A stretch of 64,000 nt of DNA. It comes from Janthinobacterium tructae. GTDB lineage: Bacteria > Pseudomonadota > Gammaproteobacteria > Burkholderiales > Burkholderiaceae_D. The DNA lies in assembly GCF_006517255.1 (NCBI RefSeq), contig NZ_CP041185.1, positions 1-64,000 of the forward strand, given 5' to 3'. The position numbers were made by a program, and so were the translations under genes. Under the pieces are notes generated by a model that ran no database searches, had not been told where the DNA came from, and worked only from the letters and a program-made list of their open reading frames with translations. Numbering within the stretch: position 1 is the stretch's first letter; every line of letters starts with the position of its first letter. Below, piece by piece: positions 1 through 64,000 of this stretch.

Positions 1-1125
1 CAGGACACGCTTTCCCTGTTCGACTGTTATGTCAGTGCCGGCCTGGACGTGGTGGCGGGCCTGCCCCGCCATCCGCGCCTCAATCCTCCATTATGGCAAC
101 TCGGGCATATCGCCTGGTTCGCCGAGTGGTTCATCCTGCGCGAAGCCGCGTCCAGCCATCCGGCCGACGCCATCTACAATTCCCTGCTGACACGTGGCGA
201 CGATATGTTCGACGCCAATATGGTGGAGCATCGTGCGCGCTGGAAGCTGGAACTGCCCAGTCCGGGCGCCGTGAAAACGTATTGCCGCGAGGTGCTCGAC
301 CGGGTGCTCGATAAACTCTCGCGCGAACCCAACGTCGACAGCGCCCTGGCGCCGTACCGGCTGGCGCTGGCGCAGGAAGACTTGTGTGGCGAGGAAATGC
401 TGGCCGGCTTGCAATGGCTGGGCCTGGAAGCCCCCGAATCCCTTGTTGCCCGCCCGGCCTTGCCGCCAGGCGCGGGCGAGATCGCCTTTCCAGGCGGCTC
501 CATCGTACTGGGTTCGCCGCGCGGGGCCGGTTTTGCCTTCGACAATGAATCGCCGCCCCATGCCTGCTATGTGGCGCCGTTTTCCATCGATGCTTGCGCT
601 GTATCGAACGCCCAGTTTGCTGATTTTGTCGCCGATGGCGGCTACCAGAACCGCCAGTTCTGGAGCGCGGCCGGCAGCGCCTGGCTGATGCGGCAGGAGC
701 GTTCGTCGCCCATGTACTGGCTGCGCGAAGCGACGCAGTGGCGTACCATGCGTTTCGGCCAGCGCACCACCTTGCCGCCGAATGAAGCCGTGCGCCACAT
801 CAATCTGTATGAAGCGCAAGCGTACTGCGCCTGGGCGGGGCGCCGCCTGGCGACGGAGGCGGAATGGGAGTATGCTGCGCTGTCCGGCCACCCGCGCTTT
901 CACTGGGGCCAGGTATGGGAGTGGACGGCGACGCCGTTCGAGCCGTATCCGGGCTTTGCGCCCGCTGCCTGGCGCGAGTATTCGGCGCCGTATTTCATGC
1001 AGCACCAGGTGCTGCGCGGCGCCGCCTTCGCCACGCCGCCGCGCCTGCATTCGGCCCGCATGCGCGCCTTCCACGCGCCCGAACGGGGCGATATCTTTGC
1101 CGGCCTGCGCACCTGCGCCTGGTAG
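1..1125 (+). CDS. senA: EgtB/SenA-like sulfoxide/selenoxide synthase, 5' truncated by window edge
   Basis: The reading frame is open from base 1, so the N-terminus lies outside the window; 374 residues remain. An N-terminal DinB-like bundle (conserved 'LGHIAWF') is followed by a formylglycine-generating-enzyme-type C-type-lectin domain ('GRRLATEAEWEYAA', then 'VWEWTATPFEPYPGF' and 'LRGAAFATPP'). This is the EgtB architecture, which builds ergothioneine or, in the SenA branch, selenoneine by joining a thiol or selenosugar to hercynine with non-haem iron and oxygen. SenA is chosen because the C-terminal region resembles the betaproteobacterial SenA branch, but the diagnostic senB/senC neighbours would lie upstream and cannot be seen. 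Odd: the HxxxH iron-ligand motif of the family reads Q-E-D-L-C here (codons at 373-387). EgtB is the alternative name. Confidence 0.7.
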   Translation, partial: QDTLSLFDCYVSAGLDVVAGLPRHPRLNPPLWQLGHIAWFAEWFILREAASSHPADAIYNSLLTRGDDMFDANMVEHRARWKLELPSPGAVKTYCREVLDRVLDKLSREPNVDSALAPYRLALAQEDLCGEEMLAGLQWLGLEAPESLVARPALPPGAGEIAFPGGSIVLGSPRGAGFAFDNESPPHACYVAPFSIDACAVSNAQFADFVADGGYQNRQFWSAAGSAWLMRQERSSPMYWLREATQWRTMRFGQRTTLPPNEAVRHINLYEAQAYCAWAGRRLATEAEWEYAALSGHPRFHWGQVWEWTATPFEPYPGFAPAAWREYSAPYFMQHQVLRGAAFATPPRLHSARMRAFHAPERGDIFAGLRTCAW

Positions 1126-1158
1126 CGCGCCGAGAACAGACATCATTTCAGGATACCC

Positions 1159-3105
1159 TTGAGTACAGATAACGCCCCGCAGTTCATTCCAAAACGCATC
1201 ACGCCCACGCCGGAGCAGGTCGCCATCCAGACGGCGCAAAAGAAAGTGGTCTTGATCGACGCCAATGCCGGCGCGGCCAAGACGACGACCCTGGCCCTGC
1301 GCCTGGCCGAGGCCTTGCACCGGGGCCGCGCGCCCGAGCGCATGCTGGCCCTCGTCTTCACGGAAGCGGCGCGCGTGGCCCTGCGCCAGCGCCTGCTGGA
1401 AGTGGGCGTGCCGCTCGGCGTCGTCAAGCGCCTCGTCATCGACACCTTCGACGCCTTTGCCGCCAAGGTGCTGCTGCAGCTGGAAAACATGCAGGTGGCA
1501 TCCATGCGCAGCGATGAAGAGCTGCGCCCCGTGGCCTGGGAAGCACTGGAAGTGGTCTCCGAGAAATACGCTCACCGCTATCCGCTGGAAATCAATACGA
1601 CCAACGGGGCCATCGCCGAATTCCTGAAACTGCAATTGCGCACCAAGGCGCGCCTGGATTTTCAAAATCCTGACTTCGAGAGCAATTCCCTCGATGACAA
1701 CCTCGAGCTGCTGGGCATGTCGCGCACGCATTATCTGTGGCTGCGCGAATACGAAGCCTTGCGTGGCGCCGACACGGGCGATATCCAGTTCCGCGCGCCG
1801 TTCGACGCCACCTACGACCTGGTGCGCATGCTCGATGGCGACGAGCCCCTGCGCCAGCAATTGCCGGCCTTCCAGATCATCGTGGCCGATGAATTGCACG
1901 ATTTGAACGAAGCGTCGTTCCGCCTGCTGACCATGCTGATACGCCGCGGCAACGCGTTTTTCTGCGGCGCCGGCGACAAGGATCAAGTCATCTATACCTG
2001 GTCGGGCGCCGACCACCGCTTCTTGCGCCAGCGCTTCGAACAGGAATTCCCCGCCTTGCAGCGCCTGCCGCTGACGGCATCCTACCGCTACGGCCCGCAG
2101 CTGGCGCAGGCCGTCGGCGTGTTGAAAAACAAGGCCAGCGTGTCGGCCCTGTCGCGCGCCACCCATATCGACGTGCTCGAGTACGATCATACGCAGCCGC
2201 AAGCGTGCAGCGCCCAGCTGATCGCCGCGCTCGAACACGCGCATGCGGGCACCACGGCCATTTTGCTGCGCGACCGCGACCAGGCCATCCGCGTGGAAAC
2301 GGCCTTGTTCCAGAGCGGCATCGCGTATGGCCTGGTGGACATGAACAGCTATTTGCTGAGCCTGGAAGTGCTGATGCTGCGCGGCATGGTCGCCATCGCC
2401 CGCAAGGATTTACATGCGATCAAGAGCGGCCCGCGCCGCGGCGAGATTCTCGAAGCCCTGGTGGCGTTCGCGGAAATCCCATTTACGCGCGGTGAGCTGC
2501 AGCAAGCCAAGGCCGACGTGGCCAATTACCCGGATCTGCTGGAAGGCTTTTTGACGAATCAGCTGGCCAAGTCGCACAACCAGGACAAGGCGGCGCTGAC
2601 CCTGGCCGCCGTCGATTACCTGCGCGCCTTGCCAGCGGACGCCTTGGCGGGCGACGCCCTGCAGCACATCTTTGGCCTGATGCAGCTGGAACAGACGGCG
2701 CGCCGCATCTATGTCGACCCGGCGCAGGCGCGGGTCGTCGCCCGTTCACTGCACGGTTTCATTGCCGTGTGCCGCGAAGCGGGCGTGGCGCTCGGTGGCT
2801 TTGCCGGCTGGCTGGGCGAGATGGAAGAGGCCGTGACGGTCTCGACCGGCAAGGCCAAGCTGGTGATCGCCTGCATCGACCAGATCAAGGGCCTCGAATA
2901 CAACCACGTGATCTTGCCCTACCTGGCCGTCGACGAATTCCCGCGCAGCAAGACTGACCCGCTGGAAGAGGAAAACCGTTTCTATGTGGCCGCCACGCGC
3001 GCGCGCGACAGGCTCACCTTGCTGACGCCGGAGGACCCCGCCTGGCGGAGCCGCTACATCGCCGCCCTGCAGCTGAAAAACAAGATTGTTGCGCCGAAAG
3101 CATAA
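1159..3105 (+). CDS. UvrD/Rep-like superfamily 1 ATP-dependent DNA helicase
   Basis: A 648-residue protein with the SF1A helicase motifs in order: a Walker A-like segment at about residues 35-43 (A-N-A-G-A-A-K-T-T), motif II 'VADELHD' near 244, motif III 'GDKDQVIYTWSGA', 'LTASYRYGPQ', motif V 'IDQIKGLEYNHVILP' and motif VI 'RFYVAATRARDRL'. It is expected to unwind DNA 3' to 5' with ATP in the cytoplasm. The start is TTG at 1159, preceded by AGGA; no better in-frame ATG precedes motif I. It is shorter than UvrD or Rep (about 670-720 aa) and lacks the long C-terminal tail. The Walker A glycine just before the lysine is alanine, which is unusual. The 33-bp gap from the upstream gene allows cotranscription. 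Its precise role is unknown. Confidence 0.85.
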   Translation: MSTDNAPQFIPKRITPTPEQVAIQTAQKKVVLIDANAGAAKTTTLALRLAEALHRGRAPERMLALVFTEAARVALRQRLLEVGVPLGVVKRLVIDTFDAFAAKVLLQLENMQVASMRSDEELRPVAWEALEVVSEKYAHRYPLEINTTNGAIAEFLKLQLRTKARLDFQNPDFESNSLDDNLELLGMSRTHYLWLREYEALRGADTGDIQFRAPFDATYDLVRMLDGDEPLRQQLPAFQIIVADELHDLNEASFRLLTMLIRRGNAFFCGAGDKDQVIYTWSGADHRFLRQRFEQEFPALQRLPLTASYRYGPQLAQAVGVLKNKASVSALSRATHIDVLEYDHTQPQACSAQLIAALEHAHAGTTAILLRDRDQAIRVETALFQSGIAYGLVDMNSYLLSLEVLMLRGMVAIARKDLHAIKSGPRRGEILEALVAFAEIPFTRGELQQAKADVANYPDLLEGFLTNQLAKSHNQDKAALTLAAVDYLRALPADALAGDALQHIFGLMQLEQTARRIYVDPAQARVVARSLHGFIAVCREAGVALGGFAGWLGEMEEAVTVSTGKAKLVIACIDQIKGLEYNHVILPYLAVDEFPRSKTDPLEEENRFYVAATRARDRLTLLTPEDPAWRSRYIAALQLKNKIVAPKA

Positions 3106-3196
3106 ATCTTTTGCCGTGCGGCCGCTTTTTGTGAAAGACGAAAGCGGGCATACTTTGGTGGTGTGATTGATTGCAATCTGAACCAACAAAGGAGTA

Positions 3197-4114
3197 ATGA
3201 TGCGAGTATTCTTGACAGGCGCGGCAGGTTTCATCGGCAGTTCCATCGCGGCGGGCCTCGTGCGCGCCGGCCACCAAGTGACGGGCCTGGTGCGCAAGCC
3301 GGAACAGGTGGCCGAGCTGGCCAAGGTGGGCGTGTTGGGCGTACTGGGCGATTTGAACGACCGCGAGCTGATCATCGAGCAGGCGAGGGCGGCGGACGCC
3401 GTCATCAATGCGGCCAGCAGCGACCACCGGGCCGCCGTCGAAGCCATCATTGAAGCGCTGGCTGGCAGCAACAAGCCTTTCCTCCACACCAGCGGCTCGT
3501 CCATCGTCGGCGACGCCTCGGGCGGCGAGGGCACGGAACAGATCTATCACGAAGACAAGTTGCCGGCGCCCACTGCCGACAAGGCGGCCCGGGTCGCCAT
3601 CGATGACCTGGTGCTGGCCAGTGCAAACAAGGGCGTGCGCGCCAGCGTGCTGTGCAACACCCTGATCTACGGCCACGGCGCCTTGCCGCGCGACAGCGTG
3701 CAGCTGCCCCGTTTGCTGAAACAGGCGCGCAAGAGCGGCATCGTGCGCCACGTGGGGCCGGGCCGCAACATCTGGTCGAACGTGCATATCGACGACGTCG
3801 TCAGCCTGTATCTGCTGGCGCTGAAAAAGTCGCCGGCCGGCACGTTTTACTTTGTCGAGTCGGGCGAAGCGGCCTTCCGCGACATGACGGCCGCCATCGC
3901 CGATGCATTGCAGCTGGGTCCTGCGCAGGATTGGCCGCTGCCCGAGGCGATCGCCGAATGGGGTTACGAGATGGCGTCGTACGGCCTCGGCTCCAACAGC
4001 CGCGTGCGTGGCGCACGGGCGCGCACCCTGCTGGGCTGGCAGCCGCAGGGGCCGTCCGTGCTGGAGTGGATCAAGCACGACATGCTCAAGCCGCTGCACG
4101 CCAACGCCGTTTGA
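3197..4114 (+). CDS. NAD(P)-dependent epimerase/dehydratase family protein (extended SDR)
   Basis: A 305-residue Rossmann-fold protein opening with the nucleotide-binding motif 'FLTGAAGFIGSSIA' and a following 'NAASSDH' element. A 'TSGSSIVGD' strand supplies the catalytic serine region. The usual YxxxK is not clear, so the active site may have diverged. It is 305 aa, typical for the family. The substrate cannot be told; sugar-nucleotide epimerases, dihydroflavonol-reductase-like enzymes and atypical SDRs all share this look. Two adjacent ATGs (3197 and 3200) follow AAAGGAG, so the start is uncertain by one codon. A 90-bp gap separates it from the helicase gene, and a candidate structured RNA follows. 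Confidence 0.8.
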   Translation: MMRVFLTGAAGFIGSSIAAGLVRAGHQVTGLVRKPEQVAELAKVGVLGVLGDLNDRELIIEQARAADAVINAASSDHRAAVEAIIEALAGSNKPFLHTSGSSIVGDASGGEGTEQIYHEDKLPAPTADKAARVAIDDLVLASANKGVRASVLCNTLIYGHGALPRDSVQLPRLLKQARKSGIVRHVGPGRNIWSNVHIDDVVSLYLLALKKSPAGTFYFVESGEAAFRDMTAAIADALQLGPAQDWPLPEAIAEWGYEMASYGLGSNSRVRGARARTLLGWQPQGPSVLEWIKHDMLKPLHANAV

Positions 4115-4183
4115 TCCAGCTCAGCAAAGCGAAATCTGTGTGCGCTAGCGAACGGTGCTGTTTTGCGATCAGGAGTATGATGG

Positions 4184-4379
4184 CTTTGCTTGGTTGAGAC
4201 GCACTGCCGTGAAGTTGGCGGCATGTTCGATCTTCCAGCAGGTCAGCCGGTCGCCTCAAGGATCGGCACCAGATTTCTGTTCGCGTTTGCGCCCTGCGCC
4301 ACGCGGCTGTGCACTGCAACTCCAGGTCGCGGTGTGTACTGCGAACCCTTTCAAGGCCGGCTTAGCCGGTCTTTTTTTG
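4184..4379 (+). ncRNA. Candidate structured small RNA (6S-like hairpin with terminator)
   Basis: The 383-bp gap 4115-4496 has no convincing ORF but ends in a strong terminator. Pairing by eye gives a long interrupted hairpin: GGTT, CGCA, CCG, AGTTG and GCATG on the 5' side pair with TGTGC, CAACT, CGG, TGCG and AACC on the 3' side, leaving an open middle of about 90 nt. A TATGAT hexamer at 4176-4181 could be the -10 element. The length of about 190 nt, an irregular closing stem and a large internal bubble are what 6S RNA looks like, but I do not recognise the sequence itself as 6S. A long leader of the next gene is the alternative. Ends are approximate. Confidence 0.45.
4354..4379 (+). terminator. 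Rho-independent terminator
   Basis: GGCCGGC and its inverted partner GCCGGTC close a tight loop (CTTA) and are followed by a run of seven T. It ends the candidate small RNA and separates it from the membrane protein gene starting at 4497. Confidence 0.75.
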
Positions 4380-4496
4380 CCTGTCATTCTGGCCCCTGCG
4401 CCATTCACCGCCGCCTGTCCGCCATTCGCCGAACCGCAGTTCTCGCGCGGCCGAAATCCGCGTATCTTTACGATCAACTAACTTCAAGGGGCGACC

Positions 4497-4880
4497 GTGA
4501 AACCTGAACCAGCTTATTGCCGCCGTACCCAGCTGCTGTGGGGCGTGCTGCTGATCGCCATCGGCGCCGTCATCCTGCTGGACCGGCTCGATGTGATCTA
4601 TCTCCATGATTACTATGCACTATGGCATTATTGGCCGCTGATACTGCTCGTCTTCGGCCTCAACAAGCTGCTCACGCCCGTGTCCGCCAAGCAGGTACTG
4701 AGCGGCCTGTGGCTGATCTTTTTTGCTGCCTGGTGGTATGTATCGTACGAAGAACTGTGGAATATGACCTTCTACAATAGCTGGCCAGCCTTGCTGATCG
4801 CCTGGGGCGTGGGCCTGGTGCTGGAACCGCTGCTGAACAAACATTTTATTGCCTATCGGGAGTCCGAGCATGAAAAATAA
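4497..4880 (+). CDS. Small LiaI/LiaF-type transmembrane protein (DUF5668-like)
   Basis: A 127-residue inner-membrane protein with about four hydrophobic segments ('LLWGVLLIAIGAVILL', 'YWPLILLVFGLNKLL', 'LSGLWLIFFAAWWYV', 'WPALLIAWGVGLVLEP'). The repeated W-P-x-L-L-I-x-x-G pattern is that of the LiaF transmembrane region. The start is GTG at 4497 after AAGGGGCGACC. It overlaps the next gene by 11 bp, so it is translationally coupled to the LiaF-like protein and probably belongs to one operon with the kinase and regulator downstream. Its role is inferred to be envelope sensing or scaffolding; nothing catalytic is visible. Confidence 0.75.
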   Translation: MKPEPAYCRRTQLLWGVLLIAIGAVILLDRLDVIYLHDYYALWHYWPLILLVFGLNKLLTPVSAKQVLSGLWLIFFAAWWYVSYEELWNMTFYNSWPALLIAWGVGLVLEPLLNKHFIAYRESEHEK

Positions 4881-5685
4881 ACCGCCGCTGCACTCGCCAT
4901 CGCAGATCGTGCTGGGCGTCATCGTCATCGGCCTGGGGCTGTTGTTCCTGCTCGATAACCTGGGCTTCATCAATGTGCGCTATACCTTCCGCTTCTGGCC
5001 CACCATCCTCATCATTTTCGGCTTGCTGAAAATATCGCAAAGCCATACCCGCTCCGGCTACATCCTTGGCGGTGTGATGGTCTTGCTGGGCCTGAGCTGG
5101 ACCTTGAAAGCCATGGGCTTGTTGTATATCAATTGGAGCATGCTGTGGCCGCTGCTCATCATTGCCGCCGGCGTGGCCGTGGTGTCGAAGTCCTTGCCCG
5201 GCGCACAGCAGCGGCAGCGGCGCCGGCATTTTTCCGCGCCGCCCGATGCTAGCGCCGCGCCTGACGCATTCGGCCAGGCCAGGAATGGCGCTGTATCGCT
5301 CGACAAGGAAGTCGCCGGTGCCACTGCGGCGCCCGGCGCCAGCGGCCAGGCGGACGACGACAGCATCATCGAAGTGACGGCCATCCTCGGCGGCTATGTG
5401 CGGCGTGTGTCGTCGCAGCGCTTCAGGGGCGGCGATATCAACGTCATCATGGCGGGCTGCGAAATCGACTTGCGCCAGGCCTCGATCGACGGCGAAGCCG
5501 TGCTCAACGTGTTCGCCCTGTGTGGCGGCGTCACCATCAAGATTCCGCCCGACTGGAGCGTCGTGCTGCAGGGCACGCCCATCCTCGGTGGCTTCGAAGA
5601 AAAGACCATCGTGCCGCCGAACCAGAACAAGCGTTTGTACGTGACGGGCTACGCCATCATGGGCGGCCTGGAAATCCGCAACTAG
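4870..5685 (+). CDS. LiaF-like membrane protein (cell-wall-active antibiotic response family)
   Basis: A 271-residue protein with an N-terminal membrane region of four short helices ('VLGVIVIGLGLLFLLDNLGF' first) and, after an Ala/Gln/Arg-rich linker, a C-terminal beta-helical LiaF-type domain ('VTAILGGYVRRVSSQRFRGG', 'NVFALCGGVTIKIPPDW', 'GYAIMGGLEIRN'). In Firmicutes LiaF restrains the LiaRS system that responds to cell-wall stress. Here it sits directly before a LytS-type kinase and a LytTR regulator, so it may play the same modulating part. ATG 4870 is chosen over an in-frame GTG upstream because GGGAG lies eight bases before it and it overlaps the previous stop. Confidence 0.8.
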   Translation: MKNKPPLHSPSQIVLGVIVIGLGLLFLLDNLGFINVRYTFRFWPTILIIFGLLKISQSHTRSGYILGGVMVLLGLSWTLKAMGLLYINWSMLWPLLIIAAGVAVVSKSLPGAQQRQRRRHFSAPPDASAAPDAFGQARNGAVSLDKEVAGATAAPGASGQADDDSIIEVTAILGGYVRRVSSQRFRGGDINVIMAGCEIDLRQASIDGEAVLNVFALCGGVTIKIPPDWSVVLQGTPILGGFEEKTIVPPNQNKRLYVTGYAIMGGLEIRN

Positions 5686-5691
5686 GCGCGC

Positions 5692-6768
5692 ATGTCCGGA
5701 CCCTTGTCGAAGCGGCGCGGTGCCGTGGTGGTGTTCCTGGTGTGCATCGCACTGGGCCTGGCGCTGGCCTTTATCCTGGCCAGGGTGGCGCACGCGCCCT
5801 GGCTCAACGCCGTCTTGCTGGTGGTGCCCGCCACGCTCGTGTATGCGATCGGCTCGGGGTTTTCCGCGTTTTACCTGTGCCGCGCCTACCCCTTGCACGC
5901 GCGCCATCCGCTCGCCATTGCCGGCGTGATGAGCTTGGCGGCCCTGTTCGCGGGCTTGCTGTGGGCTACCCTGCTGCAGTTTTTGAACAGTGTCAGCCTG
6001 TTGCCGGACGTGCGCTGGCTGGGCGTGAACCTGACGCAGTCGATGCTGGCCCTGTTCTTCGGCCTGGGCGCGCTGCTGTATTGCCTGGCCGCCGCCGTGC
6101 ATTATCTGTTGCTGGAATTCGTGCGCGCCAGGATGGCCGAACAGCGGGGCCTGCAAGCGCAGCTGATGGCGCAGGAAGCGCAATTGCGCATGCTGCGCAC
6201 GCAGATCGATCCGCATTTCCTGTTCAACAGCCTGAACTCCATCAGCGCCCTGACGTCCATCAATGCGGCGGGCGCGCGCCAGATGACGGTGCAACTGGCC
6301 AGTTTCTTCCGCCAGAGCCTGAGCCTGGAAGCGCACAAGCACATTACCGTGGAACAGGAACTGGTGCTGATCCGCCACTTTCTCGCCATCGAACAAGTGC
6401 GTTTCGGCGCACGCCTGCAAGTGGCGGAAAGCGTCGACGCCGGCGCGCTGGCGTGTCTGCTGCCGCCCATGCTGATACAGCCGCTGGTGGAAAATGCCGT
6501 CAAGCACGGCATCTGCGGCTTGACGGAGGGTGGCCTGATCGCCATCGAGGTGCGGCGCGTGGGCAGCCTGTTGCAGATTGCCGTGCGCAACCCGGTCGAT
6601 GCGGATCAAGGGCCAGCTCGCGGCAATGGCGTAGGGCTGGAGAATGTGCGCCAGCGCCTGGCGGGCGCGTATGGCCACGAGGCCAGCGTGCACTGGGGCC
6701 GGCGCGATGGCGATTTTGAAGTGATGGTTTCCATGCCGGCGCAGACCGGCGACACGGAGGAAGCATGA
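5692..6768 (+). CDS. LytS/YehU-type sensor histidine kinase
   Basis: A 358-residue membrane kinase. Four hydrophobic segments fill residues 1-140. They are followed by the His_kinase domain motif 'IDPHFLFNSLNSISAL' with the phospho-accepting His near residue 175, an N-box 'PLVENAVKHGI', and 'NGVGLENVRQRL' of the ATPase lid. There is no recognisable extracellular sensor domain, so the signal may come through the LiaF-like proteins encoded just upstream (6-bp gap). The stop overlaps the regulator start in ATGA, which makes this a coupled two-component pair. The family normally controls envelope-, peptide- or carbon-related genes. Confidence 0.9.
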   Translation: MSGPLSKRRGAVVVFLVCIALGLALAFILARVAHAPWLNAVLLVVPATLVYAIGSGFSAFYLCRAYPLHARHPLAIAGVMSLAALFAGLLWATLLQFLNSVSLLPDVRWLGVNLTQSMLALFFGLGALLYCLAAAVHYLLLEFVRARMAEQRGLQAQLMAQEAQLRMLRTQIDPHFLFNSLNSISALTSINAAGARQMTVQLASFFRQSLSLEAHKHITVEQELVLIRHFLAIEQVRFGARLQVAESVDAGALACLLPPMLIQPLVENAVKHGICGLTEGGLIAIEVRRVGSLLQIAVRNPVDADQGPARGNGVGLENVRQRLAGAYGHEASVHWGRRDGDFEVMVSMPAQTGDTEEA

Positions 6769-7508
6769 TGCAGGCAAGAATGCGGGTGGCCATCGTCGAC
6801 GATGAGTTGCTGGCGCGCAGCGTGTTGCGCGAATACCTGGCGCGCCATGACGATATCGACATCGTGGCCGAATGCGCCAACGGTTTTGACGCCGTCAAGG
6901 CCATCGCGGAACTGGAGCCGGAACTGGTGTTCCTCGACATCCAGATGCCGCGCCTGGACGGCTTTGAAGTGGCGGAGCTGATTGGCGCGAAGACAAAGCT
7001 GATCTTTGTCACCGCCTACGACCAGTATGCCCTGAAGGCGTTCGAATGCCATGCCCTGGACTACCTGTTGAAACCATACAGCGAACAGCGCTTCGACCAG
7101 GCGCTGGCCCATGCGCGCGCCAACCGCGGCACGCCCGAGGCTGTGCAAACGCTGGCGCGCGAGGCGGCCACGCGTGCCGCACCTTTGGCCCGCGTGCTGA
7201 TACGCGATGGCGCCAAGGTCCACGTGATCGCCAGCGCGCGCATCGACTACATCGAGGCGCAGGACGATTACATCAGCATCCGTTCCGAGGGCAAGTCTTA
7301 CCTGAAAAGCCAGACGCTGGCGGAATTGGAAGCCCAGCTCGATCCTGCCAAGTTCCTGCGCGTGCACCGGTCGTATCTGCTCAATATCGACGGCATCCGC
7401 CGCATCGAGGCGGCGACCAAAGACAGCCACGTGGCCATCCTGCGCGATGACACGCGGATCCCCGTGAGCAAGGCGGGCTACCAGAAGCTCAAATTACTGG
7501 TTGGCTAG
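6765..7508 (+). CDS. LytTR-family response regulator
   Basis: A 247-residue regulator. The receiver domain spans about residues 5-120: acidic pair 'VDDE', phospho-accepting Asp58 in 'FLDIQMPRLDGFE', Thr in 'FVTAYDQYA', Lys in 'YLLKPYS'. A linker leads to a LytTR DNA-binding domain (about 140-245) with 'IDYIEAQDDYISI', 'LAELEAQLDPAKFLRVHRSYLLN' and 'IPVSKAGYQKLKLLVG'. It is the cognate partner of the kinase upstream (4-bp overlap). The target is not visible; LytTR regulators bind paired direct repeats, and none is obvious upstream of 4497. The gene ends convergently against the helicase gene with 4 bp of overlap. Confidence 0.92.
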   Translation: MMQARMRVAIVDDELLARSVLREYLARHDDIDIVAECANGFDAVKAIAELEPELVFLDIQMPRLDGFEVAELIGAKTKLIFVTAYDQYALKAFECHALDYLLKPYSEQRFDQALAHARANRGTPEAVQTLAREAATRAAPLARVLIRDGAKVHVIASARIDYIEAQDDYISIRSEGKSYLKSQTLAELEAQLDPAKFLRVHRSYLLNIDGIRRIEAATKDSHVAILRDDTRIPVSKAGYQKLKLLVG

Positions 7509-9766
7509 CTGGCCAGCTGCACATCCCACCACGTCGGCAAGAGCTGGCGGATTTCCGGGCGCGAAAAACGGTCGTCGATCAGGTACACGACGCCCTTGTC
7601 CGACTGCGTGCGGATGACCCTGCCTGCCGCCTGCACGACCTTCTGCATGCCCGGATACAGATACGTGTAGTCGTAGCCGGCGCCGAAGAGGTCGCCCATG
7701 CGCTGGCGGATCTGCTCGTTGACGGGGTTGATCTGCGGCAAACCCAGGGTGGCGATGAAGGCGCCGATCAGGCGCGCGCCGGGCAAGTCGATGCCTTCGC
7801 CAAACGCGCCGCCGAGCACGGCAAAGCCGATGCCGCGCGTGTCCAGGCCGAAACGGCCCAGGAATTGCGCGCGGGCAGCGTCATCCATGCGGCGCGGCTG
7901 CTGCCAGAGGGGTACGTCCGGGTAATGCTGGGCAAACAGCGTGGCCGTCTTTTCCATGTAATCAAAGCTGCTGAAGAAGGCCAGGTAATTGCCCGGCGTT
8001 TCCGCGTATTGCTTCGCCATCAGCTGGGCGATGGGCAGCAGCGAGGCGGCGCGGTGCTGGTAGCGCGTGGAAATGGTATCGGCCACGCGCACGGACAATT
8101 GCTCCGCCTGGAACGGCGACTCCACGTCGACCCAGGCCGTGTCGGCCGGCATGCCCAGCGTGTCGCTGTAGTAATTCCACGGACTCAGGGTGGCGGAGAA
8201 CAGGGCCGTGCTGTGGCTGGCCGCGAAGCGGTCCTTGAGGAACGGGGCAGGGACGATGTTGCGGATGCAGACGGTGGTACCCGTATCAGTCTTGCTGACG
8301 TCGAACAGCGAATGCGCGCCAAAGCTCTCTGCCAGGCGGTTGATCAGCAGCACGTCGAAATAAAAGCGCTGCAAGTCTTCATCGAGCGCCGCCGCGTGCT
8401 CGGCCGCGTAATCGCCGATGGCCGTGGCCACGCCTTGCAGCGCGCCAAAGAATTTCTCGGGCAAGGCGGGATGCACGTGGTAATCGCCATCCTGTTCCTT
8501 CAGCAAGGCCGTCCACTGGCGCGAGAGGCGATCCAGCGGCTTTTTCAGCCCTTCGGGCGCGAACTTGCGCAGCATTTTCAGATTGATCTGCGCCAGTTCG
8601 GCCGAATACATGCTGCGCGCGCGCGACACCATATTGTGCGCTTCGTCGACCAGCACGTTGACTTTCCAGTCGTGGGCCAGGGTCATGCCGTACAGCATGG
8701 CACTGAGGTCGAAATAATAATTGTAGTCGCCGATGACGACGTCGCTCCAGCGCGCCAGTTCCATGCCCAGATAATAGGGGCAAATACCCTGCTGCAAGGC
8801 GATGGCGCGTACGGCTTCCTTATCCAGGATCAAGCCGCTGGCCAGCGCCACCTCGCGCGCCAGCGGCAAGCGGTCATAAAAACCCTTGGCCAGCGGACAC
8901 GATTCGCCGTGGCAGGCTTTGTCAGGATGCTCGCAGGCGCTGCTCTTGGCACTCAGTTCCAGCACCCTCAAGGGTAGCAGCGGCGCGCTATCCTTGAGGA
9001 TGGCGCAGGCATCGAGCGCCATTTGCCGGCCCGGCACCTTGGCGGCCAGGAAAAACAGTTTATCGAGGCCATGCGCGGCCGTGGCCTTTAGCATGGGAAA
9101 CAGGCTGCCCACCGTCTTGCCGATGCCGGTCGGCGCCTGCGCCAGCAAGCCGCAGCCGCGGCTGCTGGCCTTGTACATGGCCTCTGCCAGCTGGCGCTGG
9201 CCCGGGCGAAAGTCCGCATGGGGAAAGGCCATGCTGGTGAGCTGCGCGTCGCGGCTGGCGCGGTGCGCCATTTCCTGCTCGGCCCAGTCGAGGAACAGCG
9301 TGCAATGCTGCTCGAAGAACAGACGCAGCGCCTCGGCCGTGCACTCTTCATGCATGACGCTTTCCTTCTGGCTCACGATGTCGAAATACACGAGCGCCAC
9401 ACGCAGCATGGGCAGGTTCAGTTGCCGGCACAGCAAATGGCCATAAATGCGCGCCTGCGCCCAGTGCAACTGGCGGTGGTTGGCGGGCATGGCATCCAGC
9501 TCGCCCCGGTAGGTCTTGATTTCTTCCAGCTGGCGCCGGGCCGGGTCGTAGCCATCGGCGCGACCGCGCACATGCAAAGGCCCAAAGTCGCCGGAAAGAC
9601 TGATTTCGCGCTGGTAATCGTCGTCGCGCCGGCTCGTGACGGTGGCGTGGCCGGCCATGCCTTCCTGCGCCGTGGGGGACGGTGTGAAACGCAAGTCCAG
9701 GTCGCCCACCTTGGCCGTGAATTCGCACAGGGCGCGCACGGCGATCGTGTACCTGCTGGCGCTCAT
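7505..9766 (-). CDS. FeS-cluster DinG/XPD-type helicase with N-terminal PD-(D/E)XK motif
   Basis: A 753-residue protein. Near the N-terminus lies a RecB/Cas4-like nuclease signature: Asp71 in 'GRADGYD', then Glu82-x-Lys84 in 'LEEIKTYRG'. Walker A 'APTGIGKT' is at 211-218 and DEAH at 375-378. Four cysteines at about 278, 285, 290 and 330 are placed as in the XPD/DinG iron-sulfur domain. 'SATLSPW' and 'AAGRVIRTQSDKG' are the C-terminal helicase motifs. It should be a 5'-3' DNA repair helicase, perhaps with its own nuclease. The start at 9766 overlaps the upstream nuclease stop in ATGA, so the two are coupled and share the SOS box at 11456. The frame stays open further upstream, but that part lies inside the nuclease gene. 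Confidence 0.88.
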   Translation of the reverse strand: MSASRYTIAVRALCEFTAKVGDLDLRFTPSPTAQEGMAGHATVTSRRDDDYQREISLSGDFGPLHVRGRADGYDPARRQLEEIKTYRGELDAMPANHRQLHWAQARIYGHLLCRQLNLPMLRVALVYFDIVSQKESVMHEECTAEALRLFFEQHCTLFLDWAEQEMAHRASRDAQLTSMAFPHADFRPGQRQLAEAMYKASSRGCGLLAQAPTGIGKTVGSLFPMLKATAAHGLDKLFFLAAKVPGRQMALDACAILKDSAPLLPLRVLELSAKSSACEHPDKACHGESCPLAKGFYDRLPLAREVALASGLILDKEAVRAIALQQGICPYYLGMELARWSDVVIGDYNYYFDLSAMLYGMTLAHDWKVNVLVDEAHNMVSRARSMYSAELAQINLKMLRKFAPEGLKKPLDRLSRQWTALLKEQDGDYHVHPALPEKFFGALQGVATAIGDYAAEHAAALDEDLQRFYFDVLLINRLAESFGAHSLFDVSKTDTGTTVCIRNIVPAPFLKDRFAASHSTALFSATLSPWNYYSDTLGMPADTAWVDVESPFQAEQLSVRVADTISTRYQHRAASLLPIAQLMAKQYAETPGNYLAFFSSFDYMEKTATLFAQHYPDVPLWQQPRRMDDAARAQFLGRFGLDTRGIGFAVLGGAFGEGIDLPGARLIGAFIATLGLPQINPVNEQIRQRMGDLFGAGYDYTYLYPGMQKVVQAAGRVIRTQSDKGVVYLIDDRFSRPEIRQLLPTWWDVQLAS

Positions 9767-11415
9767 GTGGCCACCTGCCATTGCAGGTAGCAGACGCTGA
9801 CGGGCATGGCGTGCTCGGCGCAATACGCGATCCAGCGCAGCTGGTTGTCTTGCAGGCGGTCGCCAGGACCCTTGACTTCGATCATGCGGTAGCGTTGCTC
9901 GGCCGGCCAGAACTGGATCAGGTCGGGAAAGCCGCTGCGGTTGCTTTTGATGTCGAGCAAGATGCGCTCGAACGCTTTCTTCAGGTGCCTGGCCGGGATG
10001 CAGGCCAGCGCCAGGTCCAGCAAGCCATCCTTGAGCACGTCCCAGCTGACGAAGGGCGAGACGATGCCGTGCTTGGCCGCAAGCGTGGCGCGTATCGTCA
10101 CTGGATAAGTGCCGTCGTCCAGCTGCGCCAGGCAGGCGGCAAAGTCCAGGCTGCGGCGCTGGTGAAAATCGGCGCTGTGCAAGTCGGCCGGGCCACGGTG
10201 AAACGGGTGGAAGAAGGCGCCGGGCATGGCTTTGAAGATGGCGGGCCAGCACAGCAGTCCGAACAGCGAGTTGATCAGGGTGTTTTCCACGTAATACACG
10301 GGTGCGTCGTCCTGCATCAGATGTTGCTGCACCACGCTTTCCACGTAGTACGCTTCGCCTGGATATGGCAGCAGCAGGTCGATACGCTCCACGCTGGCCG
10401 CCGCGTTGGTTGCCTGTTTCGCATGGCCCAGCTTGCGCCGCAAACGCGGTGCCATGCGCAGCAGCAATTGCTGTTCCGCTTCGCTTTCCGGCGCGGCCAG
10501 GGCGAGCGTCAATCGTTCGTAGGCCGCTTGCGGCTGCTCATCTTTTTCCAGCACGCGGATGGCGCGGCCGCGCGCCCCCGGATAGCGGCAATCGGCGTAG
10601 GCGCGGTAGGCGGCGGGCCAGTCCTGGCATTTCTCCAGGTGCTGGGCGATCTGGAAGCGCAGCTTGTCGCGCCGGCTGGCCAGCCAGGTATTGTCCTCGG
10701 ACAAGGGGAGCGCGGCCAGCTCCTGCAGCACCTCGTCTGCCGGCGCGCTGTCATTGTAGCGTTCGCGGCACTGGTGCAGCACTTCGTAGTGCTCGATATC
10801 CCGGCGCGTGCGAAAGCCGCGCGACTGCGGCGAGAATTCCACCTTTTCGTATTGATACACACCGAGGTCGGACAGCACGAATTCCGACCAGTCCTGGTGA
10901 TAGTTGCCAAAGTAAATCAGGCGCAGGCGGTCGCACAGCGCTTGCAGGCCGATGCGGTACAGCACGTCGCCGGAGGCCGGATGCCAGGCGGAAAACGGTT
11001 TATTTTCCGCATGCTGCTCGCGCAAGGCTTCCAGCTGCTCGGCCTTGCGCGCCGCCTTCAGGGGCGCGGCGAGGCCGAAGGCCAGGGCGATCTCCGCCTT
11101 CAGCAGTTGCTCGAACAGCTCATCGAGCGAGATGGCGGGATCGGCCTCGACCCAGCCCGTATTCAGCAAGGGCAGGGCGGCGGCACGCGTGTCGCCGATT
11201 TCCGGGTAATTGAGCTTGCTGGCGCGAAACAGACAGCCCTTGCGCATGACGAGACGCACGAACAGCGCGCGCGACGGTTGCGGCAATGCGCCGAATGCGG
11301 CGATGAACTGCGTTTCTTCAGCGCTCAGCAGATCGGCGTAACGGGCGCAGATCCAGCTCAGCACGTCCTGGAAATTGTCCAGATAGTACAGGGGATTTTC
11401 CAGGACTCTCAGCAT
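9763..11415 (-). CDS. FAN1-like structure-specific nuclease (VRR-NUC domain)
   Basis: A 550-residue protein whose last 100 residues hold the VRR-NUC catalytic motif: Asp498 in 'SGFPDLIQF', then Glu513-x-Lys515 in 'MIEVKGPGD' followed by 'LQDNQLRWI'. The Asp-to-Glu spacing of 15 matches FAN1. The long alpha-helical N-terminal and middle regions fit the SAP/TPR-like body of bacterial FAN1, which cuts 5' flaps and helps repair interstrand crosslinks. It is cotranscribed with the FeS helicase (4-bp overlap). A near-consensus LexA box lies about 40 bp upstream of the start, so damage induction is expected. Confidence 0.87.
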   Translation of the reverse strand: MLRVLENPLYYLDNFQDVLSWICARYADLLSAEETQFIAAFGALPQPSRALFVRLVMRKGCLFRASKLNYPEIGDTRAAALPLLNTGWVEADPAISLDELFEQLLKAEIALAFGLAAPLKAARKAEQLEALREQHAENKPFSAWHPASGDVLYRIGLQALCDRLRLIYFGNYHQDWSEFVLSDLGVYQYEKVEFSPQSRGFRTRRDIEHYEVLHQCRERYNDSAPADEVLQELAALPLSEDNTWLASRRDKLRFQIAQHLEKCQDWPAAYRAYADCRYPGARGRAIRVLEKDEQPQAAYERLTLALAAPESEAEQQLLLRMAPRLRRKLGHAKQATNAAASVERIDLLLPYPGEAYYVESVVQQHLMQDDAPVYYVENTLINSLFGLLCWPAIFKAMPGAFFHPFHRGPADLHSADFHQRRSLDFAACLAQLDDGTYPVTIRATLAAKHGIVSPFVSWDVLKDGLLDLALACIPARHLKKAFERILLDIKSNRSGFPDLIQFWPAEQRYRMIEVKGPGDRLQDNQLRWIAYCAEHAMPVSVCYLQWQVAT

Positions 11416-11455
11416 GGGGATGGTAATAGGGCAAGTGGCAAGGCGATGATTTTTA

Positions 11456-11471
11456 CTGTGTTTATATACAG
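11456..11471 (-). promoter_or_regulatory. LexA (SOS) box upstream of the FAN1-helicase operon
   Basis: CTGTGTTTATATACAG fits the proteobacterial CTGT-N8-ACAG operator, with TA before and TT after it as in strong SOS boxes. It sits 41-56 bp upstream of the nuclease start on the minus strand, where LexA would cover the promoter. Confidence 0.8.
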
Positions 11472-11509
11472 TTTAAACCTTCCGCTGCCGCTTGCCCAGC
11501 GAATTATGG

Positions 11510-12229
11510 TCAGCCAGCCGTGCTGTAGGCGAAACAGCTGCCGAACTTTTCGTAAGGAATGCATTCCTCGCGCAGGCTGGCCAGCTCGGTATCGGTCAGC
11601 AAGCCCCGATGCGCCTCTTTTCTTCCTTTTGGCAGCACGACCTCGTAATCGACGATGTCCCTTGCCAGCAAAGTCTGCAACACTTCAGCTTGCCGCGCCG
11701 TCAGGTAGCGCGCATGCGTGCCGAGGGTGTTTGTCAGTTGCTCCCTGAATTCCTCATCGCTGACCTCGTTGTAGGTATCCTGGTCCGCCATGCTGTTCAA
11801 CAACATGTGAAACAGGAAGTCGTGCAGGTTTTTCGCCAGGTATTGGGCTTCATTCTGGTCATGCCACAGCAGCACGATGGGCATCTCGCCATCGTGCTGG
11901 CTGGAAGCGAAAAAGCAGTAATGGTCGCCCGCGCCCGATTGCGCGAAGGGGATGAACTGCAAGGCGGGATCGATCTGCCGGTAATCGTCCGCGTCGCGCA
12001 AGGTGTCCGCTGCTTCGGCAACGGCCTCGATATTGAGCAATTCAAAATCATCGGCATGCAGCAGCAGTGTGGGTTTATCCTTTAATGTGGGATAGACCAG
12101 CTTGTACCAGTCGGGGCCATATTCGCCCACGGCCAGCATGCCGTCGCGCTCCAGCTGGCGGTACAGCGAAGGGTAAGTAAAGCCGTGTTGCTGTTCCATT
12201 TCTGACAGTGTCATGTTTGCCCTGTTCAA
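11510..12229 (-). CDS. SMI1/KNR4 (SUKH)-like protein of unknown function
   Basis: A 239-residue soluble protein with the look of the SUKH fold: 'EMEQQHGFTYPSLYRQLERDG' at the N-terminus, a central 'DDFELLNIEAVAEAAD', and a beta-rich 'IPFAQSGAGDHYCFFASSQ' followed by 'EMPIVLLWHD'. SUKH proteins are often immunity proteins for polymorphic toxins, but no toxin gene is nearby, so this may be a stand-alone domestic copy. ATG 12214 is an alternative start five codons in. It is read away from the MFS gene, with about 140 bp between the two starts. Confidence 0.7.
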   Translation of the reverse strand: MNRANMTLSEMEQQHGFTYPSLYRQLERDGMLAVGEYGPDWYKLVYPTLKDKPTLLLHADDFELLNIEAVAEAADTLRDADDYRQIDPALQFIPFAQSGAGDHYCFFASSQHDGEMPIVLLWHDQNEAQYLAKNLHDFLFHMLLNSMADQDTYNEVSDEEFREQLTNTLGTHARYLTARQAEVLQTLLARDIVDYEVVLPKGRKEAHRGLLTDTELASLREECIPYEKFGSCFAYSTAG

Positions 12230-12370
12230 CGTGATTCATGTTGGCATGATAGCCGAGGCGGTGCCTGGCACGCTTCACGGCGGTAATGATGGACATCATT
12301 CATAAACATTTAAGTTTGCTGGCGTGGCATGGTCACGTATGCTTGCCAGATTAAAATCCGCCAAACCCGC

Positions 12371-13600
12371 ATGAAAAACATCATCCTGATTTCCGCCGCC
12401 TGTCTGCTGGCGCTGCTGTCGACCATCGGCGCCTCGCTGCCATATCCTATCCTGCCGCCGCTGTTCGCGGCCGAGGCGCCGAATGCCTTCAATAATTTTC
12501 TCGGCTTGCCGTCCAAATTGCTGTTCGGTCTGGCGCTGACCATCAACCCGCTGGGCTTGCTGATCGGCTCGGCCTTGCTGGGCCCCTTGTCCGACCGCTA
12601 TGGCCGCCGCCCCTTGCTGATGCGCACGGCCGTGGGCGCCGCCATCGGCCACGCCATCACGGCCTGGGCGCTGGTGATCCAGTCCTACCCGCTGTTTATT
12701 GTCGCCCGTTTCATCACGGGTTTGCTGGAAGGGAACGGTGCCGTGGCGCGCGCCATGCTGGCCGACCAGCTGACTGGGCCGTTGCGCCTGCGCGCCATGT
12801 CGTGGCTGAACGGCGCGTTTTACCTGGGCTGGCTTGTGGGCCCCATCCTGGCGGGCGCGACCCTGCACTGGGGCGTGACGGTGCCGTTCTGGATCGCCGC
12901 CGCCGCCCTGATGCTCGTCGCCGTGCTGGTGGCCGTGGGTTTGCCGCGCGAAACGCCTTCGCTCTTGACGACGTCATGGTGGCAAGTGGCGCGCGACCGC
13001 CATTCGCTGAACCTGCTGCGCCATGAAGAGCTGCGCACCCTGTTCATCGTGCAGCTGGCGTTCACTTGCGGCGTGGCCAGTTTTTATGAGTTCTATCCGC
13101 TGTGGCTGGTCGAGACAGCCGCTTACCATGCTCAGGAGATTGCCTGGGTGAATGTGGGTTTGTGCGGCACGATGACCATCACGTCCTTGCTGGCGGGCGG
13201 GCCCAGCCGCCACGCGCCGCTGCTGCGTGCCAGCTGGTATGCGTGCGGCGTGGCGCTGGCCGTAGGGGTCTTGGCGCTGGGCAACATCTGGGTGGGCATC
13301 GCCGCCATCGTGCTGTTCGGCATACCGAATGCGCTGTACAACACGGTGATACAGGGCTGGTGCGCCGAGAGCTTCAGCGCGCACGGGCAGGGTGCCGTAA
13401 TGGGCTTGCTGGCCACGACCTTTTGCATCGCCAACATCGTTGTCGCCCTCAGCGGCTCCGTGCTGACCCTGATCGACACGCGGCTGATACTCGTCGCGGG
13501 CGCCTTGTCCGCCGCCTGGGCCGCGTGGCGCATGGTGGCCTGGCGCCGGCAGCTGGACGGCGCCGTTGACGCGAAGGCATGCCAGGATTTATGCAGCTAG
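12371..13600 (+). CDS. MFS transporter
   Basis: A 409-residue polytopic membrane protein with about 12 hydrophobic segments. The MFS signature between helices 2 and 3 is present ('GPLSDRYGRRPLLM'), and 'GLLEGNGAVARAMLAD' lies in helices 4-5. The drug:H+ antiporter-like (TetA-type) layout suggests export of a small molecule, but the substrate cannot be read from sequence. ATG 12371 is chosen because the hydrophobic first helix starts right after it. The gene stands alone, divergent from the SUKH-like gene. Confidence 0.85.
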   Translation: MKNIILISAACLLALLSTIGASLPYPILPPLFAAEAPNAFNNFLGLPSKLLFGLALTINPLGLLIGSALLGPLSDRYGRRPLLMRTAVGAAIGHAITAWALVIQSYPLFIVARFITGLLEGNGAVARAMLADQLTGPLRLRAMSWLNGAFYLGWLVGPILAGATLHWGVTVPFWIAAAALMLVAVLVAVGLPRETPSLLTTSWWQVARDRHSLNLLRHEELRTLFIVQLAFTCGVASFYEFYPLWLVETAAYHAQEIAWVNVGLCGTMTITSLLAGGPSRHAPLLRASWYACGVALAVGVLALGNIWVGIAAIVLFGIPNALYNTVIQGWCAESFSAHGQGAVMGLLATTFCIANIVVALSGSVLTLIDTRLILVAGALSAAWAAWRMVAWRRQLDGAVDAKACQDLCS

Positions 13601-13626
13601 GAGCTGCTCATCTTTCGGCGGGTATT

Positions 13627-13638
13627 GGGGGGGGGGGG
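13627..13638. repeat. Homopolymer of 12 G
   Basis: Twelve consecutive G lie 27 bp after the MFS stop codon in a non-coding gap. Such tracts are prone to slippage during replication and to sequencing errors. Confidence 0.9.
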
Positions 13639-13706
13639 CTGCGAATATCTGCTGGAGGGGGGCGGAGCGGGTACTGGATCGTGCCGGTGGATTCGTTGTA
13701 GGTCGG

Positions 13707-13804
13707 GTAGGTCGGATTAGCGCGCAAGCGCGTAATCCGACATCACCATTAGCGCCAACAATGCGTCGGATTACGCGCGGCGTTGCCGCGCTAATCCGAC
13801 CTAC
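13707..13804. repeat. REP-like double hairpin (REPIN), copy 1
   Basis: Outer arms GTAGGTCGGATTAGCGCG and its exact reverse complement enclose a second inverted pair built on GTAATCCGACA and TGCGTCGGATTAC. The same architecture recurs at 58440-58523 and, in a diverged form, at 34250-34303. It lies between the convergent MFS and phasin genes. Elements like this are usually mobilised by a RAYT transposase; none is encoded in the window. Confidence 0.8.
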
Positions 13805-13809
13805 ATCGT

Positions 13810-14409
13810 TTATTTTTTAGCCGCCTTCGGCTTGGCCGCTGGCGCCGCCTTTTCAGCCGCAGCTTGTGCGCCCGCCGTGGCCTGCGCCACTTGTGCGCTG
13901 GCTTTGGCAATTTGATCTTCCACGGTTTTCACGGCTTGCTTGGTGGCCTTGGTGACTTGCTCGTAGCCGAGGAAGGCGTTGTCGATGGCCGCCTTGACGA
14001 TGGCCACGGCGTTCTCCGAGCCTGGCGGCACGTTTTTCGTGACGTCGTAGATCAGGGCGCTCAAATTGCTTTTCGCTTCGGCCACATGGGCTTCGGCGGC
14101 CGTGGTGAATTCCGTGTGGATTTCCTTGATGATGTCGTCGAGTTGCTGTTTATACGCTTTCGCGCCGGCCACGCCCGGTTGCAGCTGGGCGGCGGCGGCG
14201 GCCATGGCGGCCTTCGGATCCTTGGCCTGGCTGATTTCCTTGCCGGCGGCAAGGCCATCCTCGATGCCGGACTTGGCGGTGGCCATGTTCAGCGCCAGCA
14301 CCTGTTCCACGCCTTGCACGGCCTTGGAGGTGAGGGTGTTGAAGGTCATCAGCTGGAATTCAAACAGGGCCTTGGTGGCCGATGCGAATTGTTCGGGATT
14401 CGTAAACAT
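13810..14409 (-). CDS. phaP: Phasin family protein
   Basis: A 199-residue helical protein starting 'MFTNPEQFASATKALFEFQLMTF', the classic phasin_2 opening, with a long coiled central region ('KQQLDDIIKEIHTEFTTAAE') and an Ala/Lys/Pro-rich tail that ends in Lys-Lys. Phasins coat polyhydroxyalkanoate granules and control their size. No PHA synthase gene is nearby, as is normal for phaP copies. The start codon at 14409 is preceded by GAGGAG. Several phasin paralogues are usual in this family of bacteria. Confidence 0.92.
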   Translation of the reverse strand: MFTNPEQFASATKALFEFQLMTFNTLTSKAVQGVEQVLALNMATAKSGIEDGLAAGKEISQAKDPKAAMAAAAAQLQPGVAGAKAYKQQLDDIIKEIHTEFTTAAEAHVAEAKSNLSALIYDVTKNVPPGSENAVAIVKAAIDNAFLGYEQVTKATKQAVKTVEDQIAKASAQVAQATAGAQAAAEKAAPAAKPKAAKK

Positions 14410-14516
14410 GTGGTCTCCTCGGTTTGAATAGATACGTTCTTATCGTTCCATACTCTTTCGACGCCGCAATGCCATCGCTTGCTCTCAAGCCGGTGCCCCG
14501 TGTGGTCATGTCCCCA

Positions 14517-14711
14517 TTATTTAACAAGCGCCGGTTTTTCGCAACGGCTATCTTTGTAGGGGCCAGAGGCCAGTTCCCAGCCAAATCCCAAGGTCGATTG
14601 GGCGCACGACAGGGTGCCGTCGACCTTGCTGCGCCACTGGTACCAGGGCGCCGGTCCGGCCATTGCGCAGGCGCAAGCGGCCAGCAGGGCCGTGGCGATC
14701 AGGTATTTCAT
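14517..14711 (-). CDS. Small secreted protein of unknown function
   Basis: A 64-residue protein with a clear signal peptide ('MKYLIATALLAACACAMAGP'). The mature part of about 45 residues contains two cysteines ('LSCAQSTLG' and 'DSRCEKP') that could form one disulfide. I do not recognise the family. ATG 14711 is preferred over an upstream in-frame ATG because it begins the signal peptide directly and has GGAGC upstream. It lies 48 bp after the sensor kinase gene and could be cotranscribed with it. Confidence 0.65.
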   Translation of the reverse strand: MKYLIATALLAACACAMAGPAPWYQWRSKVDGTLSCAQSTLGFGWELASGPYKDSRCEKPALVK

Positions 14712-14758
14712 GGGTGCTCCGAAAGAAAAGCCTGCGGGCATTGTAGCGCGCCTGTCAT

Positions 14759-17011
14759 TCATGGGGCGGGCGATTGCGGCGCCGCAACGGGCAGCTGCAG
14801 GGTGAAGGTGGTGCCGCTGCCGGCGCCGGTGCTGCTGATGGCGTCGATATGGCCGCCCAGCACGCCCGTGACGATGTTGTGCGCCACATGCAGGCCCAGG
14901 CCCGAACCACCGGAACCGAGCTTGGTCGTGAAGAAGGGGTCGTAGACATGCGCCAGGTCGTCGGCGGCGATGCCCACGCCCGTATCGCTGATGGACAGGG
15001 TGATCGTCTGCCCATCGTCGCTGCCGTACGCGGTGATGGCGATATTGCCGCCGCTGCGGCCCTCGAAGGCATGGCGCAGGCAGTTCTCCAGCAGGTTGCT
15101 CAGCACCTGGCCCAGCGGACCGGGATAGCTGTCCATGGCCAGGCCGTCCGGCACGTCTTGCGTCAGGCTCAGGCCGGCGGCCTTGAGGGGTGTGGACATG
15201 GGCAGCATCAGTTCGGCGACGAACTGGCGCAGCAGGAAATGGCGGCGCTGCGAGCTGGCGCGGTCGACGGCGATCTGCTTGAAGCTCGAGACCAGGTCGG
15301 CAGCGCGCTGCAGGTTGCGCAGCATGATGGCGTCCGCTTCGCTGGCCTGGGTCAGGTAGGCGCCCAGTTCGGAGCGGCGCAAGCCATCGAGGAAGCTGGC
15401 CTGGATTTCGCGCGTGCGCTCGGCCATCGTGGTGGCCACCACCAGGCCGTTGCCGATCGGCGTATTGAGTTCATGCGCGATGCCGGCCACCAGCGCACCG
15501 AGCGCGGCCAGCTTGTCGCGGCGCACCAGTTCTGCTTGCGTGATGGACAGGTTTTCCAGTGCCGCGGCCAGTTCCAGGTTGGTTTGCTCCGAATGCTCCT
15601 TCGCCTGTGTCAGGGCCGCCGTGCGTACGGCCACCAGCTCTTCCAGGTGGGTGCGGTGGCGCTGCAGCTCGAGTTCATGGCGCATGCGGCCAATCGCGAT
15701 GCCGGCCAGGTCGCTTGCCGTGTCGATCAGTTCCAGGTCGCGCGCATCGGGCTGGTGCACTTCGCGGTAGTACATGGCGAAAGAGCCGAGGACGCTGCCA
15801 TCCTGGCCGAAGATGGGGCGCGACCAGCAGGCTCGCAAGCCGAACGGTGCGGCCAGCTCGCAGTAGGGGGCCCACAGCGGATCGTGCATGATGTCGCTGA
15901 CCACCACCGGTTCGCGCCGGAACATGGCCGTACCGCAGGAACCCACGCCGGGGCCGATGGCCATGCCTTCGAGCAGGGCCATGTACTCGGGCGGCAGGCT
16001 GGGGCCGGCCGCGCTGTGCATGTGGATGCCGTCGTCGTCGAGCAGCATGATGGAACAGAGCACGCCGCGCGACTGGCCTTCGATCAGCAGCAGCAGCTGG
16101 CTCAGGGTGGGGATCAGGGGCGCGCCCTTGGCGACCATCTCCAGCAAGGCGCTCTGGCCCGCGCGCATCGCGTCGGCGAGGTTGCGTTCGGTCAAGTCGA
16201 TGATGCGCGCATGCACCAGTTGGCGGCCCGGCACGGACAAGCGCATCAGCCGGATTTCGCAGGCGATCGGGTGGCTGTCGCGGTGGCAGCAGCTGGCGCG
16301 GAAGACGACGATCTTGCCTTGCAAGGTATCGCGGATCTTTTCTTCCAGCAATTGCGGCGAGGCGCGGCCATCGTCCTGATGCGTGGGGAACAGCGGCTCC
16401 ATGCCGCCTTGCAGCAGCTCGGCCAGCGGCATGCCGAACAATTCTTCGGCCAGGTGGTTGGCGTCGATCAGCAGGCGGTTGTCGATGTCGAACAGCAGCA
16501 CCGCATCGGGCGAGCCTGCCAGGATGGAGTGGTAATTGACTTCCAGCGTTTGCGGATGCAGGGGCCGCTGCGGCGTGGCAAGGGTGGCGGAAGGGCGGGC
16601 GGCGGACGCCTCGGCCTTGTGCAGCGCCAGTTCCATGAGGATTTTTTCCGCCACGTCGCGTGCATTGAAGGGCATCTTGATGTAGTCGCTAGCACCGGCG
16701 CCCACGCTGCGGCCCTGTTCTTCGGCGCTGGGGGTGGCTGACATCAGCAGCAGGGGCACGCCATGGCGTCCGCCCGCATTGCGCAGGCGCATGCAGGTGG
16801 CGCCGATATTCGTGCCGGCCAGGGCCGCGTCGAGCAGGATCAGGTCCGTGCCGCCAGCGGCCAGTTCCACACCTTCGTCGATATCGCCCGCCAGTCCCGT
16901 GCCCAGGTTATGCCGGTCCAGCACATACAGCAGTTCGCGCACATCGTTCGGCGAATTGCTGACCAGTAGCACGTTGGCCCGGTCGGCGATGGAAGAAATC
17001 AACTGATTCAT
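14759..17011 (-). CDS. Sensor histidine kinase with N-terminal receiver, PAS and GAF domains
   Basis: A 750-residue soluble kinase. Residues 10-130 form a receiver ('TDLILLDAALAG' with the phospho-Asp, Lys in 'DYIKMPF'). A PAS domain follows ('ILAGSPDAVLLFDIDNRLL'), then a GAF domain ('SIMLLDDDGIHMHSAAGPSLP' region, 'GPGVGSCGTAMFRREPVVV'). A coiled linker leads to the HisKA-type 'GALVAGIAHELNTPIGNGL' and the HATPase boxes 'LSNLLENCLRHAF', 'SISDTGVGIA', 'GSGLGLHVAHNIV'. No membrane segment is present, so it senses a cytoplasmic cue. With the receiver at the front it may itself be the target of another kinase. No response regulator gene adjoins it. Confidence 0.9.
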   Translation of the reverse strand: MNQLISSIADRANVLLVSNSPNDVRELLYVLDRHNLGTGLAGDIDEGVELAAGGTDLILLDAALAGTNIGATCMRLRNAGGRHGVPLLLMSATPSAEEQGRSVGAGASDYIKMPFNARDVAEKILMELALHKAEASAARPSATLATPQRPLHPQTLEVNYHSILAGSPDAVLLFDIDNRLLIDANHLAEELFGMPLAELLQGGMEPLFPTHQDDGRASPQLLEEKIRDTLQGKIVVFRASCCHRDSHPIACEIRLMRLSVPGRQLVHARIIDLTERNLADAMRAGQSALLEMVAKGAPLIPTLSQLLLLIEGQSRGVLCSIMLLDDDGIHMHSAAGPSLPPEYMALLEGMAIGPGVGSCGTAMFRREPVVVSDIMHDPLWAPYCELAAPFGLRACWSRPIFGQDGSVLGSFAMYYREVHQPDARDLELIDTASDLAGIAIGRMRHELELQRHRTHLEELVAVRTAALTQAKEHSEQTNLELAAALENLSITQAELVRRDKLAALGALVAGIAHELNTPIGNGLVVATTMAERTREIQASFLDGLRRSELGAYLTQASEADAIMLRNLQRAADLVSSFKQIAVDRASSQRRHFLLRQFVAELMLPMSTPLKAAGLSLTQDVPDGLAMDSYPGPLGQVLSNLLENCLRHAFEGRSGGNIAITAYGSDDGQTITLSISDTGVGIAADDLAHVYDPFFTTKLGSGGSGLGLHVAHNIVTGVLGGHIDAISSTGAGSGTTFTLQLPVAAPQSPAP

Positions 17012-17114
17012 GGTGTCGCGTCCTTACGCGTATTGTGAGGCTAGTATTACATCAAGGCAAGGAGGAGTAAACGATAATTCTTGATGGCCAAAAGCAATGC
17101 GTTTGCGCGCCGTG

Positions 17115-17540
17115 TTACGCTGCGTTTTGTGCGTACGGCAGTGCGAGTTCGGCGCGCGCCTGTTCGATGCGCGGGTAATTATCTTCGATCCAGTCGACCA
17201 GCACGGCCAGGCGTTCGGCCGCTTCGCGTCCCAGCGGCGTGAGGCTGTATTCCACCTTGGGCGGTATCACCAGATAGGCCTGTCGCAGCACGAAGCCGTC
17301 GCCCGTCAGCGCATCCAGGGTTTGCGCCAGCATTTTTTCGCTGACCCCGCCCACTTCGCGGCGCAGTTCGCTGAAGCGCCGCGTGCCGCTCAGCAGTAAT
17401 ACCAGTACCAGCACGGCCCAGCGGCTGGTCAGGTGGCTGAGCACGGCACGCGACGGACAGGCTGCCGCCAGCAGGTGCGCACCTTGGTTTTGCCGGGTGA
17501 GGGCGGCGCGCAGGCTGGCGCCGGGAGTGTCTGTGGACAT
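17115..17540 (-). CDS. HxlR-family transcriptional regulator (QorR-like)
   Basis: A 141-residue winged-helix protein. The HxlR core is visible: 'SRWAVLVLVLLLSGTRRFSELRR', 'VSEKMLAQTLDALTGDGFVLRQ' and 'VEYSLTPLGREAAERL'. A cysteine at about residue 28 ('AAACPSRAV') corresponds to the redox-sensing cysteine of QorR/HypR-type HxlR proteins, which respond to quinones, disulfide stress or aldehydes. It is divergent from a quinone-reductase-like gene, and TACTTAC repeats lie between the two starts, so it most likely represses that gene and itself. Confidence 0.88.
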   Translation of the reverse strand: MSTDTPGASLRAALTRQNQGAHLLAAACPSRAVLSHLTSRWAVLVLVLLLSGTRRFSELRREVGGVSEKMLAQTLDALTGDGFVLRQAYLVIPPKVEYSLTPLGREAAERLAVLVDWIEDNYPRIEQARAELALPYAQNAA

Positions 17541-17573
17541 GATAGTTGGCTTTCAAGTTTTACTGAAAATTCA

Positions 17574-17610
17574 TACTTACCAAAAGGTACGTACTTACAA
17601 TAAGTAAGTA
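17574..17610. promoter_or_regulatory. Putative HxlR/QorR operator cluster (TACTTAC repeats)
   Basis: TACTTAC occurs at 17574-17580 and 17592-17598, with the inverted GTAAGTA at 17604-17610. They lie in the 116-bp gap between the divergent regulator and reductase genes. QorR-type regulators are known to bind such TAC/GTA dyads, and the placement overlaps both promoter regions. Confidence 0.65.
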
Positions 17611-17656
17611 ATAGTCCTATTATAGGGTTTTACCACCCACGTACCAAGGAGAAATC

Positions 17657-18508
17657 ATGATTGTCATCACCGGCGCCACAGGCAAGCTGGGCCAGCACGT
17701 CATCGCCAGTCTGCTCACATCCGTCCCCGCAGACCACATCATCGCCGCCGTGCGCAATCCGGCCAAGGCCGTCAACCTGACGGCACTGGGCGTGCAAGTG
17801 CGCCAGGCTGACTACAACGATGGCGCCAGTCTCGATGCGGCGTTCAAAGGTGCAACGAAGATTTTGCTGATTTCGTCGAGCGAAGTGGGGCAGCGCGCGC
17901 AGCAGCACCAGAACGTCATCGATGCGGCCAGGCGGGCCGGCGTGGCCCTGCTGGCCTACACCAGCGTCTTGCGCGCCGATACATCGCCGCTGGGCCTGGC
18001 CGCCGAGCACGTGATCACGGAAGCGGCGATTCGCGCGTCCGGCCTGCCGTACACTTTCCTGCGCAACGGCTGGTACCTGGAAAACCATACGGAACACCTG
18101 GCGCCCGTGCTCGAGCATGGCGTGGTGCTGGGCGCGGCGCAAAACGGGCGTTTTTCGTCGGCCGCGCGCGCTGATTATGCCGCCGCCGCTGCCGCCGTGC
18201 TGACGGCCGACAAACCGCAAGCCATCTATGAACTCGCTGGCGACCAGGGCTTTACCCTGGCCGAGTATGCGGCCGAGGTGGCCCGCCAGTCGGGCAAGGT
18301 GATTGTGTATAAAGACTTGCCGCAGGCGGACTTCAAGGCGGCGCTGGTGGGTGTGGGCGTGCCGGAAGGCTTTGCCGACCTGCTGGCCGATTCCGATGCG
18401 GGCGCGGCCAAGGGTGCTCTGGAAGACAATGGCAAGCAATTAAGCGCGCTGATCGGCCGTCCGACGACGCGCCTGCTTGACGCCGTGAAGGCGGCGCTGG
18501 CCAAATAA
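17657..18508 (+). CDS. qorB: NmrA-like NAD(P)H:quinone oxidoreductase (QorB family)
   Basis: A 283-residue atypical SDR. 'IVITGATGKLGQHVI' is the nucleotide-binding loop, followed by 'AVRNPAKA', 'LLISSSEVGQRAQQHQNVIDAA' and 'YTFLRNGWYLENH', all typical of QorB/NmrA proteins. These reduce quinones with NADPH and protect against quinone stress. The active-site YxxxK of classical SDRs is absent, as expected for this branch. It starts after AAGGAG and is divergent from its probable HxlR repressor. Confidence 0.87.
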   Translation: MIVITGATGKLGQHVIASLLTSVPADHIIAAVRNPAKAVNLTALGVQVRQADYNDGASLDAAFKGATKILLISSSEVGQRAQQHQNVIDAARRAGVALLAYTSVLRADTSPLGLAAEHVITEAAIRASGLPYTFLRNGWYLENHTEHLAPVLEHGVVLGAAQNGRFSSAARADYAAAAAAVLTADKPQAIYELAGDQGFTLAEYAAEVARQSGKVIVYKDLPQADFKAALVGVGVPEGFADLLADSDAGAAKGALEDNGKQLSALIGRPTTRLLDAVKAALAK

Positions 18509-18556
18509 AGGGGGAGGGGGCCGCAGGTCGGGAAGGTCGCGCGGCATTCTGGAATG

Positions 18557-18594
18557 AAAAAAGCCGCAAACTCGTGAAAGTTTGCGGCTTTTTT
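18557..18594. terminator. Terminator after the first three tRNA-Leu genes
   Basis: AAGCCGCAAACT and AGTTTGCGGCTT form a 12-bp stem flanked by an A run and a T run, so it works in both directions. It lies just past the 3' end of the last tRNA-Leu in the minus-strand array and faces the end of qorB. A near-identical copy is at 19256-19293. Confidence 0.85.
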
Positions 18595-18607
18595 GCGAAT
18601 TAGGTAA

Positions 18608-18692
18608 TGGTGCCCACGAAGGGACTCGAACCCCTACACCCGAAGGCACATGGACCTGAACCATGCGCGTCTACCAATTCCGCCACGTGGGC
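18608..18692 (-). tRNA. tRNA-Leu(CAG), copy 1
   Basis: An 85-nt cloverleaf with encoded CCA. The acceptor stem is GCCCACG/CGTGGGC, the D-arm 'GGCGGAATTGGTAGAC', the anticodon loop TTCAGGT (anticodon CAG), there is a long class II variable arm (TGCCTTCGGGTGT) and the T-loop is GTTCGAGTC. It is the last gene of a three-gene minus-strand array. Confidence 0.96.
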
Positions 18693-18766
18693 ACTGATGC
18701 TGCTACTGCTTGCTACTCTATCTCACTACTGTACTGCGGACTACAACGAAAACAGCTCGTTGCTGG

Positions 18767-18851
18767 TGGTGCCCACGAAGGGACTCGAACCCCTACACCC
18801 GAAGGCACATGGACCTGAACCATGCGCGTCTACCAATTCCGCCACGTGGGC
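18767..18851 (-). tRNA. tRNA-Leu(CAG), copy 2
   Basis: Identical to copy 1 over the whole 85 nt, including CCA. It is separated from copy 1 by 74 bp and from copy 3 by 71 bp, with similar spacer sequence, which indicates tandem duplication. Confidence 0.96.
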
Positions 18852-18922
18852 ATTGTGCTGCTAACTGCGATACTGCCTTGCTACTGTACTGCGGATCACA
18901 ACAATCAACAACTTGTTGCTGG

Positions 18923-19007
18923 TGGTGCCCACGAAGGGACTCGAACCCCTACACCCGAAGGCACATGGACCTGAACCATGCGCGTCTACCAATTCCGCCA
19001 CGTGGGC
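18923..19007 (-). tRNA. tRNA-Leu(CAG), copy 3
   Basis: Identical to copies 1 and 2; the first transcribed gene of the three-gene array. Its 300-bp upstream spacer up to copy 4 holds the second terminator and presumably the promoter of this array. Confidence 0.96.
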
Positions 19008-19255
19008 ATTGTTACTGCTTGCTGCTTGTCGCTGCGTGTTCTGCAGCGAGGACAAAATCATAAGGGCTGGCGCGCATTCGGTCAATCAACATTTTGCACT
19101 TTTCTTCAAGAAACATGTTTTTTTCCCTGAAAAGGGCTGCTCCCTATGAAAAAATCTCAAATCTGCCTATTTTTTCAGCGTTTTCTTGCCGCTTTCTGTC
19201 CGCAGGCGTGTCTGGTGACTTGCTTGCCGGGAGGGGAGGGCTTTTCGCTGCGGAA

Positions 19256-19293
19256 ATGAAAAAAGCCGCAAACTCGTGAAAGTTTGCGGCCTT
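19256..19293. terminator. Terminator after tRNA-Leu copy 4
   Basis: The same GCCGCAAACT/AGTTTGCGGC stem as at 18557, with A and T runs on the two sides, plus the same 'GCGAATTAGGTAA' spacer leading into the tRNA. Terminator and tRNA were evidently copied as one block. Confidence 0.82.
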
Positions 19294-19309
19294 TTTGCGA
19301 ATTAGGTAA

Positions 19310-19394
19310 TGGTGCCCACGAAGGGACTCGAACCCCTACACCCGAAGGCACATGGACCTGAACCATGCGCGTCTACCAATTCCGCCACGTGGGC
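19310..19394 (-). tRNA. tRNA-Leu(CAG), copy 4
   Basis: Identical to the other three copies, with its own terminator downstream (19256-19293) and a TATAAT hexamer on the minus strand at 19451-19446, a suitable distance upstream. It therefore looks like a separate transcription unit. Confidence 0.96.
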
Positions 19395-19696
19395 ACTGAT
19401 GCTGCTGTGCTACTTGTTGCAAAATAACTTGGCAACAATTCTGCTATTATAGCGACTTGAAGAGTTTTGCGCCAGATGAGCTTTCGCTCCATACTGCACA
19501 TCAACCCTGTACCGCTTTCCTGCAACTGCATTCCCGTGAGGGTTTGTCGCTGCAAGAGACCAGGATTATAGAGCAATATTTGCCGAAGTCAAATGCATTG
19601 CGCAGCTTTTCTCCTTTTTTTCATCGGCGGGCGTCTTGTACTGTTTCCGACACGCTGTCCGTTAGGCAAACCAAGGCGTCCTCCGGTACACTACCG

Positions 19697-19728
19697 GACA
19701 TCACCGTGTCAATATTGACGGTGATGTC
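19697..19728. repeat. Inverted repeat upstream of rnr
   Basis: GACATCACCG and CGGTGATGTC form a perfect 10-bp stem around TGTCAATATTGA, itself partly palindromic. It lies 54 bp before the rnr start in the 387-bp gap between tRNA-Leu copy 4 and rnr, which otherwise shows only a weak -10 (TATAGA at 19769). It may be an operator or an RNA hairpin in the leader. Confidence 0.6.
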
Positions 19729-19781
19729 ATCGGTCTTTGTCTTCCGTTTGATCACTGTCAATAACAACTATAGAAATACTT

Positions 19782-22331
19782 TTGAGCCAAAATACCCACA
19801 CCATCCCCAGCCGGGAGGACATTCTCGGCATATTCCGCAGCGTCAACGCGCCTCTTGACCCGCAGTCTCTCGGGAAAACGCTGCAAGTGCATGCCGATTC
19901 CATGGATGTCCTGGTCCGTCGCCTGAAGGCGATGGAGCGCGACGGCCAGCTCAAGTCTGACGCCAGCGGTGTTTTCAGCCTGGCCGACCAGAGCGCGCTT
20001 GTCGCCGGTCGCGTCACCAGCCACCGCGATGGCTTCGGCTTTGTCATTCCCGACGACGCCAGCGCCGACCTGTTCCTGCCTGAGAAAGAAATGCAGAAAG
20101 TACTGCATGGCGACAAGGTCATGGCCCGCATCGTCGGCACGGACCGCCGTGGCCGCCCGGAAGGCACGATCGTCGAAGTCACTTACCGCGCCAATAGCCA
20201 CGTGATTGGCCGTCTGATCCAGGAAAACGGCACCTGGGTCGTGGCGCCGGAAGACCAGCGCATCGGCCAGGACATTTTAGTCACCGGTTCGGTGGGCAAG
20301 GCGAAAGCCGGCCAGATCGTCAGCGTCGAGCTGACCGAGCAACCGATGCGCTTCAAGCAGCCGGTCGGCAAGATCGTCGAAGTGCTGGGCGCCCTGGATG
20401 ACCCGGGCATGGAAATTGAAATTGCTGTGCGTAAATTTAACGTGCCGCACATTTTTTCCGCCGCCGCCCTCAAGCAAGCTGAAAAACTGCCGTTCGAAGT
20501 GCGCGACGCCGACCTGAAAGAGCGTGTTGACCTGCGCGACGTGCCGCTCGTCACCATCGACGGCGAAGACGCGCGCGATTTCGATGATGCCGTGTATTGC
20601 GAACCCGTCAAGATCGGCCGCGCCAACTGCTTCCGCCTGATCGTGGCGATTGCCGACGTCAGCCATTACGTGAAGCCGAACGACGCGCTCGATATCGATG
20701 CGCTCGAGCGCAGTACGTCCGTGTATTTCCCGCGCCGCGTGATCCCGATGCTGCCGGAGAAACTCTCGAATGGCTTGTGCTCGCTGAACCCGGCCGTCGA
20801 CCGTCTGACCCTCGTCTGCGACGCCGTCGTCAGCGACAAGGGCGAGCTGAAGGCATACCAGTTCTACCCGGCCGTGATTCACTCTGCCGCGCGCCTCACG
20901 TATGACGAAGTCGCTGCCGTGCTGGGCAACACCAAGGGACCCGAAGCGGCACGCCGCGCGGACATCCTGCCGCACCTGCAAAACCTGGAAGCCGTCTACC
21001 GCGCCTTGCTGAAAGCGCGCACGGAGCGGGGCGCCATCGATTTCGAGACGACGGAAACGTATATCGTCTGCAATAGCGCCGGCAAGATCGAAAAGATCAT
21101 CCCCCGCACGCGTAACGAAGCGCACAAGATCATCGAAGAGTGCATGCTGGCGGCCAACGTTTGCGCGGCCGACTTGTTGCTGCGCAATAAGCATCCAGGC
21201 ACTTACCGCATTCACGCCAGCCCGACCAAGGAAAAGCTCACGCAAGTGCGCACCTTCCTCAAGCAGGTTGGCCTGAACCTGACGGGCGGCGACACGCCAT
21301 CGGCATCGGATTACCAGGCCCTGATGCAGCAGATCAAGGAGCGTCCCGACGCGGCCCTGTTGCAAACGATGTTGCTGCGCTCGATGCAGCAAGCCGTCTA
21401 CAGCCCCGACAATATCGGTCACTTCGGCCTGGCGTACGAGGCGTATGCCCACTTCACCAGCCCGATCCGCCGCTATCCCGACCTGCTGACGCACCGCGCC
21501 ATCAAGGCCATCTTGCAAGGCAAGAAATACGAGCCGAAGCTGTCCGATAAGGTCGTGTTGAACACCAACGTGTCGAACGCCACGCGCAAGCAGCAAGCCA
21601 AGGACAAGGCCGACGGCAAGCCGAAGAAGACCGATCTGACGATCTGGGACGCGCTGGGCGTGCATTGCTCGGCCAACGAGCGCCGCGCCGACGAAGCGTC
21701 GCGCGACGTGGAAGCCTGGCTGAAGTGCTACTTCATGCAGGACAAGCTGGGCGAGGAATTCACCGGCACCATCACCGGCGTGACCACCTTCGGCGTCTTC
21801 GTGCAACTCGACACCCTGTTTGTCGAAGGCCTGGTGCACGTCACCGAACTGGGTACCGATTACTTCCAGTATGACGATGCGCGCCATGAATTGCGCGGCG
21901 AACGCACGGGAAAACGTTATCAATTGACCGACCGTCTGACGGTGCAAGTGGCAAGAGTCGACCTGGAAACGCGCAAGATCGACCTGCGCCTGGTGACCGA
22001 TGCGGAACTGGCGGGCGAAGAAGCGCCAGCCAAGCCGAACGGCGGCGGCAAGCGCAAGGGCGAAAAGAAATCCATGGTCAAGCCCGGTCCTGCGACCGAG
22101 CAGCGCCATGAGATCAAAGCCAGCGTCAACAACGGTGGCAAACCGGGCAATGGTTCCGGCGGCCGTTCCAACGGCGCCAAGGCGCAAGCCAAGCCTGCAG
22201 CCAAGGCCGTCCTGAAGGAAGCCCCCAAGGCCGCCGCGCCCAAGCGCAGCAAGAAACCTGCTGCGGCACCTGCCGCAGCGGCACCACGTGCAGCAAAAAC
22301 TGTATCAAAAACAAGCAAAAGCAAGCGATAA
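19782..22331 (+). CDS. rnr: Ribonuclease R (3'-5' exoribonuclease)
   Basis: An 849-residue RNase II/R family enzyme that degrades structured RNA from the 3' end. An N-terminal winged helix ('TIPSREDILGIFRSVNAP', residues 8-70) leads to cold-shock domains and the RNB catalytic domain with 'DGEDARDFDDAV' (Asp263-Asp269 bind Mg). 'AYAHFTSPIRRYPDL' is the family signature. An S1 domain ('FTGTITGVTTFGVFVQL') and a long Lys/Ala-rich basic tail follow. Start is TTG 19782; it gives the usual 'MSQNTHTIPSRE' N-terminus, but no Shine-Dalgarno sequence is visible. rlmB follows 15 bp later, the arrangement also seen in enterobacteria. Confidence 0.97.
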   Translation: MSQNTHTIPSREDILGIFRSVNAPLDPQSLGKTLQVHADSMDVLVRRLKAMERDGQLKSDASGVFSLADQSALVAGRVTSHRDGFGFVIPDDASADLFLPEKEMQKVLHGDKVMARIVGTDRRGRPEGTIVEVTYRANSHVIGRLIQENGTWVVAPEDQRIGQDILVTGSVGKAKAGQIVSVELTEQPMRFKQPVGKIVEVLGALDDPGMEIEIAVRKFNVPHIFSAAALKQAEKLPFEVRDADLKERVDLRDVPLVTIDGEDARDFDDAVYCEPVKIGRANCFRLIVAIADVSHYVKPNDALDIDALERSTSVYFPRRVIPMLPEKLSNGLCSLNPAVDRLTLVCDAVVSDKGELKAYQFYPAVIHSAARLTYDEVAAVLGNTKGPEAARRADILPHLQNLEAVYRALLKARTERGAIDFETTETYIVCNSAGKIEKIIPRTRNEAHKIIEECMLAANVCAADLLLRNKHPGTYRIHASPTKEKLTQVRTFLKQVGLNLTGGDTPSASDYQALMQQIKERPDAALLQTMLLRSMQQAVYSPDNIGHFGLAYEAYAHFTSPIRRYPDLLTHRAIKAILQGKKYEPKLSDKVVLNTNVSNATRKQQAKDKADGKPKKTDLTIWDALGVHCSANERRADEASRDVEAWLKCYFMQDKLGEEFTGTITGVTTFGVFVQLDTLFVEGLVHVTELGTDYFQYDDARHELRGERTGKRYQLTDRLTVQVARVDLETRKIDLRLVTDAELAGEEAPAKPNGGGKRKGEKKSMVKPGPATEQRHEIKASVNNGGKPGNGSGGRSNGAKAQAKPAAKAVLKEAPKAAAPKRSKKPAAAPAAAAPRAAKTVSKTSKSKR

Positions 22332-22346
22332 AAGAAGCGATAACAC

Positions 22347-23090
22347 ATGAAGAATAAAATGATTTTCGGCTTCCACGCCGTCACCTCGCGCCTGCGTCAT
22401 GAAGCGTCGTCCGTGGAAGAAATTTTCGTCGATGCCAGCCGCGTCGATGGCCGCATGAAAGACATGATCGCCGCCGCCAAGGCTGCCAACGTGCGCGTCA
22501 TGCCCGTCGATTCGTCGCGTCTGGACAAGATCGTCGGCACGCGTCGCCACCAGGGCGTGATCGCCTTTGCGTCGCAGCTGTCGCTGGCGCGCAATCTCGA
22601 TGAGCTGCTGGACGCCATCGATGGCCCGCCGCTGCTGTTGATACTCGACGGCATCACCGACCCGCACAACCTGGGCGCCTGCCTGCGCGTGGCCGACGGC
22701 GTTGGCGCACATGCCGTCATCGTGCCGAAGGACCGCGCCGTGGGTTTGAATACCACGGCTGCCAAGGTCGCCAGCGGTGCCGCCGAAACCGTCCCGTACA
22801 TCACCGTGACGAATCTGGCGCGCACCATGCGCGAATTGAAAGAGCGTGGCATCTGGCTGATCGGCACCACCGACGATGGCGAAAAAGGCTTGTATGAAGC
22901 CGATTTCACGGGCCCGACGGCCCTCGTCATGGGTTCCGAAGGCGAAGGCATGCGCCGTTTGACGCGCGACACCTGCGATATCCTGGTCAGCATCCCGATG
23001 TTCGGCTCCGTCGAGAGTCTGAACGTGTCCGTGGCATCGGGCGTGTGTCTCTATGAAGCCCGCCGCCAGCGCATCGCGAAAGAAGGCTAA
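22347..23090 (+). CDS. rlmB: 23S rRNA (guanosine-2251-2'-O)-methyltransferase
   Basis: A 247-residue SPOUT methylase of the SpoU/TrmH type. The N-terminal substrate-binding domain starts '[14 protein letters not shown]'. Knot motifs are '[20 protein letters not shown]' (motif 1), '[17 protein letters not shown]' (motif 2) and '[22 protein letters not shown]' (motif 3). It methylates G2251 in the P-loop of 23S rRNA. The start is preceded by GAAGCGATAACAC, a weak ribosome site, and the gene lies 15 bp after rnr, which suggests one operon. Length matches the family. Confidence 0.96.
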
Positions 23091-23093
23091 AAA

Positions 23094-23166
23094 ACGTCCA
23101 GGGCGGCGTTGCATTGCCTCGCCGTACTTGCGTACTGTCTTCGGCAATGCGCCTTGCCCTGAACGT
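23094..23166. repeat. Long imperfect hairpin after rlmB
   Basis: ACGTCCAGGGCGGCGTTGC and GCGCCTTGCCCTGAACGT form the arms of a 73-nt imperfect palindrome with the inner pair GCATTGC/GCAATGC. No T run follows. It looks like a mobile or dispersed intergenic palindrome rather than a simple terminator. Confidence 0.6.
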
Positions 23167-23188
23167 CTTGTAGCGCTTCTTTGATAAG

Positions 23189-23216
23189 CCGCCGCCCTTG
23201 AGGCGGCGGTTGTTTA
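23189..23216 (+). terminator. Probable rnr-rlmB terminator
   Basis: CCGCCGCC and GGCGGCGG close on CTTGA and are followed by TTGTTTAT. The GC-rich stem and T-rich tail, placed just after the long palindrome and before cysE, fit intrinsic termination. Confidence 0.6.
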
Positions 23217-23282
23217 TCTGCCTCTCCGGCAGCACGCCGCCGAATACGCTACCATTTGCGTTCCACCTTATCCATTTTCATT

Positions 23283-24032
23283 ATGTTCCACCACCTGCGC
23301 GAAGATATCAACAGCATCATTGAACGTGACCCCGCCGCCCGCAATGGCTGGGAGGTGCTGACCTGTTATCCTGGCTTGCACGCCATCGTCATGCATGGCT
23401 GGGCGCACTGGTGCTGGACGCGGCGCATGAAGTGGGTGGGGCGCTTCATTTCCTATATCGCCCGCATCATCACGGGCATCGAGATCCATCCGGGCGCCAT
23501 CATCGGCCGGCGCGTCTTTATCGACCATGGCTTCGGCGTGGTGATCGGCGAGACGGCCGTCGTCGGCGACGACTGCACCATCTACCAGGGCGTCACTTTG
23601 GGCGGCACCTCGCTGCACAGCGGAAGCAAACGCCATCCGACCCTGGAGCGCGGCGTCATCGTCGGCGCCGGCGCCCAGGTGCTGGGCAGTTTTACCGTGG
23701 GCGAGTACGCCAAGGTGGGCTCGAACGCCGTGCTGTTGAAACCCGTGCCGTCCGGCGCCACGGCCGTCGGCAACCCCGCGCACATCGTGCAAAAGGATGT
23801 CAGCGCCTTGCGCGAGGGCAGCACGGCGCACCTGTTCGCCGCGTATGGCGTCACGCCGAACGGCGACGATCCGCTGTCGAAAGCCCTGCAGGGCCTGATC
23901 ACGCATGCCGTGGCGCAGGAGCAGCGCATCGAAACCATCCTGGCCACCCTGAAGGCGGCGGGCATCTGCTGCCAGGCTGTGCCTGAGTGTGATAAATTTG
24001 ATTCTGAGCAAATGAACAAGCTGGTTGATTAA
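23283..24032 (+). CDS. cysE: Serine O-acetyltransferase
   Basis: A 249-residue enzyme that acetylates L-serine with acetyl-CoA as the first step of cysteine synthesis. The N-terminal helical part ('MFHHLREDINSIIERDPAARN') precedes a left-handed beta-helix ('GIEIHPGAIIGRRVFIDHG', 'GETAVVGDDCTIYQGVTLGG', 'VGAGAQVLGSFTVGEYAKVG'). ATG 23283 fits known starts better than the upstream GTG-type extension. It is close to the short CysE form of Gram-positives and betaproteobacteria. yceH follows after 10 bp. Confidence 0.94.
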   Translation: MFHHLREDINSIIERDPAARNGWEVLTCYPGLHAIVMHGWAHWCWTRRMKWVGRFISYIARIITGIEIHPGAIIGRRVFIDHGFGVVIGETAVVGDDCTIYQGVTLGGTSLHSGSKRHPTLERGVIVGAGAQVLGSFTVGEYAKVGSNAVLLKPVPSGATAVGNPAHIVQKDVSALREGSTAHLFAAYGVTPNGDDPLSKALQGLITHAVAQEQRIETILATLKAAGICCQAVPECDKFDSEQMNKLVD

Positions 24033-24042
24033 GGATACAGGC

Positions 24043-24753
24043 ATGACTACAGACGTAAACATAGCTGAAAACGCAGCAGAAAAGAGTAGCGACAATCCGA
24101 ATCTGCTCGACCCCTTCGAGATCCGCGTGCTGGCCGTGCTGGCCGAAAAAGAGGCGCTGACGCCGGACAGCTATCCGCTCTCGCTCAACGCGCTGACGAA
24201 CGGCTGCAACCAGCTCTCGAGCCGCGACCCCGTCATGGCCCTGTCCGAGGAAACCGTCTACGACGTGCTGCAGCGCCTGATGCAGCGCAAATTCGTCAAC
24301 GGCATCACGCAGGCCGGTGCCAGGGTCGCCAAGTATGAACACCGCATGCGCATCAAGTGGTCGCTGGAACAGGATAAACTGGCCATCCTGACGATCCTGA
24401 TGCTGCGCGGCTTGCAGACGGCGGGCGAGATCCGCAGCCGCAGCGGCAGGGTGCATGAATTCAAGTCCGTGGCGGAAGTGGAATCCGGCCTGCAATTTTT
24501 GATCGACAAATACCCGCCGCTGGTGGCCAGGCTGGCGGTCGCGCCCGGCGCCAAGGAGCCGCGCTACGGCCATTTGCTGGGCGGCGAAGACGCGCTGGCG
24601 CGGATCGAGACGGCGGCCGGTTTCGCCGGCGCCGTCAGCGCGCCGCAGCAGGGCAGCCGCGTGGCCCAGCTGGAACAGGAAGTGCTGCAATTGCGCAGCG
24701 ACTTCGATGGCCTGGCGGCGCAGTTCGAAGCGTTCCGCAAGCAGTTCGAATGA
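24043..24753 (+). CDS. yceH: YceH family (DUF480) protein
   Basis: A 236-residue protein with two winged-helix domains, recognisable from 'LDPFEIRVLAVLAEKEALTPDSYP', 'LSLNALTNGCNQLSSRDPVM' and 'EETVYDVLQRLMQRKFV'. A C-terminal coiled coil ('RVAQLEQEVLQLRSDFDGL') ends the protein. The function of the family is not known; it is conserved in proteobacteria. ATG 24043 is chosen over a TTG six codons upstream because it follows AAGGATACAGGC. It lies directly behind cysE. Confidence 0.9.
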   Translation: MTTDVNIAENAAEKSSDNPNLLDPFEIRVLAVLAEKEALTPDSYPLSLNALTNGCNQLSSRDPVMALSEETVYDVLQRLMQRKFVNGITQAGARVAKYEHRMRIKWSLEQDKLAILTILMLRGLQTAGEIRSRSGRVHEFKSVAEVESGLQFLIDKYPPLVARLAVAPGAKEPRYGHLLGGEDALARIETAAGFAGAVSAPQQGSRVAQLEQEVLQLRSDFDGLAAQFEAFRKQFE

Positions 24754-24758
24754 TGGCG

Positions 24759-24796
24759 CGGCCCGGATGACGCGGCGCGCCGCCGCGCATCCGGCC
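24759..24796. repeat. GC-rich palindrome between yceH and udk
   Basis: GGCCCGGATGACGCGGCG and CGCCGCGCATCCGGCC pair around a very short loop. No T run follows. It may act as a transcript-ending or mRNA-stabilising hairpin. Confidence 0.5.
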
Positions 24797-24861
24797 TGCG
24801 CAACAGCATTTTGGATCAGCCGCTCCCTGTCAGTCCGCTCATGTTTCCGGTATCATTCGGC

Positions 24862-25503
24862 ATGAATACTATTTCCTTCCAACCGTTTGTTATTGGTGTC
24901 GCTGGCGGCAGCGGCAGTGGCAAGTCCACCGTATCCCAACAGGTGCTGGCGTCGTTTGGCGCCGACATGGTCTCGGTCGTGATGCAGGACGATTACTACT
25001 GCGACCAGACGCACCTCACCCCTGAAGTGCGCCGCCAGCAGAATTATGACCATCCGCAGGCGTTCGAGTGGCCATTGCTGGTGCAGCACATCCAGGCCTT
25101 GCGCAATGGTGTAGCCATCGAGATGCCCGAGTACGACTTCACGCTGCACAATCGCTCCAGCCGGACCATTCCCGTCAAACCGGCGCCGGTGATCGTCATC
25201 GAAGGCCTGTTTGCCTTGTATGACGAAGACTTGCGCAACATGATGTCGCTGAAGATCTTTGTCGATACGGCTTCCGACGTGCGCTTCATCCGCCGCATGC
25301 AACGCGATATCACGGAACGCGGCCGCTCCGTGGAAAGCGTCATCGAGCAGTATCTGGAAACCGTGCGCCCGATGCACAAGCAATTCATCGAACCGACCAA
25401 GCGCAACGCCGATGTCATTTTGCCGCATGGCGCGAATGGCCCCGCCGTCGACATGATCACCGCCAAGGTGGCCAGCGTGATCGGCCAGCTGACGCGGGCC
25501 TGA
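24862..25503 (+). CDS. udk: Uridine kinase
   Basis: A 213-residue P-loop kinase: Walker A 'GVAGGSGSGKST', 'MQDDYYCDQTHLTPEVR', 'YDHPQAFEWPLL', 'VIEGLFALYDEDLRNMM', and 'RFIRRMQRDITERGRS' are the uridine/cytidine kinase motifs. It phosphorylates uridine (and cytidine) in pyrimidine salvage. The start at 24862 places the protein at the usual length; an earlier in-frame ATG at 24841 is possible but adds a tail not seen in relatives. Confidence 0.93.
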   Translation: MNTISFQPFVIGVAGGSGSGKSTVSQQVLASFGADMVSVVMQDDYYCDQTHLTPEVRRQQNYDHPQAFEWPLLVQHIQALRNGVAIEMPEYDFTLHNRSSRTIPVKPAPVIVIEGLFALYDEDLRNMMSLKIFVDTASDVRFIRRMQRDITERGRSVESVIEQYLETVRPMHKQFIEPTKRNADVILPHGANGPAVDMITAKVASVIGQLTRA

Positions 25504-25520
25504 TTCTCGCCGGCCAGCTG

Positions 25521-25545
25521 CGCGTATGCCGGGCCGGCATACGCG
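25521..25545. repeat. Perfect palindromic hairpin after udk
   Basis: CGCGTATGCCG and CGGCATACGCG surround a 3-nt loop between the convergent udk and ABC permease genes. It is likely a bidirectional transcription barrier, although neither side has a long T run. Confidence 0.55.
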
Positions 25546-25584
25546 TGCAGGGCGCCGCTCAAGTCACCCTACGCAGGCGGGGAC

Positions 25585-26583
25585 TCAGCCTTCTTCGCGC
25601 CAGCCGCGCAGGCGGATGGCGGCGTAGATCATGGCGGCGCCGGCCGCCGCTCCCAGCCAGGCGGCTGGCATGGCCAGGCTGGACCAGGAGTTGGCGAAGA
25701 TGTCGATGCGCGTCATCTGCGAGCCTGCTGCCATGGTGTTGATGTGTGGCAGCAGTCCCGGCTCGAAGAGGTACCAGCTGCCTGGAATCGTGCCCAGCAG
25801 GGCGCGCGCGATCACGTTCATTTGTATCCAGCCGATATCGGCTTCCGTCATGCTCAGCTTGCCGACCCAGACGGTCAGGACCAGCAGCAGCAGTGGCACG
25901 CCGAGGGCCCAGAACAAGACCTTCGAGCGTGCCCAGCTCGATACCATCAGCAACCAGCCCACGGTGGGCAAGGCCCACAGCGCATACACGGGAATCAGGC
26001 CGAACAGGCGCAGCGGGCCGAGATACAAGCCCGGCGTAGCCAGCAGTTCCGTAAAGACATAGATGCCGTTGAGCGCCAGCACGCCGCTCAGTATCAGGAT
26101 CAGCGCCAGCGAGGTAAGGCAGGCCGCAGCGACCACGATCAGCGGCGTGACGACGATGGCGATGGCCAGCTTCGACAGCACCGTTTGGGCGTCGGAGACG
26201 GGCAGCGACTTCCAGAACAGCAGGCTGCGGTCGCGGCGGTCGTCATACAGGGCGCTCAGGCAATAGAAAAATACCAGGAAGCCCAGGGCCACGAACAGCG
26301 GCGCGGCCACGTAGGTATAGTTGTTGGCGATGGTGTCGATGATTTCCGTCCGGCGCGGGCTCAAGGTCCGGGTGTTGAAGATGGCGCTCCAGGACATTTC
26401 TTCGCCGTTGATGATCAGCGCCGTGCGCATCTTGAGCTTGGCGACGGCGCCTGCCGTCATCAGGGCGGCCAGCGCCGTCATGACGATGCCGATGATGGCG
26501 GGCGTCCACAGCAGCATGCCCTTGTGCTCCCACAATTCGCGCCGGATCAGCCATTTCATTTTGTTCACAGGGGTGATGCTCAT
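25585..26583 (-). CDS. ABC transporter permease subunit
   Basis: A 332-residue membrane protein with six or more hydrophobic segments ('MLLWTPAIIGIVMTALAALM', 'YVAAPLFVALGFLVFFYCLS', 'LAIAIVVTPLIVVAAACLTS' and others) and the cytoplasmic 'YDDRRDRSLLFWKSLPVSD' loop typical of ABC-2 type exporter permeases. It overlaps the ATPase gene by 4 bp (ATGA), so the two form one exporter. With the GntR gene in front, the operon resembles the Bacillus ytr system for cell-wall antibiotic response. The substrate is unknown. Confidence 0.85.
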   Translation of the reverse strand: MSITPVNKMKWLIRRELWEHKGMLLWTPAIIGIVMTALAALMTAGAVAKLKMRTALIINGEEMSWSAIFNTRTLSPRRTEIIDTIANNYTYVAAPLFVALGFLVFFYCLSALYDDRRDRSLLFWKSLPVSDAQTVLSKLAIAIVVTPLIVVAAACLTSLALILILSGVLALNGIYVFTELLATPGLYLGPLRLFGLIPVYALWALPTVGWLLMVSSWARSKVLFWALGVPLLLLVLTVWVGKLSMTEADIGWIQMNVIARALLGTIPGSWYLFEPGLLPHINTMAAGSQMTRIDIFANSWSSLAMPAAWLGAAAGAAMIYAAIRLRGWREEG

Positions 26584-27452
26584 GGGTACGATCCTTTCAT
26601 GGTCGCGACAAACAGGTCCGCCAGGCTCGGCGTGTGCAATTCTCCAAGGGGGGCCAGCTGGTTGCGGGCGACGCCATCGAACAGCATCACGGACTTGCCA
26701 AATACGCTGCGTTCGCTGATCGGCTGCAGCGCGCGCGCCGGATTCACGTGCTGCGGCCCCACCATCACTTCAATGTAGCGTTCGCCCACTTCTTCCATCG
26801 ACGAGGCCAGCACGATCTTGCCGTCGCGAATGAACATCAGGTCGCTGAGGATGTGCTCGACTTCTTCGATCTGGTGCGTGGTGATGATGATGGTCTTGTT
26901 TTCATCAAAATAGTCTTCCAGCAGGTTCTGGTAAAACTGTTTGCGGTACAGGATGTCCAGGCCCAGGGTGGGTTCATCCAGGACCAGCAGCCTGGCGTCG
27001 ATGGCCATCACCAGCGCCAGGTGCAATTGCACGATCATGCCTTTTGACATGCTCTTGACCCGCATCTTCGGCGCCAGCTTGGTGTGGGCCAGGTAGCGCT
27101 CGGCCTTGCTGCGGTCGAAGCGTGGATGCACGCCGGCGACAAAATCGATCGCGTCGCGCACGCGCAGCCAGCCCGGCAGGATGGCCACATCGGCGATGAA
27201 ACACACGTCCTCCATCAGCGCGTCGCGCTGCACGCGCGGGTCGCGTCCCAGCACGGACAGCTCGCCTTCGAAGCCCGTCAGGCCCAGGATGGCTTTCAGG
27301 GTGGTGGTCTTGCCGGAGCCGTTAGGCCCGATCAAGCCGACGATGCGCCCTGGCGCGATATCAAAGCTGATGCCATCGATGGCCACCTGCTTGCCAAATT
27401 GCTTGCGCAAGCCGCGTGCGCTGATGACGCTATCGTTGTTCAATGCATTCAT
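26580..27452 (-). CDS. ABC transporter ATP-binding protein
   Basis: A 290-residue ATPase: Walker A 'GLIGPNGSGKTTTLKAILGL', Q-loop replaced by 'DVCFIADVAILPGW', signature region 'VKSMSKGMIVQLHLALVMA' and Walker B 'LLVLDEPTLGLD' followed by 'TTHQIEEVEHILSD'. The C-motif 'SKGM' is a variant of LSGGQ often seen in this exporter group. Start ATG 27452 overlaps the GntR stop in ATGA. It energises the neighbouring permease, probably for export. Confidence 0.92.
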   Translation of the reverse strand: MNALNNDSVISARGLRKQFGKQVAIDGISFDIAPGRIVGLIGPNGSGKTTTLKAILGLTGFEGELSVLGRDPRVQRDALMEDVCFIADVAILPGWLRVRDAIDFVAGVHPRFDRSKAERYLAHTKLAPKMRVKSMSKGMIVQLHLALVMAIDARLLVLDEPTLGLDILYRKQFYQNLLEDYFDENKTIIITTHQIEEVEHILSDLMFIRDGKIVLASSMEEVGERYIEVMVGPQHVNPARALQPISERSVFGKSVMLFDGVARNQLAPLGELHTPSLADLFVATMKGSYP

Positions 27453-27829
27453 GCACTCTCTCCCTGTGCGCCACTGTCGCGGCTCGCTTGCAGTAGTTGA
27501 TCGAGGTCCAGACCCAGTTGCGTGATGCGTTCCAGCATCGCCGGCCATTCTTCGCGCATGAAGCGCTCGCGTTCACTGGCCAGCAATTTATCGCGGGCGC
27601 CATCCAAGACATACATACCAAGTCCTCTGCGTTTTTCCACCAGGGCATCGTCGACCAGTTCCTGATAGGCGCGCGAAACCGTGATGGGATTCAATTGATA
27701 ATCGGCCGCCACCTGGCGCACCGACGGCAGGGCGTCGCCGGACTGCAGCGCGCCATCGAGCATCATGCCCACCACCCGTGCCTTGAGCTGGCGGTAGATG
27801 GGGCTATTGTCGTTCCATGCCGCGCTCAT
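27449..27829 (-). CDS. GntR-family regulator (YtrA type)
   Basis: A 126-residue regulator with a GntR winged helix ('SPIYRQLKARVVGMMLDGAL', 'LPSVRQVAADYQLNPITVSRAYQEL', 'VEKRRGLGMYVLDGAR') and only a short helical tail, which is the YtrA subclass found in front of ABC transporter genes. It is coupled to the ATPase gene by a 4-bp overlap and probably represses the whole operon through the TAGTTAACTA dyad upstream. Confidence 0.9.
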   Translation of the reverse strand: MSAAWNDNSPIYRQLKARVVGMMLDGALQSGDALPSVRQVAADYQLNPITVSRAYQELVDDALVEKRRGLGMYVLDGARDKLLASERERFMREEWPAMLERITQLGLDLDQLLQASRDSGAQGESA

Positions 27830-27897
27830 GGGATGCGCTCCGACAAAGGCGGGGCGGTGCGGCGCGTGAAAAATGCTGTAGGCATCGAGGCTCCCTG

Positions 27898-27935
27898 ATA
27901 TAGTTAAATGGTGTTGTAGTTAACTATAACACTAA
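27898..27935 (-). promoter_or_regulatory. Putative operator of the GntR-ABC operon
   Basis: The palindrome TAGTTAACTA (27917-27926) and a second half-site ATAGTTAA (27900-27907) lie 70-100 bp upstream of the GntR gene in an AT-rich patch. YtrA-type regulators bind dyads of this kind next to their own promoter. Confidence 0.5.
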
Positions 27936-27959
27936 GACTCAAAAATTCAACACCTATTT

Positions 27960-28676
27960 TCAGGCCAGCCGCGCCTGCAGGTCCAGCGCATTGAACAGGG
28001 CGGCACCGGCTGCCGTGTTGTCGAAAATGCACCAGCTGTTCATTGGCGCCCGTGCGGCCAATTCATTGGCCAAGGCCGCCAGGTAGTCGGCAGGGTAGTC
28101 CGAGTAATAGATGGTCGGGCTGCCGTGCAGGCGGAAGTAGGCGATATCCGTGGTCGGCACATGCGGCCCCGGCTGGCCGGCGGGCGGATCGGCGCGCACG
28201 CGCGTGATGCGCTGCATCGTTAACAGCTCGGTCGCGCCTGCCGCGAACCAGCTGGCGTGGCGCGCTTCGCAAGCGAGCATGCCGTCGAAGCGCTGGCGCA
28301 GCGCATGGAAAAATGCGGCGGCCGCGTCCCCATCAAAGCGCAGGCTGGGCGGCAGCTGCACCAGCACGCAGCCCAGCTTATTCCCCAGGTGCATGACTTC
28401 TCCCGCAAAACGCTCCAGTTCGGCCGCACAGTTGCGCAAATGCCGTTCGTGCGTGATGCTGCGCGGCAATTTCACACTGAAGCGGAAATGTTCGGGCACG
28501 CTGGCGGCCCAGCGCGCATACGTGGCGGGTTGGTGCGGGCGGTAGAAGGAACTGTTGATTTCCACGCAGGGCAAGACACGGGCATAGCGCTGCAGATGGC
28601 TGCCATCGTGGGGGAAGTGGCTGGCGGCGGCGCTGGAAAGACTCCAGCCGGCCGTGCCGATGTAAACAGTGTGCAT
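27960..28676 (-). CDS. DUF72 (YecE-like) family protein
   Basis: A 238-residue TIM-barrel-like protein: 'VYIGTAGWS', 'CVEINSSFYRPHQPATYARW', 'FRFSVKLPRSITHERHL', 'LGCVLVQLPPSL' and 'YFRLHGSPTIYYSDYPADYL' are the DUF72 landmarks. The family is thought to be a nuclease or hydrolase of uncertain role. It stands alone, with 70 bp to lpxH on the same strand. Length is typical. Confidence 0.88.
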   Translation of the reverse strand: MHTVYIGTAGWSLSSAAASHFPHDGSHLQRYARVLPCVEINSSFYRPHQPATYARWAASVPEHFRFSVKLPRSITHERHLRNCAAELERFAGEVMHLGNKLGCVLVQLPPSLRFDGDAAAAFFHALRQRFDGMLACEARHASWFAAGATELLTMQRITRVRADPPAGQPGPHVPTTDIAYFRLHGSPTIYYSDYPADYLAALANELAARAPMNSWCIFDNTAAGAALFNALDLQARLA

Positions 28677-28745
28677 GGCGCCATTACAGCAAGGCCAGGC
28701 GGGCGCGGCTATCGGACAAACGCCCGTGCGGCGGTCGGCGCAAGC

Positions 28746-29507
28746 CTAGTCGATGATCTCGCCGCTCAGGTCATGGCGCGTGATGTTGCCGCGTGCATCG
28801 ATGGCGATCCAGCCGCCGCGTGCTTGTTCCTGCGCCGTCACGTCGCATTCCCAGTCGGGCAGGACATAGCGCAAGGTGTCGTCAACTTTATGCACGGCAG
28901 GGCGGTGCGTATGGCCGTGGATCATGATGGTGCTCGCCTGTTCGGCAAACACTTGCGCGACAGCATCGGGGCTGACATCCATGATATCCATGGATTTTTC
29001 GCCATTGTGCGCGCGGCTGCTTTGGCGCAAACCATCGATGATGGCCTTGCGTTGCGCCAGCGGCATGGACAGGAACTGTTTTTGCCAGGCAGGCTGGCGC
29101 ACCATGGCGCGAAACTCCATGTATTGCACGTCTTTCGTGCATTCGGCGTCGCCATGCAGCAAGACGATGCGCCGGCCGGCAATGGTGGCCACATGCGGTT
29201 CGCTGAGCAGGGTAGCGCCGGCGGCGGCGGCAAAGCCGGAGCCGACAAGAAAGTCGCGGTTGCCGGCGATCCAGTACACGTGCACGCCAGCATCGCTGAC
29301 GGCGCGGATGGCGGCCGTCATGCGCGCATTGAACGGGTCTTCCAGGTCATCGTCGCCGGCCCAGTATTCGAACAGGTCGCCTAATAGATACAGCGCTTGC
29401 GCGTATTGCGCATGATGTTCCAGGAAAGAAAGAAACGCCGCGCTGGTGCGCGGGTGCGAGCGCTGCAGATGCAGGTCGGAAATAAAGAGTGCGGCAGGCA
29501 TTGTCAT
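28746..29507 (-). CDS. lpxH: UDP-2,3-diacylglucosamine diphosphatase
   Basis: A 253-residue calcineurin-like phosphoesterase: 'LFISDLHLQ', 'LLGDLFEYWAGDDD', 'IAGNRDFLVG', 'LLHGDAECT' and 'MIHGHTHRPAVH' bind the two Mn ions. It cleaves UDP-diacylglucosamine to lipid X in lipid A synthesis at the inner membrane face. The first ATG follows GGGAG at nine bases; an ATG two codons later is possible. It is followed by ppiB and ppiA upstream on the same strand, the usual betaproteobacterial order. Confidence 0.95.
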   Translation of the reverse strand: MTMPAALFISDLHLQRSHPRTSAAFLSFLEHHAQYAQALYLLGDLFEYWAGDDDLEDPFNARMTAAIRAVSDAGVHVYWIAGNRDFLVGSGFAAAAGATLLSEPHVATIAGRRIVLLHGDAECTKDVQYMEFRAMVRQPAWQKQFLSMPLAQRKAIIDGLRQSSRAHNGEKSMDIMDVSPDAVAQVFAEQASTIMIHGHTHRPAVHKVDDTLRYVLPDWECDVTAQEQARGGWIAIDARGNITRHDLSGEIID

Positions 29508-29587
29508 CGTTCAACGCTCCCAAAAAGTGAAGTGCATGGAGAGGCGCAAACGCTGCAATGCCTGTTATTCATGATGCAGTAGCTTGA

Positions 29588-30079
29588 TTACGCTGCTTCG
29601 ACTTTTTCGATGATGACGTCCGTCACTGGCACATCGGCGAACATGCCGGCGCGCGAGGTTTTTACGGCGCGGATGGCGTCGACGACTTCCTTGCCTTCGG
29701 TGACTTTACCGAACACGGCGTAGCCCCAGCCGTCCTGGCCTGGGTAGTCGAGGAAGCTGTTGTTCTTGATGTTGATGAAGAACTGGGCCGATGCCGAGTG
29801 CGGGTCCGACGTGCGGGCCATGGCCAGGGTGTAGGTATCGTTTTTCAAGCCGTTCTTGGCTTCGTTTTCCACGGTGGTGTCGGCCGGCTTTTGTTTCATG
29901 CCTGGCTCGAAACCGCCGCCCTGGATCATGAAGCCGTCGATGACGCGGTGGAAAATCGTGTTGTCGTAGTGGCCGGCTTGCATGTAGGCCAGGAAGTTGG
30001 CAACCGTTTTCGGTGCCTTTTCGGCGTCCAGTTCAGCGGTGATCTTGCCCAGATTGGTGGTGATGATGACGGAGGTCAT
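29588..30079 (-). CDS. ppiB: Cytoplasmic peptidyl-prolyl cis-trans isomerase (cyclophilin)
   Basis: A 163-residue cyclophilin with no signal peptide. '[29 protein letters not shown]' region carries the catalytic Arg, and 'LAMARTSDPHSASAQFFIN' the substrate loop. It accelerates proline isomerisation in cytoplasmic proteins. The paralogue encoded just upstream has a signal peptide, so the two serve different compartments. Confidence 0.95.
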   Translation of the reverse strand: MTSVIITTNLGKITAELDAEKAPKTVANFLAYMQAGHYDNTIFHRVIDGFMIQGGGFEPGMKQKPADTTVENEAKNGLKNDTYTLAMARTSDPHSASAQFFINIKNNSFLDYPGQDGWGYAVFGKVTEGKEVVDAIRAVKTSRAGMFADVPVTDVIIEKVEAA

Positions 30080-30150
30080 GATGATCCTTAATAAATTAGA
30101 TGAAGAATGATTCGACGGCCCCCGTGGTTCAGGGCCGCAAAAACGCTATT

Positions 30151-30789
30151 TTACAGTTTTGCGGGCGCTGATTTGAGTAAAGTCACCGATTCGATCACCA
30201 CGGGGGTGACGGGCACGTTCTGGTGCGGTCCCTTGTCTGTCACGGGCACGGCCTTGATCTTGTCGACCACGTCCATGCCGCTGACGACTTTGCCGAACAC
30301 CGTGTAGCCGAAGCCGTCGCGGCCAGGGTAGTCGAGCGCGCCGTTATTGTTCACGTTGATGAAGAACTGCGAGGTGGCCGAATGCGGGTCGCCCGTGCGC
30401 GCCATGGCGATGCTGTAGGTGACGTTCTGCAAGCCGTTTTGCGCCTCATTCTTGATCGGCGCCTTGGTGGCTTTTTGCTTCATGTTCTTGTCGAAGCCGC
30501 CGCCCTGTATCATGAAGCCGTCGATGACGCGGTGAAATACGGTGCCCTTGTAGTAACCGCTGTTGACATACTGCAAGAAATTGGCCACGCTTTGCGGCGC
30601 TTTTTCCTGGTCCAGTTCCAGCACGATCTCGCCCATGCTGGTTTTCAGGGCCACGTGCGGCGTGGGGCCGAGGGCAGCCGAAGGGCTTGCAGGTGCGGCT
30701 GCCACGACGGCGCTGCCCAGGGTGAGGCCGGCAAACAGGGTGCAAAAGCGCGCCAGGAAAGACAGGCGTTTCGATTTAATTTCTTGCAT
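30151..30789 (-). CDS. ppiA: Periplasmic peptidyl-prolyl cis-trans isomerase (cyclophilin)
   Basis: A 212-residue cyclophilin with a signal peptide ('[20 protein letters not shown]' followed by 'AAPASPSAA'). The catalytic region '[19 protein letters not shown]' and '[19 protein letters not shown]' are intact. It acts on proteins folding in the periplasm. It lies 71 bp upstream of ppiB on the same strand and is divergent from cysS. The N-terminal '[10 protein letters not shown]' is the basic n-region. Confidence 0.94.
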
Positions 30790-31067
30790 GAAGGTGTCCT
30801 TGATCGTTATTTTTCTCTAAACTTGCTTTAGTGCTAAAAGAAGTGAGTTTCGGTTGAACATCGTAAAAACCTGATCCATATCGGGCCAGTATGGTTTTTA
30901 TCAATGTTATACTTGACCGCTAACGCCCTAATTCTAACAAACAAGAACAACACTATAGCGGCTCGACCAGTCTTGGCGCACACGGCAGTTCAGTGGCGCG
31001 GCACCCCCGGTGTCCGCGCCTGTCTGTCGTTTTGCCAGGCTGGTGGCCGCTCCACTTGCAAAGTACG

Positions 31068-32465
31068 ATGAGCAATCTAAAGATTTACAACACCCTGGCT
31101 CGCGAGAAGCAGGTATTCGTCCCGATGGAAGCGGGCAAGGTACGCATGTACGTCTGCGGCATGACCATCTACGATTATTGCCATATCGGCCATGCGCGCA
31201 TGATGATGGCCTTCGACGTCATCTACCGCTGGCTGAAAGCCTCCGGTTTCGACGTCACGTACGTGCGCAACATTACGGACATCGACGACAAGATCATCCG
31301 CCGCGCCGTGGAAAACGGCGAGACGATTTCCCAGCTGACGACGCGTTTCACGCAGTACATGGATGAAGACACGGCCGCGCTGGGCATTTTGACGCCCGAC
31401 CACACGCCGCGTGCCACCGAGTACGTGCCGCAGATGCTGCGCCTGATCGAACAGCTCGAAGCGAAGGACCTGGCGTACCAGGGGCTTGACGGCGACGTCA
31501 ATTACGCTGTGCGCAACTTCCCCCACTACGGCAAGCTGTCGGGCAAGTCGCTCGACGACCTGCGCGCGGGCGAAAGAGTCGACGTGAATACGAGCAAGCG
31601 CGATCCGCTCGACTTCGTGCTGTGGAAGTCGTCGAAAGAGTCCGAGCCGGAAGAAGTCAAATGGGATTCGAAGTGGGGCAAGGGTCGCCCGGGCTGGCAT
31701 ATCGAGTGCTCGGCCATGTCCTGCGCCTTGCTCGGTGAACAGTTCGACATCCATGGCGGCGGTGCGGACTTGCAATTCCCGCACCACGAAAACGAGATCG
31801 CCCAATCCGAAGGCGCGTTCGGCCATACCAGCGTGAATTACTGGATACATAATGGTTTCGTGCGCCTGGACAATGAAAAAATGTCCAAGTCGCTCGGTAA
31901 TTTCTTCACCATCCGCGAAGTGCTGCAAAAATTCGATGCCGAAGTGATCCGCTTCTTCATCCTGCGCGCACACTACCGCAGCCCCTTGAATTACTCGGAC
32001 GTGCACCTCGATGATGCGCGCCTGTCCCTGACGCGCTTATACACGGCGCTGGCCGACGTGGCGGTGGAAGAGGGCGCCATCGACTGGAGCGAGGCGCATG
32101 CCGTGCGCGTGGCCGAGGCCATGGATGACGATTTCAACACGCCGCTGGCCGTGGCCGCCCTGTTCGACCTGGCGACGGAAGTCAACAAGAGCAAGTCGCC
32201 GGCCCTGGCGCGTCAATTGAAGGGCCTGGCGGGCGTATTCGGCTTGCTGGAACGTACGCCGCAGCAATTCCTGCAAGCGACCGTCGGCGCCGCCGCCGGT
32301 GGCGGGGATGAGGCGGCTGGCATCGAAGCGGCCATCGCGGCGCGCAGCGCGGCGAAAAAGGCGCGCGACTTTGCGCAGTCCGACAAGATCCGTGCCGAAC
32401 TGTTGGCGGCGGGCATCATTCTTGAAGACAAGCCTGACGGCTCGACCAACTGGCGCCGCGCATGA
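31068..32465 (+). CDS. cysS: Cysteinyl-tRNA synthetase
   Basis: A 465-residue class I synthetase. The zinc site begins with '[20 protein letters not shown]', which also holds the HIGH motif; the second Cys/His ligands are in 'WHIECSAMS' and '[11 protein letters not shown]'. The KMSKS loop is '[12 protein letters not shown]'. It charges tRNA-Cys. ATG 31068 gives the canonical '[14 protein letters not shown]' start; the frame is open further upstream but without similarity. It overlaps the glycosylase gene by 4 bp. Confidence 0.96.
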
Positions 32466-33184
32466 TGCCAACGTCCAGGGAAAACGGGGAAGCCCCCAAG
32501 GTGGCGGACTTGGCGCAAGTGATCCAGGTGCCGCACTACTGGGAAGAGGCGAAGATCGAGCTGATGAAGCGCGACCGCATCATGAAAAAGCTCATCCCGC
32601 AATTTGGCGACCTGCACCTGGTCGGCCATAGCGACCCGTTTACTACCCTGGCCCGTTCGCTGGTAGGGCAGCAGATCACGCCCAAGGCGGCGGATGCCGC
32701 CTGGAAAAAGCTGCTGGCCGCTTGCCCGAAATGCACGCCCTCGCAAGTGCTGAAGGCGGGCGCCGAGCAACTGTCCGCCTGCGGCTTGTCCAAACGCAAG
32801 ACCGAATACATCCTCGACCTGGCCGACCATTTCAAGGCCAAGCGCGTGCACGCCAGCCAGTGGGACCAGATGGATGACGAAGCCGTCATCGCCGAACTGG
32901 TGCAGATCCGCGGCATCGGCCGCTGGACAGCCGAGATGTTTTTGATATTTAATCTGTTACGGCCGAATGTCTTGCCGCTCGATGACCCCGGTTTGATCCA
33001 GGGTATCAGCGTCAATTATTTCTCCGGCGAACCAGTTTCCCGCAGCGATGCGCGCGAAGTTTCCGCCAATTGGGAACCGTGGCGCACCGTGGCGACGTGG
33101 TATTTGTGGCGCAGTCTCGACCCTGCAGCCGCCCCTGCCGCACCCGATGCAGCCCCCGGCGCAGCAGCCGGTACGGTAAAATAA
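32462..33184 (+). CDS. DNA-3-methyladenine glycosylase II-like protein (HhH-GPD)
   Basis: A 240-residue base-excision enzyme of the AlkA/MAG group. The helix-hairpin-helix is '[18 protein letters not shown]', and the catalytic Asp follows in 'LPLDDPGL'. '[20 protein letters not shown]' is the conserved N-terminal helix. It removes alkylated bases such as 3-methyladenine. It is coupled to cysS through ATGA and followed by accA; a low-complexity Ala/Pro tail ends the protein. Confidence 0.9.
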
Positions 33185-33238
33185 ACATAGATGACGCCGC
33201 GCGCCCTGGCGCCGTGGCCGGTAAAACCTGGAGGTACA

Positions 33239-34213
33239 ATGACTAAAACGACTTTCCTCAATTTTGAACAGCCGATCGCGGAACTCGATTCCAAGATCGA
33301 AGAGTTGCGCTTCGTGCAAGACGATTCGGCCGTCGACATCTCGGAAGAGATCGACCGCCTGGCCAAGAAGAGCCAGCAGCTGACCAAGGATATCTACGCC
33401 AAGCTGACGCCGTGGCAAGTGGCGCAGATCGCGCGCCACCCGCAGCGCCCCTACACCATGGATTACGTGAATGAAATCTTTACCGATTTCCACGAATTGC
33501 ATGGCGACCGCAGCTACGCGGACGACCTGTCCGTCGTGGGCGGCCTGGCCCGCTTCAACGGCCAGCCGTGCATGGTCATCGGCCACCAGAAGGGCCGTGA
33601 CACGAAAGAGCGCGCCCTGCGCAATTTCGGCATGCCGAAGCCGGAAGGCTATCGCAAGGCCATGCGCCTGATGAAAGTGGCTGAAAAATTCAACTTGCCC
33701 ATCTTTACCTTCGTCGACACGCCAGGCGCCTTCCCCGGCATCGACGCGGAAGAGCGCGGTCAGTCGGAAGCGATCGGCCACAATCTGTACGTGATGGCCG
33801 AACTGAAAGTGCCGCTGATCGCCACCATCATCGGTGAAGGCGGTTCCGGCGGCGCGCTGGCCATCGCCGTGGGCGACGCCGTGCTGATGCTGCAGTACTC
33901 GACCTACGCCGTGATTTCGCCGGAAGGCTGCGCCTCGATCCTGTGGAAGAGCGCCGAGCGCGCCTCCGACGCGGCCGAAGCGCTGGGCCTGACTGCCCAC
34001 CGCCTGAAAGCCATGGGTCTGATCGACAAGATCATCAACGAACCACTGGGCGGCGCCCACCGCGATCCGAAACAGATGGCGACCTTGCTGAAACGCGCAC
34101 TGGCCGACACCCTGCGCCAGTTCCAGGGCATGAAAACCAAGGACCTGCTGGCCGCGCGCCACGAGAAACTGCTGAGCTACGGCAAGTTCAAGGAAACCAC
34201 CCCGAGCGAGTAA
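33239..34213 (+). CDS. accA: Acetyl-CoA carboxylase carboxyltransferase subunit alpha
   Basis: A 324-residue subunit that, with AccD, moves the carboxyl group from biotin-BCCP to acetyl-CoA for fatty acid synthesis. '[20 protein letters not shown]', '[20 protein letters not shown]', '[20 protein letters not shown]' (oxyanion glycine loops) and '[19 protein letters not shown]' are diagnostic. ATG 33239 follows GGAGG at a good distance. The gene is followed by two palindromic repeats and then tilS, a common neighbour. Confidence 0.97.
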
Positions 34214-34249
34214 GCCATCGCCGACCAGTGCAGGTCCGCGTTGGTCCGC

Positions 34250-34303
34250 GTAGGTCGGCGTAGGTCGGCTTAGCGAAGCGTAAGCCGACATGACGTAAGC
34301 CGA
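34250..34303. repeat. REP-like repeat, diverged copy
   Basis: GTAGGTCGGC occurs twice in tandem and pairs with GTAAGCCGAC, which is also repeated twice. It is the same family as 13707-13804 and 58440-58523 but with TAAGCC in place of TAATCC. It lies between accA and tilS. Confidence 0.7.
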
Positions 34304-34323
34304 CAAGACAGTAGAACACACCA

Positions 34324-34367
34324 GGGACAGTCCGCTAAACGACACCATCCGTTTAGCAGCCTGTCCC
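34324..34367. repeat. Strong hairpin between accA and tilS
   Basis: GGGACAG and CGCTAAACG pair with CGTTTAGC and CTGTCCC to form two stacked stems. No T run follows it, so it is probably a separate palindromic element rather than a standard terminator. Confidence 0.65.
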
Positions 34368-34390
34368 TCTTTGCATTCCCGGAGTCCTGA

Positions 34391-35809
34391 TTGAAAAAGC
34401 AACAAACCGCCACCGTGCCCGATATCTTCGCCCGCGCGCTGGACGCCTGCGTGCCGCCAGCCGGCAGTCCCGTCGGCATCGCCCTGAGCGGCGGCCTCGA
34501 TTCTGCGGCCCTGCTGCACCTGGCGCATGCCTGGGCGCAGGAGCACGGCGTGACCCTGCATGCGTTTCACGTGCACCACGGCCTGAGCCCGAATGCGGAT
34601 GCCTGGCTGGCCCACTGCGAGCAGTTGTGCGCCGGCCTGGGCATCGCCTTCGAGGCACGCCGCGTCACGCTGGAAAAGAATGCGAAGACGGGCACCGAAG
34701 AGGCGGCTCGCAAGCGCCGTTATGCGGCCCTGGGCGAGCTGTGCGCGGCGCACGGCGTGCGCCTGCTGCTCACAGCCCACCACCAGGACGACCAGGCCGA
34801 GACGGTGCTGCTGCAATTGCTGCGCGGCTCCGGCACGGCGGGCCTGTCCGGCATGGATGGCGCCAACAGCGCGCCCGAGCTGCTGGGCAATCCGGACCTG
34901 GTGATGGCGCGCCCGCTGCTGTCCGTGTCGCGCAAACAGCTCGAAGCATATGTGGCGCAACATGCGATCGCACACATCCACGACGAGTCGAACGACGATC
35001 CCCGCTTTGCCCGCAATGCTCTGCGGCACCAGGTGATGCCCGTGCTGGCGCAGGCGTTTCCCGGCTTCCAGGAGCGTTTCGCCCGCAGCGCACAGCACGC
35101 CCAGTCGGCGCAGCGCCTGCTGACGGAACTGGCGACGCAGGATTTGTTAAATTGCCTCGATGGCGACTGTATCGAACTGGCGAAGTTGCGCGAGCTGAGC
35201 GCGGACCGCTGCTACAACCTGCTGCGCCACTGGTTCGGCACGCGCGGCTTGCGCATGCCGTCGACGGCATGGCTGGCGGAAATGCTGGCGCAATTGCTGG
35301 AAGCGCGGCCCGATGCGCAATTGCTGGTGACGCATCCCGAGTGCCATGTGCGGCGCCACCGCGACCGTTTATATCTGACGCCGAAGCTCAATGACCTGGC
35401 CGGCATGCGCGAGCGTGACGACGCGGGCATTCCCGGCCTGGAAAAGGCTGGCCAGCAATTTGTGTGGAAAGGCGAAGCGAGCCTGGCCTTTCCCGCGTAT
35501 GGCGGCGTGCTGCATTTCGATACGGTCGAGGGCGAAGGGCAGGGGATTGATGTTGCCTGGTTGCAATCTCAAACCTTGACCATTGACTTCCGCCAGGGTG
35601 GCGAGCGCCTGAAGCTGGCCCTGAACCGCCCGACTAAAAGTCTGAAATACCATTATCAGGCGTTTGACGTGCCCGCCTGGGAGCGCGAACGCCTGCCACT
35701 TGTCTGTGCGGCGCAACAATTGCTGTATGCGGCTGGTATTGGCCTCGATTGTCATTGCCTGAGCCTGCTGGAACGTCCCCGCGTGACCCTGCGCTGGCTC
35801 TCCTGCTGA
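34391..35809 (+). CDS. tilS: tRNA(Ile)-lysidine synthetase
   Basis: A 472-residue N-type ATP pyrophosphatase. The PP-loop is 'IALSGGLDSAALLHL', followed by 'HAFHVHHGLSPNADAWL', 'EEAARKRRYAAL' and 'TAHHQDDQAETVLLQLLRG'. The C-terminal TilS domain includes 'FRQGGERLKLALNRPTKSLK'. It adds lysine to C34 of tRNA-Ile2 so that it reads AUA. The start is TTG 34391 after GGAGTCCTGA. The accA-tilS-lysC order is typical of Burkholderiales. Confidence 0.95.
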   Translation: MKKQQTATVPDIFARALDACVPPAGSPVGIALSGGLDSAALLHLAHAWAQEHGVTLHAFHVHHGLSPNADAWLAHCEQLCAGLGIAFEARRVTLEKNAKTGTEEAARKRRYAALGELCAAHGVRLLLTAHHQDDQAETVLLQLLRGSGTAGLSGMDGANSAPELLGNPDLVMARPLLSVSRKQLEAYVAQHAIAHIHDESNDDPRFARNALRHQVMPVLAQAFPGFQERFARSAQHAQSAQRLLTELATQDLLNCLDGDCIELAKLRELSADRCYNLLRHWFGTRGLRMPSTAWLAEMLAQLLEARPDAQLLVTHPECHVRRHRDRLYLTPKLNDLAGMRERDDAGIPGLEKAGQQFVWKGEASLAFPAYGGVLHFDTVEGEGQGIDVAWLQSQTLTIDFRQGGERLKLALNRPTKSLKYHYQAFDVPAWERERLPLVCAAQQLLYAAGIGLDCHCLSLLERPRVTLRWLSC

Positions 35810-36005
35810 GCGTAAGGGCAGCCGCCACGGCCACTCTCGGGGTGGCCGGCAAGTGGCTGCCCATGCGCTCCCGACTGCATGGATTGGTTATTTCCATATG
35901 CGCAATCGGTATGAGCTAATGCGCTTTTTAGCTTGTTATTTTGCATTGCGGCATGTAGAGTAAAGCCCTCCTTTTTTATTCTTCTTGAGCGGAAACTTCA
36001 CTCTT

Positions 36006-37253
36006 ATGGCTTTAATCGTCCACAAATATGGCGGTACGTCGATGGGCTCGACTGACCGTATCAAGAATGTCGCCAAGCGCGTTGCCAAGTGGCACGACGC
36101 AGGGCATCAAATCGTGGTGGTGCCATCGGCCATGTCGGGCGAAACCAACCGCCTGATTGGACTGGCCAAGGAAATCATGGATCAACCCGATCCCCGTGAA
36201 CTTGACATGATCGCCTCGACAGGCGAACAAGTGTCCGTCGGCCTATTGTCGATGGCACTGCTGGCGATCGGCAAACAAGCCGTATCCTATGCTGGCTGGC
36301 AAGTCGCGATCAAGACCGATTCCGCCTTTACCAAGGCACGCATCCAGTCGATCGATGACGAAAAAGTCAAACGCGACCTCGATGCGGGCAAGATTGTCAT
36401 CATTACCGGTTTCCAGGGCGTCGACGAACACGACAATATCGCGACGCTGGGCCGCGGCGGTTCCGACACCTCGGCCGTGGCGATTGCCGCGGCCATGAAG
36501 GCGGCCGAGTGCCTGATCTTCACGGACGTCGACGGCGTCTACACGACCGATCCGCGCGTGGTCTCCGAGGCGCGCCGCCTGAAGACCATCACCTTTGAAG
36601 AAATGCTGGAACTGGCTTCGCTGGGTTCCAAAGTGCTGCAAACGCGTTCGGTGGAATTTGCCGGCAACTACCGCGTTCCCACGCGCGTGCTGTCGTCGCT
36701 GACCGACCCGATGTTGCCGCTGGAAGTAGAAGCCAATTCAGGCACCCTGATTTCGTTTGAGGAAGATACAAACATGGAACAAGCAGTCATCTCCGGCATC
36801 GCCTTCAACCGCGATGAAGCCAAAATCACCGTGCTCGGCGTGCCCGACCGTCCAGGCGTGGCGTACCACATCCTGGGACCGGTGGCGGACGCGAACATCG
36901 AAGTCGACATGATCATACAGAATCAGTCGGTCGACGGTAAAACGGACTTCACCTTCACCGTCTCGCGCGGCGAATACACGCGCGCGCTGGCCGTGCTGGA
37001 AGCGAACCGCGAATCGCTGGGCGCGGCCAGCATCACGGGCGACGCGAAAGTGTCGAAACTGTCCGTCGTCGGCGTGGGCATGCGCAGCCATGTTGGTGTG
37101 GCATCGCAAATGTTCCGTACCCTGTCGGAAGAGGGCATCAACATCATGATGATCTCCACTTCCGAAATCAAGATCTCCGTGCTGATCGATGAAAAGTACA
37201 TGGAACTGGCCGTGCGCGCGCTGCATAAAGCGTTCGAGCTGGAAAAAGCTTAA
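36006..37253 (+). CDS. lysC: Aspartate kinase
   Basis: A 415-residue kinase catalysing the first step of the Lys/Met/Thr pathway. 'LIVHKYGGTSMGS' is the N-terminal signature, 'GRGGSDTSAVAIAAAMKA' and 'VDGVYTTDPR' complete the catalytic domain, and two ACT domains start near 'VISGIAFNRDEAKITVLGVPD' and 'LSVVGVGMRSHVGVASQMF'. Feedback inhibition by lysine/threonine is expected through the ACT domains. ATG 36006 begins the conserved sequence. The 196-bp upstream gap shows no recognised leader or riboswitch. Confidence 0.97.
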   Translation: MALIVHKYGGTSMGSTDRIKNVAKRVAKWHDAGHQIVVVPSAMSGETNRLIGLAKEIMDQPDPRELDMIASTGEQVSVGLLSMALLAIGKQAVSYAGWQVAIKTDSAFTKARIQSIDDEKVKRDLDAGKIVIITGFQGVDEHDNIATLGRGGSDTSAVAIAAAMKAAECLIFTDVDGVYTTDPRVVSEARRLKTITFEEMLELASLGSKVLQTRSVEFAGNYRVPTRVLSSLTDPMLPLEVEANSGTLISFEEDTNMEQAVISGIAFNRDEAKITVLGVPDRPGVAYHILGPVADANIEVDMIIQNQSVDGKTDFTFTVSRGEYTRALAVLEANRESLGAASITGDAKVSKLSVVGVGMRSHVGVASQMFRTLSEEGINIMMISTSEIKISVLIDEKYMELAVRALHKAFELEKA

Positions 37254-37266
37254 ATATCTAAAAATA

Positions 37267-37297
37267 TTGCCCCACGCCCTTGACCAAAGGGGGGGCA
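37267..37297 (+). terminator. Possible terminator after lysC
   Basis: TTGCCCC and GGGGCAA with an inner CCCTT/AAGGG pair form a stable stem 14 bp after the lysC stop. It is followed by only a weak T-rich stretch, so efficiency is uncertain. Confidence 0.45.
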
Positions 37298-37363
37298 ATC
37301 GATATTATGACGTTCGTCGCTGCAGCGCAGTTAGCTACAGAGACATAGTTGAGTAATCAGCTA

Positions 37364-37456
37364 GGAGACGTGGCCGAGTGGCCGAAGGCACATCCCTGCT
37401 AAGGATGCATACGGCTTATACCTGTATCGTGGGTTCGAATCCCACCGTCTCCGCCA
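37364..37456 (+). tRNA. tRNA-Ser(GCT)
   Basis: A 93-nt class II tRNA with encoded CCA: acceptor stem GGAGACG/CGTCTCC, discriminator G, anticodon stem CATCC/GGATG around CTGCTAA (anticodon GCT), a long variable arm and T-loop GTTCGAATC. The 3' end is the insertion site of the island that follows; its last 14 bases are part of the duplicated att sequence, so the gene stays intact. Confidence 0.96.
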
Positions 37457-37498
37457 GTATTTTTAAAAACCCGCTTCGGCGGGTTTTTTCATTTCCGC
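37443..37498. repeat. attL: left 56-bp direct repeat
   Basis: It begins with the last 14 bases of tRNA-Ser and runs through its terminator to ATTTCCGC. The copy at 45799-45854 is identical; the bases on either side differ. Confidence 0.92.
37465..37489 (+). terminator. tRNA-Ser terminator
   Basis: AAAACCCGC and GCGGGTTTT close on TTCG and run into six T. The sequence is repeated in attR (45821-45845). Confidence 0.88.
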
Positions 37499-37569
37499 TC
37501 CTCATAGGAGAAACCACGTAAATCCATCCGCCAGCGTCCGCTGCCTGCCGCGTCAATCCTGCATCTGCT

Positions 37570-37591
37570 GGGGGGTAGGCTGGGGGGTAGG
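37570..37591. promoter_or_regulatory. Left arm-type integrase sites (two GGGGGGTAGG repeats)
   Basis: GGGGGGTAGG occurs at 37570 and again 12 bp later at 37582. A pair with the same 12-bp period and orientation lies just inside the right end at 45737. The rest of the 292-bp gap 37457-37748 before the integrase shows no gene. Arm-type binding for the tyrosine integrase is inferred from position. Confidence 0.6.
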
Positions 37592-37748
37592 TATGGCTGT
37601 GTGCGCTGCCTTCAGGCATACGTCACCGGTCCTGTTATGTCCAGCCTGTTGCCGCAACTTGCCTTGTGCGGGATCAAGTGTCGTTGCCAGCGCGCGCTTG
37701 ATCACGCGCTAAAATTAGTACCGGTTCTCGCAATGCGGGAGTGGTGTC

Positions 37749-38957
37749 ATGGCAATCAGGATGAACAAGCTGTCGGCGCTGGTCGTCGGTCGCACCAGGG
37801 AGCCAGGGTATTACGGGGATGGCGGCGGACTGGTGCTGCAAGTATCCGGCGCTGGCGCCAGGAGCTGGCTGTTTCGTTACAGCGTAGCTGGCAGGCGTCA
37901 CGAAATGGGGCTGGGTTCTTGTCTGGCAGTCGATCTGGTCGAGGCGCGCAAAAAGGCGCGGCAATGCCGTTTGCTGCTGAGCGAAGGGCGCGATCCGCTG
38001 GCAATGCGCCGCCAGGAAAAACAGGCCGGGATGCTGGCGCGTGCGCGTCAAATGACCTTTGAACAGTGTGCGGCGTCGTATATCGCGGCGCACCGGCATG
38101 GCTGGAGAAATGCCAAACATGTGGCGCAGTGGGAAAACACCCTGGCCGCCTATGTGTTCCCATTGGCGGGGGCGCTGCCTGTCGCGGCGATCGACACCGA
38201 TCTGGTCGTCAAGGTGCTCGATGCAATCTGGTTGTCAAAGACGGAGACGGCAACGCGCATACGCGGCAGAATCGAATGCATACTCGACTGGGCAACGGTC
38301 AGCGGCTTTCGTCAGGGAGAAAATCCGGCGCGCTGGAAAGGCCATCTGGAAAATCTGCTGGCCAATCCGAACAAGGTTTCTCCGGTGAAAAACAGGCCGG
38401 CCCTGCCGTGGCAAGAGATCGGCAGATTCATGGCCGCCTTATCGGGTCAGAAAGGGATTGCTGCCAGGGCGCTGGCGTTTGCCATCCTGACGGCTGCGCG
38501 CTCAGGAGAGGTCAGGGGTGCGCGGTGGCCGGAGATTGACCTGGAGGCGGCCCTGTGGACGATTCCAGCGCAGCGCATGAAGGCAGGCAAGGAGCATCGC
38601 GTGCCGCTCTCTGGTGGGGCGCTTGCGCTGCTGCGCGCAGTGCCGCGTCAGGGGGACATCATCTTTTCAGGCCGTAAGCGTGGCACGCAGTTGTCGGACA
38701 TGAGTTTGACGGCAGTCTTGCGCCGCATGCAGTTTGACGACATCACCGTGCACGGTTTCCGTTCTTCCTTCCGTGACTGGTGCGCCGAGGCGGCGGCCAA
38801 TGCCTTTTCACGTGAGGTATGCGAGCATGCGCTGGCGCACCGCTTGCCGGACAGGGTGGAAGCCGCCTATCGGCGCGGCGACTTGTTCGACAAGCGTATC
38901 GTGCTGATGCAGGCATGGTCTGACTTTTGCAGCAATCCCGCACCGTCTGTCGTGTGA
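37749..38957 (+). CDS. int: Tyrosine recombinase / island integrase (P4-like)
   Basis: A 402-residue integrase. An N-terminal arm-binding domain (residues 1-95; 'YYGDGGGLVLQVSGAGARSW') precedes a SAM-like core-binding domain (about 100-200) and the catalytic domain with Arg in 'LTAARSGEVRGARW', Lys in 'RMKAGKEHRVPL', 'HGFRSSFRDWCAE' (His-x-x-Arg) and the nucleophile in 'VEAAYRRGDLFD'. It inserts and excises the island at tRNA-Ser. The start follows CGGGAG. It is transcribed inward from attL, as is usual. Confidence 0.94.
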   Translation: MAIRMNKLSALVVGRTREPGYYGDGGGLVLQVSGAGARSWLFRYSVAGRRHEMGLGSCLAVDLVEARKKARQCRLLLSEGRDPLAMRRQEKQAGMLARARQMTFEQCAASYIAAHRHGWRNAKHVAQWENTLAAYVFPLAGALPVAAIDTDLVVKVLDAIWLSKTETATRIRGRIECILDWATVSGFRQGENPARWKGHLENLLANPNKVSPVKNRPALPWQEIGRFMAALSGQKGIAARALAFAILTAARSGEVRGARWPEIDLEAALWTIPAQRMKAGKEHRVPLSGGALALLRAVPRQGDIIFSGRKRGTQLSDMSLTAVLRRMQFDDITVHGFRSSFRDWCAEAAANAFSREVCEHALAHRLPDRVEAAYRRGDLFDKRIVLMQAWSDFCSNPAPSVV

Positions 38958-39479
38958 TGGCATGCCCCATGGAGTATCCTTGCGCGGGCTGAGGACTGGC
39001 ATGCGTGTTCAGGCGCCTTGCAGCCACTGTCCGCATCCCGTGCTGGCACGCGTTCCTGAACCAGGCCTGCAAGCGGCCCTGGAGTCTTACGGAGGCTAGG
39101 AAGGTGGCTTCCTTGGCGCTTGCTTAAATCCTGCTACGCCATTTTCCACTGCATGCCGACACTTCAGGCAGGCGGCTGAAGCGCGCCTCGTTGAGCGTTG
39201 GCGCGCCAAGGTACTCTGGCGTGGAGGAAGGAGTCACTCGGGACGTGTTTCTCTTCAACGGTGAGGCAGGATCGGTGCCAGCACGACGGCAATGGCGCAG
39301 ACCGGATCGCCATCCTTGCATCGCCAGTTGATTGTTGCTGTGGGTATCGTCGCTGAAGGCCAGAAATGCGACGAAATCCTGGCCGCGCTTCGCTGATGAT
39401 GGCGTTTGAGCAAGGCACGCAGTTGTTCTGCACAGGATTCTTCATGGTATTTAATCGCCCTCATGTCGTGCGGAACATG
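38958..39479. other. Non-coding stretch behind the integrase
   Basis: About 520 bp of moderately GC-rich sequence with no frame that has a start, codon bias and recognisable protein. Short open frames on the minus strand (for instance 39255-39515) look like debris of a lost gene, but I could not match them to a family. Confidence 0.5.
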
Positions 39480-39597
39480 CACGGTTAAACCACAAATCTG
39501 GCACGGTTGAACCACAAATCTGACACGGTTGAACCCTGATATGCCACGGTTGAAGGCAGATATGGCACATATAAGGCCTTATTTGCTTTCAACCGTG
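39480..39597. repeat. Iteron cluster based on CACGGTTGAA
   Basis: CACGGTT starts at 39480, 39502, 39524 and 39545, a 21-22 bp period with the shared extension GAACCACAAATCTG between the first copies. An inverted copy AACCGTG lies at 39591-39597. Tandem sites on one helical face suggest protein binding: a replication-initiator origin or the repeated end of a Tn7/IS21-like transposon. No cognate gene remains. Confidence 0.7.
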
Positions 39598-39654
39598 CCA
39601 AAAAAGGGTTTGGTCGACGTTGCGTCCGATGATTTTTGTGGTTTAGTCGCTGCC

Positions 39655-39762
39655 CGAAACGGGGCAGGATAGGTGAAGTTAGCTAACCTTCGGTTGGCTA
39701 ACTTCACGTCCCTTATTCGCGCCTGCGGCGCTCAACGGACATCCTGCTCTGCGAGGCCTTCG
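39655..39762 (+). other. oriT: RP4/IncP-type origin of transfer (oriT)
   Basis: GGGGCAGGATAGGTGAAG (39661-39678) contains the IncP nic-region core; its complement reads TATCCTGCCC. Next comes an inverted repeat, GTGAAGTTAGCTAACC / GGTTGGCTAACTTCAC (39673-39707, one mismatch), in the place of the TraJ-binding repeat. CGTCCCTTATTCGC, GCTCAACGG and ATCCTGCTCTGCGAGGC follow, which I recognise from the RP4 oriT-traJ leader. Order and spacing match what I remember of RP4. The call is by recall, not alignment. Confidence 0.82.
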
Positions 39763-39764
39763 CG

Positions 39765-39990
39765 TTCCGCGCCAATCGCAAGGATGCTACGCAAGAGCCA
39801 TTACACGCCACCACCCGCAAGGCCCGGTATCTGCGCGTGCTGGTGCTGCCAGACGAAGAAGCGCAGATCAACTGGCTTGCAGCCCGGCCGCGCAGGGTCG
39901 GGCTGGGCCACCGGTTGCCGGGCATCCTCGACCACCGGCGAGTCCAGCAACTGGCGCACATCAATGGCGACATGGGCCGGCTGAAATTTG
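39765..39990 (+). pseudogene. traJ: Decayed traJ/mobC-type relaxosome gene
   Basis: In the frame read through codon 39837 the sequence gives 'TRKARYLRVLVLPDEEAQI', then 'VGLGHRLPGILDHRRV' and 'QLAHINGDMGRL', which align in order with the TraJ protein of IncP plasmids (there 'ELARINGDLGRLGGLLKLW'). There is no start codon where TraJ should begin, about ten residues of the ribbon-helix-helix region are missing, and similarity stops abruptly after 'GRL', where unrelated AT-rich DNA begins. It directly follows oriT, as in RP4. Confidence 0.75.
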
Positions 39991-40778
39991 TGCCTAGCAG
40001 AAACAGATCAATGCAATGCGGGTTGACCCTGCCTTATCGTCTGCGTCAAATTTGCATCTATTCAATTGAGTAAGGTAGCACGAAATTGCAGGAGTGAATG
40101 TAGCTACATTTAAATATACTGCCCGCTACTGCACCGTTCTTTTTAAACAGCCGATGTCTGAAATGGAAGTACTGAATTTTGGCATTTATCTTGTTTCATG
40201 CTCTTGTGAACTTGTCTAACTTTTTCTTGGGCGCTGACCGCTCTGGGGAGGACAAGCCCGGAGGTGATCTGGGTGGCACCAGCGGAACTTCGCGCATAGC
40301 TGGTGTGGTGACAGCACCGAAGCGTGATGTCTAGATGGTGACCAAGCCCTAAGTCCGGTACATTTTTGAGGAAATGTACAATTTTCAATGTATGTTCATA
40401 TGCAACAACCTTATTTTTGGGATAGTATCGTTCTGAATTTATCCATAGTTATGAGCTGACTAAGAACGCCTATCAAAACCTACTGCGCGTCGTAATTTAC
40501 GGTCTGCGATGCTCACTGTACTTGGATACAGTTGCGCTTCTCAACCACAACTTCCTTCCGGTCGCTTTGGTTTTGTTAGGCGTTGTAAGGGCGGCGCTGA
40601 TTAATTAATTTTCCGGAAAACAGCTGCCAATGAAATCAAATACTTACACATCATTGGCGAGAAAAAACTTGAATTAATCAGTGGTTCCTAAGGTTAATGT
40701 TTTTCTTTTTTTGGAATGATTTTCCATCATCTAGCGTAGCAGGCTAGTCACCGTGTAATGATAGGGCGCATTCAGTAT
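39991..40778. other. AT-rich non-coding stretch before the cargo genes
   Basis: About 790 bp with no convincing gene on either strand. It contains one 120-bp inverted-repeat element (40465-40584) described separately, and an AT-rich region with T runs just upstream of the first cargo gene that probably carries its promoter. Confidence 0.6.
40465..40584. repeat. Inverted-repeat element with internal CTGT-N8-ACAG
   Basis: AACGCCTATCAAAACC at 40465-40480 pairs with GGTTTTGTTAGGCGTT at 40569-40584 (about 15 of 16). Inside, CTGTACTTGGATACAG (40515-40530) fits the LexA-box formula. The element could be a small non-autonomous insertion or a remnant of one. It ends 194 bp before the first cargo gene. 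Confidence 0.6.
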
Positions 40779-41549
40779 ATGAATACCACAGAAATTTCAG
40801 GCTGGGTTCTTGATAAAGCTATAACTCCAGGAGCGGGGCTTACTCAGGGGGATCTTATAAGATTTGATAGCGAAGAGGACCCTCTTAGATCCATGGGCAT
40901 CGTCGTCACTGCAGACTGTGACCTTGAACGGAAAAAGCATGCCCGTTTAGTTACCTTAATTCCAGTGGTTTCGGTAAAATCTCTTCTTGAAAATTATCTT
41001 CTCCCCGAAGACTGTGAAAGAAAAAGAGATCAAATTGAAATTTATGCATTGAAAAATTTTGGTATTGATCGTTCCCAAGAGCCAGATGCCAGAAGAAGCA
41101 TATTAATTGAAAAAATTTCGAGTAATTCTGGTGATATAGATGCCGCCTCATTGCTTGCTGCTAAGTTTTTGATAGATCAACTTGATTCTATTTCCATTGC
41201 TGAATATAAAGTATTAATGGATGCTATAAAAATTAAGGTAAAAAAAATAGAAGCTCTTACGAAGCAGATTGTTGATAGGGGAGATCTCTTGATTTTGCCG
41301 ACAGCCCGAGATTTTGGGATTGCCGATGATATCGCCTGGGTTCGACATATATGGCAGGTTCCAATTAGTTCTATTGCCATTAAAACATCTGAGGTAAAAA
41401 TATTACCTGGAGAACGAATTGCGAGACTGGACTCTCCTTATCGATATAGGCTGACTCAATTGATGGCGCAAGTTTTTTCTGATATTGGATTACCTGATAT
41501 TCCACACTCAGTAGAAGAAAGAATAACGGAGGTGTATGGCTATGACTAA
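40779..41549 (+). CDS. Island cargo gene A: protein of unknown function
   Basis: I do not recognise this 256-residue soluble protein. Notable parts: 'LTQGDLIRFD' (21-30), a motif 'MGIVVTADCDLERKKHARLV' (39-58) with adjacent acidic residues and a cysteine, a central helical region ('AEYKVLMDAIKIKVKKIEAL') and a C-terminal 'PYRYRLTQLMAQVFSDIGLP'. The ADCDL motif after a hydrophobic strand could be a metal or active site. Codon use is AT-rich, unlike the chromosome. Start is uncertain: ATG 40758 is seven codons upstream, and neither has a strong ribosome site. It overlaps the helicase gene by 8 bp, so both are made together. Confidence 0.7.
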   Translation: MNTTEISGWVLDKAITPGAGLTQGDLIRFDSEEDPLRSMGIVVTADCDLERKKHARLVTLIPVVSVKSLLENYLLPEDCERKRDQIEIYALKNFGIDRSQEPDARRSILIEKISSNSGDIDAASLLAAKFLIDQLDSISIAEYKVLMDAIKIKVKKIEALTKQIVDRGDLLILPTARDFGIADDIAWVRHIWQVPISSIAIKTSEVKILPGERIARLDSPYRYRLTQLMAQVFSDIGLPDIPHSVEERITEVYGYD

Positions 41550-43662
41550 ATACATAATTATGACCGAAGCCGTATTGGATTACTGCTTGATTAATGAGAA
41601 ATTTTCGGATGATTTTATGCCAATTGAAGGGCATGACTTAAAATCTGCAGAATTATCGAGTGATGTAGTTGGTTTTTACACTGCGAACGAACCAGAAATG
41701 CCTTATGCGGCCTTGGTTAATAAGGCATGTTTGGAACAATTAAAAAATACAGGATGTACACCGGACGATGCATTTCGGCGAATCGCGCGAGTGGTTAAAG
41801 AGCTGAAAGCTCCTCCAATTCATCTTCCGCGGCAGTGGTCGGAATATCATCATAAAAACTTTTTAGCTTTTTTTGCTTTGCCAAAAACGCAATCAACTCG
41901 GCGATGGATTGTTGATATAGGTGGAGCGATTAATACGGCGAGGTTTGATGTCCTGGCGCTTACAAGTACGGATGTTGACCTTGGTAGATATGTCCCATCC
42001 GCTTGGCCCGATGATATTGAAAATCAATTGGCAGCTTTAGTTGCGAACGGATTTAAATCTAATCGCCCAGACGATACAGGGTCATTATCCGAAGAGGTTG
42101 ATTTGCAAGCAATTGGGAGTACTTCTGTTGCAAATAATCGCACTTTTGAGGAGTGGGCTGGGCAACTCACGAAGACGCAAAATGTCGTCTTGGGGCATCC
42201 CATTAATGCTTCAATTCGAATTGTCGGGCCGGCAGGGTCTGGTAAAACTCTTGCGCTTTCTATGCGAGCTATCCAGATATCGCGTGATATTGAGGTGCAA
42301 TCGAAGGGTAAGAAAATTCTCATCGCGACTCATAGCTGGGCAATGTCAGAACGTATTGATGGCGTGTTACGAGCTTTGAATGGAGGTATTTCACCAACTG
42401 GAATTACCACATTCCCGTTGTTGTCATTACTCGAACTACATGCCGGTCATATTGGGCAACAACGCACGGAAGTGATCGGTGACGACTCCAGTGATGGACG
42501 ATTTAAATCTATCGAGATAATTAAAAACCTTCTTGGAACTTCGGATCGTGGAGCTGGAACGGGATTGTCAAAATGGATAATTGACGGATTGGCAATAAAT
42601 GAAGATAGTCGCGCTCGATTAGATTTAATTCTTAATTTGTATGATGAGATTTCTGGTGTTCTTACGGCATCAGGTGTTGCTCCTGATGATCCTGATGCTA
42701 TTCGTCAATATATAAATAATAGTAGGGAAGATTGGATGCCCCCATTTTTAACAGTGGCGGACCGGGGCTTTGTTGTGTCGATCTATCGGGAATTCATCCA
42801 GGCGCTGGTAGATAGATCATCAATTACAACTGATCAATTTGTTCTTGATTCGATAAGGGTATTGGAGACGTTTACTTGGCGCATGAGAAAGGAAACTGAT
42901 GGTTATGATTACATTTTTGTTGATGAGCTTCAACTCTTCGATCCACAAGAGCGTTCAGCACTTGAATTGTTGGGGCGTTCGAGAAAAGGTGTCCCATTCG
43001 TTACTGCAGAAGATCCGTCGCAAGGGATTTTTTCGGCCTTGAATTCACGTCCGGGAATCGCACAAAACGAGCTTGTTTATTTGGACACCGTACATCGATT
43101 TAATAAAAAAATATTTGATCTTATTAGTTTTATGTATCAAAAATTTCCGCTTAATACATTGCCATTGAAAATTGCGAAATCAGAAGAAAGAGGCGAAAAG
43201 CTACCCCGATTATATACATTAATGGATGACAAGACTGCTCTGGATAAGGCAGTTGGACTTGCTGGCCAAATCAATAAGACAGCTTCGTCTTCGGACAGGA
43301 TTTGCCTCGCAACGTTAGGTGATGTGGATGTTGAGTTAGCGAGGCTGCTGGAGGAGCAGAAGATTTCAGTTACTCGTTTGGCCAGTTTTGATGATATTGA
43401 ACAATTGGCTTACAGTAAAAGATCCATTGTCGTAGCTCCGTGGCAATTTATTGGTGGAACTCAATTTAGCCATGTCATTGTCGTGGCAGCAGGAATATCG
43501 CCTCCACAATCGCAATTTGGGAAGCTTCGAGAGCGGATCTCGATCTATCTGTCGTGCAGTCGAGCGGCTCAATCGTTGGACGTTGTTTGTTCCGACTACA
43601 CACCTTTGGTAATCGGCGAAGCGCGAGATCAAGAATTACTTGCAGTAGAGGGAATTTCGTAG
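41542..43662 (+). CDS. Island cargo gene B: SF1 (UvrD-like) helicase/ATPase
   Basis: A 706-residue protein. About 215 residues of unrecognised N-terminal sequence precede Walker A 'VGPAGSGKTLALSMRA' (Lys235), 'KKILIATHSWAMSERI' (motif Ia), motif II 'YIFVDELQLFDPQE' (Asp461-Glu462), 'VTAEDPSQGIFSAL' (motif III), 'LDTVHRFNKKIFDL' (motif IV), 'VVAPWQFIGGTQFSHVIVVAAG' region (motif V) and 'YLSCSRAAQSLDVV' (motif VI, Arg674). It should translocate on DNA or RNA. The GGAGG at 41528-41532 sits nine bases before ATG 41542 and only three before ATG 41536, which decides the start. AT-rich, like gene A. Confidence 0.82.
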   Translation: MTKYIIMTEAVLDYCLINEKFSDDFMPIEGHDLKSAELSSDVVGFYTANEPEMPYAALVNKACLEQLKNTGCTPDDAFRRIARVVKELKAPPIHLPRQWSEYHHKNFLAFFALPKTQSTRRWIVDIGGAINTARFDVLALTSTDVDLGRYVPSAWPDDIENQLAALVANGFKSNRPDDTGSLSEEVDLQAIGSTSVANNRTFEEWAGQLTKTQNVVLGHPINASIRIVGPAGSGKTLALSMRAIQISRDIEVQSKGKKILIATHSWAMSERIDGVLRALNGGISPTGITTFPLLSLLELHAGHIGQQRTEVIGDDSSDGRFKSIEIIKNLLGTSDRGAGTGLSKWIIDGLAINEDSRARLDLILNLYDEISGVLTASGVAPDDPDAIRQYINNSREDWMPPFLTVADRGFVVSIYREFIQALVDRSSITTDQFVLDSIRVLETFTWRMRKETDGYDYIFVDELQLFDPQERSALELLGRSRKGVPFVTAEDPSQGIFSALNSRPGIAQNELVYLDTVHRFNKKIFDLISFMYQKFPLNTLPLKIAKSEERGEKLPRLYTLMDDKTALDKAVGLAGQINKTASSSDRICLATLGDVDVELARLLEEQKISVTRLASFDDIEQLAYSKRSIVVAPWQFIGGTQFSHVIVVAAGISPPQSQFGKLRERISIYLSCSRAAQSLDVVCSDYTPLVIGEARDQELLAVEGIS

Positions 43663-43830
43663 TTTGGCAGTAATAGACGTGGCTTGGGGGCGAGATTTCG
43701 TATTGATTGAGATGTCTGGCTAGCAATTTGCTTTAGTAATCTGTGACCATTTCCGGCCAAGTTGCCCTGCTCGCGAAGAGGGGCTGCAGACGAATTCCTC
43801 TGCGATAGAGCGATTTTTTAGAAAGATAAG

Positions 43831-45213
43831 ATGAACATCGAATGGGGAAAATACGCAGTCATTGCTTTTATTGACTCAAATGTGGCACTTGAGTGTTTGG
43901 CGCTTGAACAACTGCCTTGGCGCGAAATTGAGGGTGCAGGGAGCGTTCTTATTCTTGTTACGCCAACAGTCATGCAAGAGGTCGATTCAAAGAAGAACCA
44001 TGCTCGATTGGGGGATCACGCCAGGCGTTTCAATCGAACTCTTAGACCGCTATTGACTGGGAACGAAACCGTAGTCGTCCGTTCCTCGCCAGCGCCAGTC
44101 GTTGAGGTTGCGCTTGCTGATTGTGGTGTAACAGATTGGAACAGCTACCCAGATTTCGACCGCGAAGAAGCTGATGCCAGGGTTGTAGTGCAAGCACACT
44201 GCGCACGCGGCCCAGATATTGATAAATGTATTCTCATTAGTCATGACATTCGACCGTTATATCTTGCGCGGCAACTCGGCTTAAAAGTGTATCAAATCGG
44301 AGACAACTGGCTTCGACCGAAAGAAGTTTCAGAGTCCGAGAAAAAGGCCGGTAACCTGCAACGTGAACTCAACTCGCTTAAGAGCCGGGAGCCAAAGTTG
44401 GAAGTCCTGTTTGAAGCGTCGGCATATTCAGTTGACACGTATCGAATAACGAGTCTTTCAAGTGTAGAGCGCAAGGAGATTGAGCAGACGATTGTTGGGT
44501 TGAATCCTATCCCAATGCAAGAACGATCTGGTCCACTCTCATTCAGTCCCTTCGATTATGACAGCTCGCTAGATGGACGCTATTCTCAATGGGAGAAAGA
44601 AGTCATTCCCAACTTCATGCAGGAGTATGAGCGCAAGTTGGAGTTGAATTTTGGACAGGTCGAGGTACGCTTTCGAATCAATAATGTTGGTCAAGTTCCT
44701 GCTGAAGCATTGTTGATAAGGCTTACAGCAAGCGGTGGCTGGTTGAATGAGCGTTACGTGCTAGCAAGTCCTTGTGGACCTCATGCGCCGAAACCACGAT
44801 TTAATCACTTTGATCCAATGCATGGACTAAGTTCAAAGGCGTGGATGCAACGGCAACCTGGAACTCATGAGTTCATCGTTATTGAACCGCCCGACCGTAC
44901 GACCCAAGTTCAGATATCATGCCAGGACTTTCGCCACGGTTTTGAACACGAATATACGTTAATTGGCTGGGTCGATCCGCACGCTGACGGACTATCGATC
45001 AGGGTAGTTGTTACTGCGTCGAATCTTCATGGTGATGTGTGCGGGGAGATTCTGGTTCGTCCATGCGTGACGGACATAACCGCTTCGGACCTCGTGGAGC
45101 TTGACTCTATGAAGTTCCGCCAGCCTCCTCCAGTTGTTGAGCTATTGAAAGCGGCTGGGGAGGTTAAAGATCACTCTGCATTTGAGCTTGATGGTTCTGA
45201 TTGGGATAAGTAA
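43831..45213 (+). CDS. Island cargo gene C: PIN-domain ribonuclease-like protein
   Basis: A 460-residue protein. Residues 8-155 form a PIN domain with all expected acidic positions: Asp15 ('AFIDSNVALE'), Glu50 ('TVMQEVDSKK'), Asp115 ('DREEADARVVV') and Asp139 ('LISHDIRPLYLA'), then 'GLKVYQIGDNWL'. PIN domains cut RNA with Mg. A coiled linker ('SEKKAGNLQRELNSLKS') leads to a large C-terminal region with beta-rich segments ('VRFRINNVGQVPAEALLIRL') of unknown role, perhaps sensing. It follows the helicase by 168 bp on the same strand, and its base composition is intermediate. It is much larger than PIN toxins of toxin-antitoxin pairs, and no antitoxin gene is adjacent. Confidence 0.82.
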   Translation: MNIEWGKYAVIAFIDSNVALECLALEQLPWREIEGAGSVLILVTPTVMQEVDSKKNHARLGDHARRFNRTLRPLLTGNETVVVRSSPAPVVEVALADCGVTDWNSYPDFDREEADARVVVQAHCARGPDIDKCILISHDIRPLYLARQLGLKVYQIGDNWLRPKEVSESEKKAGNLQRELNSLKSREPKLEVLFEASAYSVDTYRITSLSSVERKEIEQTIVGLNPIPMQERSGPLSFSPFDYDSSLDGRYSQWEKEVIPNFMQEYERKLELNFGQVEVRFRINNVGQVPAEALLIRLTASGGWLNERYVLASPCGPHAPKPRFNHFDPMHGLSSKAWMQRQPGTHEFIVIEPPDRTTQVQISCQDFRHGFEHEYTLIGWVDPHADGLSIRVVVTASNLHGDVCGEILVRPCVTDITASDLVELDSMKFRQPPPVVELLKAAGEVKDHSAFELDGSDWDK

Positions 45214-45798
45214 GATATTATGGTATTTTTCATGGCACTTTGCTTGCTCAATAGTATAAATAATTATTTTAAATAAATTATTGTTGAAAAATTAAGTAAA
45301 ATAGAAATTATTTAATTCCAACTTTGTTGAGGTTGCGCCGATGTTCAAATTTGTGAGATTTTCGGAGCCGTCTAGCCCTGCTAAGAAACATGAATAGTCG
45401 ATATCTGAGAGGGAAGTGCCGAGCGTTTTTAAAATGGATCTATTATTATGGTTTTTTTCATCTTCTTATGCTTTGGATACTTTCGGTAAAGCTTTAGGCA
45501 ATGGAATATGACGTCAGATCGTTTCAGCGCAAAAAAGATACCGGTACTTACTTATTTTATCCTGCGCATTCGTAGGCTATTTTGATATGTTGTTGCTTTT
45601 TTTGTAATTTTAAACTTGCATTGCAAAGATCGGGCAGTCATTAGGCGGCGGACTTGATGCTGATGAAATATTTTCCAAATCGTCGAAGCGTTCTCACTTG
45701 CCATTGCTTAAGCGACCTCTGAATCCAGTAATTGTAGGGGGGTAGGCAGGGGGGTAGCGCCGACGCATGCGTCGTTTTTCATAGGCATGTTCTACGGA
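45214..45798. other. AT-rich non-coding right end of the island
   Basis: About 585 bp without a plausible gene. It is AT-rich up to about 45600 and holds the right-hand GGGGGGTAGG pair near its end. No terminator for the PIN gene stands out. Confidence 0.6.
45737..45757. promoter_or_regulatory. Right arm-type integrase sites (two GGGGGGTAG repeats)
   Basis: GGGGGGTAGG at 45737 and GGGGGGTAG at 45749 repeat with the same 12-bp period and orientation as the left pair. They end 41 bp before attR. Confidence 0.6.
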
Positions 45799-45854
45799 CA
45801 CCGTCTCCGCCAGTATTTTTAAAAACCCGCTTCGGCGGGTTTTTTCATTTCCGC
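45799..45854. repeat. attR: right 56-bp direct repeat
   Basis: Identical to 37443-37498; it carries a copy of the tRNA-Ser 3' end and terminator. Chromosomal GC-rich sequence resumes immediately after it. Confidence 0.92.
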
Positions 45855-45867
45855 CTTACGGAGACGA

Positions 45868-45983
45868 GCAAAGCGCCTGCGCGCTTTGCGTGTGGGATTC
45901 GAAGCCTTGCGCGTACTCGCGCAAGGCGCTCCGAATCGCCCAACCACCGCGCTACGCGCGGCACGCTGGCCGCAGCGCGGCCA
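45868..45983. repeat. Four tandem GC-rich hairpins
   Basis: Four perfect inverted repeats follow one another: GCAAAGCGC/GCGCTTTGC (45868-45889), GCCTTGCGCG/CGCGCAAGGC (45904-45927), CCGCGC/GCGCGG (45947-45961) and TGGCCGC/GCGGCCA (45967-45983). They lie between attR and the oxidase operon in a 326-bp stretch without a gene. Confidence 0.75.
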
Positions 45984-46180
45984 ACGCCGTCCCCTCACCT
46001 CAGGCACTAGCAGCCAGCTCCGCCGCCGGCCCCCACCCGCAAGCCGCAAATCTCAAAATACAACAAGTGACTTAGTGTGAGTATTGACTCTTTGTCATTA
46101 TGGATAATAGCAATGTTACCAATAATAAAATACGCATGCCCAGCCATGCTTCCATTGCCGAGTCCAATCAAGGAGTTGTC

Positions 46181-48226
46181 ATGTCCTCTCGTCTTCCCCG
46201 CAGGCACGCATTGCTGTGCCTGGCCGCCATGCCGTTTGCCTGCAGTACCGCCTTCGCTGCGGAAAGCAACGTCAATCTGAATCTCGACCTGAATCTGAAG
46301 GCCGTGCCCAACGTCGAACTGCGGCTGCTGCAGGAGCCGCCGAAACTGAAGGCGCGCGCCAGGCCCGCCAACCGCGCGGCGAGCAGGCGCGACGAGTTTG
46401 AAAAGTCGTATGACATGTACATCCGCTATGCCAACGGCAGCATTTACAACCCGACCACGGCCAGGCATGACAAGGTGCGCCTGCGCTCCTACCAGCAGAC
46501 GGACGGCCTGGCGCTCGATGGTCGCGACGAGCATGCCGCCACCTTCATGGCGCCCACCGTGGTGATGGCGCCGGGGCAGACCGTGCGTTTCAAGTTGCAT
46601 AATCGCTTGAAGCCGCTGCCTGCCGAGCAGTGCGCGACCACCGATATCAATGCGGCGCGCCCGCGCGGCTGCTTCAACGACACCAATCTGCATTCGCACG
46701 GCCTGTGGGTGTCGCCTTCGGGCAATAGCGACAATGTGCTGATATCGATCAAGCCTGGCGTCGATTTCGAGTATGAATACAATATTCCCATCGACCATCC
46801 GGCCGGCACGTTCTGGTATCACCCGCACCAGCATGGCGCGACGGCGATGCAGGTCGCCAGCGGCATGGCCGGGGCGCTGGTGGTCGAAGGCGAGCGTTAT
46901 CCGACGGCCACGGCGAATGGCGACCTCGACGTCGTGCTGAAACAATTCCAGCCCGATGATGGCAGCGGCAGTGCTGGCGAAGTGATGCTGCTGCAGCAAA
47001 TTCCCTATGACTGCCCCAGCAACAGCCTGACGCCGGCCAAGCCGTGCGACAAGGATGCGGTGGGCGTGCTCGAGGATTTCGATCAGGTCGAAGATCCGAA
47101 TGCCTGGCTGAAGTCGGGCCGCTATACCTCGGTCAACGGCAAGGTGCAGCCGGTGCTGAAGATGAAGACGCAGCGCCTGTACCGCTGGCGCCTGATCGAC
47201 ACGGGTTTCCAGGCAACCGTGGTGCTGCGCATCCGCCGCGCGAATGATCCGCAAAAGCTGTTCCAGGCGCTCAGCGTGGCCAACCAGGACAAGGACGTGA
47301 TGGCGTTGTGCGATGGCGAGGACGTCACGCAGTTCGAGGTGGCCAGCGACGGCTTGACGCACGACCGGATCATCCCGAAGACGCTCAATTACCTGCAACC
47401 GGGCTACCGTAGCGATATCCTGTTTTCGCTGCCGAAAGCGGGCGCCTATTGCGTGTATGCGGAAACCAACGTCAACAACATGACGACCATGCATGACGTC
47501 AACAACACGCGCCTGATCGGCGTGATCGCCGCCAAGACCAACGCCAAGGCATCGGCCCGCGCCAGGGCGGGCGAGTCGCCGCGCGACTTCCTGCTGACCG
47601 AGTTGCGCAATGCCGTCAAGAGCCTGCCCGGCGCCCAGTTGCCCGATAGCGTGAAGAGCACCATCCTTGGCGACCTGGACGATGGCCTCAAGCTCGGCAA
47701 GTTCGTCCCGCATGCCAGTTTCAGCGAGGCGGCCAAGGACGCGATGCGCGGCAAGACGAAAGGGTATGCGACCTTCAATATTGCCACGGTGGACGGCAAG
47801 ACCCGTTTCATGGTGGAAGGCAAGCCGGAAGATTCACCGACACCCGAGATGAAGTACGTGTATGACCCGCACCGCGTGGACCACACGCTGGTGCTGGGCA
47901 CCGAGCAGATTTGGGAGCTCGCTTCGAAGAATGGCAACCATCCCTTCCATATCCACGTCAATCCCTTCCAGATCATCGGCATCACCCGCACCGACGGCGG
48001 CACGGTCGATGCGCAATACAAGGATCTGATCGGCACGTGGAAAGACACCTTGCTGGTGATGAAGGGTCACAAGATCGAGATTGCCACGCGTTATCAGCGC
48101 TACATCGGCGAATACGTGCTGCATTGCCACATCCTCGAGCATGAAGACCAGGGCATGATGCAAAACGTCAAGGTGGTGCTGCCGGATGGCAAGGGCGGTG
48201 GCGACTTGGGCGGACACGGCCACTGA
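46181..48226 (+). CDS. Multicopper oxidase (laccase-like), exported
   Basis: A 681-residue protein with a signal peptide ('HALLCLAAMPFACSTAFAAE'). All four copper motifs are present: 'LHSHGLW' (His171), 'WYHPHQHG' (His214), 'HPFHIHVNPF' (His587) and 'LHCHILEHEDQG' (His648 region, with the type 1 Cys). It oxidises phenols or metal ions with reduction of oxygen to water, in the periplasm. ATG 46181 follows AAGGAG at seven bases and starts the signal peptide; an upstream in-frame ATG at 46100 adds an unlikely polar extension. It is the first gene of an apparent five-gene oxidase cluster. Confidence 0.92.
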   Translation: MSSRLPRRHALLCLAAMPFACSTAFAAESNVNLNLDLNLKAVPNVELRLLQEPPKLKARARPANRAASRRDEFEKSYDMYIRYANGSIYNPTTARHDKVRLRSYQQTDGLALDGRDEHAATFMAPTVVMAPGQTVRFKLHNRLKPLPAEQCATTDINAARPRGCFNDTNLHSHGLWVSPSGNSDNVLISIKPGVDFEYEYNIPIDHPAGTFWYHPHQHGATAMQVASGMAGALVVEGERYPTATANGDLDVVLKQFQPDDGSGSAGEVMLLQQIPYDCPSNSLTPAKPCDKDAVGVLEDFDQVEDPNAWLKSGRYTSVNGKVQPVLKMKTQRLYRWRLIDTGFQATVVLRIRRANDPQKLFQALSVANQDKDVMALCDGEDVTQFEVASDGLTHDRIIPKTLNYLQPGYRSDILFSLPKAGAYCVYAETNVNNMTTMHDVNNTRLIGVIAAKTNAKASARARAGESPRDFLLTELRNAVKSLPGAQLPDSVKSTILGDLDDGLKLGKFVPHASFSEAAKDAMRGKTKGYATFNIATVDGKTRFMVEGKPEDSPTPEMKYVYDPHRVDHTLVLGTEQIWELASKNGNHPFHIHVNPFQIIGITRTDGGTVDAQYKDLIGTWKDTLLVMKGHKIEIATRYQRYIGEYVLHCHILEHEDQGMMQNVKVVLPDGKGGGDLGGHGH

Positions 48227-48293
48227 TCGTTCCTGGCGCAGGCGCGCCTGCCGCGCTTGCGCCCCTCCTAACCTGTCTCTGGAGCATCTGCCC

Positions 48294-50000
48294 ATGTTAC
48301 GCATGAAAACCTTGACCTTTTCCCTGCTGGCTGGCCTGGCGTGCGCCGGCGTCCAGGCTGGCGCCGACACGGGCGCGCTGGCTGTCGCCCGTTGCAGCCC
48401 TGCCTTGCCGGCGCAGGCGGAGCAGGGCGGCGCGCGCATCGTGCGCTACCGCAAGAACATCGATGAGCTCACTCCTGCCGAGCTTGATGCATTCAAGCAT
48501 GCGGTGGGCGAGATGAAGCGCAAGAGCCAGGAAAACGTGTATGACCGGCGCGGCTTTTTGTGGCAAGCCTGGGTGCACAACTGTCCGTCTGTCGATGTGT
48601 TCAATGACCGCCAGGCGTCCTTGCCTGGCGAGGGCTTGAAGTGGCTGCTGAGCGACCCGTCGCGCAATAGCTGCGATGTCGCCTATTTCCTCGACCAGCC
48701 GCCCACGCAGGAAAATTCTCATCTGGAATTCCCGGGCGAGTGCGAACACCAGAAAAATACCTTTCTGCAATGGCACCGGGCGCAGCTGTATTTCTATGAG
48801 CAAGCCTTGCAGGCCGCCGACCCGAACGGCGAGCGGGGCCCCAGCACGCGCAATGTCGCGCTGCCGTACTGGAATTTCACCCGCAAGCCCAGCGGCGTGC
48901 GCTATCCGAAAGCCTTCGAGGACGTCGATTCGCCGCTGTATGATTCGACCCGCATCAAGGGCAGCCTCGACAGTTCCATGGCCACTGCCTCGCCGAACTT
49001 GCTGGGCTACCAGATCTATTACATGGACTGGAACGAGTTCGGCGGCGACGAGTATGGCAGCGGCGGTGGCGGCAACCTGGAAACGCGCATCCACAATCAC
49101 ATGCACGCCTTTTACATGGGCGGCAACATGGGCGACAACATCACGGCAGGGCTGGACCCGCTGTTTTACGCCTTCCATAATTTTCTCGACTACAGCTTTG
49201 AAAAATGGCTGGACGAGCATGGCGACAGCGGCATCCGGGGCAGCAGCCGCAGCACCTTCCTGCGCAGCGAACAGGATGCCGGCCTGGCCAGGCCCGTCGG
49301 CTGGAATGCGGGCGACGGCGATCCCCAGCGCAGCGATTCGGGCAGCTATACGGCGAACATGGGGCAGGCCGGGATTTACTTCGACACCATCAAGCAAGGG
49401 TATGGCTTCCAGCCCACCTACGGCGGCGAGTTCGTGCGGAAAAAGGACTTGCAAGTGCTGATCGACCAGCGTCAGCAAGCCGGTTTCGCCTTTGGCGACA
49501 ACCAGAAAAGCCTGTTCGCCGCCCTGTTGAGCGATGAGGCCAGCGATGGCACGGTGGCCCGGCCCGACATCGTCCTGAGCGGCAGCTATACCATCGCCAG
49601 GGCGCCGGTCGCCAGGGACAAGCGCGCCAACCTGCACCTGGATCGCGCCCATGCCATGGAAGACTACAGTTTCCAGGCCGATGTGTATATGCACCCTGCG
49701 AACGTGGCCGTGCGGCTCGGCGACAAGCAGTTTCGCGACCGTTACCTGATCACCAGCACCAGCCACTGGGCCTTGTCCGGCACGCATGCGCACGCGGCTT
49801 ACGCCATCGACGTCGATATCACCGGCATCGTTGACAGCCTGGTGCCCAAGAAGCGCGGCCAGACCTGGCGCATCACGACGGCCATTACCACCAATGACAA
49901 GGGGCGCGGCCTGATGCGGCAAAGCGATTTCTCCAAACCGTCGGTCGCCATCGTCGATCGCCGACAGCCTCCCCAGCCCAGCTATGAAGGAGTGAAATGA
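48294..50000 (+). CDS. Tyrosinase family copper oxidase, exported
   Basis: A 568-residue type 3 copper protein. A signal peptide ('LTFSLLAGLACAGVQA') is followed by the CuA region ('AWVHNCPS', 'ECEHQKNTFLQWHRAQLYFYEQ') and CuB region ('HNHMHAFYMGGNMGD', 'LDPLFYAFHNFLDYSFEKW'). A C-terminal 150-residue beta-rich part may shield the active site, as in latent tyrosinases. It would hydroxylate or oxidise phenols to quinones (melanin-like products). ATG 48294 follows GGAG at nine bases; it starts 67 bp after the multicopper oxidase gene and overlaps the next gene (AATGATG). Confidence 0.9.
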   Translation: MLRMKTLTFSLLAGLACAGVQAGADTGALAVARCSPALPAQAEQGGARIVRYRKNIDELTPAELDAFKHAVGEMKRKSQENVYDRRGFLWQAWVHNCPSVDVFNDRQASLPGEGLKWLLSDPSRNSCDVAYFLDQPPTQENSHLEFPGECEHQKNTFLQWHRAQLYFYEQALQAADPNGERGPSTRNVALPYWNFTRKPSGVRYPKAFEDVDSPLYDSTRIKGSLDSSMATASPNLLGYQIYYMDWNEFGGDEYGSGGGGNLETRIHNHMHAFYMGGNMGDNITAGLDPLFYAFHNFLDYSFEKWLDEHGDSGIRGSSRSTFLRSEQDAGLARPVGWNAGDGDPQRSDSGSYTANMGQAGIYFDTIKQGYGFQPTYGGEFVRKKDLQVLIDQRQQAGFAFGDNQKSLFAALLSDEASDGTVARPDIVLSGSYTIARAPVARDKRANLHLDRAHAMEDYSFQADVYMHPANVAVRLGDKQFRDRYLITSTSHWALSGTHAHAAYAIDVDITGIVDSLVPKKRGQTWRITTAITTNDKGRGLMRQSDFSKPSVAIVDRRQPPQPSYEGVK

Positions 50001-50359
50001 TGAGCACGCCAAAAAGCTTCAAGCGCGATGTGCAAGGCCTGTTTTTCAAATATGTCGCCGATATGAACAAGGTCAAGCTGAACAACCCCTCGTCCTCGGG
50101 CGTGCGCCTGCTGCGCCTGAACGAGTATGCGAGCGTGAAGGATTTTTACTACCAGATCCAGGTCGCCCTGCATGGCTACGACTATGACGGCGCGAGCGGG
50201 ACGTGGCGGGTGAGCGCCGAGCACCGCCTGCCGCAACGGGGCGGCAAGGCGGGCGAGTATGTGCAGTCCGCGCCCCATCCCATGCCGCCCGACGGACCGA
50301 TGCCGCAGGAAGGCATCGACATTTTCGACGAATGGGTCCGGGACGGCATGCAGCCGTAG
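49997..50359 (+). CDS. Small protein of unknown function between tyrosinase and LodA genes
   Basis: A 120-residue protein that I do not recognise. It has no signal peptide. The N-terminal half is 'FKRDVQGLFFKYVADMNKVK' and a 'NEYASVKDFYYQIQVALHGY' helix; the C-terminus 'MPQEGIDIFDEWVRDGMQP' is like the end of small proteins or domains that accompany secreted oxidases. It overlaps the tyrosinase stop (ATG 49997 or 50000), so it is translationally coupled, and LodA follows after 48 bp. A chaperone, maturation or electron-transfer role for one of the oxidases is conjecture. Confidence 0.75.
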   Translation: MMSTPKSFKRDVQGLFFKYVADMNKVKLNNPSSSGVRLLRLNEYASVKDFYYQIQVALHGYDYDGASGTWRVSAEHRLPQRGGKAGEYVQSAPHPMPPDGPMPQEGIDIFDEWVRDGMQP

Positions 50360-50407
50360 TTTCGCGTGCCTGGCGGCACAGACATCTTCGATTACCAGGA
50401 GTTCAGC

Positions 50408-52582
50408 ATGGCATACACCGCGTTAAGAATCCATCCGGCCATCGGCATCGCCCGCGTCGGCAACAGCGAAGAATATTATCTCGGCCCGGAAAGCATGGCG
50501 GGCATGGAGTTGCCGGGCAAGACCTGCACGGGAGGCTTGCCGATCCGGCCGGGCACGGAAGACACCACGATCCTCAGCACCGAACTGCGCGACGGCAGCG
50601 GAAAACTCAAGCGGCAGGCGGCCCGTTTCCGGATTTTTCAATATGCCTTCGATGATGCGGCGGGCACTGAAACGTACCCGCTCGGCAAGCAGGGCACACC
50701 GGTCGAAGTGGCCATCGGCAGCATGGTCGATGGCCAGCGCGTCCAGGACATCGTGTGGACCGTGCACCTGGCCAACAAGAAGGCGAATAGCTGGCTGGGC
50801 GGCGACGGCATTGCGCCCTTTGAACATGGCTGCGAGCCGGACCTGCGCAACAAGAACTTCATCGGCGACGAGCTGCAGCGCCGCGCACTGCTGGTCATCG
50901 ACGCGGGGCCGCGCACGGTACTGGCATCGCGCCAGGCGCTGGTGCAGTGTGACGCCGCCACCGAGCCGTCCTGCGTGGATGCCGACAGCGGCGCCGTATG
51001 CGCCTTGCCCGACTATCCCGTGTCGTTTCCCCTCGGCGGGCCGCCTGGCGCGGATGGCCATGGCCCTGGCGCCATCACGGGCGGCATCATAGCGTCCCTG
51101 GGCGCCATCACGACGGAAAACAATGGCCGCCTGCTGGTGCTGGGCGGCTATGGCAAGGCGTGCGGCTTTGACGCGCAAGGCCATTATTCGGCCAGTGCCA
51201 GCCTGGGCGACAATGTCAACAACGATCACTGGTTCGACGACGTGGCCGATGGTCCCGTCACGGCCAGCCTGGTGTTCGCCGACGGCAGCAGTCGCGCCGT
51301 CGAGGGCAGCGCCTGGGTGATCTCCAGCGATCCGTCGTATGCGCCGCAAACGGCCAGCGTGGTGTCGTTGTGGGATGACCTGTATTGCACCTGGCTGGAA
51401 AAGATGGCGCTGCGTCCCGCCATTTATGCGCAGGGCAGCTATCAGGCCGGCTACCAGTGCGATTTCAGCACCGATGTGCAGCCTATCCTGCGCGCTGCCG
51501 CGCTGCAGAAGTGGACCACCAGCCTGCCGCCGCGCGCGATCAAGGAGCATGACCGGCTGGGCAAGATGGCGGCCGACGGCTTGCGCGGCTACCGCATCAT
51601 GAACTTCATCCGCGATCCGGATCAGCCGGAGCTGCCGACGGCGACGCCGCAAATGCCCTTGTCGCTCGGTGACGCGGGCAGCGGCCTGCTGACGCTGACG
51701 CGCGCGCAGTATTTTTTCATGAAGCAGTGGGCGCACGAGCACTATGCGCCTGCCGGCAGTGATGCCGTGCCGGGCCCCGGCGAGGCGCTGGACCGCACGG
51801 TGCTGTTCAACTGCCTGGGCGGGCGTTACAGCCCCGGCATCGAAATGAGTTTTATCGTGCGCGACCCCGCCCTGTATCAGCAGGAGTGGCAGCGCCACGA
51901 CAGCGGCGGACCGTTCCGCATCAACCGTGAGCGGCTCGATTACCGCAAGGCGCACAAGAGTGCGCCTTTTCTGACGGGCGGCTACACGCCGCTGCGCGGC
52001 GAGGCGGTGCAGCCGGGCGACCTGTCCAAGTTCATGGCCCTGCCGTGGCATACGGATTACAACTCGTGCGCCACGCATTTGCCGGAAGCGCCGCCCGAGC
52101 GCCAGCTGCTGAATAATCAGGATGCGATCGACGCGGCCACGGCGACCCCTGGCAATGGCATCAATACCTTGCTGTACTCGTCCTGGCCGGCGCAGCGGCC
52201 CGTGGCCGTCTACACCTACGATGACGTGGTGGCCAGCGGCACGGACTTGCCGACGCCGCGTTTTTCCGTGCGGGGCAAGGGTACGCGGGCCGATGACGTG
52301 CCGTCGACCACGCCCGCCGATGCGGAAATCGACCGGCCGGCCATGCATGTGGGGCGCTATCAGGATCGCGCACAGTTCCTGCTGAACTGGCAGCGTATCG
52401 GGGTGGTGGTACAAAGCACGGCCATCCCGCAGGCGCAGGGGAACAAGAACATCTGCCACGATTACTACCTGGAAGTCGAGAGCCTGTTCGACAGCGATGA
52501 AAGCAATCTGGTCGAGTATTGGCGCAATACGGCCATCGACAAGGTGTACCGGCCGAAGCCGCAGCCGAAACCGAAACGCTGA
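50408..52582 (+). CDS. LodA/GoxA-like quinoprotein amino acid oxidase
   Basis: A 724-residue protein of the LodA family; 'LRIHPAIGIARVGNSEEYYLGPE' region at the N-terminus is diagnostic. Family members oxidise lysine or glycine with a self-made cysteine tryptophylquinone and release H2O2. Likely cofactor residues are Cys469 ('LFNCLGGRYSPGIEMSF') and a Trp about 78 residues later ('MALPWHTDYNSC'). There is no signal peptide, as is usual; LodA is made in the cytoplasm. ATG 50408 is chosen over a GTG 14 codons upstream because it starts the conserved block. The stop overlaps the flavoprotein start (TGATG). Confidence 0.9.
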   Translation: MAYTALRIHPAIGIARVGNSEEYYLGPESMAGMELPGKTCTGGLPIRPGTEDTTILSTELRDGSGKLKRQAARFRIFQYAFDDAAGTETYPLGKQGTPVEVAIGSMVDGQRVQDIVWTVHLANKKANSWLGGDGIAPFEHGCEPDLRNKNFIGDELQRRALLVIDAGPRTVLASRQALVQCDAATEPSCVDADSGAVCALPDYPVSFPLGGPPGADGHGPGAITGGIIASLGAITTENNGRLLVLGGYGKACGFDAQGHYSASASLGDNVNNDHWFDDVADGPVTASLVFADGSSRAVEGSAWVISSDPSYAPQTASVVSLWDDLYCTWLEKMALRPAIYAQGSYQAGYQCDFSTDVQPILRAAALQKWTTSLPPRAIKEHDRLGKMAADGLRGYRIMNFIRDPDQPELPTATPQMPLSLGDAGSGLLTLTRAQYFFMKQWAHEHYAPAGSDAVPGPGEALDRTVLFNCLGGRYSPGIEMSFIVRDPALYQQEWQRHDSGGPFRINRERLDYRKAHKSAPFLTGGYTPLRGEAVQPGDLSKFMALPWHTDYNSCATHLPEAPPERQLLNNQDAIDAATATPGNGINTLLYSSWPAQRPVAVYTYDDVVASGTDLPTPRFSVRGKGTRADDVPSTTPADAEIDRPAMHVGRYQDRAQFLLNWQRIGVVVQSTAIPQAQGNKNICHDYYLEVESLFDSDESNLVEYWRNTAIDKVYRPKPQPKPKR

Positions 52583-53751
52583 TGCCGGCGCTTGCAGACG
52601 GTCCCGGCGCACCAGCGCCATCGCGGCAGCGCTACCGGGTCGCCATCATCGGCGGCGGCCCGGCCGGCTGCGCCTGTGCGCTGGCGCTGGCCCGGCATGG
52701 CGTGCACGACGTGCTCGTCATCGAGGCGGGCGACTACACGCCGTTTCGCATCGGCGAGAGCATTCCTCCCGAAGCCAACCGCCTGTTCCAGGCGCTGGGC
52801 ATTGCGCAGGAGTTCTTCGCCGAGGCGCACGCGCCTTGCCATGGCAGCTGTTCCTGGTGGGGCAGCGACAAGCGCGGCTACAACGACGCGCTGATGCATC
52901 CGCTGGGCCATGGCTGGCATCTGGAGCGCGCCAGGTTCAATCGCTTCCTGGCGCGGCAGGTGCGCTTGCGCGGGACGGAGGTGCTTGAGCGCGCCAGCCT
53001 GGCCGCGTCGGCCCCGGCACAAGGCGGCGGCTTTGCCCTGGAATTGAGGCTGGGCGATCCTGCGCATCCGCACCCGGCCCGCATTCATGCCGATCTGGTA
53101 GTCGACGCCAGCGGCACGCGCGCTGTCTTCGCGCGCCAGCGCGGCAGCCGCAAGGTCGAAACGCTGCCGCTGGTATGTCTGGCCATGCGCTTCGCCGCGC
53201 CAGATGGCACCCGCTCCGGCCTCACGCACCTGGAAGCGGTCGAACATGGCTGGTGGTACGGCGCCCATCTGCCCGACGCCACCTTGCTGCTGGCGTTCTA
53301 CACTGATGCTGCCACCGTCAAGGCGCGGCGCTTGCAGCAGTCATGTCACTGGCTGGCATGGCTGGCGGCCACGCCCAATACGGCCGCGCTGGCCCGCGGC
53401 GCGGTGCCGCTGGCCGGCGGCGTGCAGAGTTTCCCCGCGCCGTCCTACTGCCTCGACCATCTGCATGGCGACGGCTGGCTGGCCATCGGCGACGCCGCTT
53501 CGGCCTTCGATCCCGTCACCTCGCAAGGCATCGTCAAGGCGCTCGCCAATGGCATGGCGGCCGCTGGCGCCATTGCCGGCCATGCGACCCTGGGCGCGGT
53601 GGCGCACACGGTGGCGCTGCGCCATGCGCAGTACCTGGCGCAGCGCCAGCAGTATTACGGCTGGGAGCAGCGCTGGCCCGCTGCGCCGTTCTGGCGCCGG
53701 TTGCACGCGGGCGCGCAGGTGCCGGCGTCAATGCCGCCGCGAATATCTTGA
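52582..53751 (+). CDS. LodB/GoxB-like FAD-dependent maturation flavoprotein
   Basis: A 389-residue flavoprotein of the tryptophan-halogenase-like group: 'VAIIGGGPAGCACALALARHG' (FAD-binding), 'RIGESIPPEANRLF', 'GHGWHLERARFNRFL' and 'GWLAIGDAASAFDPVTSQGI'. LodB-type proteins modify the Trp of LodA during quinone cofactor formation. It lacks the halogenase WxWxIP motif, in line with that role. Its start overlaps the LodA stop, so the two are coupled. It is the last gene of the cluster; the 264-bp gap up to 54015 holds a Fur box. Confidence 0.87.
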   Translation: MPALADGPGAPAPSRQRYRVAIIGGGPAGCACALALARHGVHDVLVIEAGDYTPFRIGESIPPEANRLFQALGIAQEFFAEAHAPCHGSCSWWGSDKRGYNDALMHPLGHGWHLERARFNRFLARQVRLRGTEVLERASLAASAPAQGGGFALELRLGDPAHPHPARIHADLVVDASGTRAVFARQRGSRKVETLPLVCLAMRFAAPDGTRSGLTHLEAVEHGWWYGAHLPDATLLLAFYTDAATVKARRLQQSCHWLAWLAATPNTAALARGAVPLAGGVQSFPAPSYCLDHLHGDGWLAIGDAASAFDPVTSQGIVKALANGMAAAGAIAGHATLGAVAHTVALRHAQYLAQRQQYYGWEQRWPAAPFWRRLHAGAQVPASMPPRIS

Positions 53752-53930
53752 GTGTATTGACGTAGGGCCGCTGGTGCGTCGAACACGCTGGGCATCTATC
53801 GCTGTGCCGACGGCTTGCGGCATGTGCGCGCAGTGCAGGATGACGTCTGGCAGCGCCTGCTGTCTTGCCCGCCGACTACGTGACGCTGGCGGCCACCGCA
53901 TACCCCTGCTGCGCGCATGTGCATGCGCAA

Positions 53931-53952
53931 ATAATAATGATTCTCATTTATA
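53931..53952 (+). promoter_or_regulatory. Fur box upstream of the DUF2325 gene
   Basis: AATAATGATTCTCATTTAT is close to the 19-bp Fur consensus GATAATGATAATCATTATC. It sits about 65 bp before the chosen start of the next gene. The rest of the gap after LodB shows no gene. Confidence 0.72.
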
Positions 53953-54015
53953 ATGCGAGTAATGGGGGTAGCATGGGCTGGCGCCAGGGCGCCACGGGTG
54001 GTGAAGGAGGGCATG

Positions 54016-54696
54016 ATGGGCAGTGTGTATGGCAACGAAGACGCGATCGCGCATGAGCATCGCGTGCTGATGGGCGAATATGGACGGGCGCAGGCCCGCT
54101 GTAGTGCGCAGCTGGCCGCGCAGGCGGCGCGCATCGCACAGCTGGAGTCGGAATTGATGCGCGCGCGGGCGCAGGTCGTACTCCGCGATACGCAGCTGGC
54201 ACTGGCGCGCGACGCACTGGCCGATCTGGCGGCCAGCGTGCCGGGCTTGCCGACGCGCGCCCGGCTGGCGCGCAAGGTCGAGTGGCTCGGCGAGCGCGTG
54301 CAGGACCTGATGCGCGAGTTGCTGCGCCTGCAGTGGTTGCCCGCACCCGCCTTGCAGGCCGATGTGCGTGAAAAAGCCGTGCTGTATGTGGGCAGCTATT
54401 TGGCCCAGAATGCGGGCCAGGCTGCGGACGGCGCGCTGATGGCGCAGCAGGCCGTCGAGCAGGCAGGCGGGCGCTTCCTGCACCATGCGGGCGGCGACGA
54501 TGGCGCCGACGACGTGGCGGCGCTGGAGGCGGGCCTGGTGGCGGCCGACCTGGTGATTTGCCAGACGGGATGCGTCAGCCACGATGCTTACTGGCGCGTG
54601 CATGACCATTGCAAGCGCACGGGCAAGCAGTGCGTGCTGGTGGACCAGCCGCAAGCCATGCATTTCGTGCGCAAGCAGGCACTGGCCGCTTCTTGA
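54016..54696 (+). CDS. DUF2325 domain protein, iron-regulated
   Basis: A 226-residue cytoplasmic protein. Residues 10-110 form a coiled coil ('QLAAQAARIAQLESELMRAR'), followed by a DUF2325 domain ('AVLYVGSYLAQNAGQAADGA', 'GRFLHHAGGDDGADD', 'ADLVICQTGCVSHDAYWRVH', 'GKQCVLVDQP'). The domain's function is unknown; conserved Cys and His residues suggest metal handling. The long frame begins at 53953, inside the Fur box, so a start at 54016 (GAAGGAGG five bases before) is more likely. Repression by iron through Fur is expected. Confidence 0.8.
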   Translation: MGSVYGNEDAIAHEHRVLMGEYGRAQARCSAQLAAQAARIAQLESELMRARAQVVLRDTQLALARDALADLAASVPGLPTRARLARKVEWLGERVQDLMRELLRLQWLPAPALQADVREKAVLYVGSYLAQNAGQAADGALMAQQAVEQAGGRFLHHAGGDDGADDVAALEAGLVAADLVICQTGCVSHDAYWRVHDHCKRTGKQCVLVDQPQAMHFVRKQALAAS

Positions 54697-54766
54697 CGCC
54701 GGATTAACGCACGCTTAATCCGCATGGACCACAATGGCCATCCATTCGACGTGATAGAGAGCGCCC

Positions 54767-55597
54767 ATGCTGTCCCTGCAAATCGGCCCCCTGGCTTTGC
54801 CCACGGGCCTGGTCCTGCTGTTCCTTTCCCTGTGCGTCGCCTACGGCGTGGCGTGGTGGCTGCGGCGCTACCGCCAGCTGCCCGACGCTGGCCCCCTCGT
54901 TTCCGACCTGCTGATCGCCGGCCTGCTGGCGGCGCGCCTGGCGTTCGTGCTGCGCTGGTACGAACAATACTTCGCGGCTCCCTGGTCCATTTTGAATATC
55001 CGCGATGGCGGCTTCCTGGCGCCGGCCGGCATCGCTGCCGCGCTGGCCATCACCGCGTGGCGCTGCCGGCGTCCCGCCATGGCGGCCATGCGCCGGCCCC
55101 TGGCCATCAGCGTGGCGTCCGGCGCGCTGGCCTGGGGCGTCTTGAACGCAGGGATGGGGCTGGCGTATGAGCCGCCGACGGCCTTGCCGGCCGTGGCCCT
55201 GCAGACGCTGGCCGGCACGCCAGCGACCCTGGCGACGCTGGCCGGCGGCAAGCCGATGGTGGTCAACCTCTGGGCCAGCTGGTGCCCGCCATGCCGGCGC
55301 GAGATGCCCGTGCTGGCCGCCGCGCAGCAGGCGCGCGCCGATATCGTCTTCGTGTATGCGAACCAGCGCGAGGACGCGGCGGCGGCCAGTGCCTTCCTGG
55401 ACAGCAGCGGCGTCACCTTGCGCAATGTGGTGCTCGACAGCGCGGCGGCGCTGGGCAAGGCGGCCGGTTCCTCGGCCCTGCCTACCACCCTGTTTTATGA
55501 CGCACGCGGGCGCCTGGTCGATACCCACCTGGGTGAATTGTCCGATGCCTCGCTGGCCAGCAAGCTGCAAAAGATCGCGCCGCCCGGCTCTCTCTGA
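54767..55597 (+). CDS. Fusion of Lgt-like membrane domain and TlpA-type thioredoxin
   Basis: A 276-residue protein. Residues 1-150 are a hydrophobic region with about four helices resembling prolipoprotein diacylglyceryl transferase ('LPTGLVLLFLSLCVAYGVAW', 'LLIAGLLAARLAFVL', 'LNIRDGGFLAPAGIAAAL'). Residues 160-276 are a periplasmic TlpA/ResA thioredoxin fold with 'VNLWASWCPPCRREMPVL' and cis-Pro in 'SALPTTLFYD'. It would act as a membrane-tethered thiol-disulfide reductase. The Lgt-like part lacks the full catalytic Lgt signature, so it may only be an anchor. It lies upstream of the DmeR operator. Confidence 0.82.
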   Translation: MLSLQIGPLALPTGLVLLFLSLCVAYGVAWWLRRYRQLPDAGPLVSDLLIAGLLAARLAFVLRWYEQYFAAPWSILNIRDGGFLAPAGIAAALAITAWRCRRPAMAAMRRPLAISVASGALAWGVLNAGMGLAYEPPTALPAVALQTLAGTPATLATLAGGKPMVVNLWASWCPPCRREMPVLAAAQQARADIVFVYANQREDAAAASAFLDSSGVTLRNVVLDSAAALGKAAGSSALPTTLFYDARGRLVDTHLGELSDASLASKLQKIAPPGSL

Positions 55598-55622
55598 TAG
55601 TATACCCCCCTATAGTATTTAT
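55598..55622. promoter_or_regulatory. RcnR/DmeR-type operator
   Basis: TATACCCCCCTATA, inside the larger ATAGTATACCCCCCTATAGTAT, is a C/G6 tract flanked by TA-rich inverted arms, the form of operator bound by RcnR, InrS and DmeR. It lies directly before the regulator gene starting at 55635. Confidence 0.75.
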
Positions 55623-55634
55623 TGGGGTGGAAGC

Positions 55635-55910
55635 ATGGGACACACAACGCATGACAAGACCAGGTTGCTCAATCGCGTGAAGCGCATCCGCGGCCAGGTG
55701 GAAGGCCTGGAGCGGGGCCTGGAAGAGGGCCGCGACTGCGGCGAAGTGCTGCAGCTGATCGCCGCCGTGCGCGGCGCCGTGAATGGCCTGATGGCCGAAG
55801 TGATCGAAGAGCACCTGCGCGAGCACGTGGCCAGTCCCGATATCTCCGGCGAGGAGCGGGCCAGGGGCGCCGACGACATCGCGGGCATCCTGCGCACCTA
55901 CCTCAAATAA
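55635..55910 (+). CDS. dmeR: Metal-sensing repressor of the CsoR/RcnR family (DmeR-like)
   Basis: A 91-residue all-helical DNA-binding repressor: 'THDKTRLLNRVKRIRGQVEGLERGL', 'GRDCGEVLQLIAAVRGAVNGLM', 'EVIEEHLREHV'. The N-terminal His residues, one Cys and the later His pair match the Ni/Co-binding set of RcnR/DmeR. It precedes dmeF by 18 bp and has its own operator upstream, so Ni or Co should derepress both genes. The start ATG 55635 follows GGGGTGGAAGC. Confidence 0.9.
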   Translation: MGHTTHDKTRLLNRVKRIRGQVEGLERGLEEGRDCGEVLQLIAAVRGAVNGLMAEVIEEHLREHVASPDISGEERARGADDIAGILRTYLK

Positions 55911-55928
55911 TCCATCGGAGAGACCAGC

Positions 55929-56897
55929 ATGCAACCGCAACATATCGAGGAAGACCTCTCCGCCTGGCGGCACGAACACGTCTTCGGCGGAGCCAGCGAC
56001 AGGGCGGAACGCCGCGCGCGCATCGTCATGTGGATCACCCTGGCCACCATGGCGCTGGAAATCGTCGCCGGCTGGTGGTACAACTCCATGGCCCTGCTGG
56101 CCGATGGCTGGCATATGAGTTCGCACGCGCTGGCCATCGGCCTGGCCGCCTTTGCGTATGCGGCGGCGCGCCGCTATGCGCGCGACCCCCGCTTCGCCTT
56201 CGGCACGTGGAAGATCGAGGTGCTGGCCGGCTACACCAGCGCCATCCTGCTGCTGGGCGTGGCCGTGCTGATGGTGGCCGCTTCCGTCGAGCGCCTGCTG
56301 TCGCCGCAGCCCATCCACTATCCGCAGGCCATGGCGGTGGCGGCTTTCGGTTTGCTGGTGAACCTGGTGTGCGCGCTGATCCTCGGCGGCCACCACGACC
56401 ATGATCACCACCATGGCCACGAGCATCACGACCATCATGATCACCATGGCCACCACCATGGAGAAGACCTGAACATGAAGGCCGCCTACCTCCACGTGCT
56501 GGCCGACGCCGCCACGTCCGTGCTGGCCATCGTTGCGCTTGGCGGCGCGTGGGCTTACGGCTGGCGCTGGCTCGATCCCGTGATGGGCATCGTCGGTGCC
56601 GTGCTGGTGGCGCTGTGGGCGAAAAAGCTGATGCACGAGACGGGCAAGGTCTTGCTGGACCGCGAGATGGACCACCCCGTGGTGGATGAAATCCGCGAGG
56701 CAGTGGAGGTGGAAAGCGCAGGCGACACGCCGCGCATCGTCGACCTGCATGTGTGGCGAGTCGGCAAGCAGCTGTATTCGTGCGCCTTGTCCGTGGTCAG
56801 CCGCGACCCCACGCTGACAGGCGCCGAGCTGCGTGCGCGCATCGGCATCCACGAGGAAATTGTCCACAGCACCATCGAGATTGTTCGCCGCCCTTGA
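55929..56897 (+). CDS. dmeF: Co(II)/Ni(II) efflux transporter of the CDF family (DmeF)
   Basis: A 322-residue inner-membrane cation:proton antiporter with six helices. The metal site residues are in '[16 protein letters not shown]' and '[16 protein letters not shown]'. Between helices 4 and 5 is a His/Asp-rich loop (from '[18 protein letters not shown]' on) that binds metal. '[17 protein letters not shown]' at the N-terminus is characteristic of DmeF. Together with the DmeR-like gene it forms a cobalt/nickel resistance pair. Confidence 0.92.
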
Positions 56898-56988
56898 TAA
56901 TGATGGTGAAAAAAGCAAGCTGATGCGGGGCGTAGGCAGTATAATGTCGGCTTTTACAGCACGCGCTGTTCACCAGACAGAGAAGAAA

Positions 56989-57330
56989 ATGAGCACATTA
57001 CCCCCATGCCCGCAATGCAAATCCGAATTCACGTATGAAGACGGCAGCCAGTTGATCTGCCCTGAATGCGCGCATGAATGGTCGGCCACGGCTGGCGAGG
57101 CGGCGGAAGAGGGCGCCAAGGTGTACCGCGATTCGGCCGGCAATATCCTGCAGGACGGCGACACGGTCAGCGTCATCAAGGACTTGAAACTGAAGGGCGG
57201 CGGCGGTGTCGTCAAGATGGGTACCAAGGTCAAGAACATCCGCCTGGTCGACAGCGACCATGATATCGACTGCAAGATCGACGGCTTCGGTTCCATGAGC
57301 CTGAAGACGGAGTTCGTCAAGAAGGTGTAA
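56989..57330 (+). CDS. yjdM: YjdM/PhnA family zinc-ribbon protein
   Basis: A 113-residue cytoplasmic protein. A four-cysteine zinc ribbon ('[15 protein letters not shown]', '[10 protein letters not shown]') is followed by the PhnA domain ('[20 protein letters not shown]', '[18 protein letters not shown]'). Despite the old name PhnA, the protein is not the phosphonoacetate hydrolase; its role is unknown. The frame extends upstream into dmeF, but the start at 56989 gives the usual N-terminus '[10 protein letters not shown]'. Confidence 0.93.
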
Positions 57331-57347
57331 CGCTTTTACCTGTAACA

Positions 57348-57383
57348 CGGCGCGCTGGCTTCATTCCTGCGCGCCGTTTTTTT
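57348..57383 (+). terminator. Rho-independent terminator after yjdM
   Basis: CGGCGCGC and GCGCGCCG form an 8-bp stem with a 13-nt loop and seven T follow. It ends 12 bp before the next gene's start. Confidence 0.88.
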
Positions 57384-57394
57384 ATTCAGAATCC

Positions 57395-58423
57395 ATGCAA
57401 ATCGATCATCTCCGCCAGCGCCTGCGCGCCCTCGGCGCCAAGCCCCTGCACGAACAGCGCGTGCTGCGCGACTGGATCCAGGGGCAGCCGCACGACCAGG
57501 GCCGGCGCCGTGCCGAAGATTTTTTGCCGCTGCCCGTGCGCGAGGCCTTGCCCGCGCTCGACCTCGAATTGCAGGGCATGCTGAAACTGCTCAGCACCCA
57601 TCCGGGCGCGGACGGTTCCGCGCGCCTGCTGGTGGGACTGCACGATGGCCAGACGGTGGAAAGCGTGCTGCTGCCGCGCGACGGCCTGTGCGTGTCCAGC
57701 CAGGTCGGCTGCGCCGTTGGCTGCCAGTTCTGCATGACGGGCCGCGACGGCTTGATCCGGCAAGTCACCAGTGGCGAAATCGTGGCGCAGGTAGTCCTGG
57801 CGCGCACCATGCGCCCCGTGAAAAAAGTCGTCTTCATGGGCATGGGCGAACCGGCGCATAACCTGAACAATGTGATGGAAGCGATCGAGCTGCTGGGCAC
57901 CGAGGGCAATATCGGCCACAAGAACCTGGTGTTTTCCACGGTGGGCGACCCGCGCGCCTTCGAGCGCCTGCCGCAAGGGAGAGTCAAGCCGGCACTGGCG
58001 CTGTCGCTGCATACCACCAAGCCGGAGCTGCGCGAGCAGTTGCTGCCGCGCGCGCCCAGGCTGTCGCCGCGCGAACTGGTGGACTTTGGCGAGTCGTATG
58101 CGCGCCTGACCGGCTACCCGGTGCAGTATCAATGGACCCTGATGGAGGGCATCAACGATGGTGACGATGAAATGGACGGCATCGTGGCGCTCTTGCAGGG
58201 CAAGTACGCCGTGCTCAACATGATCCCGTATAACACCATCGATGACTTGCCGTTCAAGCGTCCCAGCTGGGAAAAGGCGCGCGCCATCGCCGCCGCCCTG
58301 CATGCGCGCGGCGTGCTGACCAAATTGCGCGATTCGGCCGGGCAGGACGTGGAGGGCGGCTGCGGGCAGTTAAGGGCGCGTGAAGCCAAGGGCAAGAAAG
58401 TGATCGAGATACACGCAGCGTAA
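57395..58423 (+). CDS. RlmN-family radical SAM RNA methyltransferase
   Basis: A 342-residue enzyme. The radical SAM motif is 'GCAVGCQFCMTG' (CxxxCxxC), followed by 'VVFMGMGEPAHNLNNV' and the C-terminal 'GGCGQL' that carries the methyl-accepting Cys region of RlmN. RlmN methylates A2503 of 23S rRNA and A37 of some tRNAs. The N-terminal part is divergent from the standard RlmN and the neighbours are not the usual rlmN-ndk context, so this is likely an RlmN-like paralogue. Start ATG 57395 is just after the terminator of yjdM, so its promoter must lie within or before that gene. Confidence 0.85.
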   Translation: MQIDHLRQRLRALGAKPLHEQRVLRDWIQGQPHDQGRRRAEDFLPLPVREALPALDLELQGMLKLLSTHPGADGSARLLVGLHDGQTVESVLLPRDGLCVSSQVGCAVGCQFCMTGRDGLIRQVTSGEIVAQVVLARTMRPVKKVVFMGMGEPAHNLNNVMEAIELLGTEGNIGHKNLVFSTVGDPRAFERLPQGRVKPALALSLHTTKPELREQLLPRAPRLSPRELVDFGESYARLTGYPVQYQWTLMEGINDGDDEMDGIVALLQGKYAVLNMIPYNTIDDLPFKRPSWEKARAIAAALHARGVLTKLRDSAGQDVEGGCGQLRAREAKGKKVIEIHAA

Positions 58424-58439
58424 AACCGGGGTCAGCGGC

Positions 58440-58523
58440 GTAGGTCGGATTAGCGGGAACCGCGTAATCCGACATTGCGAGGCCAACAATGGTGTCGGAT
58501 TACGCTCCGCTAATCCGACCTAC
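58440..58523. repeat. REP-like double hairpin (REPIN), copy 3
   Basis: GTAGGTCGGATTAGCG and CGCTAATCCGACCTAC are the outer arms; GCGTAATCCGACA and GTGTCGGATTACGC form the inner pair. The internal CCAACAATG is also found in copy 1 at 13707-13804. It lies between convergent genes. Confidence 0.8.
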
Positions 58524-58528
58524 CCGGC

Positions 58529-58933
58529 TCACACCCCACCGAGCAAATCGTTTTCATTCAGGATCGCAAACGCGATCTCGGGGTGCGCGGCCAGGCAGCG
58601 CCGCACGGCGGCCGGGATGGCGGCGCGCGTCTTGCGGCACAGGCCCGGTTGCTCCAGCAGGCGGATCTGGAAGCCGCGCACGGTGCGCACTTCGCCGCCG
58701 CCCGGCGCGATCTGCAATTGCACGCCCAGGTTGCTCTTTAGTAGTAGTTGCAGCTTTTGCAACTGCGCATAGGTGGCGATGCCCTCGATGTGCGCCAGCA
58801 AACGCTTTTCTTCCGTCAGGTTCAGGCGCAGGATGGACAGATCCGCCTGCGCATCGTCGAGCAGGCGCTCGCGTTCGCAGTCGCACAGCTGCGGCGGACA
58901 CTCTTTGCGGACTTCAAAATCGACGATGCGCAT
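58529..58933 (-). CDS. Hypothetical protein with N-terminal cysteine cluster
   Basis: A 134-residue protein that I do not recognise. Near the N-terminus lie 'KECPPQLCDCERERLLDDAQ', with three cysteines in nine residues, and a helical 'ILRLNLTEEKRLLAHIEGI'. The rest is helix and strand with 'LQLLLKSNLGVQLQIAPGG'. The codon use is normal for the chromosome. ATG 58933 is preferred over 58957. It is followed, after a short gap, by the REP repeat. Confidence 0.6.
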   Translation of the reverse strand: MRIVDFEVRKECPPQLCDCERERLLDDAQADLSILRLNLTEEKRLLAHIEGIATYAQLQKLQLLLKSNLGVQLQIAPGGGEVRTVRGFQIRLLEQPGLCRKTRAAIPAAVRRCLAAHPEIAFAILNENDLLGGV

Positions 58934-59006
58934 GCTGGTGTTCCAGTGACATTCCAATGGCGATGCCGGATGAATCCAGTATCATCCGCCACCTGGCGCC
59001 TGTCAA

Positions 59007-59234
59007 TCAGCGCGGACTGACGATCAGGCGCCAGCGGATGGCACCTTGCTCGCTGCTGTGCTGATGGTGGTTTTGCGGTGGCATGATGTGGCCTTCCGTC
59101 GACACGATCTCGTGCGCGCAGCCGTCGCAGCGGTAGATGCCCGAGTACGGCACGGCTTCTCCGGGCGAGGTCAGTTCATCGAAACGCGGGTGCATCGAGC
59201 GGGCCACGTAGCTGGGGTTTTTGTAGTCGGCCAT
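59007..59234 (-). CDS. Small zinc-ribbon-like protein
   Basis: A 75-residue protein: 'ADYKNPSYVARSMHPRFDEL', then 'YSGIYRCDGCAHEIVSTEGH' with a CxxC knuckle and 'MPPQNHHQH', which is rich in His. It matches a small conserved family sometimes labelled 'protein L'; function unknown. ATG 59234 fits the family start better than the upstream 59273 ATG. It is divergent from the TrpF-like gene. Confidence 0.7.
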   Translation of the reverse strand: MADYKNPSYVARSMHPRFDELTSPGEAVPYSGIYRCDGCAHEIVSTEGHIMPPQNHHQHSSEQGAIRWRLIVSPR

Positions 59235-59361
59235 GGAATCGTCGGTAAGTGGAAAATGTCCCCATTCTGGCACACAATCGTGTACGGCCTTGACCGCGTG
59301 TCTTGGTGCGCGCGCGGCCCTGTGTTGTAATGTTGCTCATTCCATTTGAACACGCAAGGCC

Positions 59362-60039
59362 ATGAGAACCCGCATCAAGATCTGCTGCATCGCTTCCATC
59401 GACGAAGCGCAACTGGCCATTGCCGCCGGCGCCGACGCGCTGGGCCTGGTGGCGGCCATGCCGTCCGGCCCCGGTCCGATTCCCGACGCGTGCATCGCGC
59501 AGATCGCCGCCTGGACGCCGCCACCCGTGGCCACGTTTCTGCTGACGTCCGAGACGACGGCGCAAGCCATCGCCGAACACGTGCGCGCCACGCAGCCATC
59601 GACCGTGCAGATCGTCGGGCATATCGACCCGCGTGAAGTCGAGGAACTGGCGCGCCTGCTGCCGCATGTGCGGCGCGTGCAGGTGATCCATGTGGAAGGG
59701 CCCGAGGCTTTGGCGCTGATTCCCGCCTACGCACCCCATGTGCATGCCTTTTTGCTCGATTCCGGTCGCCCTGGCGCGCCGGTCCCGGAGCTGGGAGGCA
59801 CGGGCCGCACGCACGACTGGTCCGTCAGTGCGCGCTTCGTGCGCGCCAGTCCCCGTCCCGTATTCCTCGCCGGCGGCCTCGATGCCAACAACGTGATGGA
59901 GGCGCTGCGCCAGGTGCGGCCCTACGGCATCGACCTGTGCTCGCGCGTGCGCACCGATGGCAAGCTCGATGTCATGAAGCTGGCCCTGCTGATGGCGGCC
60001 GTGCGCGACGTGGATGCGGCGCTGTATGCGGAAGGTTAA
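59362..60039 (+). CDS. trpF: Phosphoribosylanthranilate isomerase-like protein
   Basis: A 225-residue TIM-barrel protein. The catalytic Cys lies in 'RIKICCIASIDEA' (usual motif KICG), the general acid Asp in 'AFLLDSG', and 'FLAGGLDANNV' is the phosphate-binding loop. PRAI converts N-phosphoribosylanthranilate to CdRP in tryptophan synthesis. The altered second residue (Cys for Gly) and 'GIDLCSRVRTDGKLD' in place of the usual 'G.DVSSGVE' suggest a diverged copy. It is not in a trp operon, so a second copy elsewhere is likely and the role may have shifted. Confidence 0.75.
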   Translation: MRTRIKICCIASIDEAQLAIAAGADALGLVAAMPSGPGPIPDACIAQIAAWTPPPVATFLLTSETTAQAIAEHVRATQPSTVQIVGHIDPREVEELARLLPHVRRVQVIHVEGPEALALIPAYAPHVHAFLLDSGRPGAPVPELGGTGRTHDWSVSARFVRASPRPVFLAGGLDANNVMEALRQVRPYGIDLCSRVRTDGKLDVMKLALLMAAVRDVDAALYAEG

Positions 60040-60944
60040 TCCGTCGTTGCCAATGCGTTCATCTCGCGCACAAACGCTTCCGTAAACGCGGCCACCATGC
60101 CGCTGGCCGCGCGCGGCGAGATCAGGCCGACGACGGAATGCGACTCCTCGTCGGGCAGCGCAATGAAACGCACGCCGGGCGGCGCCACCAGGCGCATGCT
60201 GTCGGGGACGATGGCGATGCCCATGTTGGCCTCGATCAGGTTCAGCTGCGAGGTCTTGCGCGACAGGGCGCGCGCCGCCTTCGGAAAGAAACCCTGCGCC
60301 AGGCACAGGCCCGCCACCAGGTAGCTGAGGCCGCCGCGGTCCTTGTGCGGGATCGAGACGAACGCCTCGTCGCGCAGGGCGGCGATCGTCGTGCGCTGCA
60401 GCGCGGCCAGCGGCGAGGCCGACGACACGGCCACTACCAGCTTTTCCGTAAACAGTTCGCGCACGACGATATTGGCATGCTTGCGCAGGGTGGGCAGGCG
60501 CACCAGGCCCAGGTCGGCGCGGCCTTCCTCGATGTCAGCCGCCTGATTTTCCGACGAGCCTTTCGACACGTCGAGCGTAACACCGGGAAACTGCGCCAGC
60601 AGGCGGTTCAGCACGGCGCCGATGGCGGGCGTGAGGGTGACGGAGCTCGAATGCAGCAGGCGGATGATGCCTTGCGCTCCTTGTCCCACGTGGCGCGTCT
60701 GGCGCACGGTTTCATCGATGTCTTCGAGGATGCGCTTGGCCCGTTCATAAAATATCTGTCCCGCGGGCGTCAGTTCGATATGGCGCGCGTCGCGCGTCAG
60801 CAGCAAGGCTTGTACTTCGGTTTCCAGCTCCTTGATCTGCCGGCTCAGGGCTGACTGCGCGATATACAGCTTTTCCGCCGCGCGCGAGTAGCTGCCCGCA
60901 TCGACGACTTCGACAAAATAGCGGAACTGTCTGATGGAAATCAA
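60036..60944 (-). CDS. LysR-family transcriptional regulator
   Basis: A 302-residue regulator. The helix-turn-helix is in 'FVEVVDAGSYSRAAEKLYIAQ' and 'SALSRQIKELETEVQALLL', followed by the effector domain ('IIRLLHSSSVTLTPAIGAVL', 'ADLGLVRLP', 'GIAIVPDSM'). It resembles NAC/CynR-like members that control small regulons. It faces the TrpF-like gene tail to tail with a 4-bp overlap. Its target is not evident; the divergent small ORF at 61048 is the only gene next to its promoter. Confidence 0.9.
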   Translation of the reverse strand: MISIRQFRYFVEVVDAGSYSRAAEKLYIAQSALSRQIKELETEVQALLLTRDARHIELTPAGQIFYERAKRILEDIDETVRQTRHVGQGAQGIIRLLHSSSVTLTPAIGAVLNRLLAQFPGVTLDVSKGSSENQAADIEEGRADLGLVRLPTLRKHANIVVRELFTEKLVVAVSSASPLAALQRTTIAALRDEAFVSIPHKDRGGLSYLVAGLCLAQGFFPKAARALSRKTSQLNLIEANMGIAIVPDSMRLVAPPGVRFIALPDEESHSVVGLISPRAASGMVAAFTEAFVREMNALATTD

Positions 60945-61047
60945 TCGTATGCCTTTTCGAGATCGCTGACTGCCTGATTTGATATTGGCCTTGCCCCGGC
61001 GTTCAGGCTACAGTGGATTGCTCTGCTGTCACTGCAAAGGAAAGACC

Positions 61048-61146
61048 ATGCTGGAATTGATCGGGGTGCTGGGACTGCTCGTCAGTATTATCGCAAAACT
61101 GATTTTCGTCCAGATCGGCGCGGCGGGAAATGGCAAGGAAGATTAA
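61048..61146 (+). CDS. Possible small membrane protein (32 aa)
   Basis: ATG 61048 follows AAAGGAAAG and opens a frame of 32 codons: 'MLELIGVLGLLVSIIAKLIF' is one hydrophobic helix, followed by a short polar tail ending in Lys-Glu-Asp. It has a ribosome site and a membrane-protein composition, and it overlaps the end of the PPTase gene by 4 bp. It could also be a chance ORF; no family is known to me. Confidence 0.4.
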   Translation: MLELIGVLGLLVSIIAKLIFVQIGAAGNGKED

Positions 61147-61670
61147 TAGGCGAGGCTTGCCACGTAGGGGGCTGGCAAGGGTAAAGCCTGCCAGCGGCAG
61201 GCTGGCGCGGCCCCGTTCCATTCGGCCAGTTGCAGGCCGCAGTACTTGAGCGCCGCCTCGCGCGCCGTCCACGCCTGCGCCAGCCGCCGCGGGCGCTGTG
61301 CATCGGGGCAGGCGGCCAGTTCCTCGGCCACCTGCGGCCCCAGGTAATCGCGCGCCAGATTCGCCCAGTCGGGAACGTCCTGCACGCGCATCACGTCGAT
61401 GCCGACGGCGCCGTGCAGGTGGATGGCAGCCAGCGACATGCCTTCGTCATGGGTCAATGACAAACCTGCCACGCGACCGGCCAGCAGCAAACGGGGAGGA
61501 GCACCCGGCGTCGACTCCACCGAAATCGATTCGATATCCACCTTCAGCCACTGCGCCGCCGCTGTCCGCAAGGCGGCGCGGATGCGCTGGCGGGCCTCCA
61601 AGCGCGGCAGGACGGCGGCGACGCCGATCACCAGCATGCCTTCGCCCGACCACAGCACGGTGGCATCCAT
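61143..61670 (-). CDS. 4'-phosphopantetheinyl transferase
   Basis: A 175-residue enzyme that attaches phosphopantetheine to carrier proteins. The Mg/CoA-binding motifs are 'GLSLTHDEGMSLAAI', 'VGIDVMRVQDVPDW' and 'QAWTAREAALKYCG' (the WxxKEAxxK motif with Arg for Lys). It is single-domain in size (short AcpS/Sfp-like form). It lies nine bases after the NRPS-type gene and probably primes its carrier domain. Confidence 0.87.
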   Translation of the reverse strand: MDATVLWSGEGMLVIGVAAVLPRLEARQRIRAALRTAAAQWLKVDIESISVESTPGAPPRLLLAGRVAGLSLTHDEGMSLAAIHLHGAVGIDVMRVQDVPDWANLARDYLGPQVAEELAACPDAQRPRRLAQAWTAREAALKYCGLQLAEWNGAAPACRWQALPLPAPYVASLAY

Positions 61671-61679
61671 CAGCTGCGA

Positions 61680-64000
61680 TCAGCTACGCAAAGGTGCCGC
61701 CGGGCAGCCGGCCCAGTTGCTGCCGGCGGGGATATGCTCACCTTTCATCACCAGGGTCAACGGTCCCAGGCGCGCATTGTCGCCTACCTTGGCGCTGTAC
61801 AGCACGGAGCTGCGCGGGCCCATGTAGACGCGCCGGCCGATGTCCACGTGGTCGATCTTCATCACGCGGTCTTCGAACAGATGCGTCTGCGGGCAGGTCA
61901 GCGCATTCAATTCGCTGTAGTCGCCGATATGCACGCAGTCGAATTCCGTAATGTCCGTCGTGTCCATATAGACGCCGCGGCCGATCTTGCAGCCGAACAG
62001 GCGGAAAGCCAGCGGCAGCCACGGCGTGCCGCGCAGGTAGCGCATGAAGTTGGGCACGGCGATGCCTTCGTACAGATTGGTCACGCCTTCGGAAATCCAC
62101 ACGAACGGCGTCCACATGGGCGCCGCGTGCTTGCGGTAGCGTCCCAGCAGCAGCCACTTGAACAGCACCACCACTAAAAAGTTACCGATGCCGTAGGCGA
62201 TGCCGGCAATGGCCAGGTCGCCCACCACTTCGCCCCAGCGCCCGGCGCCGGCGATCGGCATCACGTCCAGCACCAGGGTGTAGCCGACGGCGATCACCAC
62301 CGCGTGCGGCGCGACGATGCGGAACGCTTCGATCAGGCTGCGGCCCAGGCGGCGCAGGATGGACGGCTTGAAGGTCAGGTGCTCGGCAAAACCGCTGACC
62401 TGTTCGCGCGCAGGCAGGTGCATCGGGGGAGAACCGAGCCAGGTATCGCCGCTGTGCATCTGCTCATTGCGCGGCGCATGCGTATGCACGCCGATCAGCA
62501 CGTGCTCGGGCAGGGTGGTGCCGTCCGGGATATAGCTACCGTTGCCGACAAAGCTGCGGTGCGAGATGACGGTGGGGCGCATGGTCATCCAGCCGCCGTC
62601 GATCTGCTCGTCGCCCAGCATGACGGCATCGGCGATGAAGGTGTCGTCGCCCAGGGTCAGCATGTCGGGCACTACGCCCAGCGCCGTGGAAATCTCGGCG
62701 CCCTTGCCCACCTTGGCGCCCAGCAGACGGTACCAGTACGGTGCGTACACGGTGGCGTAAATGCCGTGCAACACGTTCAGGCTCGATTCCTGGATATGGC
62801 TGACCAGCCACTTGGCGCAATAAATATTGCTGTGCACGGGCGAGCTGCCCGGCTTCAAGCGGGGCAGTGCGCCCCAGCGGATGGCGGCCGACAGCAGGGC
62901 CGTCAGCACGATCAGCACGGCGCTGGCGGGGAAGGCCAGCAGGAAGTAGCGGGCCAGCTGGGTCGTCACGTCGCGGCCCTGCAGCCACGGCATCATTTCG
63001 CGTTCGTCGAACCAGTCGATCAGCACGAAGCTGGGGAAGACGGGCATGAAGAACAGCACGGCGATGAGAACCATGCCGAAGCAGAAGAACAGGGTTTCGC
63101 CCGTCAGGCGCAGGCGCGAGACGGCGGGGCGCGGCGGCTGGCTGGCCCGGTCGTAGGGGCCGATGTCGCGCGCGGGCGAACCGGTCCAGACCCTGCCCGC
63201 CGGCACGCTCACGCCATCGGCCAGCGCGGATTGTCCCTCCAGGTGGCCGAAGGCGCCTACGCTGGTATTGCCTTCCAAAATCGCGTAAGAGCTGATGCAG
63301 GCATCGTCGCCGATGCTGATCTGGCCCAGCAGCAAACGGCCCCGTTCCACGCGGGCGTTTTCAAAATTGACGGCATTGCCGACGCTGACGTTGTCGCCGA
63401 TGGACAGCAGGTCGGGCGCGCGCAGGGTCATCGAGCCGATGACCACTTCCTTGCCCACTTTCGCGCCCAGCGCACGAAGCCACCAGCTGTTCAGCGACGA
63501 GCCGCTGAGCAGATACGCGGGCGCCGATTCGACCAGGCGGTCGGCCAGCCACCAGCGGTAGTAGGTGACGCCCCACAGCGGATAGCTGCCCGGTTTCAAA
63601 CGCCCGGCAATCAGCCACTTGCCGGCAATCGCGATGGCAAATTCGGCCAGGGTGGCGAGCAAGAACACGACTATCGAGGCGGCGATGGCGCGCGGCACGG
63701 TATCTCCCGTGTCGCCCGTGAAGAAGTGGTAGGTGAAAAACGGCGCCATCCACTGCGCCATGCGCAGGGTGACGAGGCCCGGCACGGCCGCCGCCTGCGC
63801 CGCGCCGCACAGCCAGCGCTTCATGGCCGATGGCGGCGTCCACTCCGCTTCCGGCGTGGCCAGCGCGGGCGCTTCATTCAGCACGGCGGCGATCTTGCCG
63901 ATCTGGCGATTGTGATAAATGTCGCGCACCGTCATGTGGGCGTAAGCTGGATTGGCGCGCAGGCTTGACGCCAGGCGCGCGGCCAGGAAGGAGTGGCCAC
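61680..64000 (-). CDS. Pls/PosA-type NRPS terminal membrane protein, 5' part outside window
   Basis: The gene enters from the right edge; 773 codons are visible. At the edge the frame reads 'GHSFLAARLASSLR', the end of a peptidyl carrier domain with its pantetheine Ser, then 'MTVRDIYHNRQIGKIA'. The rest is the Pls/PosA terminal region: several membrane helices alternating with three left-handed beta-helix modules ('GKEVVIGSMTLRAPDLLSIG', 'GDDTFIADAVMLGDEQID', 'FDCVHIGDYSELNALTC'). In epsilon-poly-lysine synthetase this part joins monomers. An adenylation domain is expected upstream, beyond the window. The monomer cannot be predicted. Confidence 0.87.
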   Translation of the reverse strand, partial: GHSFLAARLASSLRANPAYAHMTVRDIYHNRQIGKIAAVLNEAPALATPEAEWTPPSAMKRWLCGAAQAAAVPGLVTLRMAQWMAPFFTYHFFTGDTGDTVPRAIAASIVVFLLATLAEFAIAIAGKWLIAGRLKPGSYPLWGVTYYRWWLADRLVESAPAYLLSGSSLNSWWLRALGAKVGKEVVIGSMTLRAPDLLSIGDNVSVGNAVNFENARVERGRLLLGQISIGDDACISSYAILEGNTSVGAFGHLEGQSALADGVSVPAGRVWTGSPARDIGPYDRASQPPRPAVSRLRLTGETLFFCFGMVLIAVLFFMPVFPSFVLIDWFDEREMMPWLQGRDVTTQLARYFLLAFPASAVLIVLTALLSAAIRWGALPRLKPGSSPVHSNIYCAKWLVSHIQESSLNVLHGIYATVYAPYWYRLLGAKVGKGAEISTALGVVPDMLTLGDDTFIADAVMLGDEQIDGGWMTMRPTVISHRSFVGNGSYIPDGTTLPEHVLIGVHTHAPRNEQMHSGDTWLGSPPMHLPAREQVSGFAEHLTFKPSILRRLGRSLIEAFRIVAPHAVVIAVGYTLVLDVMPIAGAGRWGEVVGDLAIAGIAYGIGNFLVVVLFKWLLLGRYRKHAAPMWTPFVWISEGVTNLYEGIAVPNFMRYLRGTPWLPLAFRLFGCKIGRGVYMDTTDITEFDCVHIGDYSELNALTCPQTHLFEDRVMKIDHVDIGRRVYMGPRSSVLYSAKVGDNARLGPLTLVMKGEHIPAGSNWAGCPAAPLRS

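Follow-up and report, generated by a model that had tools for sequence, protein, structure and literature searches.

Gabija is a two-gene system in which the OLD nuclease GajA is combined with GajB, a UvrD-like helicase of the SF1 type. The sensor helicase HamB of the Hachiman system activates its partner nuclease HamA upon DNA damage (PMC12278908), ArmD of ARMADA type II is a UvrD-family helicase with a RelE-like domain (PMC12458937, preprint), and a system composed of a helicase and a DUF2290 protein is found in P4-like satellites and prophage hotspots (PMC9122126). In the present work, we are concerned with two adjacent genes, A and B, whose pairing and co-inheritance are established with high confidence. 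The pair probably has a role in defence, a statement in which our confidence is moderate; we lean slightly towards the more specific reading of A-B as a two-gene anti-phage or anti-invader module, composed of a sensor helicase (B) and an effector with a predicted MazF/PemK/CcdB fold (A).

The window, i.e., the whole stretch of DNA that was analysed, comprises the first 64 kb of a single-contig genome of 6.31 Mb. It contains an 8.4-kb island, which is integrated at a tRNA-Ser gene (GCT; positions 37364–37456, plus strand, ARAGORN) and carries three intact genes, A, B and C. The island is framed by two copies of a 56-bp direct repeat, attL (37443–37498), formed by the 3' end of the tRNA plus the hairpin-like stretch after it, and attR (45799–45854), which are identical in 56 of 56 positions without extension on either side. 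Inside the repeats, a tyrosine-recombinase integrase of 402 amino acids is encoded (37749–38957, plus strand), with Pfam matches to PF22022 (4.6e-30), PF13356 (3.3e-17) and PF00589 (3.5e-12). At least two genomes of the genus (G092 and G146) have empty sites, where the left flank is joined straight to the right flank; in three further genomes (G285, G005 and G273), this integrase region (95–98% identical DNA) is found at this tRNA together with different cargo. We regard the mobility of the island as demonstrated. The initial annotation had described a tRNA-borne mobilisable island with A, B and C as the only intact cargo. The tRNA-borne character is borne out; the term mobilisable is not, given that no relaxase or mobilisation gene was recognised among the ORFs of at least 80 amino acids scanned from repeat to repeat, which comprise A, B, C, the integrase and five small ORFs. 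As far as long ORFs are concerned, the statement on the cargo is correct; the five small ORFs are located at 39.1–40.4 kb and lack a significant Pfam match. The GC content is 0.389 for A, 0.431 for B, 0.487 for C and 0.62 for the integrase.

Sister islands at the same tRNA-Ser have cargo of their own. In G273 (L065, 13933–18591), there are two large genes, coding for 872 and 665 amino acids, neither of them with a PADLOC match; an AAA_22 match of the first one stays below the cut-off. The two genes possibly represent another undescribed cargo. The island of G005 (L064, 3129–3988) is short, with a small two-gene cargo, whose first protein we presume to resemble BPSL0067-type amidases. Just to the right of attR, two long ORFs follow in the window (46100–50000); the first (46100–48226) resembles a multicopper oxidase and the second, from 48186 on, a tyrosinase-like copper protein.

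As proposed initially, the reading frames of A, B and C are open and arranged in the same direction. Gene A (40779–41549, plus strand) is an open ORF for 256 amino acids whose structure model predicts a MazF/CcdB-type barrel protein, and gene B (41542–43662, plus strand) encodes a UvrD/Rep-type SF1A helicase of 706 amino acids with an N-terminal region of its own (residues 1–200). Position 41542 is the more likely start of B, because a GGAGGT sequence ends eight bases ahead of this ATG; therefore, A and B would overlap by 8 bp. Gene C (43831–45213, plus strand; 460 amino acids) begins 168 bp after B.

The SF1 helicase motifs that the initial annotation had assigned to B could be located at residue 229 (GPAGSGKT), from residue 461 (DELQ), from 514 (LDTVHRF), from 634 (WQFIGGTQF) and at 669 (YLSCSRA), they are kept across 17 diverse members, and PF00580 matches B in Pfam at 2.4e-8. 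Together with its predicted UvrD/Rep fold, the motifs place B in the UvrD/Rep SF1A group; the closest folds are those of repair helicases, and the VIA rows for B span residues 199–706 only. The GajB models of PADLOC match window B weakly and partially (best 3e-6, 24.1 bits), and distant B proteins clearly better (up to 2.7e-14 and 50.8 bits for a protein from an E. coli plasmid). Because of these better matches, B may belong to a known family of defence helicases, as one of its branches, and may not be new. The N-terminal region could not be assigned to a family, which counts against our main reading. For this region, ARMADA ArmD had given the idea of a RelE-type domain, which found no support: RelE/ParE families are absent from the Pfam rows for 21 B N-termini and hhalign comparison of the B N-terminus with 28 ParE-type proteins gave a probability of <1%.

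The core of gene A is confidently modelled as a MazF/PemK/CcdB-type barrel, a predicted assignment in which our confidence is good; in the model, both the MazF barrel fold and the CcdB-like barrel fold are recognisable, and the barrel appears interrupted by a helical insert of ~100 residues (about residues 66–166). A search with the A model in Foldseek returned nothing at an E-value of 0.001 or better, which counts against our main reading, and a convincing match for A is absent from BFVD. At the level of families, window A has no significant match in four libraries and no Pfam family at an E-value of 1 or better; neither window A nor five A proteins from other loci are significantly matched in Pfam and PADLOC, NCBIfam has no match for window A, PHROGs gave chance-level rows alone for three A proteins, and in the PDB, no sequence relative of A or C rises above chance-level rows. 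Because the scanned A proteins lack significant family matches, annotation by family models misses them.

Profile comparison by hhalign of A with 27 PemK and 10 CcdB proteins yielded probabilities of <1% each, with and without the insert; A is, thus, without sequence support as a PemK or CcdB protein, which counts against our main reading, although in the same set-up, the comparison of PemK with CcdB scored just 22.5%. (These sets, as well as that of the 28 ParE proteins, were chosen by script from the fetched loci according to mutual similarity.) In MazF, catalysis depends on Arg and Thr/Ser, and in CcdB, the C-terminal end poisons gyrase. Ahead of strand 2, 18 of the 27 PemK proteins contain Arg-Pro and 7 His-Pro; in an alignment made by eye, the Arg-Pro step is not seen in A, which also counts against our main reading. 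Beyond the aligned end at 235–236, A extends for about 20 residues. The ADCDL motif, to which the initial annotation had drawn attention, is strongly conserved: among 17 diverse A proteins, none deviates at A45, C47, D48, R189 or Q227, and 15 have T44. By their conservation, the polar residues C47, D48, R189, Q227 and T44 look like an active or ligand site; in any specific chemistry of the putative effector A, our confidence is low.

In an A-profile search of genome contigs, B is located directly downstream of A in all 15 loci (in two of them, L007 and L009, the contig ends within B), which include Herbaspirillum, Hydrogenophaga, Pseudomonas, Xanthomonas, Rhodanobacter and Acidithiobacillus as well as several Alphaproteobacteria and three Actinomycetota. 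By tblastn, B matches 88 of 72,556 plasmid records and 2 of 50,697 phage records, with an identity of <60% throughout, and in each of the seven loci inspected from these matches (six of the 88 plasmid records and one of the two phage records), a protein with the A motifs is encoded directly upstream. For the A protein of Leisingera, the annotated start is too short, the homology reaching further upstream. In 17 pairs, the distance from A to B lies between −10 and +13 bp; wherever the longest ORF began earlier, the start codon was set by hand. Pairwise distances of A and of B are correlated with r 0.923, a value that none of 5000 permutations attained.

The distribution of A-B is patchy and its prevalence low. 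Within the genus, a second pair is present in G285, with a B protein of 27% identity. B occurs in at least two of 294 genomes of the family, namely, the own genome and G285 (up to three B candidates scored per genome), and A in at least two of 369 genomes of the class, one of them marginal at 7.8e-4 (up to seven candidates scored per genome). An E. coli-type pair has matches in 120 of 5426 complete E. coli genomes, 109 of which cover at least 80% of the query; none of the 121 places is chromosomal, all being on plasmids. For the window's own A-B, E. coli DNA contains no match, and a single-sequence query of IMG/VR revealed no relative of B.

ORFs were listed around 14 of the 15 A-profile loci, and chosen neighbours were scanned at six of them, picked by eye and without a background rate. 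Directly upstream of A-B in L016 are the DISARM genes drmMI, drmA, drmB and drmC, the first of which runs beyond the stretch retrieved; in L017, type I restriction-modification (R-M) genes are arranged upstream in the order M-S-R, and in L018, a gene for a NACHT-ATPase with a weak Avs1b match (2.7e-8) is situated downstream. In L011, L013 and L014, where one protein each was scanned, no described defence system was found, the single neighbours being a PIN_8 domain protein, a protein with no match and a Hypoth_ymh protein, respectively. Two Agrobacterium pairs are located beside a multiubiquitin-ThiF-DUF6527-UvrD cluster, and in a P2-like Klebsiella phage, A-B occupies the gpQ-gpA interval, between the portal and the replication gene; this interval of P2 has been described as a defence hotspot (PMC9122126). 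The defence neighbours point to defence in a supportive, not a statistical, manner, and in this, the defence-like nature that had been suggested for the cargo finds backing.

Further observations on the surroundings of A-B pairs concern individual loci. The PIN_8 protein of L011 (Acidithiobacillus ferrivorans, 13236–14450; 8.8e-62) adjoins A-B and belongs to a PIN family other than that of C. On the E. coli plasmid pYJ4-a (L028, 23069–25000), genes for a SMODS nucleotidyltransferase and an S-4TM pore-forming effector, by annotation a CBASS-like combination, are found about 8 kb from A-B. On plasmid p1 of Paraburkholderia acidisoli (L073), translesion-polymerase genes are upstream of the pair, and a gene for 1359 amino acids without PADLOC match follows it (7881–11960). 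In G285 (L055, 121–1275), a DUF3800 protein is encoded upstream of A-B.

By analogy with Hachiman and ARMADA ArmD, we propose that B senses and A is unleashed. The UvrD/Rep-like SF1A motor B, with its variable N-terminal region, would serve as the sensor that engages aberrant DNA arising from infection, such as ends, forks or single strands. The part of the effector would fall to A, with its predicted barrel of the MazF/PemK/CcdB type and the helical insert; A would be kept inactive with B and be released or switched on by the ATP-driven movement of B. Active A would then stop cell growth; RNA cleavage is the most likely way, and poisoning of gyrase or of some other target a less likely one. 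A complex of A and B, the activity and target of A, the trigger of B and protection itself are elements that we infer. A farther-reaching version, which we regard as tentative and somewhat less probable than the module as such, is that of a widespread undescribed anti-phage type, in which an SF1A helicase would gate a MazF/CcdB-fold toxin, with the barrel split by a helical control domain and the active site rebuilt on T-A-x-C-D. If true, the immune systems built on a sensor helicase would come to include toxin-antitoxin barrels, and PIN proteins of the C type would be accessory components that several defence systems could exchange.

A different division of labour within a defence module would be that the barrel of A binds nucleic acid and, as an adaptor, loads B or regulates it, with B itself unwinding or displacing phage DNA intermediates. 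Consistent with this, the barrel is predicted in A without the MazF sequence signature, and B is a large protein with an extra domain, whose motifs are kept in the 17 diverse members. However, the invariant residues C47, D48, R189 and Q227 of A, together with T44 in 15 of 17 proteins, look like an active site or a ligand site, and the arrangement of a helicase motor with a small partner dedicated to it is reminiscent of the HamAB sensor-effector pair (PMC12278908). We consider an adaptor function of A unlikely.

Less probable still is that A-B is an addiction or stabilisation module, in which B would restrain the toxin-fold protein A, and retention would be due to post-segregational killing instead of defence. 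The MazF/CcdB-like predicted fold of A and the occurrence of A-B on plasmids, in a phage and on an island would fit such a role, but a helicase of 706 residues would be an unusual antitoxin, and A adjoins B, with no small antitoxin ORF seen between them. Moreover, some of the neighbours are dedicated defence systems and one pair resides in the P2-phage defence locus. We rate as improbable that the pair is a DNA-repair accessory of mobile elements without a role in defence; the fold of B is closest to repair helicases and one A-B pair adjoins translesion-polymerase genes, but the very patchy occurrence of A-B and the toxin-like predicted fold of A argue against this.

Gene C is best treated separately from A-B. 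Its product consists of a PIN part and a 300-residue C-terminal part, the latter without an assigned family, and is matched by PF13638 (PIN_4) at 1.2e-5 (26.1 bits, cut-off 21.9). When 37 sequences, C among them, were aligned, the complete PIN acidic set that had been noticed in the initial annotation (D15, E50, D115 and D139) proved invariant, and so did E113. At an E-value of 1e-3, C was not found in 20 A-B loci, within the flanks fetched, nor in five more (L027, L028, L055, L073 and L074), and A and B are absent from the four C loci inspected (L029, L054, L071 and L072). In the 294-genome family sample, C is present in the own genome and G219, and among 399 genomes of the order (up to four candidates scored per genome) in at least one, the own genome; tblastn matched 4 of 72,556 plasmid records, three of which were inspected.

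Relatives of C have various neighbours: that in L029 is near a type I R-M locus, that in L072 near a reverse-transcriptase gene, and that in G219 adjoins a DUF4238 protein (PADLOC DUF4238-Pers, 1.6e-62); activity against T7 has been reported for a DUF4238 protein (PMC9122126). The distant relative in L071 (5974–7347, Blastomonas plasmid pBSY18_4; 28% identity) lies in a Hachiman locus (hamA-hamB), where it overlaps hamB at the 3' end, and is possibly a Hachiman accessory PIN protein; an ABC-three-component system is located nearby. Judged from these four chosen loci, C seems to be linked with defence independently of A-B, and it is probably a separate cargo gene; in the proposed scheme, C would encode a PIN nuclease of a type associated with defence and reside with A-B on one island. 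The initial annotation had envisaged one three-gene system with a PIN nuclease and had named co-occurrence elsewhere as the point by which to judge it; A-B-C were not found together in the loci examined, and A-B recurs. C, thus, appears to fall outside the conserved unit. The identification of B as an SF1 helicase holds, and with A modelling as a MazF/CcdB-type barrel, the PIN protein is not the sole candidate for the effector. That A, B and C would nevertheless form one defence system with C as the nuclease is the least probable of all readings: the three genes are adjacent on one strand of one island, and the distant C homologue at the end of hamB indicates that C-type proteins can join helicase systems, but C was not found in the 25 fetched A-B loci, nor A and B in the four C loci inspected, and a 168-bp gap and a different GC content set C apart.

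In the open-licence papers in PMC that were searched, no description of a two-gene defence system combining a MazF/CcdB-fold protein with a UvrD helicase was found, in agreement with the initial view that no system of this composition is known. The A-B module is, thus, apparently undescribed, and large published candidate lists may already contain the pair. IbfA was discarded as a lead, being an ATPase-TOPRIM protein.

With Gabija, A-B has in common that it consists of two genes, one of them for a UvrD-like SF1 helicase; it differs in that B has its own 200-residue N-terminal region and that A, with its predicted MazF/CcdB fold, shows no match to an OLD-family nuclease of the GajA type. As the GajA partner is missing and A has no PADLOC or Pfam match, membership in Gabija is rejected. 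Hachiman is similar in the proposed principle, according to which a helicase senses aberrant DNA and a partner effector is unleashed; however, by PADLOC description, HamA is a DUF1837 protein and HamB a DEAD-box helicase, and neither A nor B has a HamA or HamB match at an E-value of 1 or better, so that membership is, likewise, rejected. Since A matches neither GajA nor HamA, we refuse an assignment to either system and keep their working principle as the best guess for A-B.

ArmD resembles the pair in coupling a UvrD-type motor to an RNase-toxin-type domain; in contrast, A is a separate gene with another predicted fold, and none of the YprA-like, BrxHII-like and PglX-like genes of ARMADA type II was recognised among the long ORFs between the repeats of the island. 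The helicase–DUF2290 system likewise consists of two genes, one of them for a helicase, and is situated at hotspots of phages or satellites (PMC9122126); A-B is not a member of it, A having no DUF2290 match in Pfam at an E-value of 1 or better. With MazF/PemK and CcdB, A shares the predicted fold of its core, but it is more than twice as long through the helical insert, is without a family-model match and has a helicase as partner. In Gabija and Hachiman, with which A-B was compared, a nuclease of a different type acts as the small partner; if our reading is true, a UvrD motor with a MazF/CcdB-fold partner would unite toxin biology and the sensing of DNA integrity within two genes. Relatives of the pair are found on E. 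coli plasmids (109 of 5426 genomes at a coverage of at least 80%), in a P2-like phage and in Actinomycetota.
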